NCBI GenBank assembly: GCA_963855995.1
Contig: OY979718.1
Coordinates: 28,553,282-28,617,281, forward strand
DNA: 64,000 bases
Direction: 5' to 3'
Source: Muricea muricata
Lineage: Eukaryota > Cnidaria > Anthozoa > Malacalcyonacea > Plexauridae
Part shown: piece by piece, positions 1 through 64,000 of the stretch
How the letters are laid out: each line of letters opens with the position of its first letter
Numbering within the stretch: the first letter of the stretch is position 1
Program-made: the position numbers and the translations under genes
Notes under the pieces: generated by a model
Seen by the model: only the letters and a program-made list of their open reading frames with translations
Databases searched by the model: none
Told to the model about the DNA's origin: nothing

Positions 1-1940
1 CTATTCCACAGTTCTGAAGCAAATAGCGCCTTGAAAATACTGCCCTGATGTCTTCGAACGACCATTTTCCATGCAAAGAATCAGCATAGAGGGTTATCTG
101 TGTGGCACGAAAAAAAAACATTGATAAGAGCAAAATGTGATATAAATTATGAAGGGGAATAAGAACCGTACACACGAAAATGTGTCTTCATGACAAGCAA
201 GAATGATGGTTTAAAAAGAAGAGATCGAAAGTCAAAACCTTATCTTAGGGCCTGTTTATGAGCTCATAATTATTGTGAAAATGCATACTCGGCGTGGCAG
301 CTCAAGACATTTGGCGTATCTCCGGCATGCGTTTTACATGGAATGCTCCCCGGTCGGACATCCATAATTCAATTTATTCTTGGTTTAAATTTACAAACAC
401 TGTTGACTTTGCTTGATAAATTTGTGTAACCCCTTGCAAAAACTTGCATCGACATGCCTCTTCTCCCATTTCTGCTCGGAGGCAGTTTTATAGCACTGTG
501 AGATGACGGTAAATAAGAGTGTAAACATTGCAATGGAGTAGAAAGGACATGATAAAATCTCAGACTGTTCATACAAAGGCTCAGGTTAAGTTGTATTTAA
601 TGTAGATTTATACGGGTAAATACAATACTTGAAGGTATAAATCAACCTAAAATATTAACGCTTCAACAAATATCAAGGCTAAACGAAAGACATTTACTAT
701 AAACATTTATATCTTTCTGTAAACGAACTTGCCGTATATATTGCACAGTACTTCATAATTCAGCTTATTTTCCATTTTCTGCACGAATATAATTTGAGAC
801 TGCTGTACCCGTGCTCAGATTCCATGCCTCATGCGGAGCATGTGCAGTAGTCCTATGACAAACTCAGCACGAGAACAATCTGAGAACGCCACACCGGGTA
901 AGCGAGTTAACTCGCTTTCCCAAATTTACTTGCTTTCTATAATTATTCCCTACTACTTTACAATTACCATTGGATTGGAATTTTTCAACGAGTTGTCCCG
1001 CTTAGGCGGGATCCCGCTAGTCGCTTGCCGAGAAACTTGTCTAGGCGGTATGAAAATTGTCATGTAACTTTCCGCCGATCCCGAGTTGTCTCGGCAAGGC
1101 GAGTTGAGAAACCGCACTCAATTCTGAAAATGTAAACAAATATTAGTTATAAAACTCAATTATGTTTCGACACAAGCTTTACATTATCTTGTAGGGTATA
1201 AGTGAGAACAAATTAAGAAAATACAAGCAATGAGCCTTTTCTAAACAAAGTTAACCTTCTATACGTATTCTATACCATTCTATACGTATAAGGAAGCCAA
1301 AATACAATATATAAGCTATTATTAAGTAATATTTATCATGCAAGAGTTGGTCGAGTGTCGAGTATTTACCATCTTAACGAGTTTATTCAACTTGTTTAAT
1401 TAAACGAGCACAAACAAAATAACAATAATAGCAGCATGTAGGAAGCCCCGGCGTGGCTAGCATCCACCCTTTGCCCGCATTAACTATCCTTTAAAATAGG
1501 GAAGGACGGAAGCAGCGGCAGGCGTTTCATACACATCACCGTAAACTATTGCCGTTTTTCCGTTTTTAATGCGTTTCTTTCGAGTAAAATCGATATAGTT
1601 GTCAAGAGCAGGTATGAATAAAAAAACATGAATCAATCATAGACTGTAAATTCGCAATAGAATACGGCGAAAACGACAGCATTTAGCAAAAAATGTATCT
1701 ACGAATTAAAGTGATTTAAATGAGGCCGATTACTACATTTTTCTAAGGCTAAGCTTTCGTCATGATACGACATCGTCAGAGATAAGAAAAATATAGAATA
1801 TCAGTTACATATTATACAAGCAAGCTAAGCAATTGTGTAAAAATATATATACAAATTAAGTGACTAATGGTCTAGAGAGATAAAAACAGGATGTGTAATT
1901 TCGTTCCTCTCGGGAAATTAGTTGTGGTTTCTCCTTTTTA

Positions 1941-2255
1941 GGTGCTGATTACATGATCCCGCATACCCGGGATTAAATGAAGCGTAAAATGATCTTGAGG
2001 TATTGAAAAAAGTCATTTATGAATTACGAAACAGCCAAAGTTAGAATGCCTTCAGTGCTGATGAATGAAAAGATATATTTTGCAAAAATTTATGCCCGAC
2101 ACTATTTTGTTTATTTCATATTTCGGCAAAACAAAAATCTCGAGCAATCAGGAATTAGACATTTTTTATACCATAAACTATGACTCATTTCAATACCTCA
2201 AAATCATTTTACGCTTCATTTGATCCCAGGTAAGCGGGATCATATAATCAGCCCC
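1941..2255. mobile_element. MITE, Harbinger-like, TTA duplication
   Basis: A 315 bp element whose two ends are inverted copies. The left end is GGTGCTGATTACATGATCCC and the right end is its complement with few differences; matching continues inward past the block around TGAAGCGTAAAATGAT. It is flanked by TTA on both sides (1938-1940, 2256-2258), the 3-bp target duplication typical of PIF/Harbinger. No coding capacity. Confidence 0.75.
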
Positions 2256-2349
2256 TTAATGTACACAGCTTCCTTCAGTCGTAAATTTATCGGATCAGTG
2301 TCCTTAGCAATAATGTATAATAATTTAGATGTTTAAATACCGATGATCA

Positions 2350-2516
2350 GGGTTCTCACAATCTGAGGAAATTTCCTTAGATTTATGCTGTTTCTATGGG
2401 GGTGGTATTAGGCATAATGAGGATATTATGCATTCCTTTCAAAATTTTATTGTTCGGCTAATTCCCAACCACCCTCCCCCTATAGAAACAAGGATATGGA
2501 ACTTAGTTGTGAGAGT
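2350..2516. repeat. Inverted-repeat element
   Basis: The ends GGTTCTCACAA and TTGTGAGAGTG face each other, and an inner pair TGTTTCTATGGGGGTGG and CCACCCTCCCCCTATAGAAACA extends the match. Probably a small decayed MITE. I cannot name the family. Confidence 0.5.
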
Positions 2517-2539
2517 GCTGCCGATGATGCTAATTAGGA

Positions 2540-3770
2540 TAGATGCTCTCTTATCCTATCATGCAAATGTCTAATTGTGCTGCCAATATAAATGTGTTGG
2601 CATTTATAGCAATTAATCTTGCAGACAATGTTTTTCTTGAAGCAAATTTGTCTTTGGCAGTAGCACAATCTGGTCGTTTACATATGGGTTGATCGGTTTT
2701 CATATTCAACACGTGCCGTAATGACGTGGATTTATGGATAATTCTCACCGGGAGGCCCTCGCGCTTAAAAATGTGTTTAATTTTGTGATCAACAGCATCT
2801 GAAACATATGGGATGCGGAGGTATAGCTAGTTGGTGTCGCTATTTGGGCGTCGTTTATGAGTCTTGGTGTTCGGACGAATCCGGTTTGCTAGTATTCGTT
2901 GAGGATTAAGGTGCGAGTGAACTCGTAGTGGTGTATGTCTTTGCCAGATTGTGATGAGCATCGTTGGTCAAATCAGTTTCTTTCGTTTTGTATGACGTTG
3001 GTTTTCAGTCGTTTGGTACTGCTGATTTGTAATGCATAAAGATCGGTTTCCTGGCTTATTTCCAATAGAATTCGAATTCCGCTTCTCCGTGTTCTGTTAT
3101 AGTAACTGTAAAATCTAAGAGTGATAGGGATTTGCCGTTAGTTGTTTTCGGTTTTTCTATCTCGAATTTTATGTTAGGACGTGTTTCGTTCACGATCTTA
3201 TGGAAGTTTTCTGCCTCTGCCTCGTCGGTAGTTTGTCCATAAATATCGTCAACGTATCGTTTATATGGGTCAGTGAGGTTGTAGAGCGCGAGTACACCAA
3301 GTTCCAGCTTATCCATGAACAGGATAGCCAGAATGCCAGAAAGAGAGGAGCCCATAGGTAAGCCATAGATTTGAAGACAAATAGTAGATTTGTATTGGAA
3401 ATATCTATTCCGAAGAATGACTGTTAACAGGGCTCCAATATCGGCTTTGGCAAGTGTTCCAATGGGTGAGGTTATTTGGTCGACGACGTTATTAATAGCT
3501 TCGTGGATAGGGACTGATGTGTATAGGTAAGGAAACTGTCTGTTTAGCTCACAATCTCTTGATTGAATCTGGTTTATTAGTTCTAAGCTATTTTTCAGCT
3601 TGGCCGGGATATCTTTTAGCATGGGTTGCAACATTCTGCACAATAACCACGATAGGCGTGTGGTGGGGCCGCTAATGATTGATACAATAGGTCTAATCTT
3701 GAAGTCTTGTTTGTGTGTTTTAATAAGTTGGTAGAACTGGGTAAATCGGTGTTGGTGGAAGTGTTCCTAC
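2540..3770 (-). pseudogene. Penelope-like element remnant, RT plus GIY-YIG
   Basis: The frame from about 3760 to 3056 carries a reverse transcriptase: FYQLIKTHKQDFKIRPIVS, the fingers/palm segment ending with GLPMGSSLSGILA, and the catalytic YVDD in KRYVDDIYG, followed by LLDFTVTI. After stops and frameshifts, another frame between about 2740 and 2545 gives CKINCYKCQHIYIGSTIRHL then HDRIREHL, a GIY-YIG endonuclease core. RT followed by GIY-YIG in this order is diagnostic of Penelope-like elements. The reading frame is broken several times and both ends are missing, so it is a dead fragment. Confidence 0.88.
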
Positions 3771-4816
3771 GTTCAGTATGCCGAGGGATGTTTCTTTCTT
3801 GTCAAATCTCCTTCCATAAATCTCGACACAAAAATGTATCTGTGTTTTACTTTACCTGTGCATAAACCGGAAGTCGTTGAACAGCTTGAGTAATATTCTG
3901 AAGAATTAACTGTGCAGAACACCACTACATAAATAAGTTTCCCTGCTAACGACACCACTTTTGGAAAGAAAGGCACACATATACGTAATCATGCAAAGCG
4001 GCAAACAGTGCACCTTGAAATTTACTCCAACTCAAAAGTAACTGATTGTTTACCCATAAACAAACCAGCAATCTGCAGTTTAAGGATGATTTCAGGACTT
4101 GAAATTTTAGTATTAAATAGTGCCTACAGCTTAATATTTTCGCAAATAATGCTCATTGATTGCAATGTAAAAAACGTACATTTCAACCATATTTGTTTTA
4201 TAAAACGAACTAGAAAATAAACAATCATGATAATTTTTTATTGTCTTATTGTCGATTGAGAAAAAACCCGCCAGTTAAAACACTTGTACTAAAAGATTTT
4301 TATTTCAACGTTTGATAATTTCTTTTCGTCACATGGTTTTAAAACTATTGGCTATTGGTATTTTTAAGCAAGTGAACATATTCAATTACACGTGAATATA
4401 ACAGCAAAAACAAGTTTACAAAATGGTGACTAGCCGCCGTTATGTACAAATTACGGACAAACAAAGAAATTATTCAACATGACAACAAAATTAAAATAAC
4501 TTCTATAAAAATTACTAAAACAATCATTCAACTAAAAAAGAATTCTCCGATAATTCCCCGATAATCACATCGCCTTCGGCAAATAATTGTTAAATATTGA
4601 ACTGGCTGAAGCTTGCAAAGTAAAAATTTGACCAGGCAACTCGCAGAAATAGACTATTTGTCGTTTAATATAGCAGCTCTCGCTCGCATGCAACACTGAG
4701 TACAATCGCTAAAAATTTGCCCTATAACGTGTACATATGTCGCAGTCGCGGATATTGCATTTCGAATATAGTCAGTTCTAAATAAATTTATTGTGCTCTA
4801 GTTGTGAAGAACAATG

Positions 4817-5627
4817 AGTTTTCAACTTGTTTGGTAAGGTAACTCACCTCCATTAATAGGTGTGTGATAGTGACATGGAAGAAAACTCTTACCAACACAA
4901 AGTTGGAACATTGTGATGACTAAATATCAATTTACTTTCCTTGCAGAAGTTACTGAAACTGCAAGATTAGCACCAGTTTAGTTCAAAAATTAGCAATTTC
5001 TAATTCATAATTTACAGATATGCATTTGAGATTTTAAAATGAAAACAGTTATTGTACAGGCAATTGTTCTCTTTTTAATATAATATATTTTACATTGTTT
5101 ATTTATACTTGATGCAAGTGTGGAGAGTCATTTCTTAAACACAAGTTTGGTGATATATTTTCTGAACTGCATTGTTGTATATTATTATAGAACATAATTA
5201 TGTTTCACAATATCTTGTCATTAAATTCTCACTATTATGCTTGGATGTACAAAACTAGGTGTCACATTAAAGTAATCATAAAATTAACTGCATTCATGTG
5301 GTAATTTTTGAAGTAAATTTATTATTAAATTTGCTGGTTAGGGCTATTTCAGATATGCTAGAGCACCTTTATCTCAAATATATATCTGTAAATTATGAAG
5401 ACATGACCATAACTGTCAATCATAGTGTCTCTAAACTAAAAATATTCTTGCTAATTTTTAATCTAAATTGGTGCTGATCTTGCAATTTTCAGTAACAGAT
5501 GAAGTGAAAGTAAATTGATATTAGTCACCACAATGTTCCAACTTTGTGTCGGTAAGTGTTCTCTCCACTGTCACTATCAGGCACCTATTAATGGGGGCGA
5601 GTTACCTTGCTAAACAAGTTGAAAACT
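4817..5627. mobile_element. 811 bp MITE with about 200 bp inverted termini
   Basis: Starts AGTTTTCAACTTGTTTGGTA and ends with the inverted equivalent finishing TTGAAAACT. The paired termini extend about 200 bp on each side with some indels, enclosing AT-rich DNA with no coding potential. No convincing target duplication, so the superfamily is open. Confidence 0.7.
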
Positions 5628-6384
5628 ACATATGATGAAAGCTAATGAGCACAAGCCCAAATCTTGTGCTCTTTTCAGCTTAGGTAAGTTGCCTCAATAT
5701 AATAAGCACCTATATAATTGTAGTGTTAGAATTACTAATAGCAGTTAGCTGAGTAATATATAATATCACTTGAGTTGAAAGAAATGACACTCAAGTTAAC
5801 AATTAAAACTGAAAATGTATTCGTCCACGGACAGTGTGTAGAAGCCGGTGTATGAAATCGATTAGCTAAATAAACACTGCAAGCAATCTCGGGTGGACAC
5901 AACATGTAATTCCAAGTCTAAATGTCTAATAGTCTTGACCGTTCTGAAAGAATACGATCACGAAATTTATTTCTCATACTTCTCTTACGACAATTATCTC
6001 TCATACATTACAAATATACAGGAAACCATTCAAGAGGCCTGTCAACATAGAGATCTGTCAACATAGCAAGGAGTTCAGGCAATAAAACGCTCGAAATCAC
6101 CAAGAGACCATTTCACATGAACTTTTGTCGATAAATAATTTTGCGACTTTTCACTAAATTCACTCAAATATATGCTTAAAATCTTTGCGTTATGTTTCTT
6201 CTTCCCATAAAACTTGATCAGATGAGTTTCGAAACAAAGGGACGGCAAAATTTGCAAAAAACGTCGATTTTGTAATAGAGTCTATAGTCTTTTGCCCTCT
6301 TGGTCCGCCATGTTGGATTTCTCTTGTTGACCCCACCTCCGCTAGTTATACGTCAGCAATCTATGTCTCCTATATCTATGGGGA

Positions 6385-6822
6385 TTATTGACCGAGCGCA
6401 AAGTCTGTACCATGAAATATCGGACTGAGGTTTTTTATAGTACGGACGATATATAGGTTTTTTAGTACGGATATTTCACAGTACAGACCGAACAAGAGAG
6501 GTCAATAAACTGTTTATTATATGGCTCGCAGTCATTTTCTGAGTTAGTGTGACATTTTGTATTTAAATGATGACGATCGTGGTTTTGTTAATTCGAATAC
6601 AAAAAAGTTGAACATGACAAAACTTTATTTTTTACACATAAAGTTTTCAAACATATCAGTAAAACATTAATTTCATTAATAAATATATTGCAACCAGTAA
6701 AAAGGGCGATTAAAAACACTGGGAAAAAGCCCGGTCCGAGTGCAGAAATTTACGGACCACGGTCCGCACGTCGACCAATCAAAATGCAGGATTTTTCAAA
6801 GCCAAATAATAAATATATAGCA
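6385..6822 (-). mobile_element. Hairpin-tailed element, copy C
   Basis: Read on the minus strand: a body from about 6822 to 6509 with inverted ends around CTATATATTTATTATTTGGC and its complement, the motif CCTGCATTTTGATTGG (6775-6790) near the start, and immediately after the body a 124 bp hairpin (6508-6385) whose arms begin TTATTGACC. The arms contain GTCTGTACTGTGAAATATC and its inverted partner. Same layout as the copies at 49541-49833 and 59466-59858. Confidence 0.6.
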
Positions 6823-7239
6823 CAGCTTTTCTGACACAGCTTTTATTCCAAACAACGGATACAAGATTTCCTACTAACTGAATACGATGGCGCCCGTTAC
6901 CGACCATTTAACGCTAAATTCTTTCTCGGTTACTTTCAGTTTCCACAAATACTTCCAGCTTCGTTTCATGTTTGTGTAGAGGGCTATATCTCTCTTTAAA
7001 TGTATTCGCTGTCATCCCTATATGCTGTTTAACTTCTCGACTTTCCTTTAACATTACTTCGGCTTTGTATACAATACTTCTCGTCAAACAGTTTTCTTAA
7101 AGTGGGCATTATTTATTGCTTCGACAATTACATTTACGTTCACTTACTGCCTTGGCTCCATTCATTTTGTTAAGAACGTGCTTGTTGTGTTTCGAACTTA
7201 CGTTTTTTACATTATCCATACAACTATAGCTAGTAACTT

Positions 7240-7690
7240 TGTTGACATTGTTGCGGGGAGGGGGCTTCTAACGACCTCCAGCAGTCAAGATAGCTGAGCC
7301 ACGAGCTCGCGTGCGTTAGATGCTTACACAAGCAACCTTGACTCGACGTTATTGCTCTTGATAACCAGAGCATAATTTGGAAGTGGTTTTTAATCCATTA
7401 CTTTATCTTATTTCATTATTTAGCTTAGCCACAGGGGCAGGGTCACCACAACAGCGTGAGCCAACTACTGAGGGCCCGTATTACCTATCTCATCCTGTCA
7501 ACTTTCCCTGTGGGAGGAAACTGGAGTACCCGGAGAAAACCCACGACTTTCGGCAGAGCGTTGAATATGCTCTTTTCACATGAGGATGGGCTTAAGTCCA
7601 CCTTACTGTTGATAGAACTCGGAACCTTAGAGGTTAAAGGCGAGTTGTCAGACCACTACACCACCGAAGCCCCAACAATACACGTATGAC
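7240..7690. repeat. Probable dispersed repeat with GGAGAAAACCC block
   Basis: More GC-rich than its surroundings. It contains CCTGTGGGAGGAAACTGGAG followed by TACCCGGAGAAAACCCACG, a block I recognise as widely repeated in marine invertebrate genomes. Overlapping open frames on this strand appear to be by-products of that composition. Element family not identified. Confidence 0.4.
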
Positions 7691-9971
7691 GGCGAATTTA
7701 ACTACTAGTATATTTGAGTCAATTTTTATATATTTTTATGTAAAAGTATGCAAGAAACCTTAATATGGCTTGCATAACGCGTTTTCACAGCACTTTAAAT
7801 TGGCAACCATTACAACAAAATTTCTTGTAGCCATGACCTTTAAGGGTTATTTACACAGTTTTCAGTGCGAGTTTTTTTCCACTGTTGCACAGGCATAAGC
7901 GACTAAGCGAATTACAAAAGTTGTTAGTGTATGCATTTATGTACATGTCTATTTTAACAACGGAGAGAAGACGGCCGTGAACGCAGTAATTCTACCTTGT
8001 ATATTAAATGCTAGACGACGTAAAGTTTTCTAGCAGGTTGACCAATGTCATTTAGATGTGTATTTTGACATTTTTCACTCTCATTTTTCACTTTCACGCA
8101 CAGGAAACAGATGCGTCATTTTCTCCTTTCATTTAAAATGGCTTTGAAATATATGACAATCACTGCCATAAATAGTTAAGATATACGGATATCATATGTA
8201 TATTCATACAAAAGCAGCAGTAAATGAGCACCGCAAGCAGGTGATAGACTAAATTACTTCATGTTATGAGATTACTCTGTCTCCTTTGATTTGGAAACTC
8301 GAGTAACTTTAAAGCGGTTAATGTCGCACGAAATTAGGGCTCTAAATAAGCGCGCCTGTATAATAACAACGATCTTTACTTAATCCAAAGAAAGCAAATT
8401 GTTATTACAATATTCTTCCTAATCCTTTTCAATTGCCTCCAACAGGAAGCTGGTAATTAAAGAGATATTCATAGCATAAGTATTATGGTTACCGACCCAC
8501 TGCATACAAAAGGAACGTCGTGATAAAGAGTTCCAACTTGCACATGGCATCGCTAGGATTTGGGCTATTCTAGTAGCGTAACTTTACACAAGCTGTGAAG
8601 TTTATATTGCTTTTTAATTTGGCGCCGAGCTGAGAATAATTGGTAATAAAATGAACATACAAAACATACTGACCTATCATAATCCCCTGCGCGATTCAAG
8701 CCACAGGAGGCACATATAGTTATTCTTCATGTACATACGTGGCTGGCATTGAATTATCTTAACCACAAGAAGTCGGCTGCTGAACGGTCGCAAACAAAAC
8801 GCAATGCGACAACACGGTGAGGGAACGAACCCAAAATTAACATACTGTAGATTACTTTCACATCACACTCTTTTAGACAGGTAACATTCGTGCGTTTGCC
8901 TCTATCACGTCATGTGAAATTGCGAAAAAATATCGAGTAGAAAAAGACAGGCTGAGTCAAACGAGGACTATTTTCAAATTCTAAAACAGACACAAAGACC
9001 ACGAAAATATATTCATACAGAACTTGAAAACTCTATGATCAATTGCATGAAAGATCATTCTATGCCTGTTGTAAGCGTTCCGATAACGGTCACTAAAAAA
9101 CACTAATATTTCGCAACATGCATGGTCGCATGTCATGCAGTAGGCTATATTTTGCAGCTACCGTCAACCGGAAACATAAAAATATTTTTGAGGAAAATTT
9201 AGTTGTCGACTAAACTGCTAAAATTTTGTCACAGGTATAAAGTACTATCAGTATAATGCACATTACGCATGAAAAAGATGCAGGTGATATTTAAAGGCAT
9301 ATTGCATAATTACACTTTCTATGGCTGTTGATACTGAGCTGCATAATGGTTAGATACGCGTTATACAAACCGAAAACTACAAAAATATAATTAACAAAAC
9401 GTCACAGTTGTGCATGAACTATACGCTTTTCCGACGTACACAAAACGATGAAAACAAAAGCGGTTTATCTTTAGAAAAAGTTAATCAATTTGCCTTTGCT
9501 GCAGTCGCTTTTTCAACTTCAATAACACGAAATGAAACCGCTCTGTCGGTGTTTGTTTTTTCAAATAGGTAATGCAAACGAAAAGCAACGATCGGCATTT
9601 ACCAAAGAAAAGAATAGCAATGTTTTCATTAAAATTGAAAACGTGTTTCTATTGGCCTTTTATTAAAACTCTAGGTGGTCTCACAACCCCTGCACTGAAA
9701 GTCTGACTAAAAATTCCCTGATAAACTCCCGTAGCAGCTCATAATGCAACTATTATTAAAAGCATATATGGCACCGTGAGAGCTACGCATATGTACAAAA
9801 ATACAGAGGGCAGAAAACATTGCAGAAAACCGCTCGTCATAGTTCAATAATTTGTTGTAATAATGGGATTAGCGTTTGTCTTTCTCATATCGTTTACTTG
9901 CTGCACAAAAGCAAAACGATGTAAACATTGCAAATAACAATTTTTAATTGAACGAGGCATTATAAGATATC

Positions 9972-9977
9972 TTTATT
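9972..9977 (-). terminator. Probable poly(A) signal of mab-21-like gene
   Basis: AATAAA on the minus strand, about 60 bp past the mab-21 stop codon. This is the nearest canonical signal, and implies a very short 3' untranslated region; later signals could also be used. Confidence 0.5.
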
Positions 9978-10034
9978 TCCGTACATATATTTGTGGTATA
10001 TTATATCTCTCTGCACTATATACATTCATATAAA

Positions 10035-11108
10035 TTATAATATTTCCGTAGAATTAGGATTCGTTGCTATTGCGCGAGTAAGTTTCCAAGCCTGATGCGC
10101 AGCATTGTTAAGTACTTCGCGTGATTTTCCAACAAACAAATCAACACCTTTGAGGAAGAAGTGAGGACAGCGACGGCACTGTAGACACGAGACTAACTGC
10201 AACAAAATACCGTTAACACGTTCTCCAAGTGATGTTTCGTCCCATTCATCTTCACGCGGATGTTTTTCACACTCGTACAAAAGTAATGTTTTCATAAGTA
10301 AAGGTTGAATAGGTTTCCCCGGAAGATCTAAGTGTCTCTCAAACAAAGTCTTCAGTATGGCCAAGCACTGTTTACGGCAACTTCCCCGCAAGAGTACGTC
10401 TTCGCCATCAGAGAAATCCAAAACCCATGCGTCACCTTCTGCCGCCTGCGTTTCGTAGCCTGGAAACATATCGCCTGCAAGTAGGTTAAATCCCCGACGT
10501 TTTACAATTTCGATTTCGGAGTGCGATGGCCAAAGTTGGTTATCGGTTGGCCATACACAAACATTCCGGGGCCATATCGCGCCACATTTGAACGCAGGTA
10601 CAAGATTAAGCATATACTGGTCTCCGATTACCAGTACTGTAGATGATGTTCCACGTTGCACACGAACCTGTTCTCTAAAGGAGCACTTCGCAGCGGCTTC
10701 TGCTACCAGAGAATGAAACCTAGCCCTCATTTTTCTAGCTGAAAGATAGCCCGATGCTGTGATAAACTCAGTCCACAACGACATAGAACGCTTCCGTTCA
10801 TCACTGAGTTTAAGCATTGCACAACCTGGCGGGCAGTTGTCGTCAATGAAGTTAAACACTCCCATCTGATTTAGAAACAAACACAACTCAAAACGGGTTG
10901 AGGTGATGACACGAAGACCGGCATAACGGCCGTTTTCTTTCTTAAATGAGGAGATAAATCTGGGTTCCAGACTTTCCACTGCGGAAAGAACGTCGTTGAT
11001 GATTGCAACAATGCTTTCTATGGTTCGGGTAATCTCATGCCTTCTGTTACGGACTCTCTCGTGAACGTACTGCAGAATAAACTTGTTCAGCTCAACGAAG
11101 AATGCCAT
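10035..11108 (-). CDS. MAB21L: mab-21-like protein, intact single exon
   Basis: An uninterrupted 357-residue frame starting at the ATG at 11106-11108 and ending TAA at 10035-10037. Human MAB21L1 and MAB21L2 have 359 residues. The open frame runs on upstream, but I see no ATG in it nearby. It aligns over its whole length with them (from memory): EPRFISS (48-54), LNQMGVFNF (79-87), LKLSDERKRSMSLW, FITASGYLSARK (115-126), CRKQCLAILKTL, YECEKHPRE and NGILLQLVSCLQCRRCPHF (299-317). The family has a nucleotidyltransferase-like fold related to cGAS and acts in neural and eye development in bilaterians; no catalytic role is established for MAB21L1/2. The gene lies inside the last visible NBEA/LRBA intron, on the same strand. 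Intronless structure is normal for the family. Confidence 0.97.
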   Translation of the reverse strand: MAFFVELNKFILQYVHERVRNRRHEITRTIESIVAIINDVLSAVESLEPRFISSFKKENGRYAGLRVITSTRFELCLFLNQMGVFNFIDDNCPPGCAMLKLSDERKRSMSLWTEFITASGYLSARKMRARFHSLVAEAAAKCSFREQVRVQRGTSSTVLVIGDQYMLNLVPAFKCGAIWPRNVCVWPTDNQLWPSHSEIEIVKRRGFNLLAGDMFPGYETQAAEGDAWVLDFSDGEDVLLRGSCRKQCLAILKTLFERHLDLPGKPIQPLLMKTLLLYECEKHPREDEWDETSLGERVNGILLQLVSCLQCRRCPHFFLKGVDLFVGKSREVLNNAAHQAWKLTRAIATNPNSTEIL

Positions 11109-13426
11109 ATCAGGCGACAAAGAGCAGCGGAAAATGCTTGATGATCCGTGCTGGGGTGGCGTAGACGACTTTAAACAATCCGTATTGACTTCAAAATATA
11201 GTAGCTCGCTTGAGCGCGTCCTGTACCAATTAAACTTGTCACACGTTATTAATCTTTGTCTCAGACAAAGCTGGACGAAACTGCACCAATCACGAGAAAC
11301 TCGTCTTCCCTTTGAGGCAAGTAATATAATGATGACAGAGCACCAGCTTTTCTAAGTGTTTTAGTCACGCGGTTATGTACTGCCAAACAGCACTTTGACA
11401 AGTTGCGTGCATGGACCAGCAAAAAACAAGTGCTTGCCAACGCTACGTTTGCAACTGGCCCACGTCGACGACAAAGCGAGAAACGAGCGAAGAGACGAGC
11501 AGACTTTTCGAGTAATGAGCGGTTGTTTCAAGAACATGAATTTTATCGTTATTTGCACTACTGTTTGGTTAACACATCGAGATGAGTAAACAAAGACCGC
11601 CTACCGTCTTAGTGCAAAAGCTGTGAAATTGATCACGCGGGAGCATATAGAAACATACGCTCCAAGCGTCGCGCCGATTTTGCCGAACACTTTAACATAC
11701 GCCACAAATAGTCAACCTAGCAAAATAAGTCAACCGACAATGACCTACACAGACATACATTTCTTACACACGACATAAGACTTACTCAACATATTTCTTA
11801 ACATTAAAAAGTAATAGTTAAGATGGCATCTTGGCGTGAGAAGTTCGGAATGTACAAAATTTAACGCTAATTGCTTAATGAGGAATTTCAGTGAATTTGT
11901 CTCACACCCTTTCACAACGAGGCGGAGTAATATTATGAGGAAGCATTATGTATTAATAGACCTGCGAAAAGACCGTAATATCGTAGTGCGTTTGTCCGGA
12001 AGATTCGTTTGTTCTTCATGTAAAGCACGGGCTGCTTAAGATCTTATCTTTATTTTAATAAGGTAGTTGAACAGTTTTGACTAATTCCCTTTCTCTTAGC
12101 GTCCCAATTGAAATTATCGCGCCATTCAACTTCGTAGTTTTATTCAAATCGGAAGCATAGAGAAGTTCTGTTTACACAACATCACTTCGAAAGGCGGCAG
12201 GGGTCTCGTGTCTGAAATCATCAACACAAATCAAAGACGAATGTTTTCAAGTCTTTACAGTACCTCAGTTCCTTACAAAACGAGTGACGATGGATACAAA
12301 GTTAAAAACACACACTCCAGAGCGAAATGCGGTCAGAATGGAGGTCTCCATCAGAAGCAGACAAGCCACTTCAATGTTCTTTGATCTTCAAGTCTCGCGA
12401 AATATTTACATCAATAATCAGGATTACTTTTGATTTCGGCGTTCTTTAAAGCTGGCGCAATATTTGAATTAGAATGAGATGACTTATTGATTCTGCCAAA
12501 TGTTCTCTCTAAACAGAGCAATGCAATCACACAGCAATTATTTCTAACACTATTACATATTAATAGAGGTATGTTTTAAACACGCGCTAATGGGAAATTT
12601 GCAACAAACTGAGCTCAACGTCCAACACAATCACCATGCAACGATTTACTGCTTTGTACATTTATAACGACGTACATTTATAAAGCCCAAGTCGTACAAT
12701 ATCGTCAAGCCGACTAATTGAAGTGCATCACTCATTACGTTTATATACAAAAATGGCTTATAGGATATATGTATATAAATAACCCAGATATACACAAAGT
12801 TGAATAGAGTATATTCATAAAGAGTCTGGTCAAAAATTCGCTCACGCAGTAACGAAAAACAAAAAATTTCCGACCACGCTAAAATAAGAAACTTTTTATG
12901 TTATTTCTTTTGAAGAAAATAACACGAAGTATAGATCACATGTCCGATGAACACTCACAAAATACTGAAGCCGGGCGCACGATACGATATTAGTCGGTCG
13001 ATTTTTGTTAACTCCCTGAATCGTTACGTGTGCTTTCGTCGTTTAGTCGGATCCCGTTGTGTGCTTCTCGCTTTGGACCAAACTTGGACTTGTTTAAACA
13101 TCTACTCCATGAAACAGTCTTTATTGTGCATACATGCAAATATTCCAGTGTCTACTTCCTACAATCCACATATTGGTAAGATCTTATGCAAGAAATTAAG
13201 GTCTAAATAAGTCTAAATAACTTATTAAGGTCTAAATTTTACCTTACATTGAACTGAATTAATCAGGATATAGTTGCAGATCTAGACTAATCTTAAATGC
13301 GCTGAAAGCGCGCAAGCAAAACAAAGCAGAAATTCTGACTGATGATTTTTTTCGACATCAACATGCCACGTGTTAAACGAGATTACTTTTTAAAATTATG
13401 AGATTCTAAAGGACAAGTACGTCAAA

Positions 13427-13490
13427 GTTAAGGAAACTGCAGCCAGTTTAAACATAAAGTTAAGGAAACTGCATCAATTTAAACATAACA
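13427..13490. repeat. Short tandem duplication, unit about 33 bp
   Basis: Two adjacent copies of a unit beginning AAGTTAAGGAAACTGCA and ending TTTAAACATA. A local slippage duplication without coding meaning. Confidence 0.6.
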
Positions 13491-16400
13491 GCTCACATGA
13501 GTAAACTCTTGCAGCGACTTAAGGTGCGATTTTCTACTTTTGATTGATGCGGTGTTTCGCCTTGATTAGTGATGTTAATTTGAAGATCAGTGATATATAA
13601 ATCCACTAGTTCAAATCGTCCAAAAGACAAAATTGCACCTAAAATTGCAGCAAAAATATAGTGAGGATTTTTAATTCTATAATAGTTACGTATATTTTAC
13701 CTAACAGAAAACGACATTTCATCGACACGATTTTTGCAACAGCAATATACTAAAAGGTTAAGAATGTACAAATTGTAGATTTCATATTTAATGTCATCTC
13801 TTCTTACGGGTTGCTACAACATCAAACGGAAGACAACCTTGGTCTAGTATAGCGGAGTGCAATTTAAGCGTCACTATATTGAATAAAGACATCCAAGTAT
13901 ACGCTGCAGCAAGTATTACTGTGATGCAATAAATTTTCCATAAATCACGCGACGCATTCGCTGCAAAAGCTACAACTAAGTCTAAGTGTAAAGCAGGGAA
14001 TCAACTTTGATTTTTACCGACACATTGACTGAATACTACCCAGTCAGGGACCTTCCACTTGCAGTCAGCGGGGGCGAACAATTGCCAACACAGATGGAGG
14101 TAAATTAGCAATTCTTCGCAAAGGTAAAAGTTACAAGCTTAAAACGTAGAAATGACGCCATCAAAAATAACGGGGGTTTAATAAAAAAAACATAAGCTTT
14201 AAAAAATTCGACAAGAAAGATCATGGGCTGTATTACACAAACCGTCATACTAAACAAGAAGCAGATTGCTCAGCGCGGTTTTAGATTAGTTTATATGGAG
14301 AATGCCTGGTTTCCTTTTAGTTGTACCTGTCGTGAATATATCAAGCTGACCAGTGTGATAAAGTATGTAAACAGATCTACCATTATAATATGATTAATTT
14401 GATACATCTCGCAAAAGAAACGACAGACCTATTTAAGAAAGTCTTAGGGGCTGCACTACATAAGACTTACGATAACGGTAATACATCATGAAATTAATAC
14501 GTGCCTACATGTGTACATGCAAGGTAAACACATTGTTTGTTGACATTACAGAATGCGTTAGTATATCCTATATATGTAGCCTGTCAGTAAATTTAAAGTT
14601 AAATAATTTTTCTATCTGTTGGTAACCATGGACGATGGACACACAAAATGATGTCGATTGCATGTATGTCCAGAGAATAAAAGAATCTTTTCATTGGAAA
14701 TACAAAGAAACAGCATGGATTTGACAGCTGAAGTGGCACATCGAATGAGTTGATAAATTGAAGTACCTTCCTTCCTTTAAGCGGTACATGCAGAAATACA
14801 GGTCTACCACATGGGCTTCGCCACTACTGTTAGCGGAACACACGCATCCGAAAAATAACGTCTCAAACTGCAGTCCCTCCAAAACCATTCCTTTATACAA
14901 CTTATAACTACATTGAAAGCACTCCACGTATTTCTAAGCCATCTCAAGTATATCCGTAAAACCGTAAACATTATATTGGCCATAATAATTGTAATACTTG
15001 AGAAATACTAGACAGGGCAAACCCATACCGTGGGAATTTTTTTTGAAAGGGAAGTGCCAACTGAAATCAAACATAACCAAACTCTTTTCCAGATTTACGC
15101 AAGAAATAGCAGACTATCCCACTCAAGTGAATATTTTATGTTACTTATGTTAACGCTTTAATGATTCCCTTGCACATATATATGAATGAACGTTTCTCAT
15201 GTTGTAGATATCTATATTTGTGCAAGTACATTAAACATATTTAAGAAGATATTGTCAGTAACTATAGTAAAACAATGGTAAGAAATATAAATGGCGTGGA
15301 ATTCGAAACAAGAGCATTATTTTACAAAGGTCAATTGCACGATTGAAATCTCTTTATGAGATTATGAACCAATATTACGCAGAAGAAAGTGTAATTGTTC
15401 ATATTACAATGCAAAGCACACAAAGAGAAGTGATTGCTCCTTGTTGTGTTGAAGGTATGTGTCATGCGCGTGTAAATTTGTATGATAACAATCAACGGTT
15501 ACTGTAAATAAATTTTGCCATTCATCTTCTATTTGAGATATCATCAATAGTATAGTAACAACGAGATTAGTATATGTTGACAGTGTCATTTCGCCATTCA
15601 GGTATAGTATGCAGCCATCTTTGCATGTAGTTATCCCTCCCAAGCCACCTAACCAAGTTCCTACTTAAATCACTTTTACTTGTTTACTTGCTTCTTTCCT
15701 ATGGTTTGGCTTTAAATCAAGTTTGTTGGTAACCGGTGGTCAAACTGACCAAATGATCTATTATTATAGAGCATATTGCTTCACATAAAGGATGAATTGG
15801 CGACCTCGTCAACACGTTCATCATACATGCACATACAAGTTTATAAAAAAATTCTTTCATGGTATTATCATTGTATATTATCATTGTATACAGCACGTGC
15901 TTGATTAATAACATTGTATTTGTACTTGATTGACAGTCTAGTGTCATTATGCTGACCCACGCAACTGTGGTGATTCCTTTTGTGAAAATGTATTCCTTTT
16001 GTGAACAACAAACCTACACGCAAGCCTTTCGTTGCCACTTCATTCTTTCGACAAATTAGGAATAGCTCCCTGTGTCCTGAAGATATACAGCACATACACC
16101 ATGCCCTTGAAGAAACTGATGGTTTTTAGATAAAACAAGACACCTCCGAAGGCGTTCACTACGCCTACCAAGGCAGAAATGGACACAAGGCCAGGAAACG
16201 CCGTAACTAGAGCGTTAAAACAAGTATATGTCGTACTAATGTGACACATAGGTGGAAACACTCTGGAAACAACTTTCGCTTCTAGGTAACTACCCGCTAC
16301 TGATCAGAAATCCGAACAATTTTTTGCTTAAATCCACCGATCCGTGAGCCTATACCCCCACCCCCTTTTTATATATAATAACAGTCGACGTCTCTGGGTT

Positions 16401-17824
16401 TATTTCCATCTTGGGTTGATTAGTGTTTTACTTTATGTTACTGTTGGTGTTTCAGACCTCGTATTTCTTGTGTACCGAAGTAGCTGGACACATTGCATAC
16501 CATACATGGTTTATTTATTTTTTATTTACTTATTTATTAAATAAATTATTAGCACATGAGAAACCAAACATTTAAAACAGATATAAAGTTAAAGTTTAAT
16601 GAATACATGAAAACAATTGCTGCTCAAAACTCTGATACTTTTCCTGGAAGGTTATTTATAGTGATGAACGCAAGAAGAAGATGGAATACTATCGGTTTGA
16701 GTTACTTTTGGTCAATACAGAAAACATTTTAGCTTGGCTGTCACGCACAATACGCTGGTGTAATAACTTTTATTAGTTCTACTATTCATAGCATTTACGT
16801 TCATACTATTAAAATCATTTACTCAACAAGTCATAACATTACCATTCAAGATGCAAGATTCAAGAAATATAAAACATTTTCCGTGTTGATATACAGTTAT
16901 ATCAACACGAGTGGAAATTGGAAAAACGAGAAATTGTGTGGACGATGCAACAAATATAATAACAAGCTTGGTACATTTAAATTTACTTCTGATGCTGCTG
17001 TGAGGTGCAGAAGAAACTAGATTAACTAGGACACTCTGCCAAAAGCCCTACTAAGGTTGAATTTTTAGAATCAAATTTAAAGACTTTCATACATATGACA
17101 AGATTCTTTTGTCATAATACCACCTACATGGCTGTTTTAATTTTGGGTAGTTGCAAGTAAAGAAAAATTTACTAAAAGTGTACATGCATTACATAAATAT
17201 ATTAACCTTATATAGCACCAATTAAATCAGTACCAACTGTATATAGTACATTTGATTGCCTAAATTCTCCAGATAATTTGTAGTGAACTTTCACATGTAT
17301 TCCTGAAATTGGAATGTCAAATATATCTTATCTCTTGTAAATATATAGCTAGGATTCATCACTCCTGGCAAAAGTTTCGCGGTGGAATTTGTCGTTTTAA
17401 AAAAAATTGCATGAGAATGCTTGCACGTAGAACCTTCTTGCGATTTAGTATACATGTTAAAATGCGCGTTTTGTTCACATGTTGAGCTAGAAATTGAGTT
17501 TTACCGCCATGTTTAGATCGGCTCACACAGCTTGTGCCAGCGGTATTACCGATGAGCGGCAGCCGAATTTTTGACACCGAGAAAATTAAGAAAAAAACAC
17601 AAGTGGGGCAAATTTAAAACTCAGCCACGCCTACGGAAGGCGGTTTTTCGATTTGTTACCATCGTTTCTCAACGGTGTCATTCTTTCATCGAAACAGAAT
17701 GTTCATTTATCGCTGATAAAGTTTGTTTTGAGCTGTTGAGGTCAGTACTAAAAATTCAAGCTCACCGGTAAAAGTAACATGACGGGTAAAAAATCTAAAA
17801 CGAATTAATGGAACATACACCAAC

Positions 17825-18111
17825 CTTTGGATCTAGCTTCTGATTATTAGGATGTTCTTCATCGAGAGAAAAATAGAGGGCGGTGGTTGTAATGGCGAGT
17901 GAACCAACAGCAGCAATGCATGGCGAGATACTTCTGCATGATGCAGTTAACACAACATGATCACGTGGATTCAGATCCTTCTCGTTGCTTTCTCCCACAG
18001 TCATGTCAGCGGTATCTTCCTCTTCAGTAGGATGTTGTTCCTCATCACCGGAGATGTTCACATTTGCAGGTATGGCTTGATGATTAGCGTTTGCCTTGAC
18101 GCGGTATGTCT
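17825..18111 (-). CDS. NBEA: NBEA/LRBA exon 18, start of PH-BEACH domain
   Basis: A 287 nt exon, acceptor ATTTTAG, donor GTTGGT (a weak donor). After an acidic linker it reads VVLTASCRSISPCIAAVGSL and AITTTALYFSLDEE, ending KLDPK. Human NBEA has VVLSTPAQLIAPVVVAKGTL and SITTTEIYFEVDED then KIDTK, and continues with VLAYTEGLHGKW in the next exon. I found no such next exon on the minus strand down to position 1, so the following intron is at least 17.8 kb. Confidence 0.93.
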
Positions 18112-18915
18112 CTAAAATATAAAGCATTCTGCTCAGCCATTCACTCTTGGATTTGTGAGAACATAGGGAAGAGCAGATCATCTTTGAGTTTTTGGTTTAG
18201 TCTTGGACGGAAGGACGGTAATCGTGTTATGTTCACGGAAGTATTTGAGTTGCTTCTATACCATCTCTGGAACGTCGCAGATCTTCGATTCTGTTTTTGT
18301 CATTGTACAAACGTTTTCCAAAAGCAACTGTTCGATGGTGTTCTGATACTAATTTAAACATTTCTAGCTAAATATTTTTTTATTCACTTTAAAGCCGTTT
18401 TCCACTAAGCGAATTAGTGTATCAAATACGGTTATTCGAACTTTGGAGTGTCTAGGCCCCTAAAATTTTGATATACAGCAATAATTTCCTCGTAGTTGAA
18501 AAAAAAACAAGGCCTTTAGCTTTCGAATGTCGCTGCTCTTGTAAACTTAAAGAAAAATCGAACAATACAATTGAGATAAAAATTAACTGTCGAAATCGCA
18601 TTGGCAATATAAATTGAGAAATTTTAGGCGAGGTAGTAAAACCAACGCATCTTACTATCGGCGTCAATTATTTCGCATGAAAGGTAAATGATAAATGGAA
18701 TTTTCGCTGTTTAATAATGCAAAGAGGTGGAAATATGAGATTTTGATCGGCTATTTTCATTGGACGTCTATACTTGCACAATTTTTTTGCAAATCTCATC
18801 AAAATGACGACGTTCGAAAGCTAAAAGCTTTGTCTTTCCTACTGTGAACAAGTCAGAAAACCACTTTTAACATATATTAATCGGATCAAAGTTCGAATTT
18901 TTACCAAATACTTAC

Positions 18916-19084
18916 CTAATGCCTCTAGCAAGGTAGCCTCTGGATGTGTTGAGCCATGCGGGTTATTAACAAGCCGAACGCGACGTCCATAATCGTCCTG
19001 CCAGTTGTCCAATCTTTTAAACTTTGTTGCTGGTTTATCGCATTCCATCCACGCACCATATTCACTTGTGATAATCCCCATTAT
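18916..19084 (-). CDS. NBEA: NBEA/LRBA exon 17, end of DUF1088
   Basis: A 169 nt exon, acceptor TACCAG, donor GTAAGT. The product reads IMGIITSEYGAWME, then LDNWQDDYGRRVRLVNNP and HGSTHPEATLLEAL. Human NBEA has ILTNKHGAWGA, LDYWEDDLRRRRRFVRN and FGSTHAEALLKAAI. The NP-x-GSTHPEATL box is a family signature. Confidence 0.96.
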
Positions 19085-19440
19085 CTGGTAAACAATATAG
19101 GGATGAAATTTAAGCAATTTATATTGCTTATTATCAACATCATATGAAAAACCTGATTGCAGCGCAATTGTAAGGAATAAATTCATTGATCACAACCAAA
19201 TGCTCTCAAAGACTCAAAAATCGATTGATAACAGATATAAATAAAACTTGCAAACTTTTGTAACTTTTGATAGTTAGGAGAGGATCATTTAGTTTATTTA
19301 ATCTGAAGGCGCTATTACAATATGCAACATGTGTCGCAATTTTGTTGCAATACAACTATTTCAGGGCAAATAGAAATATTAATTAGATCTTGAAACATTT
19401 TTGTTGCACAAGCGTTGCAAAAAGTTGAGTTTGATTGGTC

Positions 19441-19777
19441 TTAAAGCCTGGTTCTCATGTGTCGCCGATGGTCGACGAGTCTTTGCCAGTGATCATTCAA
19501 GGAGTAAAATCACAAGTGATCACCGACAATGGTCGTCATCGATGTCGGAGACATATGAGAACAAGGCTTTATTACTCATGAGTAAAATCCTTTGTCAATG
19601 TTCTCCTTGAATGACTACCGACAATGACTCTAAGCCTACTTCTGTATATGTCGCCGACATCGGCGACGATTGTGGTCGATGATCACTTGCGAGGAAAATC
19701 CTACGTGGATTTTTTCCTTCGATGATTGGCAACAATAAGTCGCCGACTATAGGTGACATATGAGAACAAGGCTTTAA
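19441..19777. mobile_element. Two adjacent MITEs with TTAA-type ends
   Basis: Outer ends are AGCCTGGTTCTCATGTGTCG and the inverse of AGCCTTGTTCTCATATGTC, with TTAA at each side (19441-19444 and 19774-19777). A further right end (ATATGAGAACAAGGCT, near 19555-19570) and a degenerate left end (TAAGCCTACTTCTGTATATG, near 19631) lie inside, so the segment is best read as two related elements in tandem. TTAA duplications are used by piggyBac and Kolobok transposons; the family here is not proven. Confidence 0.6.
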
Positions 19778-20258
19778 TTTTTGCAACGATTTCGAAAACG
19801 CTCATTTTAAGACTTGCACAGTGTTAACATCCCCTTGAAATTCGTCCCGCTTACAGCATACTAACTCATTATCATTCTAATAATGCAACGTAATTCTAAA
19901 AGTAATATCATTGTCACTCTGGTGTACGGAAATGAGCTTTTGAGCCACAACTCGAACTTATTATTTTAATGACGAACACTGAAATGTGACAATTTTATGC
20001 GTGTTTAGATACTGCATCCGGGTGGAAATGGCATGCAACTTGTAGTGTCGTGTAAAATGGACTTTACCAATTTAAAAACGATCTTTTGACATATGAAGAA
20101 CGAGGATCCATGAGGGTTCGAATTCTGCTCTATTTATTTCTTTGCAATTGTTATTTAATTATAGTGCTTGTTACCGTCGACAGTTAAACTAAGTACAATA
20201 AGCTAAGCAGATTACCAATTACCGCTAAGAATGCCCAACAAAGACGTTTACGCTTTAC

Positions 20259-20920
20259 CTTTTGGAACTGTCTCCTTGCAGTATTTTCCTCTTTCTCACG
20301 AGTTGCGCTGGTAATATGATCATGAATCGCGCTCTTGTGAACAAACGTATCGTAAGCCAAGTCCGACGCACTCTGGAAATACTCGTGTTTTTGACCATCG
20401 ACATCTTTTAGTTTCTGAAGAATAAATAGCGCTTCACTCGTAGTCAGAACTAGCCTCTCACGTGTTGCATGAGCAACCATACGACCCTCGTTAATCAAAT
20501 CCATGAACGCCGATCCGGCATGACGTTGCAGCGAGTTCTGCCATTCTTGAGAACAAAGTAACATCACAAGTTCCACAACGGATTCCGACTTAAGGCAAGA
20601 TAAGCCTTCCATTAACAACTCTTGATTGTGGCTACCAACAAGAACTTTAGACAGGAATGAGCAGAAATCCAAGAGGATTTCGCGAAGAAGAAAGCCAGAA
20701 GTCCCAAAGGTAAGCTCGAGTTTTTCAGAGAGACTCATTCTATTTGACAGTCTGGTGGTAAAGGTCGGACTACTGAGCTCGTTGTCTGGACTATCTAAGT
20801 CAACGTGTTCCAGGTCATCACTCTTTACAACACCAGCGTTGGCCGCTTCAGATGAGCTTGAAACATGTGTGGGACTACCAAAGCCAATGTTAACAGCGGC
20901 AGTGTTACGACTTTTTTTAC
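20259..20920 (-). CDS. NBEA: NBEA/LRBA exon 16, DUF1088 region
   Basis: A 662 nt exon, acceptor TTCAG, donor GTAAAG. It opens with about 60 residues of serine/acid-rich linker, then LLREILLDFCSFLSKVLVGS, QELLMEGLSCLKSES, VVELVMLLCSQEWQNSLQRH and FMDLINEGRMVAHATRE. Human NBEA has LLREIFVDFAPFLSRTLLGS, VVELVMLLCSQEWQNSIQKN and FIELINEGRLLCHAM. In vertebrates a linker of several hundred residues precedes this block, whereas here it is short. Ends RRQFQK in phase 0. Confidence 0.96.
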
Positions 20921-21374
20921 CTGAACATTAGACGTGCAAAGTTGCGTAAAAGTTCTCATTCGGGAAAAATATCTTGTATCACAGGATATGTACTTGTCTG
21001 ATGTTGCTATGTTCAAATTTACATGACATCATAAAAAAATAAACAATTGATGAACACCACACGCGAGATTATAAAATATCGAAGCAACAGCCTTAGCAAA
21101 AAAGAAGCATTTGATAGGGAATGCATTTACCGCCATACATTTATATGCAGCTGAATACTTTGGCTAATTTCCCTTGAGATAAGAAATGACAATGGCAACA
21201 AAAAATCTTAATTTGCTTATTTGAAACAGCTTTTGAAATACTTAACAAAGCTTGTCGCAACTTTTTCATAACTTGCTTGATTCTTGAGACATTTCGACTC
21301 AATCATGTCAGCTGTCCGCCATTTGGGATAAATTCTTGAGCTCACCTTTTATGACATCACAAGTGGGACAACCC

Positions 21375-21460
21375 CAGTGACCTCTGTATAATTACACCTG
21401 AAATGATAACTTGGTCACCATCTTTAAAGCCAAAATGAAGGCCGCCCTTGATAACCAGGA
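21375..21460. repeat. Partial relative of the 39085 hAT-like MITE
   Basis: CAGTGACCTCTGTATAATTA followed by ATGATAACTTGGTCACCATC resembles the left end of the element at 39085. No right end is seen nearby, so it is a truncated copy. Confidence 0.5.
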
Positions 21461-22406
21461 GTCTAAAAATCACTTATTTTTAAACGCTGTTTTCAACCTA
21501 GAATAGCTCCCTTTAAACCCTATTTTAAGTCGAGAAAATACACTTTTTTTTAAAATTACAGTCTTCTTTCTGCTATGATTATCGCAGTGTAATTTATTCT
21601 CCAAGAAGCATGATGCCAAGGAAACTATTTAAACTTTTTAAAACGTGGCTCAAGGCAAAAAACGTTCCTATGTCTGCGAACGAAATTGCACCACCAACAT
21701 GATGTCAGTGTTGAGATGTATTTTTCGTTCATTCACTCAATTTAACTCTGGGTAAAACCAGTAACGTAATTACGACATCATTTTGGTGCAAATTCGTTCC
21801 CATGCATGTTCCACGTTCCCGTGGTGTTTCCACAAAATTATATCTTCATTTGATATAAATCAAATTAGCTTTAGTTTGCTGTTTTAAAAGATAAATATCT
21901 TGACAACAAGACGAGATATTAAGAAACTGAAAGCGGTTTTATGGTTTATTTTCAAACTATCGTTGATAGAGATTAAAAGTTGATAAACTATTTTCCTCAT
22001 AAACCTGCCCCTTCAAATATTACTCATAATACAACACGTATTGAGTCGTAATAGCGAGTAGGAAGCAAAAATAACAAGCTGAAACGAGTTTCGCGTTCGT
22101 TCTGGTCACTGTTGTCAACAATTAAATGTAGCGTGATCCCACTTGTAGTGGAACATGTATATCCTTAAAAATCCAAGACGGAAAGATGGCGAACAGATCG
22201 AGTGTTTCATTCGAAATATCTCAAGAATCACGCAAGATATGAATGTAAAAGGGTAAATGTCAGAATAAAAAAAAAATGTTGCCATTACATTTACATGGGT
22301 ATATGAGATTTTATTATTAATTAATATTATTATACAATCAAACTTTGTTCTTCACTGTGATTGGGCAACACCCACAGACAATTCGCAATATCCCAAGCAA
22401 TCGTTA

Positions 22407-22711
22407 TGTGCTACGTCATCAGCGCGCAATAATTTTTTATTTTGGACCGAACTTCGATCCAAAATAAATTATTGGACGCTAATGATGTAGCACAAGACGA
22501 ATATGCGGTGCCCAATCCCCACGCATTGATATCTTTTATAAAAGCGCGCGAAAATAAAACGACAACAAAATGGCTAACTTGCAGCATATTTGCTTCGTTT
22601 GACGAAGAAAATATAGCGGTATTAATCTCAGAAAAGATGGCAAAAATAGCTGAAGGTTTGTATGAAGAAATTTTCCAAGAGTATCTTCGCCACAAGAACA
22701 CCAGGCATTAA
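22407..22711 (+). pseudogene. Hairpin and open frame, possible Crypton-like fragment
   Basis: A strong hairpin (22407-22494) with arms starting TGTGCTAC and an ACTTCGATCC apex leads into an open frame of about 90 codons (22442-22711) that has no ATG near its start. The product contains FASFDEENIAVLISEKMAK and later EEIFQEYLRHKN, reminiscent of the N-terminal region of Crypton-type tyrosine-recombinase proteins found in cnidarians. The similarity is by eye only, and no recombinase active site is present. It could equally be an unknown element fragment. Confidence 0.3.
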
Positions 22712-23507
22712 ATTAAGCCAGAATTATCCTGAAATACCTTTTGAATTTATCATGTAAAACGTTAGCAGGAACAAGGCATATACATTCCAAAAGCCACAAA
22801 TATATTAACAAAAACATTGTTATAAATAATATACTACATCCAAACATGTAGAAGTTGTCAATTTAATTGCACTACATTGATTTGATAGCATTGTTATTTT
22901 ATTCTTTCTCCTCGTTATTGCCTCGTCTTAGAAGTTCAGAAATCGTAAAGCGAATATTCTAATAAGCAAAACGAAGAATTTCAACACAAAAGCATTTACA
23001 TGTGCATTCAAGAAATGACTTGTTACGACATCCAAAATTTGTGAGTTAATGCACGATGGCCTGTAAATTATTGAATTTTTTCGAGCTGAATGTATTTAAA
23101 ATAAAGATATGATGGTCCTCAGTATATTAAACTCAGTTATGAAATATTAAATTGCAGAAAGTTGCATCCTTATATTTTACTTATTTCAATGATAGACAAA
23201 TTCGGTTAACGTTTATTTATACCCTATTCACATTTTAAGATCACTCACATGCCTAGTTACTATTAGCTTGCGGCAACGTAACGGAGAACAAAAGTAACTA
23301 CGCATTTAGAAGTATGGACATGAGTGACTAACTCGTATTCACCACTTATATGCCTGGTTACTTTTGTCCTAATGTACCCTTTCGCAAACGACAACAATGG
23401 TATCCAACCATGTAAATAATCCAAAGTTGGGAATTGGGTGGCAACGGAAAAATATTGCTAGCCAAATTCGTCTATTAGGTAGAAATGCTGAAACGTTCGC
23501 CCTTGTA

Positions 23508-23875
23508 CAGGGTGTCCCCAAAACCCCCAAAAACTATTGAAAATGATCTATTGTTAACATTTGAATGCCCTAGCACTTGTTAAAAAATTAAAATATCTTT
23601 GTAAAGTACGTTTGTTTTGCTCATGGGAATTTACATTTGTAAATTGTTTTCTCTAAATCAAATATCCATGCATAAAATTTGATTGCATTTTTAATATGCA
23701 CTCGTAGGTTTAGTTTTTTTGTCTGGCATAAAAAATGGTTAACAATGAGTATTACTATTAATTATGACGGTTATGTCAATACTTTATCCACTTGTGGGTT
23801 CAATTTAGTGTTAGCCATTGAAATTCTAACAATAGATCATTTTCAATAGTTTTTTGGGTTTTTTGGGACACCCTG
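23508..23875. mobile_element. MITE, Tc1/mariner-like, TA duplication
   Basis: A 368 bp element with ends CAGGGTGTCCCCAAAACCCC and the inverted equivalent ending GGGACACCCTG. The match runs about 50 bp inward. TA dinucleotides flank both ends (23506-23507 and 23876-23877). CAGGGTGTCCC-type ends plus a TA duplication fit mariner-like non-autonomous elements. Confidence 0.8.
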
Positions 23876-24494
23876 TAGTTTAAAAACTGAATAAAAAGCG
23901 CAAGAGTTTTATGGTTTCATTTTTATCAACATCTGATAGATAAATTACAAAAAGAAATTTTACAAAATCCCATTGGACTTAGCAAATAAAAGCAATTTAG
24001 TAAGGACTTTTTTCCGTGATTCCGGAAAGCCTACTAAGTTTTCCCCTCATTTTACTCTTTTTCATTTAACATCTAAAATCAGTCACACATAATACAAGTG
24101 AGTCCGAAAAATTCGGGAAAAAAATGGCAGTTTGTTACAGGCCTTATATTTTTTTGCACAATGACCATTTGAATATTGTCAAAATTTGGTTTAATAAAAT
24201 ACCTACAAACTGAACGTTCATAGTATCTAGACATTGTGTGCGTTAAAAATTGCTTTGAAGAATTTTGAAGAAAACAAGTCATTGTCGCTACTTACTAGCC
24301 AATGCCGTTTCATGAAAAAAAGTGAGGAAAAATATTTTCTGACCTGGACCGCTTTTCCAGAGACTGCCTCTTAAGTTCTCAAATAAAGTAAATCGTACCA
24401 CAACTGACAGAAGGGTTGACTAGTAAACATGGGTTTCATGTTCGGTGCGCTGACAGAACAAAATAACATCACCAAAAAGCAAGTTTTACAATAC

Positions 24495-24753
24495 CTTCTT
24501 TCGGAGAAGTTTCACCATTTGATTTAGGACAACTTGGAAGGACACCTTTCTCCTCCTCCAATATATCACGATACTTAGAGACAGTAAGAACAGCGACAAA
24601 ATAGACGACAGTTATTGCCAAGAACTGGGAATGTCGACTGTCCTCAAAATCGCGATATATGGCCGCACGCAGTCGATGCACATCCATATCTTGCAACAAT
24701 TTATCTGGGTCAGTAATGGTAGTTAGGTAACCAGGTATATTCTGAACAACATT
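24495..24753 (-). CDS. NBEA: NBEA/LRBA exon 15
   Basis: A 259 nt exon, acceptor TATCAG, donor GTATTG. It encodes [20 protein letters not shown] and [20 protein letters not shown] then DILE, nearly identical in layout to NBEA DPDRLLQDVDINRLRAVVFR and VSKYRDILE. The hydrophobic run [13 protein letters not shown] is a conserved buried helix of the family rather than a secure membrane anchor. Confidence 0.95.
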
Positions 24754-24829
24754 CTGATAAAATAACATGCAAAGAATAATAAATAAACACACATGCACAC
24801 ACTAGATATAACATATCAATATTCTGTAC

Positions 24830-24984
24830 CTGTTCAGTAGGTGGTTGAGTTGAGGCAATTATGGCTTTGATTGCTTCTTGGGTGTCTTTCTTAGTTTTAA
24901 AACTAAGTTTTCTTCTGTCAATAGGCAAGTAACGATGCTGTTTACGACGACACACCAATCGATTTCTTGCAGCACAACAAAGAG
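24830..24984 (-). CDS. NBEA: NBEA/LRBA exon 14
   Basis: A 155 nt exon, acceptor TTGTAG, donor GTACAG. The product starts ALCCAARNRLVCRRKQHRYL and continues through a lysine-rich stretch to TQPPTEQ. The Cys-Cys and RN-x-L-x-CR pattern matches NBEA CCVAVRNCLECRQ. The rest is variable linker. Confidence 0.88.
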
Positions 24985-25951
24985 CTACAACAAAATCATT
25001 CTGGCCGTTACTCGTACAGTACTTCTAAAACTATCAACAGACGTGTGCAGTATTTTAGTTGGTTTTATACTCGTAACTGTAGCTTGTTGGTTAGTTTGTT
25101 GTAAGATAATTGGTTAAGCCATACCGATTTTTATTTAGACGCAACGATCGCAGTAAAGACATCTTCGGCACGATCGGCTGTATTGCTCAACAAATGGCTA
25201 TTTGCTAAATGGCCGATCAACTTTATTGTGTGCGGGCATTGTGACCGATAAAATCATCTACATAATTTAATTTCAAGTGCTTATGTCATGAAACGAAATT
25301 GACTACTCTGTTTTCATTGTGGATTGCAATGGAACATTTTGCGCTGAGCTTATTGGTTTAATTAGTTAATATTAAAATGTTCAAGTGATACAGCAAATTA
25401 AGTATATATAATAAGTAATATATAAGCAATATATAAGCAATATAGCAATTAACAAACTTAAATTTGTACGCCAATTTGGGTTTTTTCTAACAATATGCAT
25501 GGTTACTAATTACTACCGCTGCCGGTTAGCTGTTTAATTGTATTCGTGCTGTGCATGAATATACAGTTCTACTTACTCTCATTTACTGTATATTATGACA
25601 ATAATCATAGGGTCTAGCTGAAAACAAAATCTCACAGACTAGACCTTTCAGCTCTGCAGGTTCTTTTACTAGAGGCTTAAACTTGACTTTCGTACACTTG
25701 TTACCTCGAACAATTTTTCATTTCCTTAGTCACCTTGGCAGCTCGAGTTAGCTGCAGTTGCATTGTATATTCAATGATCAAAATAACTATACTATTTTAA
25801 TTTTAAAATTTATATTATAATATCACCAGTATATATGATTATAATTTATATGTGTGACTATTTTTTATTTTACGTGTATACGTTACTGTTATATTGCTAT
25901 TATATTTATCACCAAAGTAAAACCAAAATATTGTTTTAAGATAACTTATTA

Positions 25952-26334
25952 GGGCCTGTTTATATGGGAAGATGTTTTCCGGGTTAGCGAGAAAACATTT
26001 CGACAAGTTTACAAGCGAGATCTCTCTCACCTTCTTACGAAAATAGTATGAAAAGTTACCTTGCGTTCATATGAGACGAAAAGTTTTCCCGTTAACCGAG
26101 ATCTCGCTTGATGACAGGCGAGATCTCGGTGACCGAGATGACTTTTATCCCATATGCACACTTTCCCGCTTAGCGGGAAAACTTTCTGTTTACACTTTAC
26201 AAAATCTACATCACCGCGGGAAACTTTACCCGGTAAGCGTGAAAACATTCCCCCATATATGAACAGAACATTATTTGACCTGTCGAAATGTTTTCTCGGG
26301 AACCGAGATAACTTCTGCCCATATGAACAGGCCC
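25952..26334. mobile_element. MITE, Harbinger-like, GGGCCTGTT ends
   Basis: A 383 bp element with ends GGGCCTGTTTATATGGG and CCCATATGAACAGGCCC, flanked by TTA (25949-25951 and 26335-26337). The interior has several copies of motifs like CCGAGATCTCGC and TTTTCCCGCTTAGCGGG, that is, repeated small palindromes. A lone GGGCCTGTTTATGAGC end at 248 may be a fragment of the same family. Confidence 0.75.
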
Positions 26335-27653
26335 TTAATGTCTGTTGCTGATTGTAACTGTGTCATATTTGTCAGTCATCAGACTTAAATTTGGCTTTCT
26401 TTCGACAACCAGACGCCTGACGCTACATACTGAAACATGCAACATTACAAAATGTCATTTGTAATATTTATTTACAGCATAACTGATAACTACAAGTAAA
26501 CCCCATTATCTTTTTAAATTGCATGTATAGGAATAACGTAGTACATATACGCCTCTCGGGCTAATAACAGAGGAGGAATGGCGACTATACCGTGATGCAT
26601 TGCGGTGGAGTTTTTTTCCAAATTTAGAATTTCGCGTGCGTTTGGAAAAAAATTATGAGCTTTCGCCAAATTTATTCTCGCTGAAACTAAGATTTTTTCG
26701 AAGGTATGTATATTTGGGGTTTTTTTAACACTTCTAGCAGGAATAATTTGCATATGTATTGACCTATTTTCCGTGTCAATGCAGAAGCCCCGAAAATAGC
26801 TTTAATATATGTTGGAGTTTTTTTTAGTTTTAAGTAAAATAAGTCAACAAAAATCACATCAGTGTAATCCAGATATATTTTTCTTTCAATCAATACCAAG
26901 AAATCAAAAAAGAATCTAGAAACTGACGAGTTATCGCATTTTCAAAATGAGGTATTTCTGTCAAATTCTGGGAAAACTGTGCGCAACGGCGCGAATGCCC
27001 GCTCAAAATGGCGCGAGCAAAACAGATTCATATTGAACATGAAATCCTATTTATATTTTTAATTTTAGTTCTCGTAAACGCCTGAGAGCTATCCTTTATA
27101 AATTCCCCTTATTTATATGGTATAATGGCAAAATGTACAAATTTGTTATATATTCATGGACGTTGAGTAGTGATACTGTAAATATTTTCAGTACATGTAT
27201 TGATACGTTGAGGGTTTTTTTTATTTTTGTGTTTGTTCATTGTACTCTTGCTAGTTTTTCTCTTATTAGGTGCAGAATTGTGCTATGTTTGGCAACTTTC
27301 ATCATCTGATCAGTGAGGAATAATGTAAATATTGAGAGTAGGAAGGAACTGTCATGAGATTAAGTAAGTATATGGTGTCTTAACAATGCCACTCAAGTGA
27401 TCACAATTTTAGAGGTTTACAAAGAAATGTAACTCTTCTATTACTACATCGTTAAGAGCAAAAGCATTGCTTTTCATATTTGATTGTATACCTTTCATGT
27501 GTACTGATGGAGTGAATGTGATGCAACATTTTTAAAAACTTTAATTGTCTTTACTTATTTTGTATTTTATCAACATCAATACTGTCTCACTATTTTATCT
27601 AAAGTATTTTAACAAGGAAAATCACTAAACCCATACCCTGTACACATATCCTT

Positions 27654-27882
27654 GGGCCAGTTGTTAGAAGCTGGGTTACTTAACCTTAGGTTAAAATTTA
27701 ACCTGCTGTTTTAGTTTGTGTATAATTCTGCATGCCTGTTTATTTCAAAATATCTGAGAAGAAAATTCCTTTTGATACATACATAATTCCTTTTAATACA
27801 GACATAATTCCTGAAGGAAAATTTGCCATGAATTTTGCATTAATCCTAAGTTGAGCTAACCAGCTTTTGAACAACCAACCCA
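27654..27882. mobile_element. MITE, 229 bp
   Basis: The ends TGGGCCAGTTGTTAGAAGCT and the inverse of TGGGTTGGTTGTTCAAAAGC pair over about 36 bp, continuing through GGTTA-rich sequence. No clear target duplication. Non-coding. Confidence 0.6.
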
Positions 27883-27958
27883 GGCTGCTGCATAATAGGA
27901 TTTGAGAGGTCAGCATGATGTTCATGATGGCTTGGATTCTGCCTGACATATTTTGCTT

Positions 27959-28147
27959 TCAAGAATCCTCTTGCGGATCCACATTTTCACCATTTGCAGT
28001 GTCTTCTACATCCACGATTTCAGTTGACTGCTGAATTTCCTCCACTTCATTATCTACATTCACTGCTCCTGCCTCACCATCAACATTGGTATCAATGGGT
28101 GTTGTCTCATTTTTATCCTCTAACATTCTATGTGTATGAATGTCCAT
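27959..28147 (-). CDS. Small acidic open frame, unknown
   Basis: A 62-codon frame starting MDIHTHRMLEDKNE and rich in Glu, Asp and Val, ending with a stop. A plausible acceptor (TTTATTAG at 28161) stands just upstream in phase 0. That phase does not fit the exon 13 donor of the host gene, so it is not an extra host exon in frame. It may be a terminal exon of something else, or a transposon relic. Low confidence. Confidence 0.25.
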   Translation of the reverse strand: MDIHTHRMLEDKNETTPIDTNVDGEAGAVNVDNEVEEIQQSTEIVDVEDTANGENVDPQEDS

Positions 28148-28624
28148 CAGGCAAACAGGATTGTTGGGCTAATAAATAGATGCAAGCAGGGAAGTTTCCA
28201 CGGTATGTTTCCACGAAATTTCTAAACCTCCACAAGTGTTTCTATGACTCGACATAGGAACAAAGAAAACTGTTTTCTATTTTCTTTATTAATTAAGTAT
28301 CATTCAGGTACTACAAGTCAAGATTAGGATAAGCATAGGATCAGGTTTAATCATAAAATATGTAATCATTCCAAGTAATTTACCGGAGATAATGGTACAA
28401 TAATCTGCTGTAAGTTACTGGAGATAACATGTGCATCAGCTGACGATCAATAGACCATTTTTTATGTAATTGTTATAGCATTGCCACTGGACAAAAGATA
28501 GGTCAAAAATTATGAGAAAACTCTATTTTGTCAGTCACGGAAGTCGAGACACCTTGCACCAGGAGGAATGTCTCTTCATTGGTTGGTTGGTGCCAGTTAT
28601 GTGCATTTTCGGCTGTCTTCTGGT

Positions 28625-28818
28625 CAGTGGCGGATCTAGGGTAAGTCAAAATAAATTATAGCAGCTCAATTTTAAGTTCAAAATAACTTTATAATTCATA
28701 GGTTATGAATTTCAAAAGAGTAAAATCAATGAAGTTGCTTTGAAGGTATCTTAAAATGTAAATATATCCTAGAATGAGCTGTGGTGATTTATTTTGACTT
28801 ACGCCAGATCCGCCACTG
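28625..28818. mobile_element. MITE, hAT-like, 8 bp duplication
   Basis: A 194 bp element with ends CAGTGGCGGATCT and AGATCCGCCACTG, and inverted matching of about 44 bp. Perfect 8 bp target duplication CTTCTGGT at 28617-28624 and 28819-28826. CAGTG-type ends with an 8 bp duplication are the hAT pattern. Confidence 0.9.
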
Positions 28819-29649
28819 CTTCTGGTTGTTGTTTGTGATGCAGAAGCTTGTCAAAAAGCTAAGCGAGTCTGTTGCTGCTGTATTTGCTCTTGTTCTGAAC
28901 AGAATAATATTTTGAATAAAAATGATAATGCATGAATAATGAACAACATTTAGTTCAGTAGTTGTTTACCTGCCTTGGATCGCGCGAGGATATAAATTCA
29001 GCTGTGCGCTAGTAGCAGCCTAGCACTACATCGATTGAAGGAATAGCATCAAGCCTACAGCAGCGGAGATTCCAAGATTCTTCATCTCTTCCACGTGCGT
29101 CGAACATGTCAATACAAAGGGCGCAGATAGCACGAAATTCGGTCAGTTTTTAATCACGAATCTGATCCTCTGCTGCCTTCGTTTGCGGTCTTTTTCATCA
29201 GAGGGGACACCGTGCAAAGATACACCTTGTGTATAGTGTGTATTGACGCAGCTAACACGACCTAGCTAGGCCGCGAGCAACACGAGATCTACATTTTTTA
29301 TTTGCGAAGTGTCCCAATAGTGATATAACAAAACACACGGGACAAAGAACTGTGTCATGGTTATGACGTCACAGCACAAATTGAATTTTCGCATGCAAAG
29401 TGTCAAATTTCGTGACTTTGAAAATCGGTAGAAAAAAAACTACGAGGTATTTTTAAAACGGTTTTCTGATTTAAAATCAGCGCAATAGTCGCGCAATAAA
29501 AACGGTTAAAAAATCTCGAAATAAAAAAATTCGTGTCATTAGCACTTCAACGTAACGTTCAGAGACATACTAATGTCACTGACGTGAGTGACTCTAATTT
29601 TTCGCTACGATACGACCGATGTGGAAAACAGCATTCTGCTTGCACTCAC

Positions 29650-29984
29650 CTAGTCTTGTGCACTGTCTCAGAAAACCACCAGTACTTAAATTCCTGTTCG
29701 CCTCAACACCACCAAAGCTAAAGTTGCTTGTATAGACTACGGTGTCAACAAGGCTCATGACGCGGTTCAAAAAAGAAAATGCAGTCTCTAACTGCATTCC
29801 ACCACACGGCTGTATAACATCTTGCGAAAAATCAGGCGACGTGGCTGAAGAGAGCAAGGGCAAAAGATCGCCACAACAAAATATCATACTATCCGATAGA
29901 ACAGAAATAAGGAATGCCAGATTTGATATGTAGATAAAGTTTTCTTTGGCATTCACAAAATCCACAACGGTTTTCCGAGTGTGA
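29650..29984 (-). CDS. NBEA: NBEA/LRBA exon 13
   Basis: A 335 nt exon with acceptor TTTTAG and donor GTGAGT. The split codon restores Ser of the VWRSH motif. The product includes VVDFVNAKENFIYISN, LLPLLSSATSP, TAFSFLNRVMSLVDTVVY and STGGFLRQCTRL. Human NBEA has MDFVNSNENIIFV, LLPLLSAATSP and SSGGLMRQCLRL. Among the best conserved segments in the window. Confidence 0.96.
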
Positions 29985-30290
29985 CTAAAAAAAATATTCC
30001 GGCGGTCAATTCAAATAGCTAGGGGCTAAGAACTCTGGGTAAGTTTCGAGCTTGTTATTTACCCAAAAATGCGAACTGTATCTCTGTTGGAAGGTCAAAT
30101 CTCTCCGGTTACCTTTTTTGTTAAATATGGATTACATCTCTCACGTTAAGTACATGCATATTTTTTGAATGTCTTAATCGTCCAACCTAATACATCAGTT
30201 GTTAGGGTAGGGTGATTATCCTATAAGATGCGATTGCAGGCTGGGCCCTGAAAATAAATGTCCAACATCACACAAGCTAAAATAACGTAC

Positions 30291-31504
30291 CTTCTCCAGA
30301 CTTGAAGATCAGACTCGACGGCGAATAAGATATCAGCCAATAAACGTTGATGCATTGGGGACCAAAGAAATTCTGGTATAAGCGGCCTTGCTTCGTGTGG
30401 ACTGTTTGGTGTGGTAGGAGGGGTTGGGCCTAAAGTACTCTCATTCCGTTTATCCTCTTTATCATTCACTATCTTCACCTTGCTAATATCAATAGAATGT
30501 GCTTTGGAAACCCCAGATAAGGCGACCGCCTGGGGTAATTCACTATCTTTGGGGATATCGTTATGAGTTTCTTGTTCCTCAGGTAAATTACCACCAGGTT
30601 CGTTTACAGCAGGACTGTCACCCATTATTTCTGTAACGTTCTGTAAAGGTTCAGTTAGCTCTGTTCCATCTGATTGTTGTTCAACAGTCTCGTTTTCTGA
30701 GCTCAGACTTCTAATAGCTTCTTTTTCTGATAACTTCTCGGAAAGTTGATCAGTAACTACCTTACTCTTACCAATTTGTGTTTCATCCTTCAAATCCGCA
30801 GCATCAGTATCATCTGTTACATTGTCAAATTGAACTGTGTCAAAATCGACAGCATGCCCTTCGCATTTCTTATTTTTATTTGCAAATCTTTCAGAGTCGT
30901 GCTCGAGTCTCCCTTTATTCAATTCAATTATCTTTTCATCATTCTCAGTTAACTCAACTTCTTCATTTACAGACGTAAATGAGCCCAATTTGTCTTTGCT
31001 GGACTCATCGCAGACTTGTGTTTCCACTTCTTTTTCGCTTTCCTCTGTAATGTTGTCCTTGCCTTCGACAGCAGCATTTCCTTCAGAATCGGCTTTCCCA
31101 CCTTCATCAGTCTCTTCCCCCTTCGGTTCTCCATTTGAACGGTAATCAGTATGAGACACTTGGTTATTCTCTTCAGAAGGTTCATTGTCTTGTTCGATGC
31201 CATTGGTCACATTTTGTCCTGAATCTCCTGCAGGTTCGTCACCATCTTCCTTCGATGATTGAATAATAGAGTAAAAAAACTGTTTACGGTAGTCTTTGTC
31301 CTTCTTGGATTCTTGTGTCTGGCTTTTGCGTTGGATATCAACCGTGGCTATATTAACAGACTTTTTCTTGTTAGAGTCGCTCGTATCAGAACTTGTCGAT
31401 TGTGTTCGGGTTAACGGTGCTGGATCCTCCTCTACGGTAGTTTTTGGTTCCGATTCATCCTTTATTATGTTGGCCCACTTGTTGGCTAGACCTCTTTTGA
31501 AAAT
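30291..31504 (-). CDS. NBEA: NBEA/LRBA exon 12, acidic linker
   Basis: By far the longest exon, 1214 nt (404 codons plus 2 nt). It starts IFKRGLANKWANIIKDE after acceptor TTACATTAG and ends at donor GTACGT. Most of it is a low-complexity, Glu/Asp/Asn/Ser-rich linker with little expected conservation. The last 40 codons turn into the conserved block IPEFLWSPMHQRLLADILFA then VWR, matching NBEA IPEFKWSPMHQRLLTDLLFA. In vertebrates this linker carries kinase-anchoring sequence; I cannot recognise such a site here. A proline/threonine stretch (GPTPPTTPNSP) just before the conserved block is a plausible phosphorylation site. Confidence 0.9.
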
Positions 31505-31855
31505 CTAATGTAATAAAAGAGCAACTTTATTCCTGCTCACCTTTTTTTCCGGCAATGGCATTAGTATCAAGGCAATTTAAATAAAATTAACACTAGTAAA
31601 TTTTCATGGCCACCGCTTACGATTTTTAAAAATCTCACGTATAGAAATTAGGGAAATTGAGTTGCGGTCATACATATCAAAGCGTGATATACATGTACAT
31701 GTAGTAGTACCCGAAATGTATAGGATTTTTCACTACCTCATACACCTATTTGGTAGTCACCATAACTTCCCAACGAAGGACCTTCGCTCAAAACTTAAAA
31801 CGTAAAATTTCGTTTCAGGTAGTGAAAGAACTCAAAACTTTCGTGTTGTTTATAC

Positions 31856-31977
31856 CTGTCCGTGTAAGATTGCCAAAGAGTCTACAAAAATTCTCCATCC
31901 TTCGGGTTCATGTTGGAGAGCGTGGTGTAGAAGTAGGCGAACAAGAGAGAACACTGTATCCGTTACTTTTTCCTGTT
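31856..31977 (-). CDS. NBEA: NBEA/LRBA exon 11
   Basis: A 122 nt exon with acceptor CTACAG and donor GTATAA. It encodes VTDTVFSLVRLLLHHALQHE followed by EGWRIFVDSLAILHGQ, matching NBEA ITEMVYNIFRILLYHAIKYE and GGWRVWVDTLSIAHSK. It closes the DUF4704-like region. Confidence 0.93.
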
Positions 31978-32855
31978 CTGTAGGGGGGAAACAAAATGAA
32001 ATTACGTGGCATTCTAAGATTCGCTGAAGAAATCTTGAAGTTGGTGTGAAACTGACATATACGGCCGTGTCATAGTATAGGGAATGTACAGTAGGGCCAT
32101 TCAGTGCAAAGTGGCGCCCAATTATTATGCAGTTTAATAGCTGCCACCAGCAAGTTCCGCATTCTTGTTGAACGACGCAGAGGTTTCGGCGTGTCGTTTC
32201 AGAAATCGACCATGTGTTTTACGCGGCCGAAATTCGTAGCGCCTTGCTACCCTGAGCTGGTGTAAATGTGAGCATTGCACATTTAAGCCAAGGACTATTG
32301 AATAGTTTTGTTGCTACAATAAAGCGTGAGAATGTGATGCATGTTGAGGAGTGCATATCCAATTCAGTATTACACTAAGCTACCGTGTTAGCAGTTACCA
32401 AGACAAACCACTGCGTGGTAAGGAACGGTTGTTTGCCAAGCATGCTCGAACACAGTGTGTGAAATGTCACCAAAGTTATATCACTTCATGTATCACGTCA
32501 CACCGACGAGAACATGTTGTAGGAAGAAAATCAATGATGTTACGACATTCAAACTCGTTATAATTCAGTTAAAAAATTTTTAAACATGTCATTTAGATTA
32601 GTTAGTATGCAAAAAGGGTAAACTGTTATGGACAAGTCATAATTTCGGTTTTTCTTTTTTGGGCTGCTGCAAAAATAACACAGTTCAACTTTTTGATCTG
32701 AAAATTTGCACTAAGGAAGTATGATGTTAGACTTTACCAAAACAGTAACTATTCGCAATCCGTTCTCCAAAGTGTATTGTGTGTGTAACGGTGGGAAGGG
32801 AGCAGGACAACTGGACAACAAAATCCAAAAAAGCCGAATACAGCGTTCCTCTCAC

Positions 32856-32926
32856 CTTTGGTTTCAGGCTCAAACTCGGCCAAAGACAACAGGAAATCTT
32901 GCCAACATGAGATCTGCAAAAAGTAC
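32856..32926 (-). CDS. NBEA: NBEA/LRBA exon 10
   Basis: A 71 nt exon with acceptor TTTAG and donor GTGAGA. The split codon gives Arg, then YFLQISCWQDFLLSLAEFE. Human NBEA reads CLLQCSVWQDWMFSLGYI, so the WQD-x-x-xSL core is kept. Confidence 0.92.
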
Positions 32927-32982
32927 CTAAACACAAGAAACTCGATAAGCATTATATAACATATATGTATAGATGTATGCGC

Positions 32983-33565
32983 CAGCCTGGTCCCCGGTGC
33001 CATGATGTTCTCGGCAGTGCGCGGCGCGTGCGAGTCATTACAGTAGCTATTATTTTGAAATTGCTCGCTCGGAGACAATCTAACTGTTGTTAGAAATGGT
33101 AAATATCGAGGGTCCTTTGAAAACAATAACTATAGTAGTCAAATTCATGTAAATTATTCAAATAGGTTTGTAAACATTATATTTGTTTACTCATAAAAAT
33201 AGTGAAAATATTGGGGGAAAGAGATGTCATATTTTGGAGATGAGATGTGTTGGAGAAATTTCGGGGTTGAAGCTTTAGGGATGAGGATCGAAGGTCAATG
33301 CAGCGATGTCATTGTTCTCGAAAAATGCCATTTTTCAACACAACTATCGTTGAGAGCATCCTTCTCTCATTTGTAAGGCCGGAGGACTGGCCTTTCTAAG
33401 CCAGTAACCACAGAACGAGTATCTCTATGAAGGCCCATAATAGAATATTCGTAAATCCGCAATCTTGAAAACGGTTTTTGCTCGGCGTTTCCCCGATAAT
33501 TTTCTCATTATTTCCCAGGTGTGCGTATCTGCCATGGAACATCAAAGCACCGGGGACGAGGCTGT
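32983..33565. mobile_element. Inverted-repeat element, possible hAT
   Basis: The ends CAGCCTGGTCCCCGGTGCC and the inverse near 33538-33564 pair over 28 bp. Flanks GTATGCGC and ATATGCGC match at 7 of 8 positions, consistent with an aged 8 bp duplication. Interior non-coding. Lies just upstream of host exon 10. Confidence 0.6.
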
Positions 33566-34315
33566 ATATGCGCTACAATGAAGACAGATGTTCCTTTGGT
33601 GTTTTGCTAATGAACCATTAATGAGTTTTAGAAATATATTTATTGACTATAACAAAAAAGAAGGTGGATGTACATTTTACCAGAAGGCATTGCAGTTGTA
33701 AGTCATTTCTAAAAGCGAATTGACGCCTGTTAAAGGACAATAGAGGTTATTTTCTTTGTTTTGTTAAAGTTTTATGTTCTTAGTATCTTTTTCAGTTGTT
33801 TTATATCCGCAATGCATGCTTGTAAATGTACATGCCGCCACCTTTTCGTCATTGTCAATTGCATCCTTACTGGGCTATTGAAATTTCCGAGTAACAATTT
33901 TAAGAATGCAAGTATCGTGATTATTGCGTAATTCATTGATGTTAACAAAGATCATAGCAATTTTCATCAAGTTTCTAAAATACATACGAAAACAACTACG
34001 AAGCACGTCAACATGGCAAAGCTTTTGTTTAAACGCATGTGAAACGTATAGCATTAACAAACTGTCGATGACTTCTTTGGTGACACAGTTGTTCCTGATA
34101 GACAAGGTTCTTTTAACATATAAACGATTGTATAATCTACGATTAGATAGTGCGAAGTGAAAAACGTGTTGCATTACTCAATTCAATAGGCCGTTTAATA
34201 CAAATGTTGGTATTCCCAAAACGCGTGTTCCGTATTCTTATTATAATATATCAAAATATAAATTATCTTACATAACATGTTTTAGCTGTGATAACTGCCC
34301 TATATAATTTATATA

Positions 34316-34795
34316 TCATGGTTGGCGAGTGCGTACGATTTTTATGCACGAGTTGCGAAAGGTTGTGCATAATAAAAATCGTACAAAGGAGCCAACAATG
34401 CAGTAATTTATTTATGCCATACATATAGAGATCATTTTGACACTGGAAACCTGTAAAAGCCAAAGTAAAATATTAAAGTCTCAAGATTCATACCGTTTGT
34501 TTCTTCGTTATTTGGTCTAAATAGTGAGTTAAAGCTGTTCTTCTTCAAAAAACTCTATCGAATAACCCTTTCGCGACTTCTCCAACACGGCTGCCATGTT
34601 ATGAGCAAAATGACAATACGATTTTCTTAACTAATGAGAAAACCGTATATAGGCAATCAAAATGCTGATACGACACTTTTCACAAGTGAAAAAAATCATA
34701 CGGCTAATAAAAACGCTTATTCGCTTCTCCACAGTGAAAATATGATTCTTATTTCACTCGTTTACCTCGCGTAAATCCCTATATGTATGGCATAA
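34316..34795. repeat. Nested hairpins and inverted-repeat element
   Basis: A hairpin at about 34316-34410 has arms with CATGGTTGGC and GTACGATTTTTATGCAC. Next to it, TTATGCCATACATATAG (34412) and its inverse ending 34795 bound a 384 bp segment holding further short TACGATTTT-type palindromes. Probably a decayed DNA element; not classified. Confidence 0.45.
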
Positions 34796-35322
34796 TGACG
34801 TGCTTACGTAGCTTTTAGAATCTGAAACAAATCCGTACACATATATGTTCCGATTATGGTCCACACGGTATTGGACAAACACTTTTCTGAGAACGCTTTT
34901 ATCTACTACTACTGCGGAAAAACCAATTTTTTAATTCCATTTACACAAAATCGTATCACGTGTCACACACGAAAAGAATAACATTTTGCTAGAATCAACA
35001 ATAAAATGTTTGAGGCAAAGTTATATGGATTTCAAAATTAGTATTTAAAGTGGCACTAGAGCCGGAAAATGAATCCTAATTTTTTTACAAATATAGAAAG
35101 TATACAAGTAATTACGCAGACACACCAAATTTCAGCTTTCAATTCCGCTTCTTTCCGTCATTTTTTTAAACCAAAAGACACGAATTTCACGTCCGCCATT
35201 ACAGAGTCTTCAATTAGCGAGCACGGTGAACAAAACCGGATGTGACGTCAAAGACTCAACACGCTGTGTCAGTCGCATGGTGAAATCATACAATTTTGTT
35301 TACGAATTACGAAATGTATTAC

Positions 35323-35487
35323 CATAGGCGGCCCAATTCAGTGCGTAGTTTCATATAGAGATCAGTGCGCACGTAAACACTACACTTCGTAGTTTATGAT
35401 ACAGTTAACTATATCATAAACTACGAAGTGTGTTTACGTGCGCACTGATCTCTATATGAAACTACACGCTGAATTGGGCCGCCTATG
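35323..35487. mobile_element. 165 bp foldback element with empty-site proof
   Basis: A nearly perfect palindrome with ends CATAGGCGGCCCAATTCAG and its inverse, and arms of about 80 bp. It is flanked by GTATTAC on both sides (35316-35322, 35488-35494). The opposite arm of the host element has a single GTATTAC at the same place (37847-37853, inverse), which directly shows the pre-insertion state. Depending on where the ends are set, the duplication is 5 bp (TATTA) or 7 bp. Confidence 0.92.
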
Positions 35488-35544
35488 GTATTACTAATAT
35501 TCCTTCGGTTTAGTTTTCTTTCGTTCGTTATTTTTTAATTTACT

Positions 35545-36649
35545 ATGTCAACTGAGGACGAGGCAGGATCCTGTTCAGAAGAAAAGTCCGAAGAAAGTAA
35601 TAATTACTCTCCTGATGAGCAAATGTTGTATGGGGCTGATTCAAACTTGAAATTGAAGCAGGGTCAAATTTATACGATGCCTCGGCGGATCCCATTGCCA
35701 CAGAAGAAGAACACCAAAATTATATTTTACAAGCTGTGGCTGATAAAATAGATGAATTAGAAGAGCTTTGTTTGCGATTAACTGGGGAACAGTGTATCGA
35801 CTTTTGGTAACTTTCTTTATTATATTACGCTTTATGGAGTATACTAAAAATGTCATGCTGCATTGCTGCTGTCTATTAATGATAACGAGTAGGGTTAAAA
35901 ACAGGTTGGATACGTTTAAAGTTCATTGTATACGATTGCATCACTAAGCTATATGGATTGCATCCACGATATCATATTCGCACTATAAATATTTTTTTAT
36001 CTTGAGTATTATTATGCATGTTATTTGAATTGTTTTGCAAGTTTTGCACTGTATTAGGTTTTAGGTGTAACTGTGGCAATTGCTCTACAGAGCTTATTGT
36101 GAAGCCTGAAGAGTGTCAATGCTGCCATGAAATTGCACAAGTCCGGCATAAAATAATGGAGGAGAAAATGGGTGACCAGTGTTTGACGAAGCACCCAGGT
36201 TTTGAAGCTGGTTGTTTAAATCAGTGGGCTTTACGACTTGCTGGTTTGAGCTACAGGACGAAAAATATAGGGTGTAAAAATTATACAACTTTATACAAAA
36301 AAGGGAAAAAAACAGAAGCAGAGTAAGTGCTAGTGAAAATCAATGGTTAGAAAATCTACCTGTTACTTGTTTTCAATTTGCTGTAGTTAAAATATTTAGT
36401 GCCCTTATACTGGATCAAGTATCATGGCAAGAGACCATATTAAAGTCTTTGATTCAATGTAAATCTGTGAATATTTTTTTAAGGTTCTTCAGGGCAGTGT
36501 CACATAGACAAGTGGTCAGGCTGGTGTGGGATTACACAGGCAGCTCAACAAGATATCCTTTACCATGTTGTGTCTATGCCAGAATTCGCAAAGAATTTCC
36601 AAGCAAAGACTATGTAGGGTTTGAAGAAAAGGAAGATGACTCAGATTGA
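35545..36649 (+). pseudogene. P2X7 C-terminal-domain gene, left copy (3 exons)
   Basis: Exon 1 is 35545-35806, exon 2 is 36065-36322 and exon 3 is 36484-36649, joined by GTAACT/TTTTAG and GTAAGT/TTTAAG sites in matching phase. Exon 1 is acidic (MSTEDEAGSCSEEKSEESNN). Exon 2 carries CNCGNCSTELIVKPEECQCC and CLTKHPGF. Exon 3 carries FFRAVSHRQVVRLVW and LPCCVYARIRKEFPSKDY, matching human P2X7 LPSCCRWRIRKEFP near its C-terminus. There is no ion-channel part: only the cytoplasmic zinc-binding ballast-like domain. A 4 bp deletion near 35645, relative to the right copy, shifts exon 1 out of frame. Confidence 0.8.
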
Positions 36650-37017
36650 TTTCTTTAGTAAGCTAATTTTTTCATTAGTAATTTGTTGAAGACCATTCAT
36701 AATTTATCAGCTTCTGGTGGTTGGCACTGATGAATTTCAAATTTTAGTAATACATAAAGTTAATTTTGTTTTGGTTAATACAGTATTAAAAAGTGCTCTA
36801 TGTCAATTAGGTATGGTAGAGCATGCAGATAGTGATTTTTTAACCCAAAAGGTTACCAGTAAAAAATATTCACAGATTTACATTGAATCAAAGACTTTAA
36901 TATGATCTCTTGCCATGATACTTGATCCAGTATAAGGGCACTAAAAATTTTAACTACAGCGAATTGAAAACAAGTAACAGGTAGATTTTCTAATCATTGA
37001 TTTTCACTAGCACTTAC

Positions 37018-37796
37018 TCTGCTTCTGTTTTTTTCCCTTTTTTGTATAAAGTTGTATAATTTTTACACCCTATATTTTTCGTCCTGTAGCTCAAACCAGC
37101 AAGTCGTAAAGCCCACTGATTTAAACAACCAGCTTCAAAACCTGGGTGCTTCGTCAAACACTGGTCACCCATTTTCTCCTCCATTATTTTATTCCGGACT
37201 TGTGCAATTTCATGGCAGCATTGACACTCTTCAGGCTTCACAATAAGCTCTGTAGAGCAATTGCCACAGTTACACCTAAAACCCAATACAGTGCAAAACT
37301 TGCAAAACAATTCAAATAACATGCATAATACTCAAGATAAAAAAATATTTATGGTGCGAATATGATATCGTGGATGCAATCCATATAGCTTAGTGATGCA
37401 ATCGTATACAATGAACTTTAAACGTATCCAACCTGTTTTTAACCCTACTCGTTATCATTAATAGACAGCAGCAATGCAGCATGACATTTTTAGTATACTC
37501 CATAAAGCGTGGTATAATAAAGAAAGTTACCAAAAGTCGATACACTGTTCCCCAGTTAATCGCAAACAAACCTCTTCTAATTCATCTATTTTATCAGCCA
37601 CAGCTTGTAAAATATAATTTTGGTGTTCTTCTTCTGTGGCAATGGGATCCGCCGAGGCATCGTATAAATTTGACCCTGCTTCAATTTCAAATGAGTTTGA
37701 ATCAGCCCCATACAACATTTGCTCATTAGGAGAGTAATTATTACTTTCTTCGGACTTTTCTTCTGAACAGGATCCTGCCTCGTCCTCAGTTGACAT
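37018..37796 (-). pseudogene. P2X7 C-terminal-domain gene, right copy (exons 1-2)
   Basis: The inverted copy. Exon 1 (37796-37531) is in frame for 89 codons through ILQAVADKIDELEE and GEQCIDFW, and exon 2 (37275-37018) is nearly identical to the left copy. The arm stops matching just at the exon 3 acceptor, so the RIRKEFP exon is missing. This copy therefore has the intact beginning but lacks the end. Confidence 0.78.
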
Positions 37797-38268
37797 AGTA
37801 AATTAAAAAACAACGAACGAAAGAAAACTAAACCGAAGGAATATTAGTAATACATTTCGTAATTCGTAAACAAAATTGTATGGTTTCACTATGCGACTGA
37901 CACAGCGTGTTGAGTCTTTGACGTCACATCCGGTTTTGTTCACCGTGCTCGCTAATTGAAGACTCTGTAATGGCGGACGTGAAATTCGTGTCTTTTGGTT
38001 TAAAAAAATGACGGAAAGAAGCGGAATTGAAAGCTGAAATTTCGCGAGTCTGCATAATTACTTGTATACTTTCTATATTTGTAAAAAAATTAGGATTCAT
38101 TTTCCGGCTCTAGTGCCACTTTAAGAAGACACCTATTTATTGGGCCTTATTGGGACAACAAGCAGTGTTTTGCAGTTGAGAAGTCGGATAAAAAATATAC
38201 TGCTTCTTTCGCCTGGTATGTACAGACAAAATGCACAACGTTTGAAAAATCCTGTGTTTTAAAGATAC

Positions 38269-38428
38269 CTGCAATTATTGTGATTGTGATTCAGTAAGAG
38301 CATTAAGTCAGATAAAAATACTCTTTTAATATCAATCTTGCTTTGATTATTAGACTCTTCGTTTGCCTGACTTTCGCGTCGTGTACTTTCTTCCTTGAGA
38401 ATTAATTCAATCATGACGGGAATGAAAC
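38269..38428 (-). CDS. NBEA: NBEA/LRBA exon 9
   Basis: A 160 nt exon with donor GTATCT. The acceptor (CATAAAG) has a poor pyrimidine tract, so this boundary is the least certain, yet the phase fits. It encodes FIPVMIELILKEESTRRES, then a hydrophilic insertion, then KRVFLSDLMLLLNHN, matching NBEA VRRLFLSDMIKLFSNS. The insertion is longer than in human NBEA. Confidence 0.85.
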
Positions 38429-38538
38429 CTTTATGAAACGTAATGATTACATAAGAACAGATAAATACCACAAAAAAATTTATGAACACAAAGCATTACT
38501 ATTATAGACAGTGATGCATATAATCTCGAAATACCTAC

Positions 38539-38620
38539 CTGGATTGGTTAGTAAGTATGACGAATCCGGCTCTGGGTGACGATCAAAACGAATTTGCTTG
38601 TAAACACGTCCAGTCAGAAC
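38539..38620 (-). CDS. NBEA: NBEA/LRBA exon 8
   Basis: An 82 nt exon with acceptor ATAG and donor GTAGGT. The product reads VLTGRVYKQIRFDRHPEPDS and ends in NPG. Human NBEA has ILTEQVCTQVV and HPEPDST at this place. The HPEPDS motif makes the call firm. Confidence 0.92.
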
Positions 38621-38879
38621 CTATACATTTTGAAACGAGTTGAAGCATACACACAAAACAAGATTATTGGAGTAGTTTTAAACATAGTGGAGGCATAGGA
38701 CATACGGGATAAATTACATTTTGGTACAAAAACAATAACACTTTAAGGTTAACTCTAGGTATATAACATAACCCACCTCACTAAGTAAAATATACACTTT
38801 GATAGAAGTACCCTAAAATCTGCATAATCACAACTTTCCAGTACAAATAAGTTCAACATCTGCCTAGAACAGTGGCGTC

Positions 38880-39585
38880 GACCTGGCGACGTCACTAGCT
38901 TAGAAAGATTGTTTCTGTGTAGAGGCGTATTACAACAAGCTTTGCGAGAGTGGTTGGTTATCAAAATAAAAGACAATGAACTATAGAAATTAGTTTTCTA
39001 AATAACGAATCACAAATAATGATAACTCTTGTTTTAAAGCCAATCATGAAGCCCGATAATTTTGGGTTGGTATTTATCCGCGCCCAGTGAACTCTAAATT
39101 ACACTGGAACGATAACTTGGCCGCCATCTTTGAAGCCAAATTGGTCATCAATAGGTTATCAAGTTCAGTCCTTTTCTATTGTTTCTCTCGGCGCGGTTGA
39201 CACCATTCTTCTGGGAATGTACCGATATTTGATGTTTTTATTTTGATTTAAGAGGTAATTTTATGGTTTATGAACTTATAACCTAGTTTGCGATACAGTC
39301 TTTTTTAAAAATAGCAAATACCTCGGGAAAATAGTACTAAGACGGTTTACGACATTTGTAGTTGTTGCCGCCATCTTGGCTTCACCCAAACGTAGGGTTT
39401 TTTATCTAGAGTTATCGTTCCAGTATTTATAGAGTTCACTGTCCGCGCCAGCTCGATAATCGAATCAAGTTCAAAAGAAATGCGCAGAACAGGAATAAAT
39501 GAATATGTCCGGCCCACTTATTCGAGCTGGAGACGTCACTGGCTTAGAAAGTTTGTTTCTCTGTAGACGCGTTTTGTAAAGGTTT
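38880..39585. repeat. Direct repeat pair around the hAT-like MITE
   Basis: GACGTCACTAGCTTAGAAAG (near 38891) recurs as GACGTCACTGGCTTAGAAAG (near 39533), with similar sequence after it (GTTTCTGTGTAGAGGCG and GTTTCTCTGTAGACGCG). The repeat lies on both sides of the 39085-39441 element and may be part of an older element that hosts it. Confidence 0.5.
39085..39441. mobile_element. MITE, hAT-like, 8 bp duplication TCCGCGCC
   Basis: A 357 bp element with ends CAGTGAACTCTAAATTACAC and the inverse ending GAGTTCACTG. Perfect 8 bp duplication TCCGCGCC (39077-39084, 39442-39449). The sub-ends contain GATAACTTGGCCGCCATCTT and its partner. A related left end occurs at 21375. Confidence 0.9.
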
Positions 39586-39643
39586 TTTAATACCAGGGAG
39601 ATTTACAAGGCTGTAGTACAGACAAAAAATCATTATACTTTAC

Positions 39644-39746
39644 CTCATATAGAGCGTTGTAAGATGTTAGTGTGAGAGCATAGGCTTTTAATTTTTCTCC
39701 AATGAAAGCAAATAAAGAAAATTCTTGAACGACTGTTAGTTTCTTC
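39644..39746 (-). CDS. NBEA: NBEA/LRBA exon 7
   Basis: A 103 nt exon with acceptor TTAG and donor GTAAAG. It encodes a segment with LFAFIGEKLKAYALTLTSYN and ALYE, matching NBEA SLFTLLGERLM, TVTVTTYNTLYE. It bridges exons 6 and 8 exactly in phase, after a large intron of almost 7 kb. Confidence 0.92.
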
Positions 39747-40685
39747 CTAACAAATAATGAAACCAGCACACGTAATTAATAATTGCAAGGGTTTCCCCCG
39801 ATCAATACATAAGCAATGGATCGTCACATTCATTAGAATATTCAAGAGAATGTCTGTACAGAAAGACAAAAATTAACCAAAGACTGCCCACGAAAAGTAA
39901 TGCTCAAGTACAGGAGGAGGGAGTTGCAGGTGCAAACATTGCCCAAATTTCGCATCTCTTGAATTTTTTTTTTAATTGAAACTTATATTAGATATTCCGT
40001 TAGTTTATTATATTTCACAGGTATACAGTGCGTTCTGAAGTTACTATCAACTCTTAATGTATACATTTCCTTGAGAGCTCTACAGTACTAGAGTACAGTA
40101 CTCTACTAAAAGAAGGTACAAAAGTTCTCATTTTGGTTATCTTAGTAAATTGGAAATTAACCTTAAATATTTAATTAAAGGTGTTTGAACATACTATGCA
40201 GGCCCGTTAGAGAAGTTCAAATTGGCAACAATTGTTACAAAAAACACATAACACAGCCACAAGAAATGTATTTTTCGAAATATAATAATATACAGCATCA
40301 GGTTATATAGATAATAAATACTAGCACACCATTTTTATTAGTTATTTATGGACTCCAATATGGCTTCGTTTCTTTTGAACAGCAACTTCACTGACACGTT
40401 TGCCCAGAGAATTTGTAGACTTGTTATTTCTTTAGAATTCACGTTTTTGCACGCTGCTTGCATGAATAACACCGCAAAGGTCCGCTTTATTCTCGTATTT
40501 ATAACTAACAAACGTTCATACTGTCAGACATTCTCGACCGGGCACATATTAACAGCATACAATGTGTATAAAAGGTAATCGAGCTTTGGAGTTCTCTGAG
40601 TTGCCCTTCTGTTTATTTTCTATTCTATGATGTGAAAGAACTAGTTCTGCATGTCAAATATTATGCGTCCTAGAAACAGAATAGA

Positions 40686-41024
40686 AATTAACCAGAAGGT
40701 TCACTCTCATTGAAACCTGTCCGCTTCCCATATCGAACTAAACAAGAGCAATGCAGCTCGCTTGTTGTTCCCGTCGTTCAAATGGACGTAATACCATCTT
40801 TTAAGATCAAATTAAGATCTCTAATCAGAATCGTAATTCTAACCTTAGCAAGATGAAACGCCTATACCTGCTAAAATTCATCACAAAAAATATTGTGAAA
40901 ATGATCCAACGTCAGTGTGGTGGATGGAAAATAACAATACACTTGTTTAAGGCACTGAAACAAGCGCACCAAACTGCGTAAAGCGTGACAAGTATTTTAT
41001 ATAGAGTGAACCTTCTGGTTAATT
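40686..41024. repeat. Inverted repeat, possible MITE
   Basis: AATTAACCAGAAGGTTCACT at the left and its inverse at the right enclose about 340 bp of non-coding DNA. Further weaker similarity extends outward (GCTTTGGAG-type motifs). Family unknown. Confidence 0.45.
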
Positions 41025-41289
41025 GCTCTTCTATGCTCTAGAGCACTCCAAAGCACAAATTATAAACAGAAGGACCACTCGAGTGGGAACCTTTGAAGTT
41101 TGTGCTCTCGCGCATGTCGCATTATGCTTGTTAATTATGCAGGTTCTGGCCAGTCAGTTCATTATTCTGGCCAGTCAATTTCATAAAAATAGGGAACATG
41201 TTGCACGGTTGAGTGGCCTTACTGTTTATTCGCTATACTGTGCTCCAAAGTACAATGAACTTTTTCCTACACCCTGTAGTATTTAGGCA

Positions 41290-42330
41290 CCTTCAATCTT
41301 CGTGAAAAACATTAAGCTTATGTCATTTCACCACGCAAGGTTTGCGTTAAATGTTTTGAGAGTCTTGCACGTAGCATTTTACGTTTAAGGTGAACTGAAT
41401 ATTCTTATATCCCTACGAGAATATTATTTATATAATTGGGAGTTAGGTCATTATTTCTCTTATAAATTAAACAATATTTTCTAAATTCCATTTCATCACT
41501 AATTGTCAACCAGTTCAGTTTTTTAAGAAGTGAGTTGCTGTTTTCACGACTGCTTCCAAAATTACACGGGCAGCTCTCTTCTGTAACTTAGAGATTTTCT
41601 CAATATTTTCAAGAGTCCCAAACAGGACTACCAAACAGCATAATGGGCTTGATCATTGAGTTAGAGAACAGAATTCGTTCTTTAACGAGAAGGTTCTTCT
41701 TCATGTTCTTCAAAACGGCAATCCTTTGTGACACTTCTTACATAATTTATCGATATGCTCGTTAAAATTCAAGTTACTGTCTATTGTTACTCCGAGTAAA
41801 GTTTCTGATTTAACTTGATTGATGATGTTACCATAAGGCGTACAGATTCCGTTGACTTACCAATCTTTTACCCGTTAATAGCAGTGGCTTAGTCGTAGAA
41901 GGATTTAGAATCATCTTGTTATTAACTGACTAGGTTGTAACTTGGTTCAGGTCGATTTGGAGATGGTTTTGAATCACTGTAGGATTAGTAATCGAGGCAG
42001 AGGCACTCAGAGATGTATCGTCAGCGAAAATATCAACCAATGAATTAGCAAAAATTCTTGGTAGATTGTTGGTAGCAACTAGAAACAGGAGTGGCGCCAA
42101 GATGGATCCCTGTAGAACACCATATTCGATAGTTTTATAAGTTGAATCCATTTAGGTGGACAAACAGGTATCTGTCTTTCAGGTAATTTTCAAAAAGAGA
42201 AAGTTCCTTAGGGGTTATACCAAATAAGATCAAACGCTTTTTTGTAATTAATAAAAACCAGATCAATCAGATCCTAATAAGAGCTGTCTCGGTCGACTAA
42301 CTCTTCTGAAATCCAGATTGAAGGTTATAT
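41290..42330 (-). pseudogene. LINE reverse-transcriptase fragment
   Basis: Minus-strand frames carry FINYKKAFDLI, then IEYGVLQGSILAPLLFLV and the catalytic FADD within VDIFADDTSLSAS. Further on come ERILFSNSMIKPIMLFGSP and LNWLTISDEMEFRKYCLIYK with TPNYINNIL. This order (QG-S-x-LAPLLF, FADD, then the thumb-like LGWLPI-type block) is that of Jockey/CR1-type non-LTR elements. Several stops and shifts; no endonuclease domain is seen. A dead 3' fragment. Confidence 0.85.
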
Positions 42331-45300
42331 GAGAAATTGTCTCCATTCAGATGATTATAAATTGCAATGTGGCTATCTCTTATCCTATGAAGTGTCTTAT
42401 CGTGTCTGCATATTCTACCAAAGAAGTTATATTGTTATTTTATCTGGATCCCAATACAACCATCAAAATGTTGGACAAAATTTCGTTTCATAAACACTTT
42501 AAGACTCACACAGATAGGATGCGTTTTGCCAACGCGACGTGATTTTTCCATTTTGAAAAGCAAATAAAACCATCAACGAAAAGAAATTTGGTTAGATAAG
42601 TGCACCAAATAGCTTAAATTGCTGAAGTCCTTCCGAAGATTGGAGAAAAATAGAAAAGAATTAAAGTTAAAGGACGGTGAAAATCAAAAATTCGCGTCGA
42701 GCTGACAATCGCGCCCGGCCTGTCCTTAACGCACTTATTGTTTGCAGTTTACGCTTTTGGACGGACAACCTTTATTGGATTAGCTGTATAAATGTTTTCT
42801 ACTGTTCAACTAGACTAGCTGGAAAAAGTCTTATCATTGTTCTTTTTGTCGTTCGTTCCGTCGTGACAGAAAGGTTTTCGTGACACCAAGTAGCTCACCA
42901 TCGTTTAACTTTTTGAGAGCATTACCAACCCTTTTCCATATTCCAAACACACCCGAGTCCTTTGGTCCCTACTTAAACGGGGCATACTTCCAACTACACT
43001 ACGCACGACGTTTTCTTCTTGGCATATGAGAGCATATTTCTTATCCCAAGTGACGTTAAATAAATATAAGCTACTACCCTAGCCAAATATCCTAAAACAA
43101 AACATGAAAAGTTTATCTATCTTTCAAGAACATTTGTAAAATTGCAATGGTTAATTATTCAATTGGCTTTAATTAATACGGGCTTATCAGCTAATTCACG
43201 CGGTTTGAAAAATGTTTTCTTAAGTTTAAACATAGTAATCTCAATGAATATTGCACGAAAATGTACATGACATATATCAAAATTTAAGTTAAATATCGCG
43301 GATTAAAAAAATTTAAATTAAATATCGCGAATAAATATATGGTGTTTATGTAAGTAGTGTTTGTGTAATTATAGTTATTTTCGTTTTAAAGTGAAAGTAA
43401 ATCAAACTGCCAGACATTTTTGGCAAACACGGTATACTTTAGTCTAAATAACTAATAATATATAAATAACTACGTTACTAAAAAATTTAAGAAAAAAAGT
43501 AATGCAGGTCCACTGCTGTTTATTTGACGTGGTCAGCTATAAATTGACATTTGACCATGAGGATTATATGGCCATTTTCAAAAGCACAATTTCTAGGATT
43601 TCACGCTTCCCAATGACTACCTCTAAAGAGCGCCATCTTTAAACCATTTAAGCACCACAGCTTTTCTGGTTGAGCATTTTAGTAATTCCTCTCTGGCCAC
43701 CCTACCCTCGTTTCCCCTGTCTTTTAATTGTTAAGCATTTCCTTTTGTTTGTTAACGCCACCCGGTGCAATCTGATTCATTATCTACTACATATGCACCC
43801 AGCTGCATCGTCTGGTTTACAAATTATCAGGCAACTCTTTCTAAACAGTTCCAACAGACGTTGTCCTTGCTCTCCTGGTAACAATCAACGCACAAACAAT
43901 AAGCACCTGCATCAATAAATGGACAAACTTTTGCGGTAAACGGCAAATTGATCCCTTGAGTCCCTTTTAAAATTTCAGCGAATCTTATACGCACTCCAGC
44001 TCTTAATACTGCATAGCTCTAAATAATACTTCATAGCTCTTGATACTACTGGACACACATTCTGTTTTGACAGTAAATGCTAAACCAGTGGAACAGCATC
44101 TTTTAGTATGTCGTTATTCCCGAGGAGTATTCAACCAACGCAAGCCTGGGCCGAAGTATACATAGGCTTATTTCTATTCCGTGGAATCCGTGAAACTTCT
44201 TTTTTCCCACATCAAATTTTTACGATTTGGGTTAAGTTTAGAGTTAGAGTTACCGAAGGGGGTTAGAGATTCAATTATTTACAATTTTAGAAAGCAGAAT
44301 GTAAGTTTCATCAGATACTTAGGCTTGGAAACAAGACCAATGAGGGGTCCAACCGGACAAAATGCAAAGTATACTGCGATTTGACCTGTGGAAAAGGTTA
44401 TTAAACATTTGAAGGCCGTTGGAATAGAGATCGCTATTAGGTAGTTCATGTTAATTGCCCTTATGACTGGCTTTAGATGCTAGACGTTAACGCCAGCTGA
44501 ATCGACACCCACGAATTTTCTACTCATAATACTCGGTGTGCAGCGACCAGCAAAGCAGCTACGTCAGTTTCAGCGGGTTGGGCAGAAAAATCCTCTTCTC
44601 GGGGACCCTAGAAGAAGCCTATGGCCATCACAAATAGAACGAGTTACAATAATTATTATCAACATTTTTCGTCTTTATTGCCTGTTGTTTAGCACGTGAC
44701 GTCATGATTTTCAGCTTTACACTTAATTCCCTAATTTGTTTATGAATACATAAGTGGTTTTTATGTACCATTTGGGTTTCCTGCTTTGAAATCTCATGTT
44801 AAGCACAGAGTACGTAATGATTTGGTAGAAATTAATTTTTAAATGAGATTTACTTGATTACAATTCCACCAAACTGTACGAAAAGAAGTATTTTTTATAC
44901 TAGCCAACGCATAAAACATACGAGATAATACAAGATGATTGATGGCAAGCGCCAAAAAGAGAAATTATGCAACTTACGTATAATTGCCAATATTCCGGTC
45001 AGAACAACTTCACGTACACAACAGTTAAAATAATAAAGCGTAATATAGGTAACCTTTAACCGGTGATATTTCCCGTACAGAACGTAATCAATTTTTACCC
45101 AGCAATAATGTTAATACACATTGTATCAACAACTGTATAAAAATCCATCTGAAAAATACGTTCGGCGGATAATAAGAGCAGTTCCGAATATGCTGCTAAA
45201 TGCAAGATCGCTAGTTAACACCATTAGTCTCCTCAACGACACGGTGTGTTAGCCGAGCAACAACTGTGGTGTATAAACGACTTGCATATCTCCTGGCCAA

Positions 45301-45954
45301 CAAACGCAATTCACCCTATAACATCACATTGACATGGATGCGGTGTCGGATATCATTTGCTTTAACAAAGTCAGCTATATCTTGTCTGAGGGGATCCTAA
45401 GTACATGGTAATAGCCACAGATATGGCCGAAAGTAACTTTTACATAAATTAGTCAGTAGTTAGCTACTTTTTTGACCAGTTTTTAGTTAGTAAAAATAGT
45501 ATATGGACTATTTTAACTCGAAGAGTTTTTAGATAGTAACAATAATCGATGGGCTATATACATTACTACCAACACTGTTTTTTATTGCAAAATGACCAAT
45601 CTATACATCTTAAATTATCTCATTTACAGTTAGCTTCATGTTTAATAAAACTCATTGATAAACCTCACTTATAAAAGGTAGTCTATCTATGTCTACTTGA
45701 ATAATGTTTGGTTATATATATTAATAAAAAATAATAATAATAATGCTTTTTATGTTACATTTTAAACACTACTCAAATCTTTAAAAGTTCTGGGCTAGTC
45801 CAGTCTTTGTTTCGCTGACAGAATACACAGTAATATGCTCGAATACAAGTAGTAATAATTTTCTTTTTAACGTATCTAATATGCTGTTCATCAAACTTCA
45901 AATCCTTAAGCACATCAATAAAGGTGTTGGTCGCTTGACCAAATACCCCTAGCG

Positions 45955-46110
45955 AACTTATTGACAATAATAAAAATAATAATAATAATAAAAATAATAA
46001 TAACAATAATAATGATTTTATTAAAAACTCGATAAGATATGCACATATATATGTCATTATTTTTAAAAAATAATAATAATAATAATAATAACAATAAGAA
46101 TAATAGAGTA
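45955..46110. repeat. AAT microsatellite, two runs
   Basis: Two AAT-rich trinucleotide runs at about 45965-46015 and 46065-46105, separated by unique DNA. The open frame on the other strand that reads as poly-Leu and poly-Tyr is only this repeat. Confidence 0.9.
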
Positions 46111-46327
46111 TTGCACTATACTTAAACAATTTGGCAGAACTATAATTAAACATTAACTTCCAGCAACATACGAAATGAGTTTATTCCAGTTGTGACATCA
46201 AAAGTATACATATCCACCAAAAAGTGTAGTATCATCAATATTATTAGGTAAACTCATGCCATTTTAGCATTTAATGAACTCTGCAGAAGTGATTCTGGAG
46301 GAATGTATTCACTCGATCCGAACGTTG

Positions 46328-46491
46328 TATCCCAATAAGATTATTGTATCCAGTAAATTATTGGGATTGTTAGGGTTAGGAATAGGATTAGGGTAGGGGT
46401 TTGGGTCAGGGTCATTTCGTATGCATGAAATGACAATTCCAATAAGTTATTGGAATTGTTAAACATTGTCACCAATAATCTTATTGGGATA
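46328..46491. mobile_element. MITE with telomere-like core
   Basis: A 164 bp element with ends TATCCCAATAAGATTATTG and its exact inverse. The middle is a degenerate TTAGGG-type run (TTAGGGTTAGGAATAGGATT, then AGGGTAGGGG). Flanks AACGTTG and AACGTGC hint at a decayed duplication. Confidence 0.65.
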
Positions 46492-46709
46492 AAACGTGCG
46501 GATCGGCTGATATATTATATGGCGAATCTCCACGAAGAAAAAGCGCGGTAGAGTAAATTTTATTAAGCTCCCTCTCTGATCACGCCCATGTGATCACATC
46601 CTCTGTGTGTGTGCAAGCGTGCGCGCGTGTACCCGCGTCTAAGCCTGACATTGATGTTTAGCATAAACCAAACCAGTTATTCAACACACAGTAAATAAAG
46701 TACACTTAC

Positions 46710-46802
46710 TGAATAGGACAATATCGCAAGAAGGCACCAATTAACTTCAGGCTGTATATTCGTAGCGCTTCGTCTTCTGCTGAGAGGAAGCGAAATAGCA
46801 CT
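46710..46802 (-). CDS. NBEA: NBEA/LRBA exon 6
   Basis: A 93 nt exon. The acceptor TTTCCAG precedes 46802 and the donor is GTAAGT. The product VLFRFLSAEDEALRIYSLK then LIGAFLRY aligns with NBEA VIYKLLASKSEGIRVQALK and VLGYFLKH. Leaves in phase 2, which the next exon completes as Gln. Confidence 0.9.
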
Positions 46803-47034
46803 CTGGAAAAAAAGAATAAATATTCTACAATAAAAAGAATAAATTTATTCACACAGACATAACTCAATATAGTAAATGGTTTATGTTTCTCTTCGGTCGT
46901 ACTCGTACGTATAACTCAATATAGTAAATATTAGTCGTACGTATAACTCGTAAAAAAACATCTTCAGTTGAATCCCTTTATTGCAGATTTTAAAAGGATT
47001 GACATTATTTTGTAGATATATAAGGCATTGTATT

Positions 47035-47442
47035 TCACTTAACCCGCAAAAACACGAGTCCAGCCATATTTTCCGTCTTGTTTGCTTTTTTATCGCCGAG
47101 TAGACGAAGTATCATACAATTCTTGTACTTTCCATAATCACAGATGACTAAAGAACAATTCTGCTCAGTTTCGACTTGTTCTGAGACTGTGCCGTCCACT
47201 TTATCTCCGATTTTGTATCCTCGACAATTGGCCAAAAGTGCCGTCAGTACGAAGGCTTGCCCCTTTTTATGATAAATGTAACTTCTTCGTCTCAATGTGT
47301 ATTTATCCTCGAGCCAACGGCGCGAAGCGCCGTTCCGGGCGTTCGCACTAGCGGAGCTCAAAGTCGTTGCTCGTGGTAGATAGTAAGATTGGTATGTCAT
47401 GACGTCATCCTCACTGATCTCAACAATACGGCGGACTATCAT
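47035..47442 (-). CDS. Open frame in the left arm, unknown
   Basis: A 135-codon frame containing CRGYKIGDKVDGTVSEQVET and LVICDYGKYKNCMILRLLGD. The same peptide begins again in the right arm on the other strand (48910-48990) before the tandem array destroys it. The repeated segment is therefore a mobile or duplicated unit with some coding look, but I recognise no domain. It could be a fragment of a transposon protein. Confidence 0.3.
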   Translation of the reverse strand: MIVRRIVEISEDDVMTYQSYYLPRATTLSSASANARNGASRRWLEDKYTLRRRSYIYHKKGQAFVLTALLANCRGYKIGDKVDGTVSEQVETEQNCSLVICDYGKYKNCMILRLLGDKKANKTENMAGLVFLRVK

Positions 47443-48005
47443 GAATGGCTAACACTGATTGGTCAGATTTAAAAATTATTGTTGATTGATTAATCACGAA
47501 TTCAACTGACAGCAAATATCTAAATTTGCTTTTTGCACTACAATATTTTGTATTTTTGCAAAAAGATTTGGCAACTTTCACAACCAACGAAGGGTGGTAA
47601 TTTATGATCTCAAAAATATGGCGGACTATCAGGAGTAGCAAACACTTAAGGCATCTAAAAAGGCAAGAACTGAGACGAAAACGACTGCGACAAGACTCTT
47701 GAAGAGAGATTAATTCTGGGAAAATACAGAGGAGCGCCAAGAATTGACTATGGCGTGAAACACAAGGCAAGTTTGTTGATAATGCGTATTTATACTTGTG
47801 TTTTAATGCTTTATAAAGACCGGCGTAGCCGTACTCCTCCAGTCTATTCACTGTTTAAATTCCGGAGTAAGTTTATGTTTTGTAAATGCAAGACTGTCTT
47901 CTTATTACTGTATTTCAAAATATTGACGAACTTTACATCTAAAAGAATATGAGTGAAGATACAAAATTGGCTTGAAACGGTTTTATTTCAAACTCAAAGT
48001 TTATG

Positions 48006-48243
48006 CCTAGGTAGCCCACTAATTGATGGTATATTTTTGGTTCAAAAAATGTGTATTTATTTTTGTGTTACTCTGTCTACAATTTTATTGATGCGCGCGG
48101 TACAGTTCAATGCGCGGTCAGCTTGTGATGCATCACAAGCTGACCGCGCATTGAACTGTACCGCGCGCATCAATAAAGTTGTAGCACAAGAATAAACACA
48201 TTTTTTGAACCAAAAAATACCATCAATTAGTGGGCTACCTTGG
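48006..48243. mobile_element. 238 bp palindromic foldback element
   Basis: A near-perfect palindrome centred on GATGCATC at about 48130, with ends CCTAGGTAGCCCACTAATTG and inverse. Flanked by a 7 bp duplication GTTTATG (47999-48005 and 48244-48250). It contains GATGCGCGCGGTACAG on both arms. The end resembles that of the 165 bp foldback at 35323 (TAGG then G-rich, then CCCA). Confidence 0.85.
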
Positions 48244-48992
48244 GTTTATGTTATAAATTTAGTTTCATAAATATTTCAAAACGTCTAATGTAATTAATAG
48301 GTCGTATTTTATACCAAATTTAAGCTTACATTAGGCGTAATAACATACTGATGACAAATGTTGTGCAATGTAAAAAAATTGTCAATAAAACAAGGATTAA
48401 AAACTGATATTTTGTCACTTTGAAAAAATATACAGAAAGAATAACAATTGCCGTGTTGCTATGACAACAACCTGTACAAGTACTTCATGTAATTCAAAAA
48501 ATATAGTTGCATGCTCTTAGTTTCGCTCGAGGTTTCTAGATTACTAGATTTCTAGTATTATGTAATCCAATAGTACTTTATACCATTGAATTTCTGAAGG
48601 TGATTTTGTAAACTTCGATCAAATTTCAATATAAAAATTCACCCACACAAAATCGAGTGTCGGAGTTGAAAGTTCAAGCTTCAAAATAATTTGAAAGTCA
48701 CGCGCAATCGTCACAAAAATTCCTCGAGGGCGACCATACCGGGGGAGTGAATATTTTCACGAATACGTTTGCTTGTTTCCACACACCCAAGTAAAAATGT
48801 CGTATTATTCTCTTTTCATGTAATTTGCGTATTATTTTGTTTTTAAGCTTTAACAAAAGAAAATCTGACAGACTTATGCATGTTCCCCAAAAGCGGCAAG
48901 ACTTCGTAATGGCGGCAATTTTGGCTACTTGTAGAGGATACAAAATCGGAGATAAAGTGGACGGCACAGTCTCAGAACAAGTCGAAACTTGG

Positions 48993-49150
48993 CTGAATCG
49001 TTCTTAAGTCGTTCTTAATCGTTCTTAAGTCGTTCTTAATCGTTCTTAAGTCGTTCTTAGTCGTTCTTAATCGTTCTTAATCGTTCACAGTCTCAGAACA
49101 AGTCGAAACTTGGCTGAATCGTTCTTCGCTGAATCGTTCTTGGCTGAATC
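48993..49150. repeat. Tandem array of TCGTTCTTAA units
   Basis: About nine alternating copies of TCGTTCTTAAG and TCGTTCTTAA, followed by a second copy of CACAGTCTCAGAACAAG and AAACTTGGCTGAATCGTTCT. The left arm at the same place has a single GAATTGTTCTTTAGTC, so the array grew inside the right arm after the arms were duplicated. Confidence 0.85.
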
Positions 49151-49359
49151 GTTGTATGATACTTCGGCTACTCGGCGATGAAAAAGCAAACAAAACGGAA
49201 AATATGGCAGAAATCGTGTTTTTGCGAGGGGTAAGTGAAATACAATGCCTTATGTATCAACAAAATAATGTTAATCCTTTTGAAAACTGCAATAATTGGA
49301 TTCAACTGAACATGGTTTTTCATTGAAGGGTTTGAATCCAGGTTGAAACATTTTACAAT

Positions 49360-50470
49360 TTATTTGTTCTTCCAGATTAACAAAAAGTTTACATACTTTT
49401 GTCCAACGTTTCGGTCTCCTCTACGGAAACCATAATCAAAGACTATGAAACTAAAAGTTTACCGTTACTGACTTGCGTCAGCTGAAATTCGCGAGTTTAC
49501 TCCCGCGAGTCCGCGCGTGCACGTTCACTAACTATTAAACTTTAGTATAAATTTCCAGGTGACTATTGATTTTCCTGCATTCTGATTGGTCAAGATTCAC
49601 TGTCTCTGAAGTGATAGTCACTAACAAGTGACTATACCTTTTTGATTTTATATACAGTACTGAATAAAAAGTGAATTTTTGTAAAGTTTAGTGGATTATT
49701 ATTAGTAGACACCTGGAAATTTATACTAAAACAATTAGTCGCCTCAGGCTCGGTGATTACAAGCCTATATTCACTTCGCCTTCGGCTCAGTGAATATAGG
49801 CTTGTAATCACCTCGCCTTCGGCGACTAATTGTTACGCGCCTGGCATATCTCGGCAAATGTTGATACTGTTATTGTCACTCTTAGTATATACCAGCTCTC
49901 AAGAAACATTCTTTCGTGATAGTTGGCTACAAAATCCAAACAAGCGGCTTCCTCCCAATTCATTTGGTGTTTGGTTGACATGTGATGTACTGCTATGTTA
50001 TTCCTTGTGTCTTCATACATTACTGTCGCCCATAAACTTTCAACTACTCTACGAGATGTGCTCACGAAAGTGAAAGATCCATCATCTATCAATTCACGAG
50101 CAGGAGCAGTTTATAAAATACCATGCGCAGAATGCCCTGCCAGCTATGTTGGAGAAACTGGAAGAACGTTGGAGTGCAGAATTAAAGAACACAAGCGCAG
50201 CATAGCGAATGAAGACACAAGGAATAACATATAGCAGTACATCACATGTTAACCAAACACCAAATGAATTGGGAGGAAGCCGCTTGTTTGGATTTTGTAG
50301 CCACCCATCACGAAAGAATGTTTCTTGAGAGCTGGTATACTAAGAGTGACAATAACAGTATCAACATTTGCCGAGATATGCCAGGCGCGTATTATAGTTT
50401 TTAAAATAGTTAGTGAACGTGCACGCGCGGACTCGCGCGAGCAAACTCGCGAACTTTCAGAAGTTAGAGC
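49360..50470. pseudogene. Penelope-like C-terminus, head-to-head pair
   Basis: On the plus strand (50085-50400) AVYKIPCAECPASYVGETGR, then RIKEHKRSIAN and HQMNWEEAACLDFVA form a GIY-YIG endonuclease with its C-terminal part. The same C-terminal segment (EDTRNNIAVHHMSTKHQMNW, MFLESWYI) is encoded inverted on the minus strand (50015-49826). Outer flanks also match in inverse, including CGAGTCCGCGCGTGCACGTT-like DNA at 49505-49530 and 50415-50440. Frameshifts mean that neither copy is functional. No reverse transcriptase is seen here. Confidence 0.8.
49541..49833 (+). mobile_element. Hairpin-tailed element, copy A
   Basis: Body 49541-49730 with 21 bp inverted ends (TTTAGTATAAATTTCCAGGT and inverse) and the motif CCTGCATTCTGATTGG at 49574-49589, directly followed by a hairpin 49731-49833 with arms ACAATTAGTCGCC and inverse and inner CTTCGCCTTCGGC-type loops. 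It interrupts the left Penelope arm: the right arm lacks it, so the whole 293 bp behaves as one insertion. Confidence 0.7.
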
Positions 50471-50479
50471 TATGCTGAC

Positions 50480-51690
50480 ACTGCCGTTTCAAGGCGGGGC
50501 CATTTTGAGGACTTTTGGCACATATGCCGTGTTGACCGCTATGGTCTTTTTACCCTAGAACAGTTGAGATTATCTCTGGTAAATGAAACGCATACAAAAC
50601 CATATACAGGACCTAGACTATATCAAATATTGAAGAAGCTACAGCGAATTCTTCGACGCAGTGTAAATGTCGCATACTGAATTTAGTCAATTTTAACCCG
50701 GAAGTACCGTTTTCACCTGTCAAAACATACAAAACAAAAAGAGTACACGGAACAGTATCTACAGGTCAAAATACCCTATATAGCGTGCTTTCCGCGTGTT
50801 TATAGCATACGGTTAATAACGGTGGTAGTGACTGTTTCTTAAGATCAGTATCACACCAACTGTATGTATGACACCCCAGTTATCTTTAGAAATACGAACA
50901 GTAGGGGTCTAACATTTAAATAATCCAAAGTGTTCTATTGAAAGCAACACAGAAACGTGCTCGTTGGGTTGGTAACACACATGTGTTTACAGGGGACATA
51001 AGCAGATCATATAATAATACAGGCTGTTGCTATGCGTTGAACTTAATCAGAAGACAGGTTTTCAGCAGCTACATTACACGTAGTTCAAATAATTCAAAAA
51101 TGATCCAAGGCAGTCTAGGCAGTCTTTCTTAGGCATATTGATAAGATGCACATTGAAACACGAAACTAAGGCAGTCCAAAGAAATAACATTAGTGACGTA
51201 TTGAATATATCAAGAATTATACAACAAAAACAAAATGTGCAATAGATAGAGCTATGAAACTCAATGTAGACTATAAATATCACAAATCCTTGCGCACTGT
51301 CATTGTGCCTATAGTTACTATGGTTGGATATAATATGTAGACCGCGCATTATTTGTGCGGTTTTGTTTGTAAAACTTTGCCGTTTTTTCGTTGTTTCAAA
51401 GTGAATTTCAATCTTCAAAAAGGTCTGATGGTCAACTCAGACATCAAAGCTCATTTTCGTATTCCGCTTTTTTATCATGTAAAATGAAGCAAAACGATTT
51501 CTTTATGCAAACAGCAGGTATGCAGTTGTTCACTACATTCCAAAAACCAGAGGGGGCTACCTACCTAAACTACCTTAATATCAGAGAGGCAGTGAAACAT
51601 TTCTTTGTTCTTAAATGCCGACAAATGCAAAGAATACACACAATAGTCAAATTATACAAATTATTATAGCATTGCATGAAATAGCTGAAA
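50480..51690. other. Intron DNA without recognisable content
   Basis: Between the Penelope pair and exon 5. Short open frames only, none with splice signals or familiar motifs. Confidence 0.7.
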
Positions 51691-51697
51691 TAATTAC

Positions 51698-51795
51698 CTG
51701 ATTCCTTCCAGTCTATCTAGAGCCATAATGATAGCCATTGGCTTCTCGCACATTAAATCAAGTATAAACTGTAAAATGTCTACGACATTTTCTTC
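51698..51795 (-). CDS. NBEA: NBEA/LRBA exon 5
   Basis: A 98 nt exon with acceptor TTTTAG and donor GTAATT, leaving in phase 2. It encodes EENVVDILQFILDLMCEKP and then IIMALDRLEGIR, matching the NBEA stretch DENIHDVLQLLVALMSEHP with FDQRNGIR at the end. Helical repeat region of the protein. Confidence 0.9.
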
Positions 51796-51994
51796 CTAAA
51801 ACGCAGCATAAATTTCGTATTTGGTATGTACATAATATAAATTTATAAGCATCGTCTAAAAGTGTTTTTTCAAGGATTTAATACACTTTTTCATGGGAAA
51901 ATCGTACATAGCAATTCATCGTCTAAACTCATTTTCTAGCAAACTATCTCCTGAATATCTTACTGAAACATGGAAACGGCCGGCAAGAACGATT

Positions 51995-52258
51995 TCAGGG
52001 TCATGGCTAAAGAAGATGGACGAGAGGTAGGTTTTCAAGATGGCGGCTATTTTTCAAAATTCTTAAAACGAGAACGAATCAACAACCAAACATTTATAGC
52101 ATTCCTAAATTGCGGTTACGTTTAGGGTTAGGTTTAGGGTTAGGGTAAGCTTTAGAAATGCTATAAATGTCTGGTTGTTGATTCCTTCGCGTTTTAAGAA
52201 TCTTGAAAAACAGCCGCCATCTTGAAAACTTACCTCTCGTTTATCCCCTTTAGCCATG
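51995..52258. mobile_element. MITE with long inverted termini and TTAGGG core
   Basis: A 264 bp element. TCAGGGTCATGGCTAAAG at the left pairs with CTTTAGCCATGACCCTGA at the right, continuing inward through GAGAGGTAGGTTTTCAAGAT for about 110 bp. The centre is GGTTAGGTTTAGGGTTAGGG. Same core type as the element at 46328 but different ends. Confidence 0.75.
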
Positions 52259-52393
52259 ACCCTGATTTCAGCAAAATTTTTAAATAATGCAGTGCATAAT
52301 ACTTTCATTAGCGCGTGGTCCATAACTCATGTTATTGGGTCACAACTGCAGAAAATAAAAATTATTTTTATGCTAATGGCTGATTGCACGTAC

Positions 52394-52456
52394 CTCCTTA
52401 ACTGCAGACAGATAACAGAATATGCTTTCTAGCTCACAGTCCTCAATCCTGTCACC
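52394..52456 (-). CDS. NBEA: NBEA/LRBA exon 4
   Basis: A 63 nt (21-codon) exon in phase 0 on both sides, acceptor CATAG, donor GTACGT. The product begins GDRIEDCELESIF and continues YLSAVKE, matching the NBEA segment that reads GVKEDELQSILNYLL. It is recognisable by position, phase and the E-x-x-SI-x-x-YL pattern. Confidence 0.85.
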
Positions 52457-53525
52457 CTATGGCAGAAAGCAATGCCTTGCAGTCAAATAACAGAAGCAAA
52501 AAGTTAAATTAATGCTAACAATATATGATACAGACGGCTACAATGGAACAATTATTGTGCGGCGGGAAGAGAGATGGTAATAAAGTGCATAGGAAAAATT
52601 TTTTATTTGATCACTAAAAAATCGGCCGTGGCGAGGCGATTCGAATGACATATATCATTCTTTGATAGGATGACTTATGAACACGCCAAAAAATTGGTGT
52701 TTTCAAATCAGGTCGTGGGAAAATAAACTGGGTACGAATTAGGGTTTGTGACGTCAAATCGGGAACGGAAGTAATTTGAGTTCTTGTTTGTTCCGTAGTG
52801 TTTTGCATAAACAACGCAAAAATCGAGCCAAGAGACGTTTTTAGGAGTGTTTTCAACCCGATTCAAACCATAAAATAATTTGCATGTTCGTGCTAAGTAT
52901 TGCGTGGAAAAACTGGGGTTGACTTGCCCAGTTTGGCTTCAAGCTTCCAGTTGAAGGTATTCTTCAAGTTATATTTAGTTCAATGATTCGGACCCAGTCT
53001 TATTTTTGCTGGCCACTTTAAAAATTGGCGGGTTTAAAGTTCAAATATTTTTCGGATCGCGAAATGCAATATATCATTCGAATCGTCTCGCTACGGTCCA
53101 TTCTTTAGTGAACAAATATAAAAGATTTCGCAATTGAAATCTTTAAAATATTTGTCAAAAAATGACCTGTCACAACTTTTTTACAATTTAAAGACCAAGT
53201 TATCAAACATTATGCATTTCTTTGCTTTCTTCATGCATAAAAATGTCTGCATTTCTTAATCTTACGCAGGAGATCTCTCATTCATTAGTCTTCGCACTGG
53301 CCTACTTTATTTGGGATGATAAGAAACATTATTAGAACACAGCTTGCGCAATGAAATTGCGTTTGAATTTGTTGCAAAACATTTTTGCTTGCGTAACAAT
53401 GTATGCAGAGGTACTCAAACAGGAAAACATTATTAGGAAAAATCACAAGAAAAGTGTTTACAGTTTGTCCAAGGCTTAGCTTGCTCGTATATAGACAGCA
53501 CAATTTACATCAATTTGCCACTCAC

Positions 53526-53605
53526 CTGAATAATCATTTGTTTTATAAGGACCATAATAAATGCTCGGAGTGATAGCAATTCTTCTTTACTTGGCCGTTG
53601 GATAT
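53526..53605 (-). CDS. NBEA: NBEA/LRBA exon 3
   Basis: An 80 nt exon with donor GTGAGT. The split codon formed with the preceding G gives Asp, then IQRPSKEELLSLRAF and MVLIKQMIIQ. Human NBEA has SQKEIISLRAFMLLFLKQ here, so the identity is clear even though the exon is too short to stand out as an open frame. Confidence 0.9.
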
Positions 53606-54116
53606 CTTAAAAAATATAAAGTTTGAGTAGTGCATTTTTACATTGAGTTTTACTGGCAAAAAATTACAATATTCAAAGCGCCAAAGTGTAGATGTGCACA
53701 CTTTCACGTGATGGCGTACACGCCCGATGTCACTTTGACCTATCTTTGTGGGAGGACTAAAACATGTCCATCAAGGTTCCAGCTAGAATCTTGGTTCTTA
53801 TGAATGTTAAACCTGAAACATGTACGCCGCTTCCTGTCACTGTTTGCGGAAATTTGCTCACTAAATGATCTGCACATTGACTTTGGAAATTAATCTTAAT
53901 CTTTCGCAAATGTTAAAATTAATGTTGATATTTTGCATTATTGCTAAAAATTCAACAATAATTTTTAATTTCCAAACTGTTTTTTCCAATACACTTATTA
54001 CTGAAGTACAATATTACTGAAAAATACAAATATTATCAAACTCAACTAAACAATGATGTACTTCAACATACCGTACACTCGAACGCTAAGATATCTTGTA
54101 CCAGGTACAAACTTAC

Positions 54117-54270
54117 CAGAAGGCGGGATATTTTCAGGTTTCACGACCCAGTAGTGTGTCCGCAGCACGTCAATAAATTTATTAACTCCAACTTCACGTC
54201 GCATCAAATCTGGACAACCAGGGCTGGAAATGAGATCTGTGGCAAACACACTGAACAAATGAAGCTGGAC
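54117..54270 (-). CDS. NBEA: NBEA/LRBA exon 2
   Basis: A 154 nt exon with acceptor CTTTAG and donor GTAAGT, entering in phase 0 and leaving in phase 1. The product runs through LHLFSVFATDLISSP and VLRTHYWVVKPEN, matching the NBEA region where the histidine-rich segment HTLKYYYWV is found. No start codon is expected because this is internal. Confidence 0.9.
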
Positions 54271-55190
54271 CTAAAGAATAAATACCAATTCTGGTAGGAA
54301 GTTACACATTAAACAGTTTTTTTTATAAAATAGCCTTTTAAAAACATGAGCCCGGTCACGTCAAAAGACTAAGATAAAAATTGAAATTAATATTCGAATG
54401 ACTAAAAGTTCTCTTTACGCTTCTTTCTTTCAGGTCTATACAATCGGTTCAAATTCGAAATCAAATTAATAAATTATTTTCTCAGGCCTATCAACATATT
54501 CAATTCGTTTATTTTGTTTCATTGACATAGGCAAAGACTTTAAACAGCGTATTCCTTTAAGTTTAAGTGTCAGTGCTGTAATGCATTGCATTCTACATTG
54601 GTAAACGCATTTCTGAACACAGGGTGATTCGGCATCTACTGGTAAGCCTCTCTCACAACCTCGTTTCTCAATAACATTCTTATAACAGTAATAATTTAAC
54701 ACATCTATATTCTACTAGATAGGGCCAGTATGCATTGCGATAGCTGGAACTGCTTATTGTTTCTTTAATCCTGTAGGAAATCTCAACTTCTTCAGCAATT
54801 AATTACATCTATGTTTGAACAGAAGTTAAACTGAAATCAAATTAGCTAGGACTCGGCTAGGTCGAAAATTTGAGAACGATTGAATTTCACGGCAAATATC
54901 CTCTATACACTTTCACTCCTAGAAATTCAATGGGAGTTACAAGATATGTTATACAGCTAAAAATAAATGTAATTAATAAAGTGCATGGATTCGGCGTTCC
55001 ATAAACGCGAAAATATTTCACCACAAAACAACAAGATATATGAATTGCATGCTATATTAGCCCAACCGTTCATGCTGACCTCATTCCCTTTAATCCAATA
55101 GGATAAAAAGTCAGATTTTGCTCTTGACTGTTTTAACCACAACTTACGGTTATATCCAAGAACACAAGCTAATTAATATACACTTCTTAC

Positions 55191-55287
55191 TTTAAACGGC
55201 GTGTTTATCCACAACCTAGCGTTGAACAACACGTGGTCAAGTAATGTACCAAGCAACGGGCTTTTTCTTGGCTGAGAGAGCAAAAAC
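55191..55287 (-). CDS. NBEA: NBEA/LRBA exon 1 of those visible
   Basis: The first exon I can place. The acceptor is TTAG before 55287 and the donor GTAAGA starts at 55190. Its first base completes a codon, then 32 codons follow. The product includes FLLSQPRKS and LLDHVLFN followed by LWINTP, which aligns column by column with the NBEA stretch ending in DHILFN and LWIHTP. A later AG at 55272-55273 would give a shorter exon starting PRKSP, but the longer version aligns better. Upstream exons should lie beyond 64000, past the BEL insertion. Confidence 0.82.
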
Positions 55288-55372
55288 CTAAGCAATGGTT
55301 AAAAATGTTTGTTAATACTAGCAACCAGTAAAAATGTCATATTTACACCTGGCAAGCTTAAAAATATGCCTG

Positions 55373-55445
55373 GCCGCGGCAGGAGTCGAACCTGTTACCA
55401 GATTTGCAACGCAACCAAAAGGTCTGCCAACTGAACTACCGCATC
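55373..55445 (-). tRNA. Degenerate tRNA-like sequence
   Basis: A 73 nt segment with internal promoter-like boxes TAGTTCAGTTGGCAGA and GGTTCGACTCC, and 5' GATGCGG against 3' CCGCGGC (six of seven paired, one of them a G-T wobble). The T stem has only four pairs and the anticodon stem does not close, so it is most likely a tRNA pseudogene or the head of a tRNA-derived SINE. It lies between the first visible host exon and the BEL element. Confidence 0.35.
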
Positions 55446-56490
55446 AAGTCTTTATCATTGATGAAAATGCATATACTCTGAAAATATCGATTTGGTAGTT
55501 GTCTTTTTTGGCCCATTTTCGGATCTTTGCACGCAGAATTGTATGAAACTGTTTTATTTATCAGCAGGTAATATTTTAATCAAGCACTAAAGGTCTAATG
55601 TCTCCTTAATAAAGCGACATATTGACACATAATATGGAAAGATAGACAACTTAACAAGTAATACTCAATACTTTTTTGTGCCATCAGGCTATTTGTCTTT
55701 CTTTTCATAATAAATACTCTAGTCAATATGTGATGATACGATGAATCATGAGACTCATAGTGGATTAATGACGTCTGCATGTTACCTCCTGAAACCTCCT
55801 GCTAATTAATTGTAATAGAGATATTGTCAATCAACAAAGTTGTGTAATGATGCCCAATGCTTTACAAAAACCAAGTTTCGTGAAACTCGTAAAAGCTTTG
55901 ACTATTTTAATCTAAATTTTATGACATACACAGTATAATTATCAGACGCTGAAATCTGCCACTGTTTCTTTTTTGTTCTCCGATAATGTCAATCCAACAA
56001 CATGCCAGTGATGTTTAAATCAATTCCCTGTTCATTTATTCTCGTATTCTACCTGCAACCCCCATATTCCATCTAAAAAAATGTGTTTTTTGTGCAATCT
56101 GAAAACATGTAAGCATCCCAATTGTTTACTCCTAACTCAGAACGCATGTTTGATAGAAAATATAGTTGTAAAAAACCTGTGACTATGAGTTTTTTTAATG
56201 AATGATTTTTAAGAGAACAGTGACCCTACGTTTACTTGCTATGATAGAAATTGTATACGATATCTGTAGCTGCTGCCGATATGGGCAACCGACATGTACG
56301 CTATGCGTGCGTATTTTTTTATGTTAACGACACCCTAAGGCAAGTTTACTTTAGCGACGCTTTAACTACGATTAACGCCAACTATGTTTTTATACAACCG
56401 ACCAAACTACATAATTAAAGTTAAACACTAATTTACTACGATAGTGATTAAAAAACAACCGCGGGCTCCAGCTCACCTGTACCAGGGAGC

Positions 56491-56669
56491 TATAAAACAC
56501 GGGCGGGGAAACGCCGTATAAATGAGCATGCGATGAGTGATGCAGGTATCCCCTGCAAAGCTAAATAAAGATGGCAGCGAAAGGTGAGAGTAAACTGTGC
56601 ATGGACGAAGAAATGACAAACGTTTCTGTTGAAATTCCTCAAAAAATTATATGGATTTGCTCAGCAAAG
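56491..56669 (+). other. TATA-box segment and short first-exon-like frame
   Basis: TATAAA occurs at 56491 and again in GCCGTATAAATGAGC (about 56513). An ATG in good context at 56571 opens 33 codons (MAAKGESKLCMDEEM then EIPQKIIWICSAK) that end at a possible donor GTACAA (56670). Part of it, GGGGAAACGCCGTATAAATG and on to GATGAGTGATG, recurs inverted at 63238-63282. This could be the promoter of an LTR or of another element; the product is not recognised. Confidence 0.35.
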
Positions 56670-56689
56670 GTACAACCTATTTGAAATGA

Positions 56690-56950
56690 AAATCATATAG
56701 TCCGTGCTTTGAATTTGTGCATGTTTTGGCAAACGCCATATAGGAATATACACCGACATACGTAAACTACAAGAACCGCCTTGTGTCAAAGTTGTCATGT
56801 GTCAAAGTTGTCGGTTTATTAAAAAACACAGTTCAATTTAATGTGAGACAACTGCTTGTATGTTCTAAATAATCTGCAACTATCTATCTGAAGTGAAAAT
56901 CGTATCGTGCGTGCTTTGAATTTGTGAGTGTTTTGGCAAACGCCATATTG
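56690..56950 (+). repeat. Repeat upstream of BEL element, possible 5' LTR part
   Basis: GAAAATCATATAGTCCGTGC, CAAACGCCATATAG, GTCAAAGTTGTC and TTTAATGTGAGACA recur in the same order and orientation at 62745-62890, just where the BEL coding region ends. A second partial copy (GTGAAAATCGTATCGTGC, CAAACGCCATATTGG) follows at 56891. Directly repeated flanks suggest LTR remnants, but the copies differ and lack clear TG/CA ends. Confidence 0.45.
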
Positions 56951-57677
56951 GAATGTAGAAAATCTTGCCCGAGCCTGGTTGCAGGCAAACCGAGCCTGTT
57001 CGCAGGCTAGACTTTGGTTGCTATAGGAACGCAAAACGTGGCGAGTAGGGTTTTTGTATTTTTTGGTTAAATTGGTTGACTTTAAGCGTTTTTCACAAAA
57101 TTGTAAGAGTTTAAGGAAAAATTTTTATGATATTTTATTAAAAGTATGTACGAAAAGGTGTAGTGAATCATCTAGTGTCACAGAAAACGACGAAACGGAG
57201 GCCAAAAGACGGAAAATTCCCCACTTTAGACGGTGGCGACCCGAGACAGGATTTCGAGCGACGAAAAGCGAATTCAAGAAGACCAAATTGTGAGTTACTT
57301 ACATACCCACGTATATTTTCTTAATCAACTGTGGGTTTTGTATCTTACTCGCTGCATCATCTGACACTTTTACTGAAATTTTGGGGACACAACTGTGTTA
57401 ATTATTTACGGAATTTTGGTATATATTATCTCCTGGACGTTGAACGCTCAGTATATTCGCATATTTCAAATATCTGCTTGAAATATCTATTGTGGATTGT
57501 GCCTGATTGATAATTTTGGTTGCATTCTGGCTAGCACACGTTGATAACAACAGATTTACTCATTTATATAATACATCTGGAGAATTTCGTACTGAATTTG
57601 AAATTTGTCTGGACCTTCATATATTTACGTTAGGAATTCGGTCACGTGATAATGTGATAGCATAAATTATTTAAAAA

Positions 57678-58980
57678 ATGGCAACAGAAGTAAAATTTAA
57701 AACATTATTAGCAGTGTCAGAACTACGAATTAAGGAAATTGAAGAGTCTATTGTCAGTGAAGATATCAAAGACACCAAAAATGCTTACGAACAGCTCGAT
57801 GAGTTAATTAAGCGGTTAGAAAAGGCAAAAAATGACACCCTCGAGTATTTTGTGGAACAGGGTAAGGAACTTGAATTCATGAAGGACTGGGCAGCGACAC
57901 AAAAAGGCGTTTTAGTACCTTTCAGAGACGTTCGTGCAAAAATAAAGAAGCAGATGGAAAAAAAATATTGACAAGGAAACTCAGGAAAAAAACTGAACAG
58001 AGAGTTACATATTCAACAACGAGTAAATGAGGAGCAGATGAAGTTCCAACATCAACAACAGAAAGATAGAGAAGAGGCTGTGTTGAGGCAGCAACAAAGA
58101 GAACAAGAATGGTACATGCAAAAGATGGATATGGAGAAACAGATACAAGCAAATCATTCTGGAATAATGCAAGAAACACCAGCTCAACCATCGACCCAAA
58201 GTGTGAAGCTCCAGAAGTATACTATAACACCTTTTATCGAGAGCACAAGGACTGGCTGCGCTTTTGGAATCAGTTCATGGTCGAAGACGACGGATCGGGC
58301 ATAGCTGAGATTTAACTACCTTTTAGAGCTGGTCAAACGAAAACTAAAAGAAGACATCTTGGGTCTACCTCACTCAGCTGATGGATACAAAGAGGCAAAG
58401 CGTATTCTGGAACAGACTTATGGTAAAGAGACTAAAGTACAAAAAGCTTTGATCAAGAAATTGGAGGAGTAACCAACGATAACTAGCAATCACAAGATAA
58501 GTAACATCCATGAATTTTACAATAAGCTAGCTCGGGTTGTGCGAACCCTGGTAACAATGAAGAAGCTGGAGACTGCTCAAAGTTGTGTGTATACATTGAT
58601 GGATAAGTTGGGGCCTGTTAGAGAAGTGCAGAAAGATGACGAGTGGGAGGAATGGGGTTTAGAAGAGTTGACCGAGAATTTACTACTATGTGTAGAAAGG
58701 AATCCATTACGCGATGAAGAAAACAACACTGGAAAACCTGATGGCAGTTCGAAGCATCCATTACGAAGAAAGGAAAATTTGCTGTGTGGAAAAAGCGGAG
58801 AAATGCTTACAAGGCGCAAATTTTCCTGTGCGTTCTGTCATTCGAACGATCATTTTAGTACTAACTACACGAAGGTACAAAGTGTGGAATCTCGAAAGTC
58901 TATATTGCGTCAAAACAAAATGTGTTGCAACTGTACAGGGACGAGACATACAGCCGCTGAATGCAAATCTCGAGGCTGAA
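57678..58980 (+). pseudogene. BEL/Pao gag region
   Basis: Starts at ATG 57678 (MATEVKFKTLLAVSELR) and continues over several frames. A stop ends the first frame at 57971. Then comes a glutamine-rich coiled coil (from 58038), FYREHKDWLRFWNQF and VKRKLKEDILGLP (DUF1759-type capsid block), and LARVVRTLVTMKKLE. The frame ends with zinc knuckles CAFCHSNDHF and CCNCTGTRHTAAEC at about 58836-58980; the first has lost its last cysteine (Asn instead). Broken by at least three shifts or stops. Confidence 0.85.
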
Positions 58981-59465
58981 AAAAATGTCAAAAAAAACAC
59001 ACTTCTCTTTGTGAAGAGAAAGACGATACGGTTGATCCTGCAAAAAGTTCGAGAGCTGAGAAAGGCATGAGTTCATACTTCGAGAAAACAACGACACTAC
59101 ACGGGACTGTTCTGGCTAACGTCGGAACACAGACAGTTCGAGTAATGCTTGATACTGGAGCTGGGAGCTCGTATATCTGTACGAAAGTGATTACTGAGCA
59201 GAGGCTGAAACCATTGCGAAGGGAGCGTCGATGCATCGAGCAGATGTTTGGTACAATGGAAAAGGATGTTGAAATTTACAACGTTAAAATTGAATCAAAA
59301 GCCGTCGAAGGGTTTTCATTGGATGTGAATTGTATCAACGCTGAAAAAGATGTGTTGACTTACTTACCCAATCCGAATGTTGGCAAACTGAAGCAAGGGT
59401 TTCCACGTCTCAGGAGGCGAAGCGAAGAGAAAACGAAAGGTGAAATGATGCCGATTCATATTATT
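58980..59465 (+). pseudogene. BEL/Pao protease, interrupted
   Basis: CQKKHTSLC follows a stop, then the aspartic protease core MLDTGAGSSYICTK (about 59146-59187) and DVLTYLPNPNVGKL. The frame would go on from MPIHIIL to GAADYQRIR, but a 393 bp insertion after 59465 splits it; the second half resumes at about 59865. Confidence 0.85.
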
Positions 59466-59858
59466 ATATACTGAGTGTCAAAGTTCATTTATTCCTGTTT
59501 CTTATTGGTTAAGAACGTATCACGTGATAGTGGAGAAATTCTACTGTCTCCCTGGCAACGTAGCTAAGCGGTGGACATTACTTTTATTCACCGGTAAATA
59601 ACAAATCCACAGAGCCTCACGGAGCCATGTCAGGTAAAAGGTAATCCTTTTTATACATGTTTGATTGATTTGTGGTACTTTTCTTCTCTTTTGACGCTCA
59701 GTATATCATAAAATACTTATTGACTGAGACCTCGGGAAAGCAGTATGTTTTGTGGACCAGAGACTGTCGATGTTTCCCGAGGCGAAGCCGAGGGAAACAT
59801 CGACAGTCTCTGGTCCACAAAACATACTGTTTCCCTCGGTCTCAGTCAATAAGTGTTA
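59466..59858 (+). mobile_element. Hairpin-tailed element, copy B, inside BEL
   Basis: Body 59466-59706 with inverted ends (ATATACTGAGTGTCAAAG and CTTTTGACGCTCAGTATAT) and the motif CCTGTTTCTTATTGG at 59494-59508, followed by a 138 bp hairpin at 59716-59853 with arms CTTATTGACTGAGACC and inverse and a GAGGCGAAGCC apex. It splits the BEL protein at PIHII / LGAADYQ, with ATTATT present on both sides (or a TT insertion point without duplication). Confidence 0.85.
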
Positions 59859-59864
59859 ATTATT

Positions 59865-61235
59865 CTTGGAGCAGCTGATTACCAAAGGATCCGAACGACA
59901 GAGCCGCCAGTTCTTGGAAATAATCTAGATCAAGATCCAGGAGCAGAATTCACCAAGCTTGGTTGGATCATGTATGGGCTGCATGAAGGATTAGAATGTC
60001 AAGTTGAGAAGCAATTCTTCTTGCAGTCCATTACCGATGAGTTTACAAAGCTGTGCAACCTCGACATACTTGGGGTTACTGATGCCAAATCAGATAATCC
60101 TCAAATTCATGAAGATTTTCTTCAACAATTGACACGAAATCAAGACGGACACAATGAGACAAGACTGTCTTGGAAGGAAGGTCAAGTTCCACTCCCTATT
60201 AACCGAAACCTGCCAAAAGCTAGATTGGAGAGCACCGTGAAAAGGTTGGAACGTATGGAGAAACTGAAAGGGTCCCGAATCATGCATGAACAGATCAAAG
60301 AAGGAATCTTTGAGCCTGTGCCGAGAAATTCTACGGGGGAGAAAGTTCATTACGTACCCCACCAGGCGGTAGTTCGAGAAAAGGCAAAAACCACCAAGAT
60401 GAGAATAGTCTATGACTGTTCCGTGAAAACCAATGCTAAGAGTCCATCCTTAAACGATCGTCTGAAAACTGGACCTCCACTCCAACCGTTGCTGTTCGAC
60501 ATTTTGATCCGAAATAGGTTGAGAAAATTCTGTGTCTCTGAGGACATCCAAAAAGCATTTTTGCAAGTTTGGGTGCATGAAAAAGATCGAGATGCACAAC
60601 GAATTCTATGGTACGACAACTTGGAAGAGCGAAACGTGACAGATTAACGTTTTACGCGTGTGATTTTCGGAGCTACATCGAGTCCATACATCCTGGAGGC
60701 TACAATGCAAAAACACGTCTCGGAATATACGGACCGCTATCCTGAAACCAATAAGTCTCAGCTCGAAGATACGTATGTTGATGACATTCAAGGAGGCGGA
60801 GACAAAGAAGAACAGGCCGTTGCTTTCAAGGAAGAGTCGACAAAAATACTAGCGGAGGCGAACTTCCCATTGCATAAATGGCATAGCAATGTGGAGTCCT
60901 TGGACGAGGTTAAATGTTGCGAGGATGAGAATGATCAGAGGTACGCCGAAAGTTTGGCTGGTAACAAGCAAAGCAACGAAACGAAAATTCTCGGGGTTCC
61001 ATGGAACAAGAAAGAGGACACATTCTCAGTCAGTTTAGAAACAATTGCCAATTTCGATGGTCTGCTGACTAAAAGAAGGATAATATCAGAGATCAACAGC
61101 TTTATGATGTACTTGGATGGAGCTCTCCTGTTACTATACCGGCGAAGATTATATTCGATGAAATTTGCCTTCTTAAACTACACTGGGATGAAGAAGTACC
61201 AGATGAAATCGCAAAAAAATGGAACGCGTGGGTGA
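59865..61235 (+). pseudogene. BEL/Pao reverse transcriptase
   Basis: GWIMYGLHEGLECQVEKQF, then MRIVYDCSVKTNAKSPSLND, EDIQKAFLQVWVHEKDRDAQ and, after an in-frame TAA at about 60645, FTRVIFGATSSPYILEAT and YVDDIQGGG (about 60768-60800). These are palm motifs A to C in BEL/Pao form (YVDD). The remainder carries the connection toward RNase H. One internal stop and further shifts near 61140 disable it. Confidence 0.92.
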
Positions 61236-61645
61236 AAGGGCTCAAGCATACTCCAACCGTAGATGTCCCTCGTTGTGTGTCCACAATTAATCAAAGCCAC
61301 TTTAAACTGCACGGATTTGCCGATGCCAGCAAGATGGCCGTGTGCGCAGCGATATATGCCGTTTCCTATTGTGGAGAAAGTCCGACTGATCGAAACCTAT
61401 TGGTCGCCAAGTCGAGAGTGGCCCCAAAGAATTTAAGCATTCCGAGGCTCGAGTTGGTAGCAGCCCATACCTTGGCAAAACTTCAGAACAATGTCGAAAA
61501 TGCTCTGAAGTCCTTTTCAATTGCAAGTTCCCACAACTGGGTCGACAGCTTAACCGTCCTGTACTGGTTGTCTGACCGTGGTGAGTGGTCCACCTTTGTT
61601 CGGAATCGCGTGCAGAAGATAAAGGAGCTGTCGAGTGCAACATAG
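61232..61645 (+). pseudogene. BEL/Pao RNase H
   Basis: HGFADASKMAVCAAIYAVSY, then LLVAKSRVAPKNLSIPRLEL and NWVDSLTVLYWLSDRGEWST with FVRNRVQKIKEL. The D of ADAS, E of PRLEL and D of WVDS mark the catalytic set as in BEL/Pao elements. Ends with a stop where the frame should run on to the integrase. Confidence 0.9.
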
Positions 61646-61783
61646 AAATACGTACCCACAAGTGAGAACCCGAGTGACCTTGGCACGAGAGGAACCAGCC
61701 CGGACAAATTGGGTGAGCCGTGGTTCAAGGGACCAGGGTGGCTTACAGATGGATACACTGGTCCTACTCAATCTTAAATATCG

Positions 61784-62735
61784 TTGACACAAGAAGTGAA
61801 AGAAGAGAGAGCTAAAACGAAACCAACTTCAAAAGCAATGTTTCTAGTGGACGATGCGAGTACCGGGGAGAACATTCGAGAATGGGCTGACGAACTACTC
61901 AACCGCGTGCCTTACTGGATACTATTGGGAATAACAGCGTACGTGAGGAGATTCATCTACGGTTGCCGTAAAAGCAAGAAGACAGGACCGCTTACCAGGG
62001 ATGAAATGATGGAAGCAGAAAGAGTCTGGGTCCGAGTCACCCAAACGTGGAACGAGATAAGGACGGACATGACACTCGCTAAAGATGAAACTGGATTGGT
62101 TCGATGCATGGGGCGAATACAAGAGTATCAGCCGACATTCATACCCAGAGAGTCTACGTTGGCGAGGCGGCTCATAGAACACTGCCATTTACAAAGTTTG
62201 CACGGGGGAGTAGCAGCCACGATGTCTAACGTCAGAGAGAAATTTTGGATCCCCAAGCTAAGATCAGGCGTCAAAAGTGTCGTGCACAAGAACAACCTTT
62301 GCAAGAGATACAGAGTAAAAGCAATAGATCCACCGACGACAGCACCGCTTCCCAATTTCCGTACTGAATTTACCGAGCAATTTAGCACGGCCGCGGTGTT
62401 GATTTCGCTGGTCCGTTATACTAAAAAATTTGGAAAGAACAAGACGAGCAAAGCATATGTTGCCTTATTTACCTGCGCATCTACGAGAGCGGTACATTTG
62501 AGTCTATGCAAAGAGATGATCGTAACTGAATTCAAAAGAGTAATGAAGAATTTCGTTGCTAGAAGAGGATATCCTAAACTTATCGTGAGCGACAACGCCA
62601 AAACTTTCAAAGCAACATAGAAATGGCTGACAACCTTAGCTCGCGATGAAGACCTTTTCAACTATCTGGCGGTAAATAATATCGACTGGAGGTTCAATAT
62701 GTCGCGATCACCGTGGTGGGGTGGTTTTTTCGACA
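61784..62735 (+). pseudogene. BEL/Pao integrase, truncated
   Basis: LARRLIEHCHLQSLHGGVAA and FWIPKLRSGVKSVVHK form the zinc-binding region, with NNLCKR where two cysteines are usual. The first catalytic Asp (GVDFAGP) is found in a shifted frame at about 62393-62415, while the main frame there reads nonsense. LIVSDNAKTFKA holds the second Asp. After an in-frame TAG, KWLTTLARDED and MSRSPWWGGFF follow, and similarity stops at about 62737 where the flanking repeat begins. The Glu of the catalytic triad and all downstream sequence are missing. Confidence 0.9.
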
Positions 62736-62744
62736 ACCTTTCCG

Positions 62745-62890
62745 AAGAGAAAATCGTATTGTCTGTGTTTTGACAGACGCCATATAGGCCTATATACAGA
62801 TACATAGACATAGACAGCAATGTCAAGTGTCGAAGTTGTCGTTTTGTAAAAAAAGCACAAAAAAGCACAATTCAGTTTAATGTGAGATAG
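62745..62890 (+). repeat. Repeat at the truncated BEL 3' end
   Basis: Same-orientation partner of 56690-56860, sharing GAAAATCGTATTGTC-like start, CGCCATATAGG and TTTAATGTGAGATA end. It abuts the broken integrase directly, so it may be what is left of the 3' LTR after a deletion. Confidence 0.45.
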
Positions 62891-63237
62891 AAAGCTGGTA
62901 CACCTACGTACATTTTGGCGTGTTCAGATTAATCTGGCACAATCTGTCCGAGCGGAAAAACGTATTTCATAGGTTGGTCCGCGATTTAAAATTCACAAAT
63001 TTTGCGGGGGCAAGTTAAGTTCGGTCTCGCTTTTTCCCTTCTTTATATGTTTAGAGTGGGGAAATGTATAAACCATTCCATGTGGCAGAACTAGTTTAAT
63101 TATTTAGGAAGGTTTCATAAGTATTACGTTTCTACTTATCGTTTAAATACATTGTTTTGTAAAACTTTTGTAGCTATTTTTAGGAGCTATTTTGCTGGCA
63201 TTTTCTTAAAAGGCGCGCGCTCGTGCCATTCCTATCG

Positions 63238-63282
63238 CGCATCACTCATCGCACGCTCATTTATATACGGCGTTTCCCGGCC
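63238..63282 (-). repeat. Inverted copy of TATA segment
   Basis: On the minus strand GGGAAACGCCGTATATAAAT continues to GAGCGTGCGATGAGTGATG, matching 56506-56542 with few changes. See the segment at 56491. Confidence 0.7.
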
Positions 63283-64000
63283 AGTGTTTAATAGCGCCCT
63301 GCCTGTATTAATTTTAGTTACGAACACTTAACTTAGCACACGCGTGACTATTTTACAGTGCATTCAAAAATGCACTTCCCGGACATTCGTCTAAAAAATT
63401 TTGCCCGTGTTGTCCAAACCTGCGCTTCCAAACAACTGCACTATCCCACTTGTACAGTGGCCCATATTCCAACCTTTGCTGTCAAAGTACTCTGCTGTCC
63501 AGCAACACATACAGACTATGTTATTAAATATGCAATACCTTGCCAAAGCAAGAAGGTAATCCGAAGCTTCTTCTGTCAATATAGCGGCATCAGAACACTG
63601 GAAAAAAGTAAATTATGATTGGTTAGACATATAATCACAAGTATTAATAATTTATGCAAAATTTTCGCGAACTCCTAATAACTATTACTACGGAATAAAC
63701 AACGCAGAAATAATAGATATGCATGGGTGGCGCAAAAAATGTTCCCCACTTTGATTTCATCGAGCATTAAAATTAGGATAGTTATCACAACTAAATAAAT
63801 TACATCTTATCCAAAAGGGCTAACTTATATTTTGATATGTTGTGAGAAGAATTTTAAGACAACTTCAACTGAGATATTGCGATTTAAGGTGAACATGCGA
63901 TTGCGAGAATGCTGGAAATTTGTATAAAATGACCTATTGAACTGAGTATTGTAGCAGGTTTTTCACGTCGCTTATATAGTTGTTTTAAAATTCGTATTCG

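Follow-up and report, generated by a model that had tools for sequence, protein, structure and literature searches.

Same-strand nesting of mab-21 within an NBEA/LRBA intron in the octocoral Muricea muricata

We found that an intact mab-21 gene of Muricea muricata lies wholly inside one predicted intron of an NBEA/LRBA gene, and that the two genes share the minus strand and hence one orientation. The analysis centred on a 64,000-nt stretch of contig OY979718.1 (the window, whose positions are used below). The nest proper is the intron at 98..17824 (minus strand; 17,727 bp, phase 0, GTTGGT...CACAG); the interval 10035-18111 is bounded by the mab-21 stop and by the 5' edge of the host exon in which the PH domain starts. 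The nesting itself was known beforehand, and the same-strand layout is the added case. Membership of the animal in Octocorallia was supported by the mitochondrial marker mtMutS (mitochondrial mutS), which is diagnostic of this group: a 19,292-bp mitochondrial contig in the same genome encodes a 985-aa MutS with an HNH domain, alongside the one tRNA found. On the strength of this marker, a bilaterian or sponge origin of the window was rejected.

The mab-21 coding sequence (MAB21L1/2, "D6" family; 10035..11108, minus strand) starts with the ATG at 11108 and comprises 357 codons and a stop, with zero internal stops and no intron in the coding part. Pfam profiles run on the enclosing open reading frame (10035..11351, minus strand) returned Mab-21 (4.9e-32) and Mab-21_C (3.5e-25). 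Among the 41 solved sequences listed, the top match was human MAB21L1 (5eog; 441.7 bits, E 2.5e-131; 55% identity), followed by a cGAS-like receptor (cGLR, 103.4 bits); cGAS, including the porcine entries 4jlx and 4kb6 (PMC4897736), scored at most 43 bits and MB21D2 31.5 bits. The gene is accordingly a member of the MAB21L1/2 (D6) family, carrying the Mab-21 domains and scoring clearly higher with MAB21L1 than with cGAS, cGLR or MB21D2. The full mab-21-like frame that a preliminary description, made from the letters alone, had placed downstream of the PH exon is therefore genuine. The Mg-coordinating pair of MAB21L1 (E73, E75) is half present, E75 corresponding to E74 here and E73 being replaced by arginine (R72, codon CGT). 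Since MAB21L1 itself showed no NTase activity (PMC4897736), this pair marks activity and not family membership.

Seven mab-21 matches were found genome-wide, with a single close copy (823.7 bits) and a next-best match of 73.1 bits. As the latter has 23% identity, another mab-21 paralog was ruled out as the true ortholog. The uninterrupted coding sequence matches the intronless state reported for Nematostella and vertebrates (PMC1784063). A candidate poly(A) signal of mab-21, AATAAA at 9972..9977 (minus strand, and so on the host's strand), lies 57 nt beyond the stop; it is weak on its own, as there are 26 AATAAA on the same strand within 17.7 kb.

The intron is bounded upstream by the host exon at 17825..18111 (minus strand), which contains the start of the PH domain, ends in ...KLDPK and is supported by a match to PDB 1t77 (E 6.5e-6), by splice joins and by PH_BEACH. 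The preliminary description held that no later host exon occurred before position 1. This was incorrect: the exon closing the intron lies at 1..97 (minus strand; 118 nt in full, extending beyond the window start), where tblastn with solved human NBEA/LRBA chains gave E 1.8e-9 and 51.2 bits, compared with 26.2 bits for the best match in the reversed window. This exon also corresponds to the one that the description had sought further down the contig by a V-x-x-Y-x-EG-x-HG-x-W segment; its place is as given, and the expected EGLHGKW-type motif reads DSLHGKW, so the exon evaded our motif scan. That scan, which applied BEACH patterns to minus-strand positions 1-18.3 kb, found none. Between the flanking exons (17825 down to 97), the tblastn matches among the best 25 reached at most 21.2 bits, under the reversed control, and no BEACH exon was thus seen between 17825 and 11108 that would separate the PH exon from mab-21. 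The acceptor near 97 reads ...CGTGCCACACAG^ATA, and the donor GTTGGT is no strong consensus match. When four host exons were joined at their splice sites, the product scored 97.5 bits with DUF1088 and, across the 17.7-kb intron, 50.2 bits with PH_BEACH. The placement of mab-21 within one host intron accordingly stands, with splicing predicted from these joins and with BEACH exons continuing below.

The remaining host exons are arranged colinearly. DUF1088 is split between exons at 20259..20927 (first half; 5' edge approximate) and 18916..19084 (second half), both on the minus strand and both supported by Pfam and splice joins. Further upstream, an open reading frame at 31850..32218 (minus strand; limits are those of the frame) contains the end of the DUF4704 region (Pfam 8.7e-9). 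Three minus-strand frames lie between these features at 24469..24801, 29594..30010 and 30221..31504, their limits being those of the frames rather than of exons and none having a Pfam match. From resemblance judged by eye we take all three to be presumably NBEA/LRBA, the last as a putative low-complexity linker exon by order and strand. When the contig was extended below position 1, as the preliminary description had proposed, the PH-BEACH exons proved colinear and all on the minus strand: 10 of 10 LRBA-query pieces had E<0.01 (two of them in the window), in a stretch that ends before the last ~50 query residues. A family search placed four of 17 matches on the contig of the nest, again all minus. 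The domain order DUF4704 - DUF1088 - PH - BEACH was thus confirmed on one strand for the part of the gene between the N-terminal part and the WD40 end.

The intron interrupts the PH domain at DPK^I in phase 0, which coincides with the exon 41 end in human LRBA (c.6363, K2121). The exon end at c.6363 is taken from PMC8072023; the LRBA residue offset was anchored on R2139 and R2439 (PMC7952427), and the c.6363 transcript was assumed to follow the PMC7952427 numbering. Judged by identical residue and phase, intron 41 of human LRBA and the octocoral intron are homologous. The exons that follow agree: the next four octocoral host exons measure 118, 103, 116 and 113 nt (450 nt, 150 aa), and a human deletion beside MAB21L2 is reported to remove four LRBA exons, likewise 150 aa (PMC11511899). 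A deletion call spanning LRBA exon 43 covers 103 bp, the span of the call and not a stated exon length (PMC10339488), in agreement with the octocoral exon of 103 nt. A translocation reported for intron 41 of NBEA, which places PDK3 upstream of MAB21L1, fits the intron-41 placement without stating it (PMC10557686). From the exon counts, MAB21L2 most likely sits in LRBA intron 41 and not in the preceding intron. The preliminary description had further proposed that the nest is older than the duplication giving NBEA and LRBA and than the separation of cnidarians from bilaterians; this stands, because the nesting is truly within one intron and because the position agrees with the LRBA exon 41/42 border in residue and phase.

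A Mab21-Lrba/Nbea nest was reportedly described by Tsang in 2009. The Fig. S10 legend of Nikolaidis 2007 gives the nest for all metazoan taxa used but fly, with Nematostella among the species (PMC1784063). The octocoral shows the same arrangement as this metazoan D6 nest and is an added taxon. The ancient-pair inference holds, yet it is not new, because nesting and inference were published in 2007 and 2009. No relatives of the nest were found in bacterial/archaeal and viral contigs in four of four scans (protein query; two-row alignment), as expected of an animal gene.

The strand shared by mab-21 and its host does not figure in the preliminary description. Human MAB21L2 is on the plus strand. 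The breakpoints given in PMC8072023 would put human LRBA on the minus strand, so that MAB21L2 runs opposite to its host whereas octocoral mab-21 follows it, even though the LRBA exon 41 border has the same residue and phase in both. Human MAB21L1, like octocoral mab-21, is a single-exon gene in an NBEA intron, but it is reported as antisense to NBEA (PMC9681113). Nematode mab-21 is also nested in an NBEA/LRBA homolog, inside the largest intron of sel-2, and is antisense, unlike the octocoral gene (PMC4994411); the C. elegans coding sequence has introns (PMC1784063), and the octocoral one has none. The antisense layout of human MAB21L1 and of nematodes is absent in the octocoral pair. In titles and abstract openings we found no literature on the orientation of mab-21 and its host in cnidarians, with the exception of PMC1784063, in which Fig. 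S10 depicts orientation. The address, a host intron, looks older than the coral-human split, with the direction flipped. Since mab-21 points the host's way here, its segment would have been inverted within the intron, in either the cnidarian or the bilaterian line after they parted. No repeats flanking mab-21 that could drive an inversion were found among inverted pairs of at least 40 nt (seed 14, 1-18.2 kb); the two such pairs (4817-4923/5521-5627 and 1937-2016/2180-2259) do not flank the gene.

Our favoured and reasonably probable explanation is an ancient mab-21-in-NBEA/LRBA nest, kept mainly via mab-21 enhancers spread in host introns, whose orientation is not conserved. Here mab-21 would be a separate, intact gene with a single coding exon in one large host intron. 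Host RNA would traverse it and then excise it by ordinary GT-AG splicing, and mab-21 would be expressed with a promoter and a poly(A) site of its own. The nest would already have existed in the cnidarian-bilaterian ancestor, and breaks would be selected against because mab-21 enhancers, as in vertebrates, would be distributed across host introns. With both genes on one strand, the poly(A) site of mab-21 would have to be ignored by the host RNA, unless host and nested gene were used in different cells. Vertebrate evidence makes such locking by regulatory DNA, suggested in the preliminary description, plausible by analogy: zebrafish carrying a deletion upstream of mab21l2 have eye defects and those with an lrba truncation showed no visible phenotype, and in Xenopus, targeting CE14 in an lrba intron reduces mab21l2 and not lrba (PMC11511899). 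More tentatively, the inversion inside the host intron may have occurred on one side of the split with the nest surviving, such that selection kept the address (the phase-0 PH intron) and not the antisense layout, and the cnidarian host and nested gene, sharing a strand, may jointly solve the problem of read-through and premature polyadenylation.

Regulatory locking is not absolute. The two genes are reported to lie ~800 kb apart in fly (PMC1784063), and in Pristionchus mab-21 has departed from sel-2, with loss of the sel-2 antisense pairing (PMC4994411), separations without evident harm that count against the proposed reason for retention. They speak for passive retention, in which nothing holds the ancient nest, the long intron is a large and rarely broken target, and some lineages lose the nest by chance. 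In C. elegans and P. pacificus, hosts of antisense genes have longer largest introns than the remaining genes (PMC4994411), and a neutral internal inversion would leave a flipped orientation. Persistence of the nest in a homologous intron of octocoral and, most likely, of human from their shared ancestor onwards argues against it, as do vertebrate non-coding lesions with eye phenotypes (PMC11511899); we regard passive retention as unlikely, though with an appreciable chance of being correct.

Because location was kept and orientation was not, antisense pairing is a less favoured reason for the nest than passive retention or a cis-regulation independent of orientation. Overlapping antisense transcription as the regulatory reason for the nest would suit the opposite strands in human MAB21L1/NBEA (PMC9681113) and in nematodes (PMC4994411), but it is contradicted in the octocoral lineage, where the nest persists with both genes on the minus strand; the loss of sel-2 antisense pairing in Pristionchus also weighs against it, and transcript levels of P. 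pacificus hosts and their antisense genes are reported as generally uncorrelated (PMC4994411). We therefore hold it to be very improbable. Equally hard to credit is an independent re-insertion, with an intronless mab-21 copy arriving in that very intron within the octocoral lineage. It would explain the differing orientation and the lack of introns, but the intronless state is shared with Nematostella and vertebrates (PMC1784063), the genome yielded no further close mab-21 from which such a copy could derive, and within 453 Mb of genome a chance landing in one given intron is very unlikely. Least probable of all is a misoriented scaffold piece giving a wrong mab-21 strand: the strand is known from the assembly and not from raw reads, but the segment lies inside a 60.7-Mb contig, the flanking host exons join in frame, and the window holds zero N and hence no marked gap.

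The ancient nest with free orientation connects a coral gene arrangement with a single intron border in human, down to residue and phase, and the octocoral provides a same-strand case against the published antisense cases. If antisense pairing were important, a fixed orientation would be expected; if shared enhancers or mere location were important, orientation would be free. The same-strand layout also offers a natural setting in which to test how host transcripts get past an entire internal gene that has a likely poly(A) signal of its own.

The mab-21 frame occupied positions 11351..10035 on the minus strand and contained the complete gene, with an ATG at 11108 opening 357 stop-free codons. 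It matched the Pfam families Mab-21 (4.9e-32) and Mab-21_C (3.5e-25). Among the 41 solved sequences listed, human MAB21L1 was the top match (441.7 bits; 55% identity, one internal gap), followed by a cGAS-like receptor (103.4 bits), the cGAS group (≤43) and MB21D2 (31.5). A genome-wide search, in which the best 20 candidates were scored, recovered the gene's own locus (823.7 bits) and six weaker matches; as the strongest of these reached 73.1 bits and 23% identity, no other close MAB21L1/2 copy was found among those candidates. Residue 72 (10893-10895, codon CGT) is Arg where human MAB21L1 has the Mg-coordinating Glu73, which speaks against nucleotidyltransferase activity of the predicted protein. 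Glu75 and the eye-disease residue Arg51 of human MAB21L1 were both retained.

In order of falling coordinates, the minus-strand exons of the NBEA/LRBA host encoded the end of DUF4704 (31850-32218, Pfam), DUF1088 in two halves (20927-20259 and 19084-18916, Pfam and splice joins) and the first part of the PH domain (18111-17825, sequence match and splice joins). Three further minus-strand ORFs (30221-31504, 29594-30010 and 24469-24801) are likely to belong to the gene, judged by eye and by order; a Pfam search of these three gave no match. The preliminary description saw no later host exon before position 1, but a tblastn search that used the solved human NBEA chain as query located one at the low-coordinate edge of the window (51.2 bits, E 1.8e-9; best match in the reversed window, 26.2 bits). 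The joined host exons kept an open frame through DPK^ITLY and matched DUF1088 (97.5 bits) and, across the junction, PH_BEACH (50.2 bits).

The intron holding mab-21 extended from 17824 to 98 (17,727 bp, phase 0), with 6,716 bp from the donor to the mab-21 start and 9,937 bp from the mab-21 stop to the acceptor; the neighbouring host introns measured 1,174, 804, 699, 3,713 and 1,032 bp. The acceptor was regular (...TTTTTTTTTCGTGCCACACAG^ATAACC), the donor, GTTGGT, less typical. The window contained no N; it occupies 28,553,282-28,617,281 of a 60.7-Mb contig, one of 74 that make up the 453-Mb assembly. Past the low end of the window, the PH-BEACH exons continued colinearly on the minus strand: all 10 pieces of the LRBA query and all 10 of the NBEA query matched at E<0.01, counts that include the two pieces within the window and leave the last ~50 query residues past the stretch compared. 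A BEACH family search gave 17 matches in the genome, four of them below the window on its contig, on the minus strand, and the others on different contigs. As far as genomic sequence can tell, these results exclude a terminus of the host gene, or BEACH exons, in the stretch separating host and mab-21, the two arrangements that would have spoken against nesting in the preliminary description.

The same intron carried a reverse transcriptase fragment (3056-3766, minus; Pfam RVT_1, E 1.6e-8), Penelope-like by eye, and a GIY-YIG-like fragment recognized by eye (6914-7096), with no Pfam match. Two inverted-repeat pairs (1937-2259 and 4817-5627; arms of 80 and 107 nt, 88-89% complementary) are possibly small non-autonomous elements; inverted repeats flanking mab-21 were looked for in the intron region and none were found. 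Elsewhere in the window, BEL/Pao-type retrotransposon remains were present at 60648-62620 (plus; Peptidase_A17 1.8e-39, Integrase_H2C2 1.9e-10), with RVT_1 and rve below their cut-offs; ORFs from 57972 on, lacking Pfam matches, may belong to them. Two near-identical Cys-rich ORFs (36006-36326, plus, 106 residues; 37014-37331, minus, 105 residues) had no Pfam match and by eye resemble the P2X7-type C-terminal domain. A tRNA-Arg with anticodon GCG (55372-55445, minus), unusual in an animal nuclear genome, may be a tRNA-derived repeat.

Mitochondrial mutS marks Octocorallia, and the 19,292-bp mitochondrial contig of the assembly encoded a 985-aa MutS protein that includes an HNH domain, alongside an uninterrupted cox1 and one detected tRNA (Met). 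The cnidarian lineage supposed in the preliminary description is therefore borne out, and is specifically octocoral. COX1 also matched a second locus, on contig C1 (38414782-38416095; 497 bits, one stop) and separate from the mitochondrial contig, which may be a mitochondrial insertion or foreign DNA.

The position of the intron was compared with human LRBA through published variants. PMC8072023 describes the loss of exons 36-41 as c.5646_6363del, 718 nt, a size consistent with its cDNA lengths (988 and 270 bp); exon 41 therefore ends at codon 2121. Only one of 40 numbering offsets tried for the LRBA chain fitted the nonsense sites R2139 (exon 42) and R2439 given in PMC7952427, and under that offset the K of DPK is residue 2121, presuming one LRBA transcript common to both papers. 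Assuming this shared numbering, the predicted octocoral intron and the human exon 41/42 border coincide in both residue and phase. Across the four exons that follow the intron in the octocoral (118, 103, 116 and 113 nt, or 150 codons; window contig C3:28553378-28547485), 99 of 150 residues were identical to human LRBA. PMC11511899 reports an in-frame deletion, 19.38 kb upstream of MAB21L2, in which four LRBA exons and 150 residues are lost and both PH and BEACH are cut, and the coordinates of a deletion called over LRBA exon 43 span 103 bp (PMC10339488). On the simplest reading, the exons lost beside MAB21L2 would be 42-45 and MAB21L2 would lie in intron 41, in agreement with PMC10557686, where a translocation within NBEA intron 41 places PDK3 upstream of MAB21L1. 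The agreement with the human count of four exons and 150 residues, and of the 103-nt exon with the call over exon 43, points to a very old exon structure. The sequence shows two intact genes on one strand, host exons whose splice sites join exactly, and a host intron positioned at an exon border of human LRBA.

According to PMC11511899, which tabulates 15 conserved elements, a deletion upstream of zebrafish mab21l2 causes eye defects while lrba truncation has no visible phenotype, and targeting a conserved element in a Xenopus lrba intron lowers mab21l2, not lrba. These vertebrate results support shared regulatory territory as the reason why the nest would be kept, and enhancers can act whichever way their gene points. 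The main rival is passive retention in a long intron; PMC1784063 and PMC4994411 record the pair as separated in Drosophila and Pristionchus, respectively, which counts against an absolute regulatory lock.

In the octocoral, mab-21 and its host share the minus strand. mab-21 would use its own promoter and poly(A) site, and the host transcript would carry that site and have to ignore it. An AATAAA 57 nt past the mab-21 stop is a weak candidate for the signal, since 26 such words occur on that strand of the intron. Human MAB21L2 lies on the plus strand. By the breakpoints in PMC8072023, human LRBA is read in the direction of falling coordinates. Unlike in the octocoral, human MAB21L1 and NBEA are transcribed from opposite strands (PMC9681113), and in nematodes mab-21 is transcribed antisense to sel-2 (PMC4994411). 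The difference would be most simply explained if the mab-21 segment was inverted inside the intron, on either the cnidarian or the bilaterian side of their split. Independent insertion of mab-21 into the octocoral intron would also give the other strand, but is less simple, requiring a second hit on the same intron and a source copy; no such copy was found among the best 20 genome candidates scored.

A Mab21-Lrba/Nbea nest was reportedly described earlier by Tsang et al. (2009). PMC1784063 (2007), a study that covered Nematostella, places the D6 (MAB21L1/2 family) genes in conserved synteny across all metazoan taxa used except Drosophila, and infers joint duplication of both gene pairs; with these two accounts preceding, the central idea of the preliminary description, that the nesting is ancient, is correct though not new. 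The present analysis adds an octocoral example, the agreement of the intron with a human border in residue and phase, that of the four exons after it, and the placing of both genes on one strand. Should published drawings, among them Fig. S10 of PMC1784063, which depicts orientation, show the Nematostella pair on one strand as well, the octocoral orientation would be a further instance of a known arrangement and not a variant.
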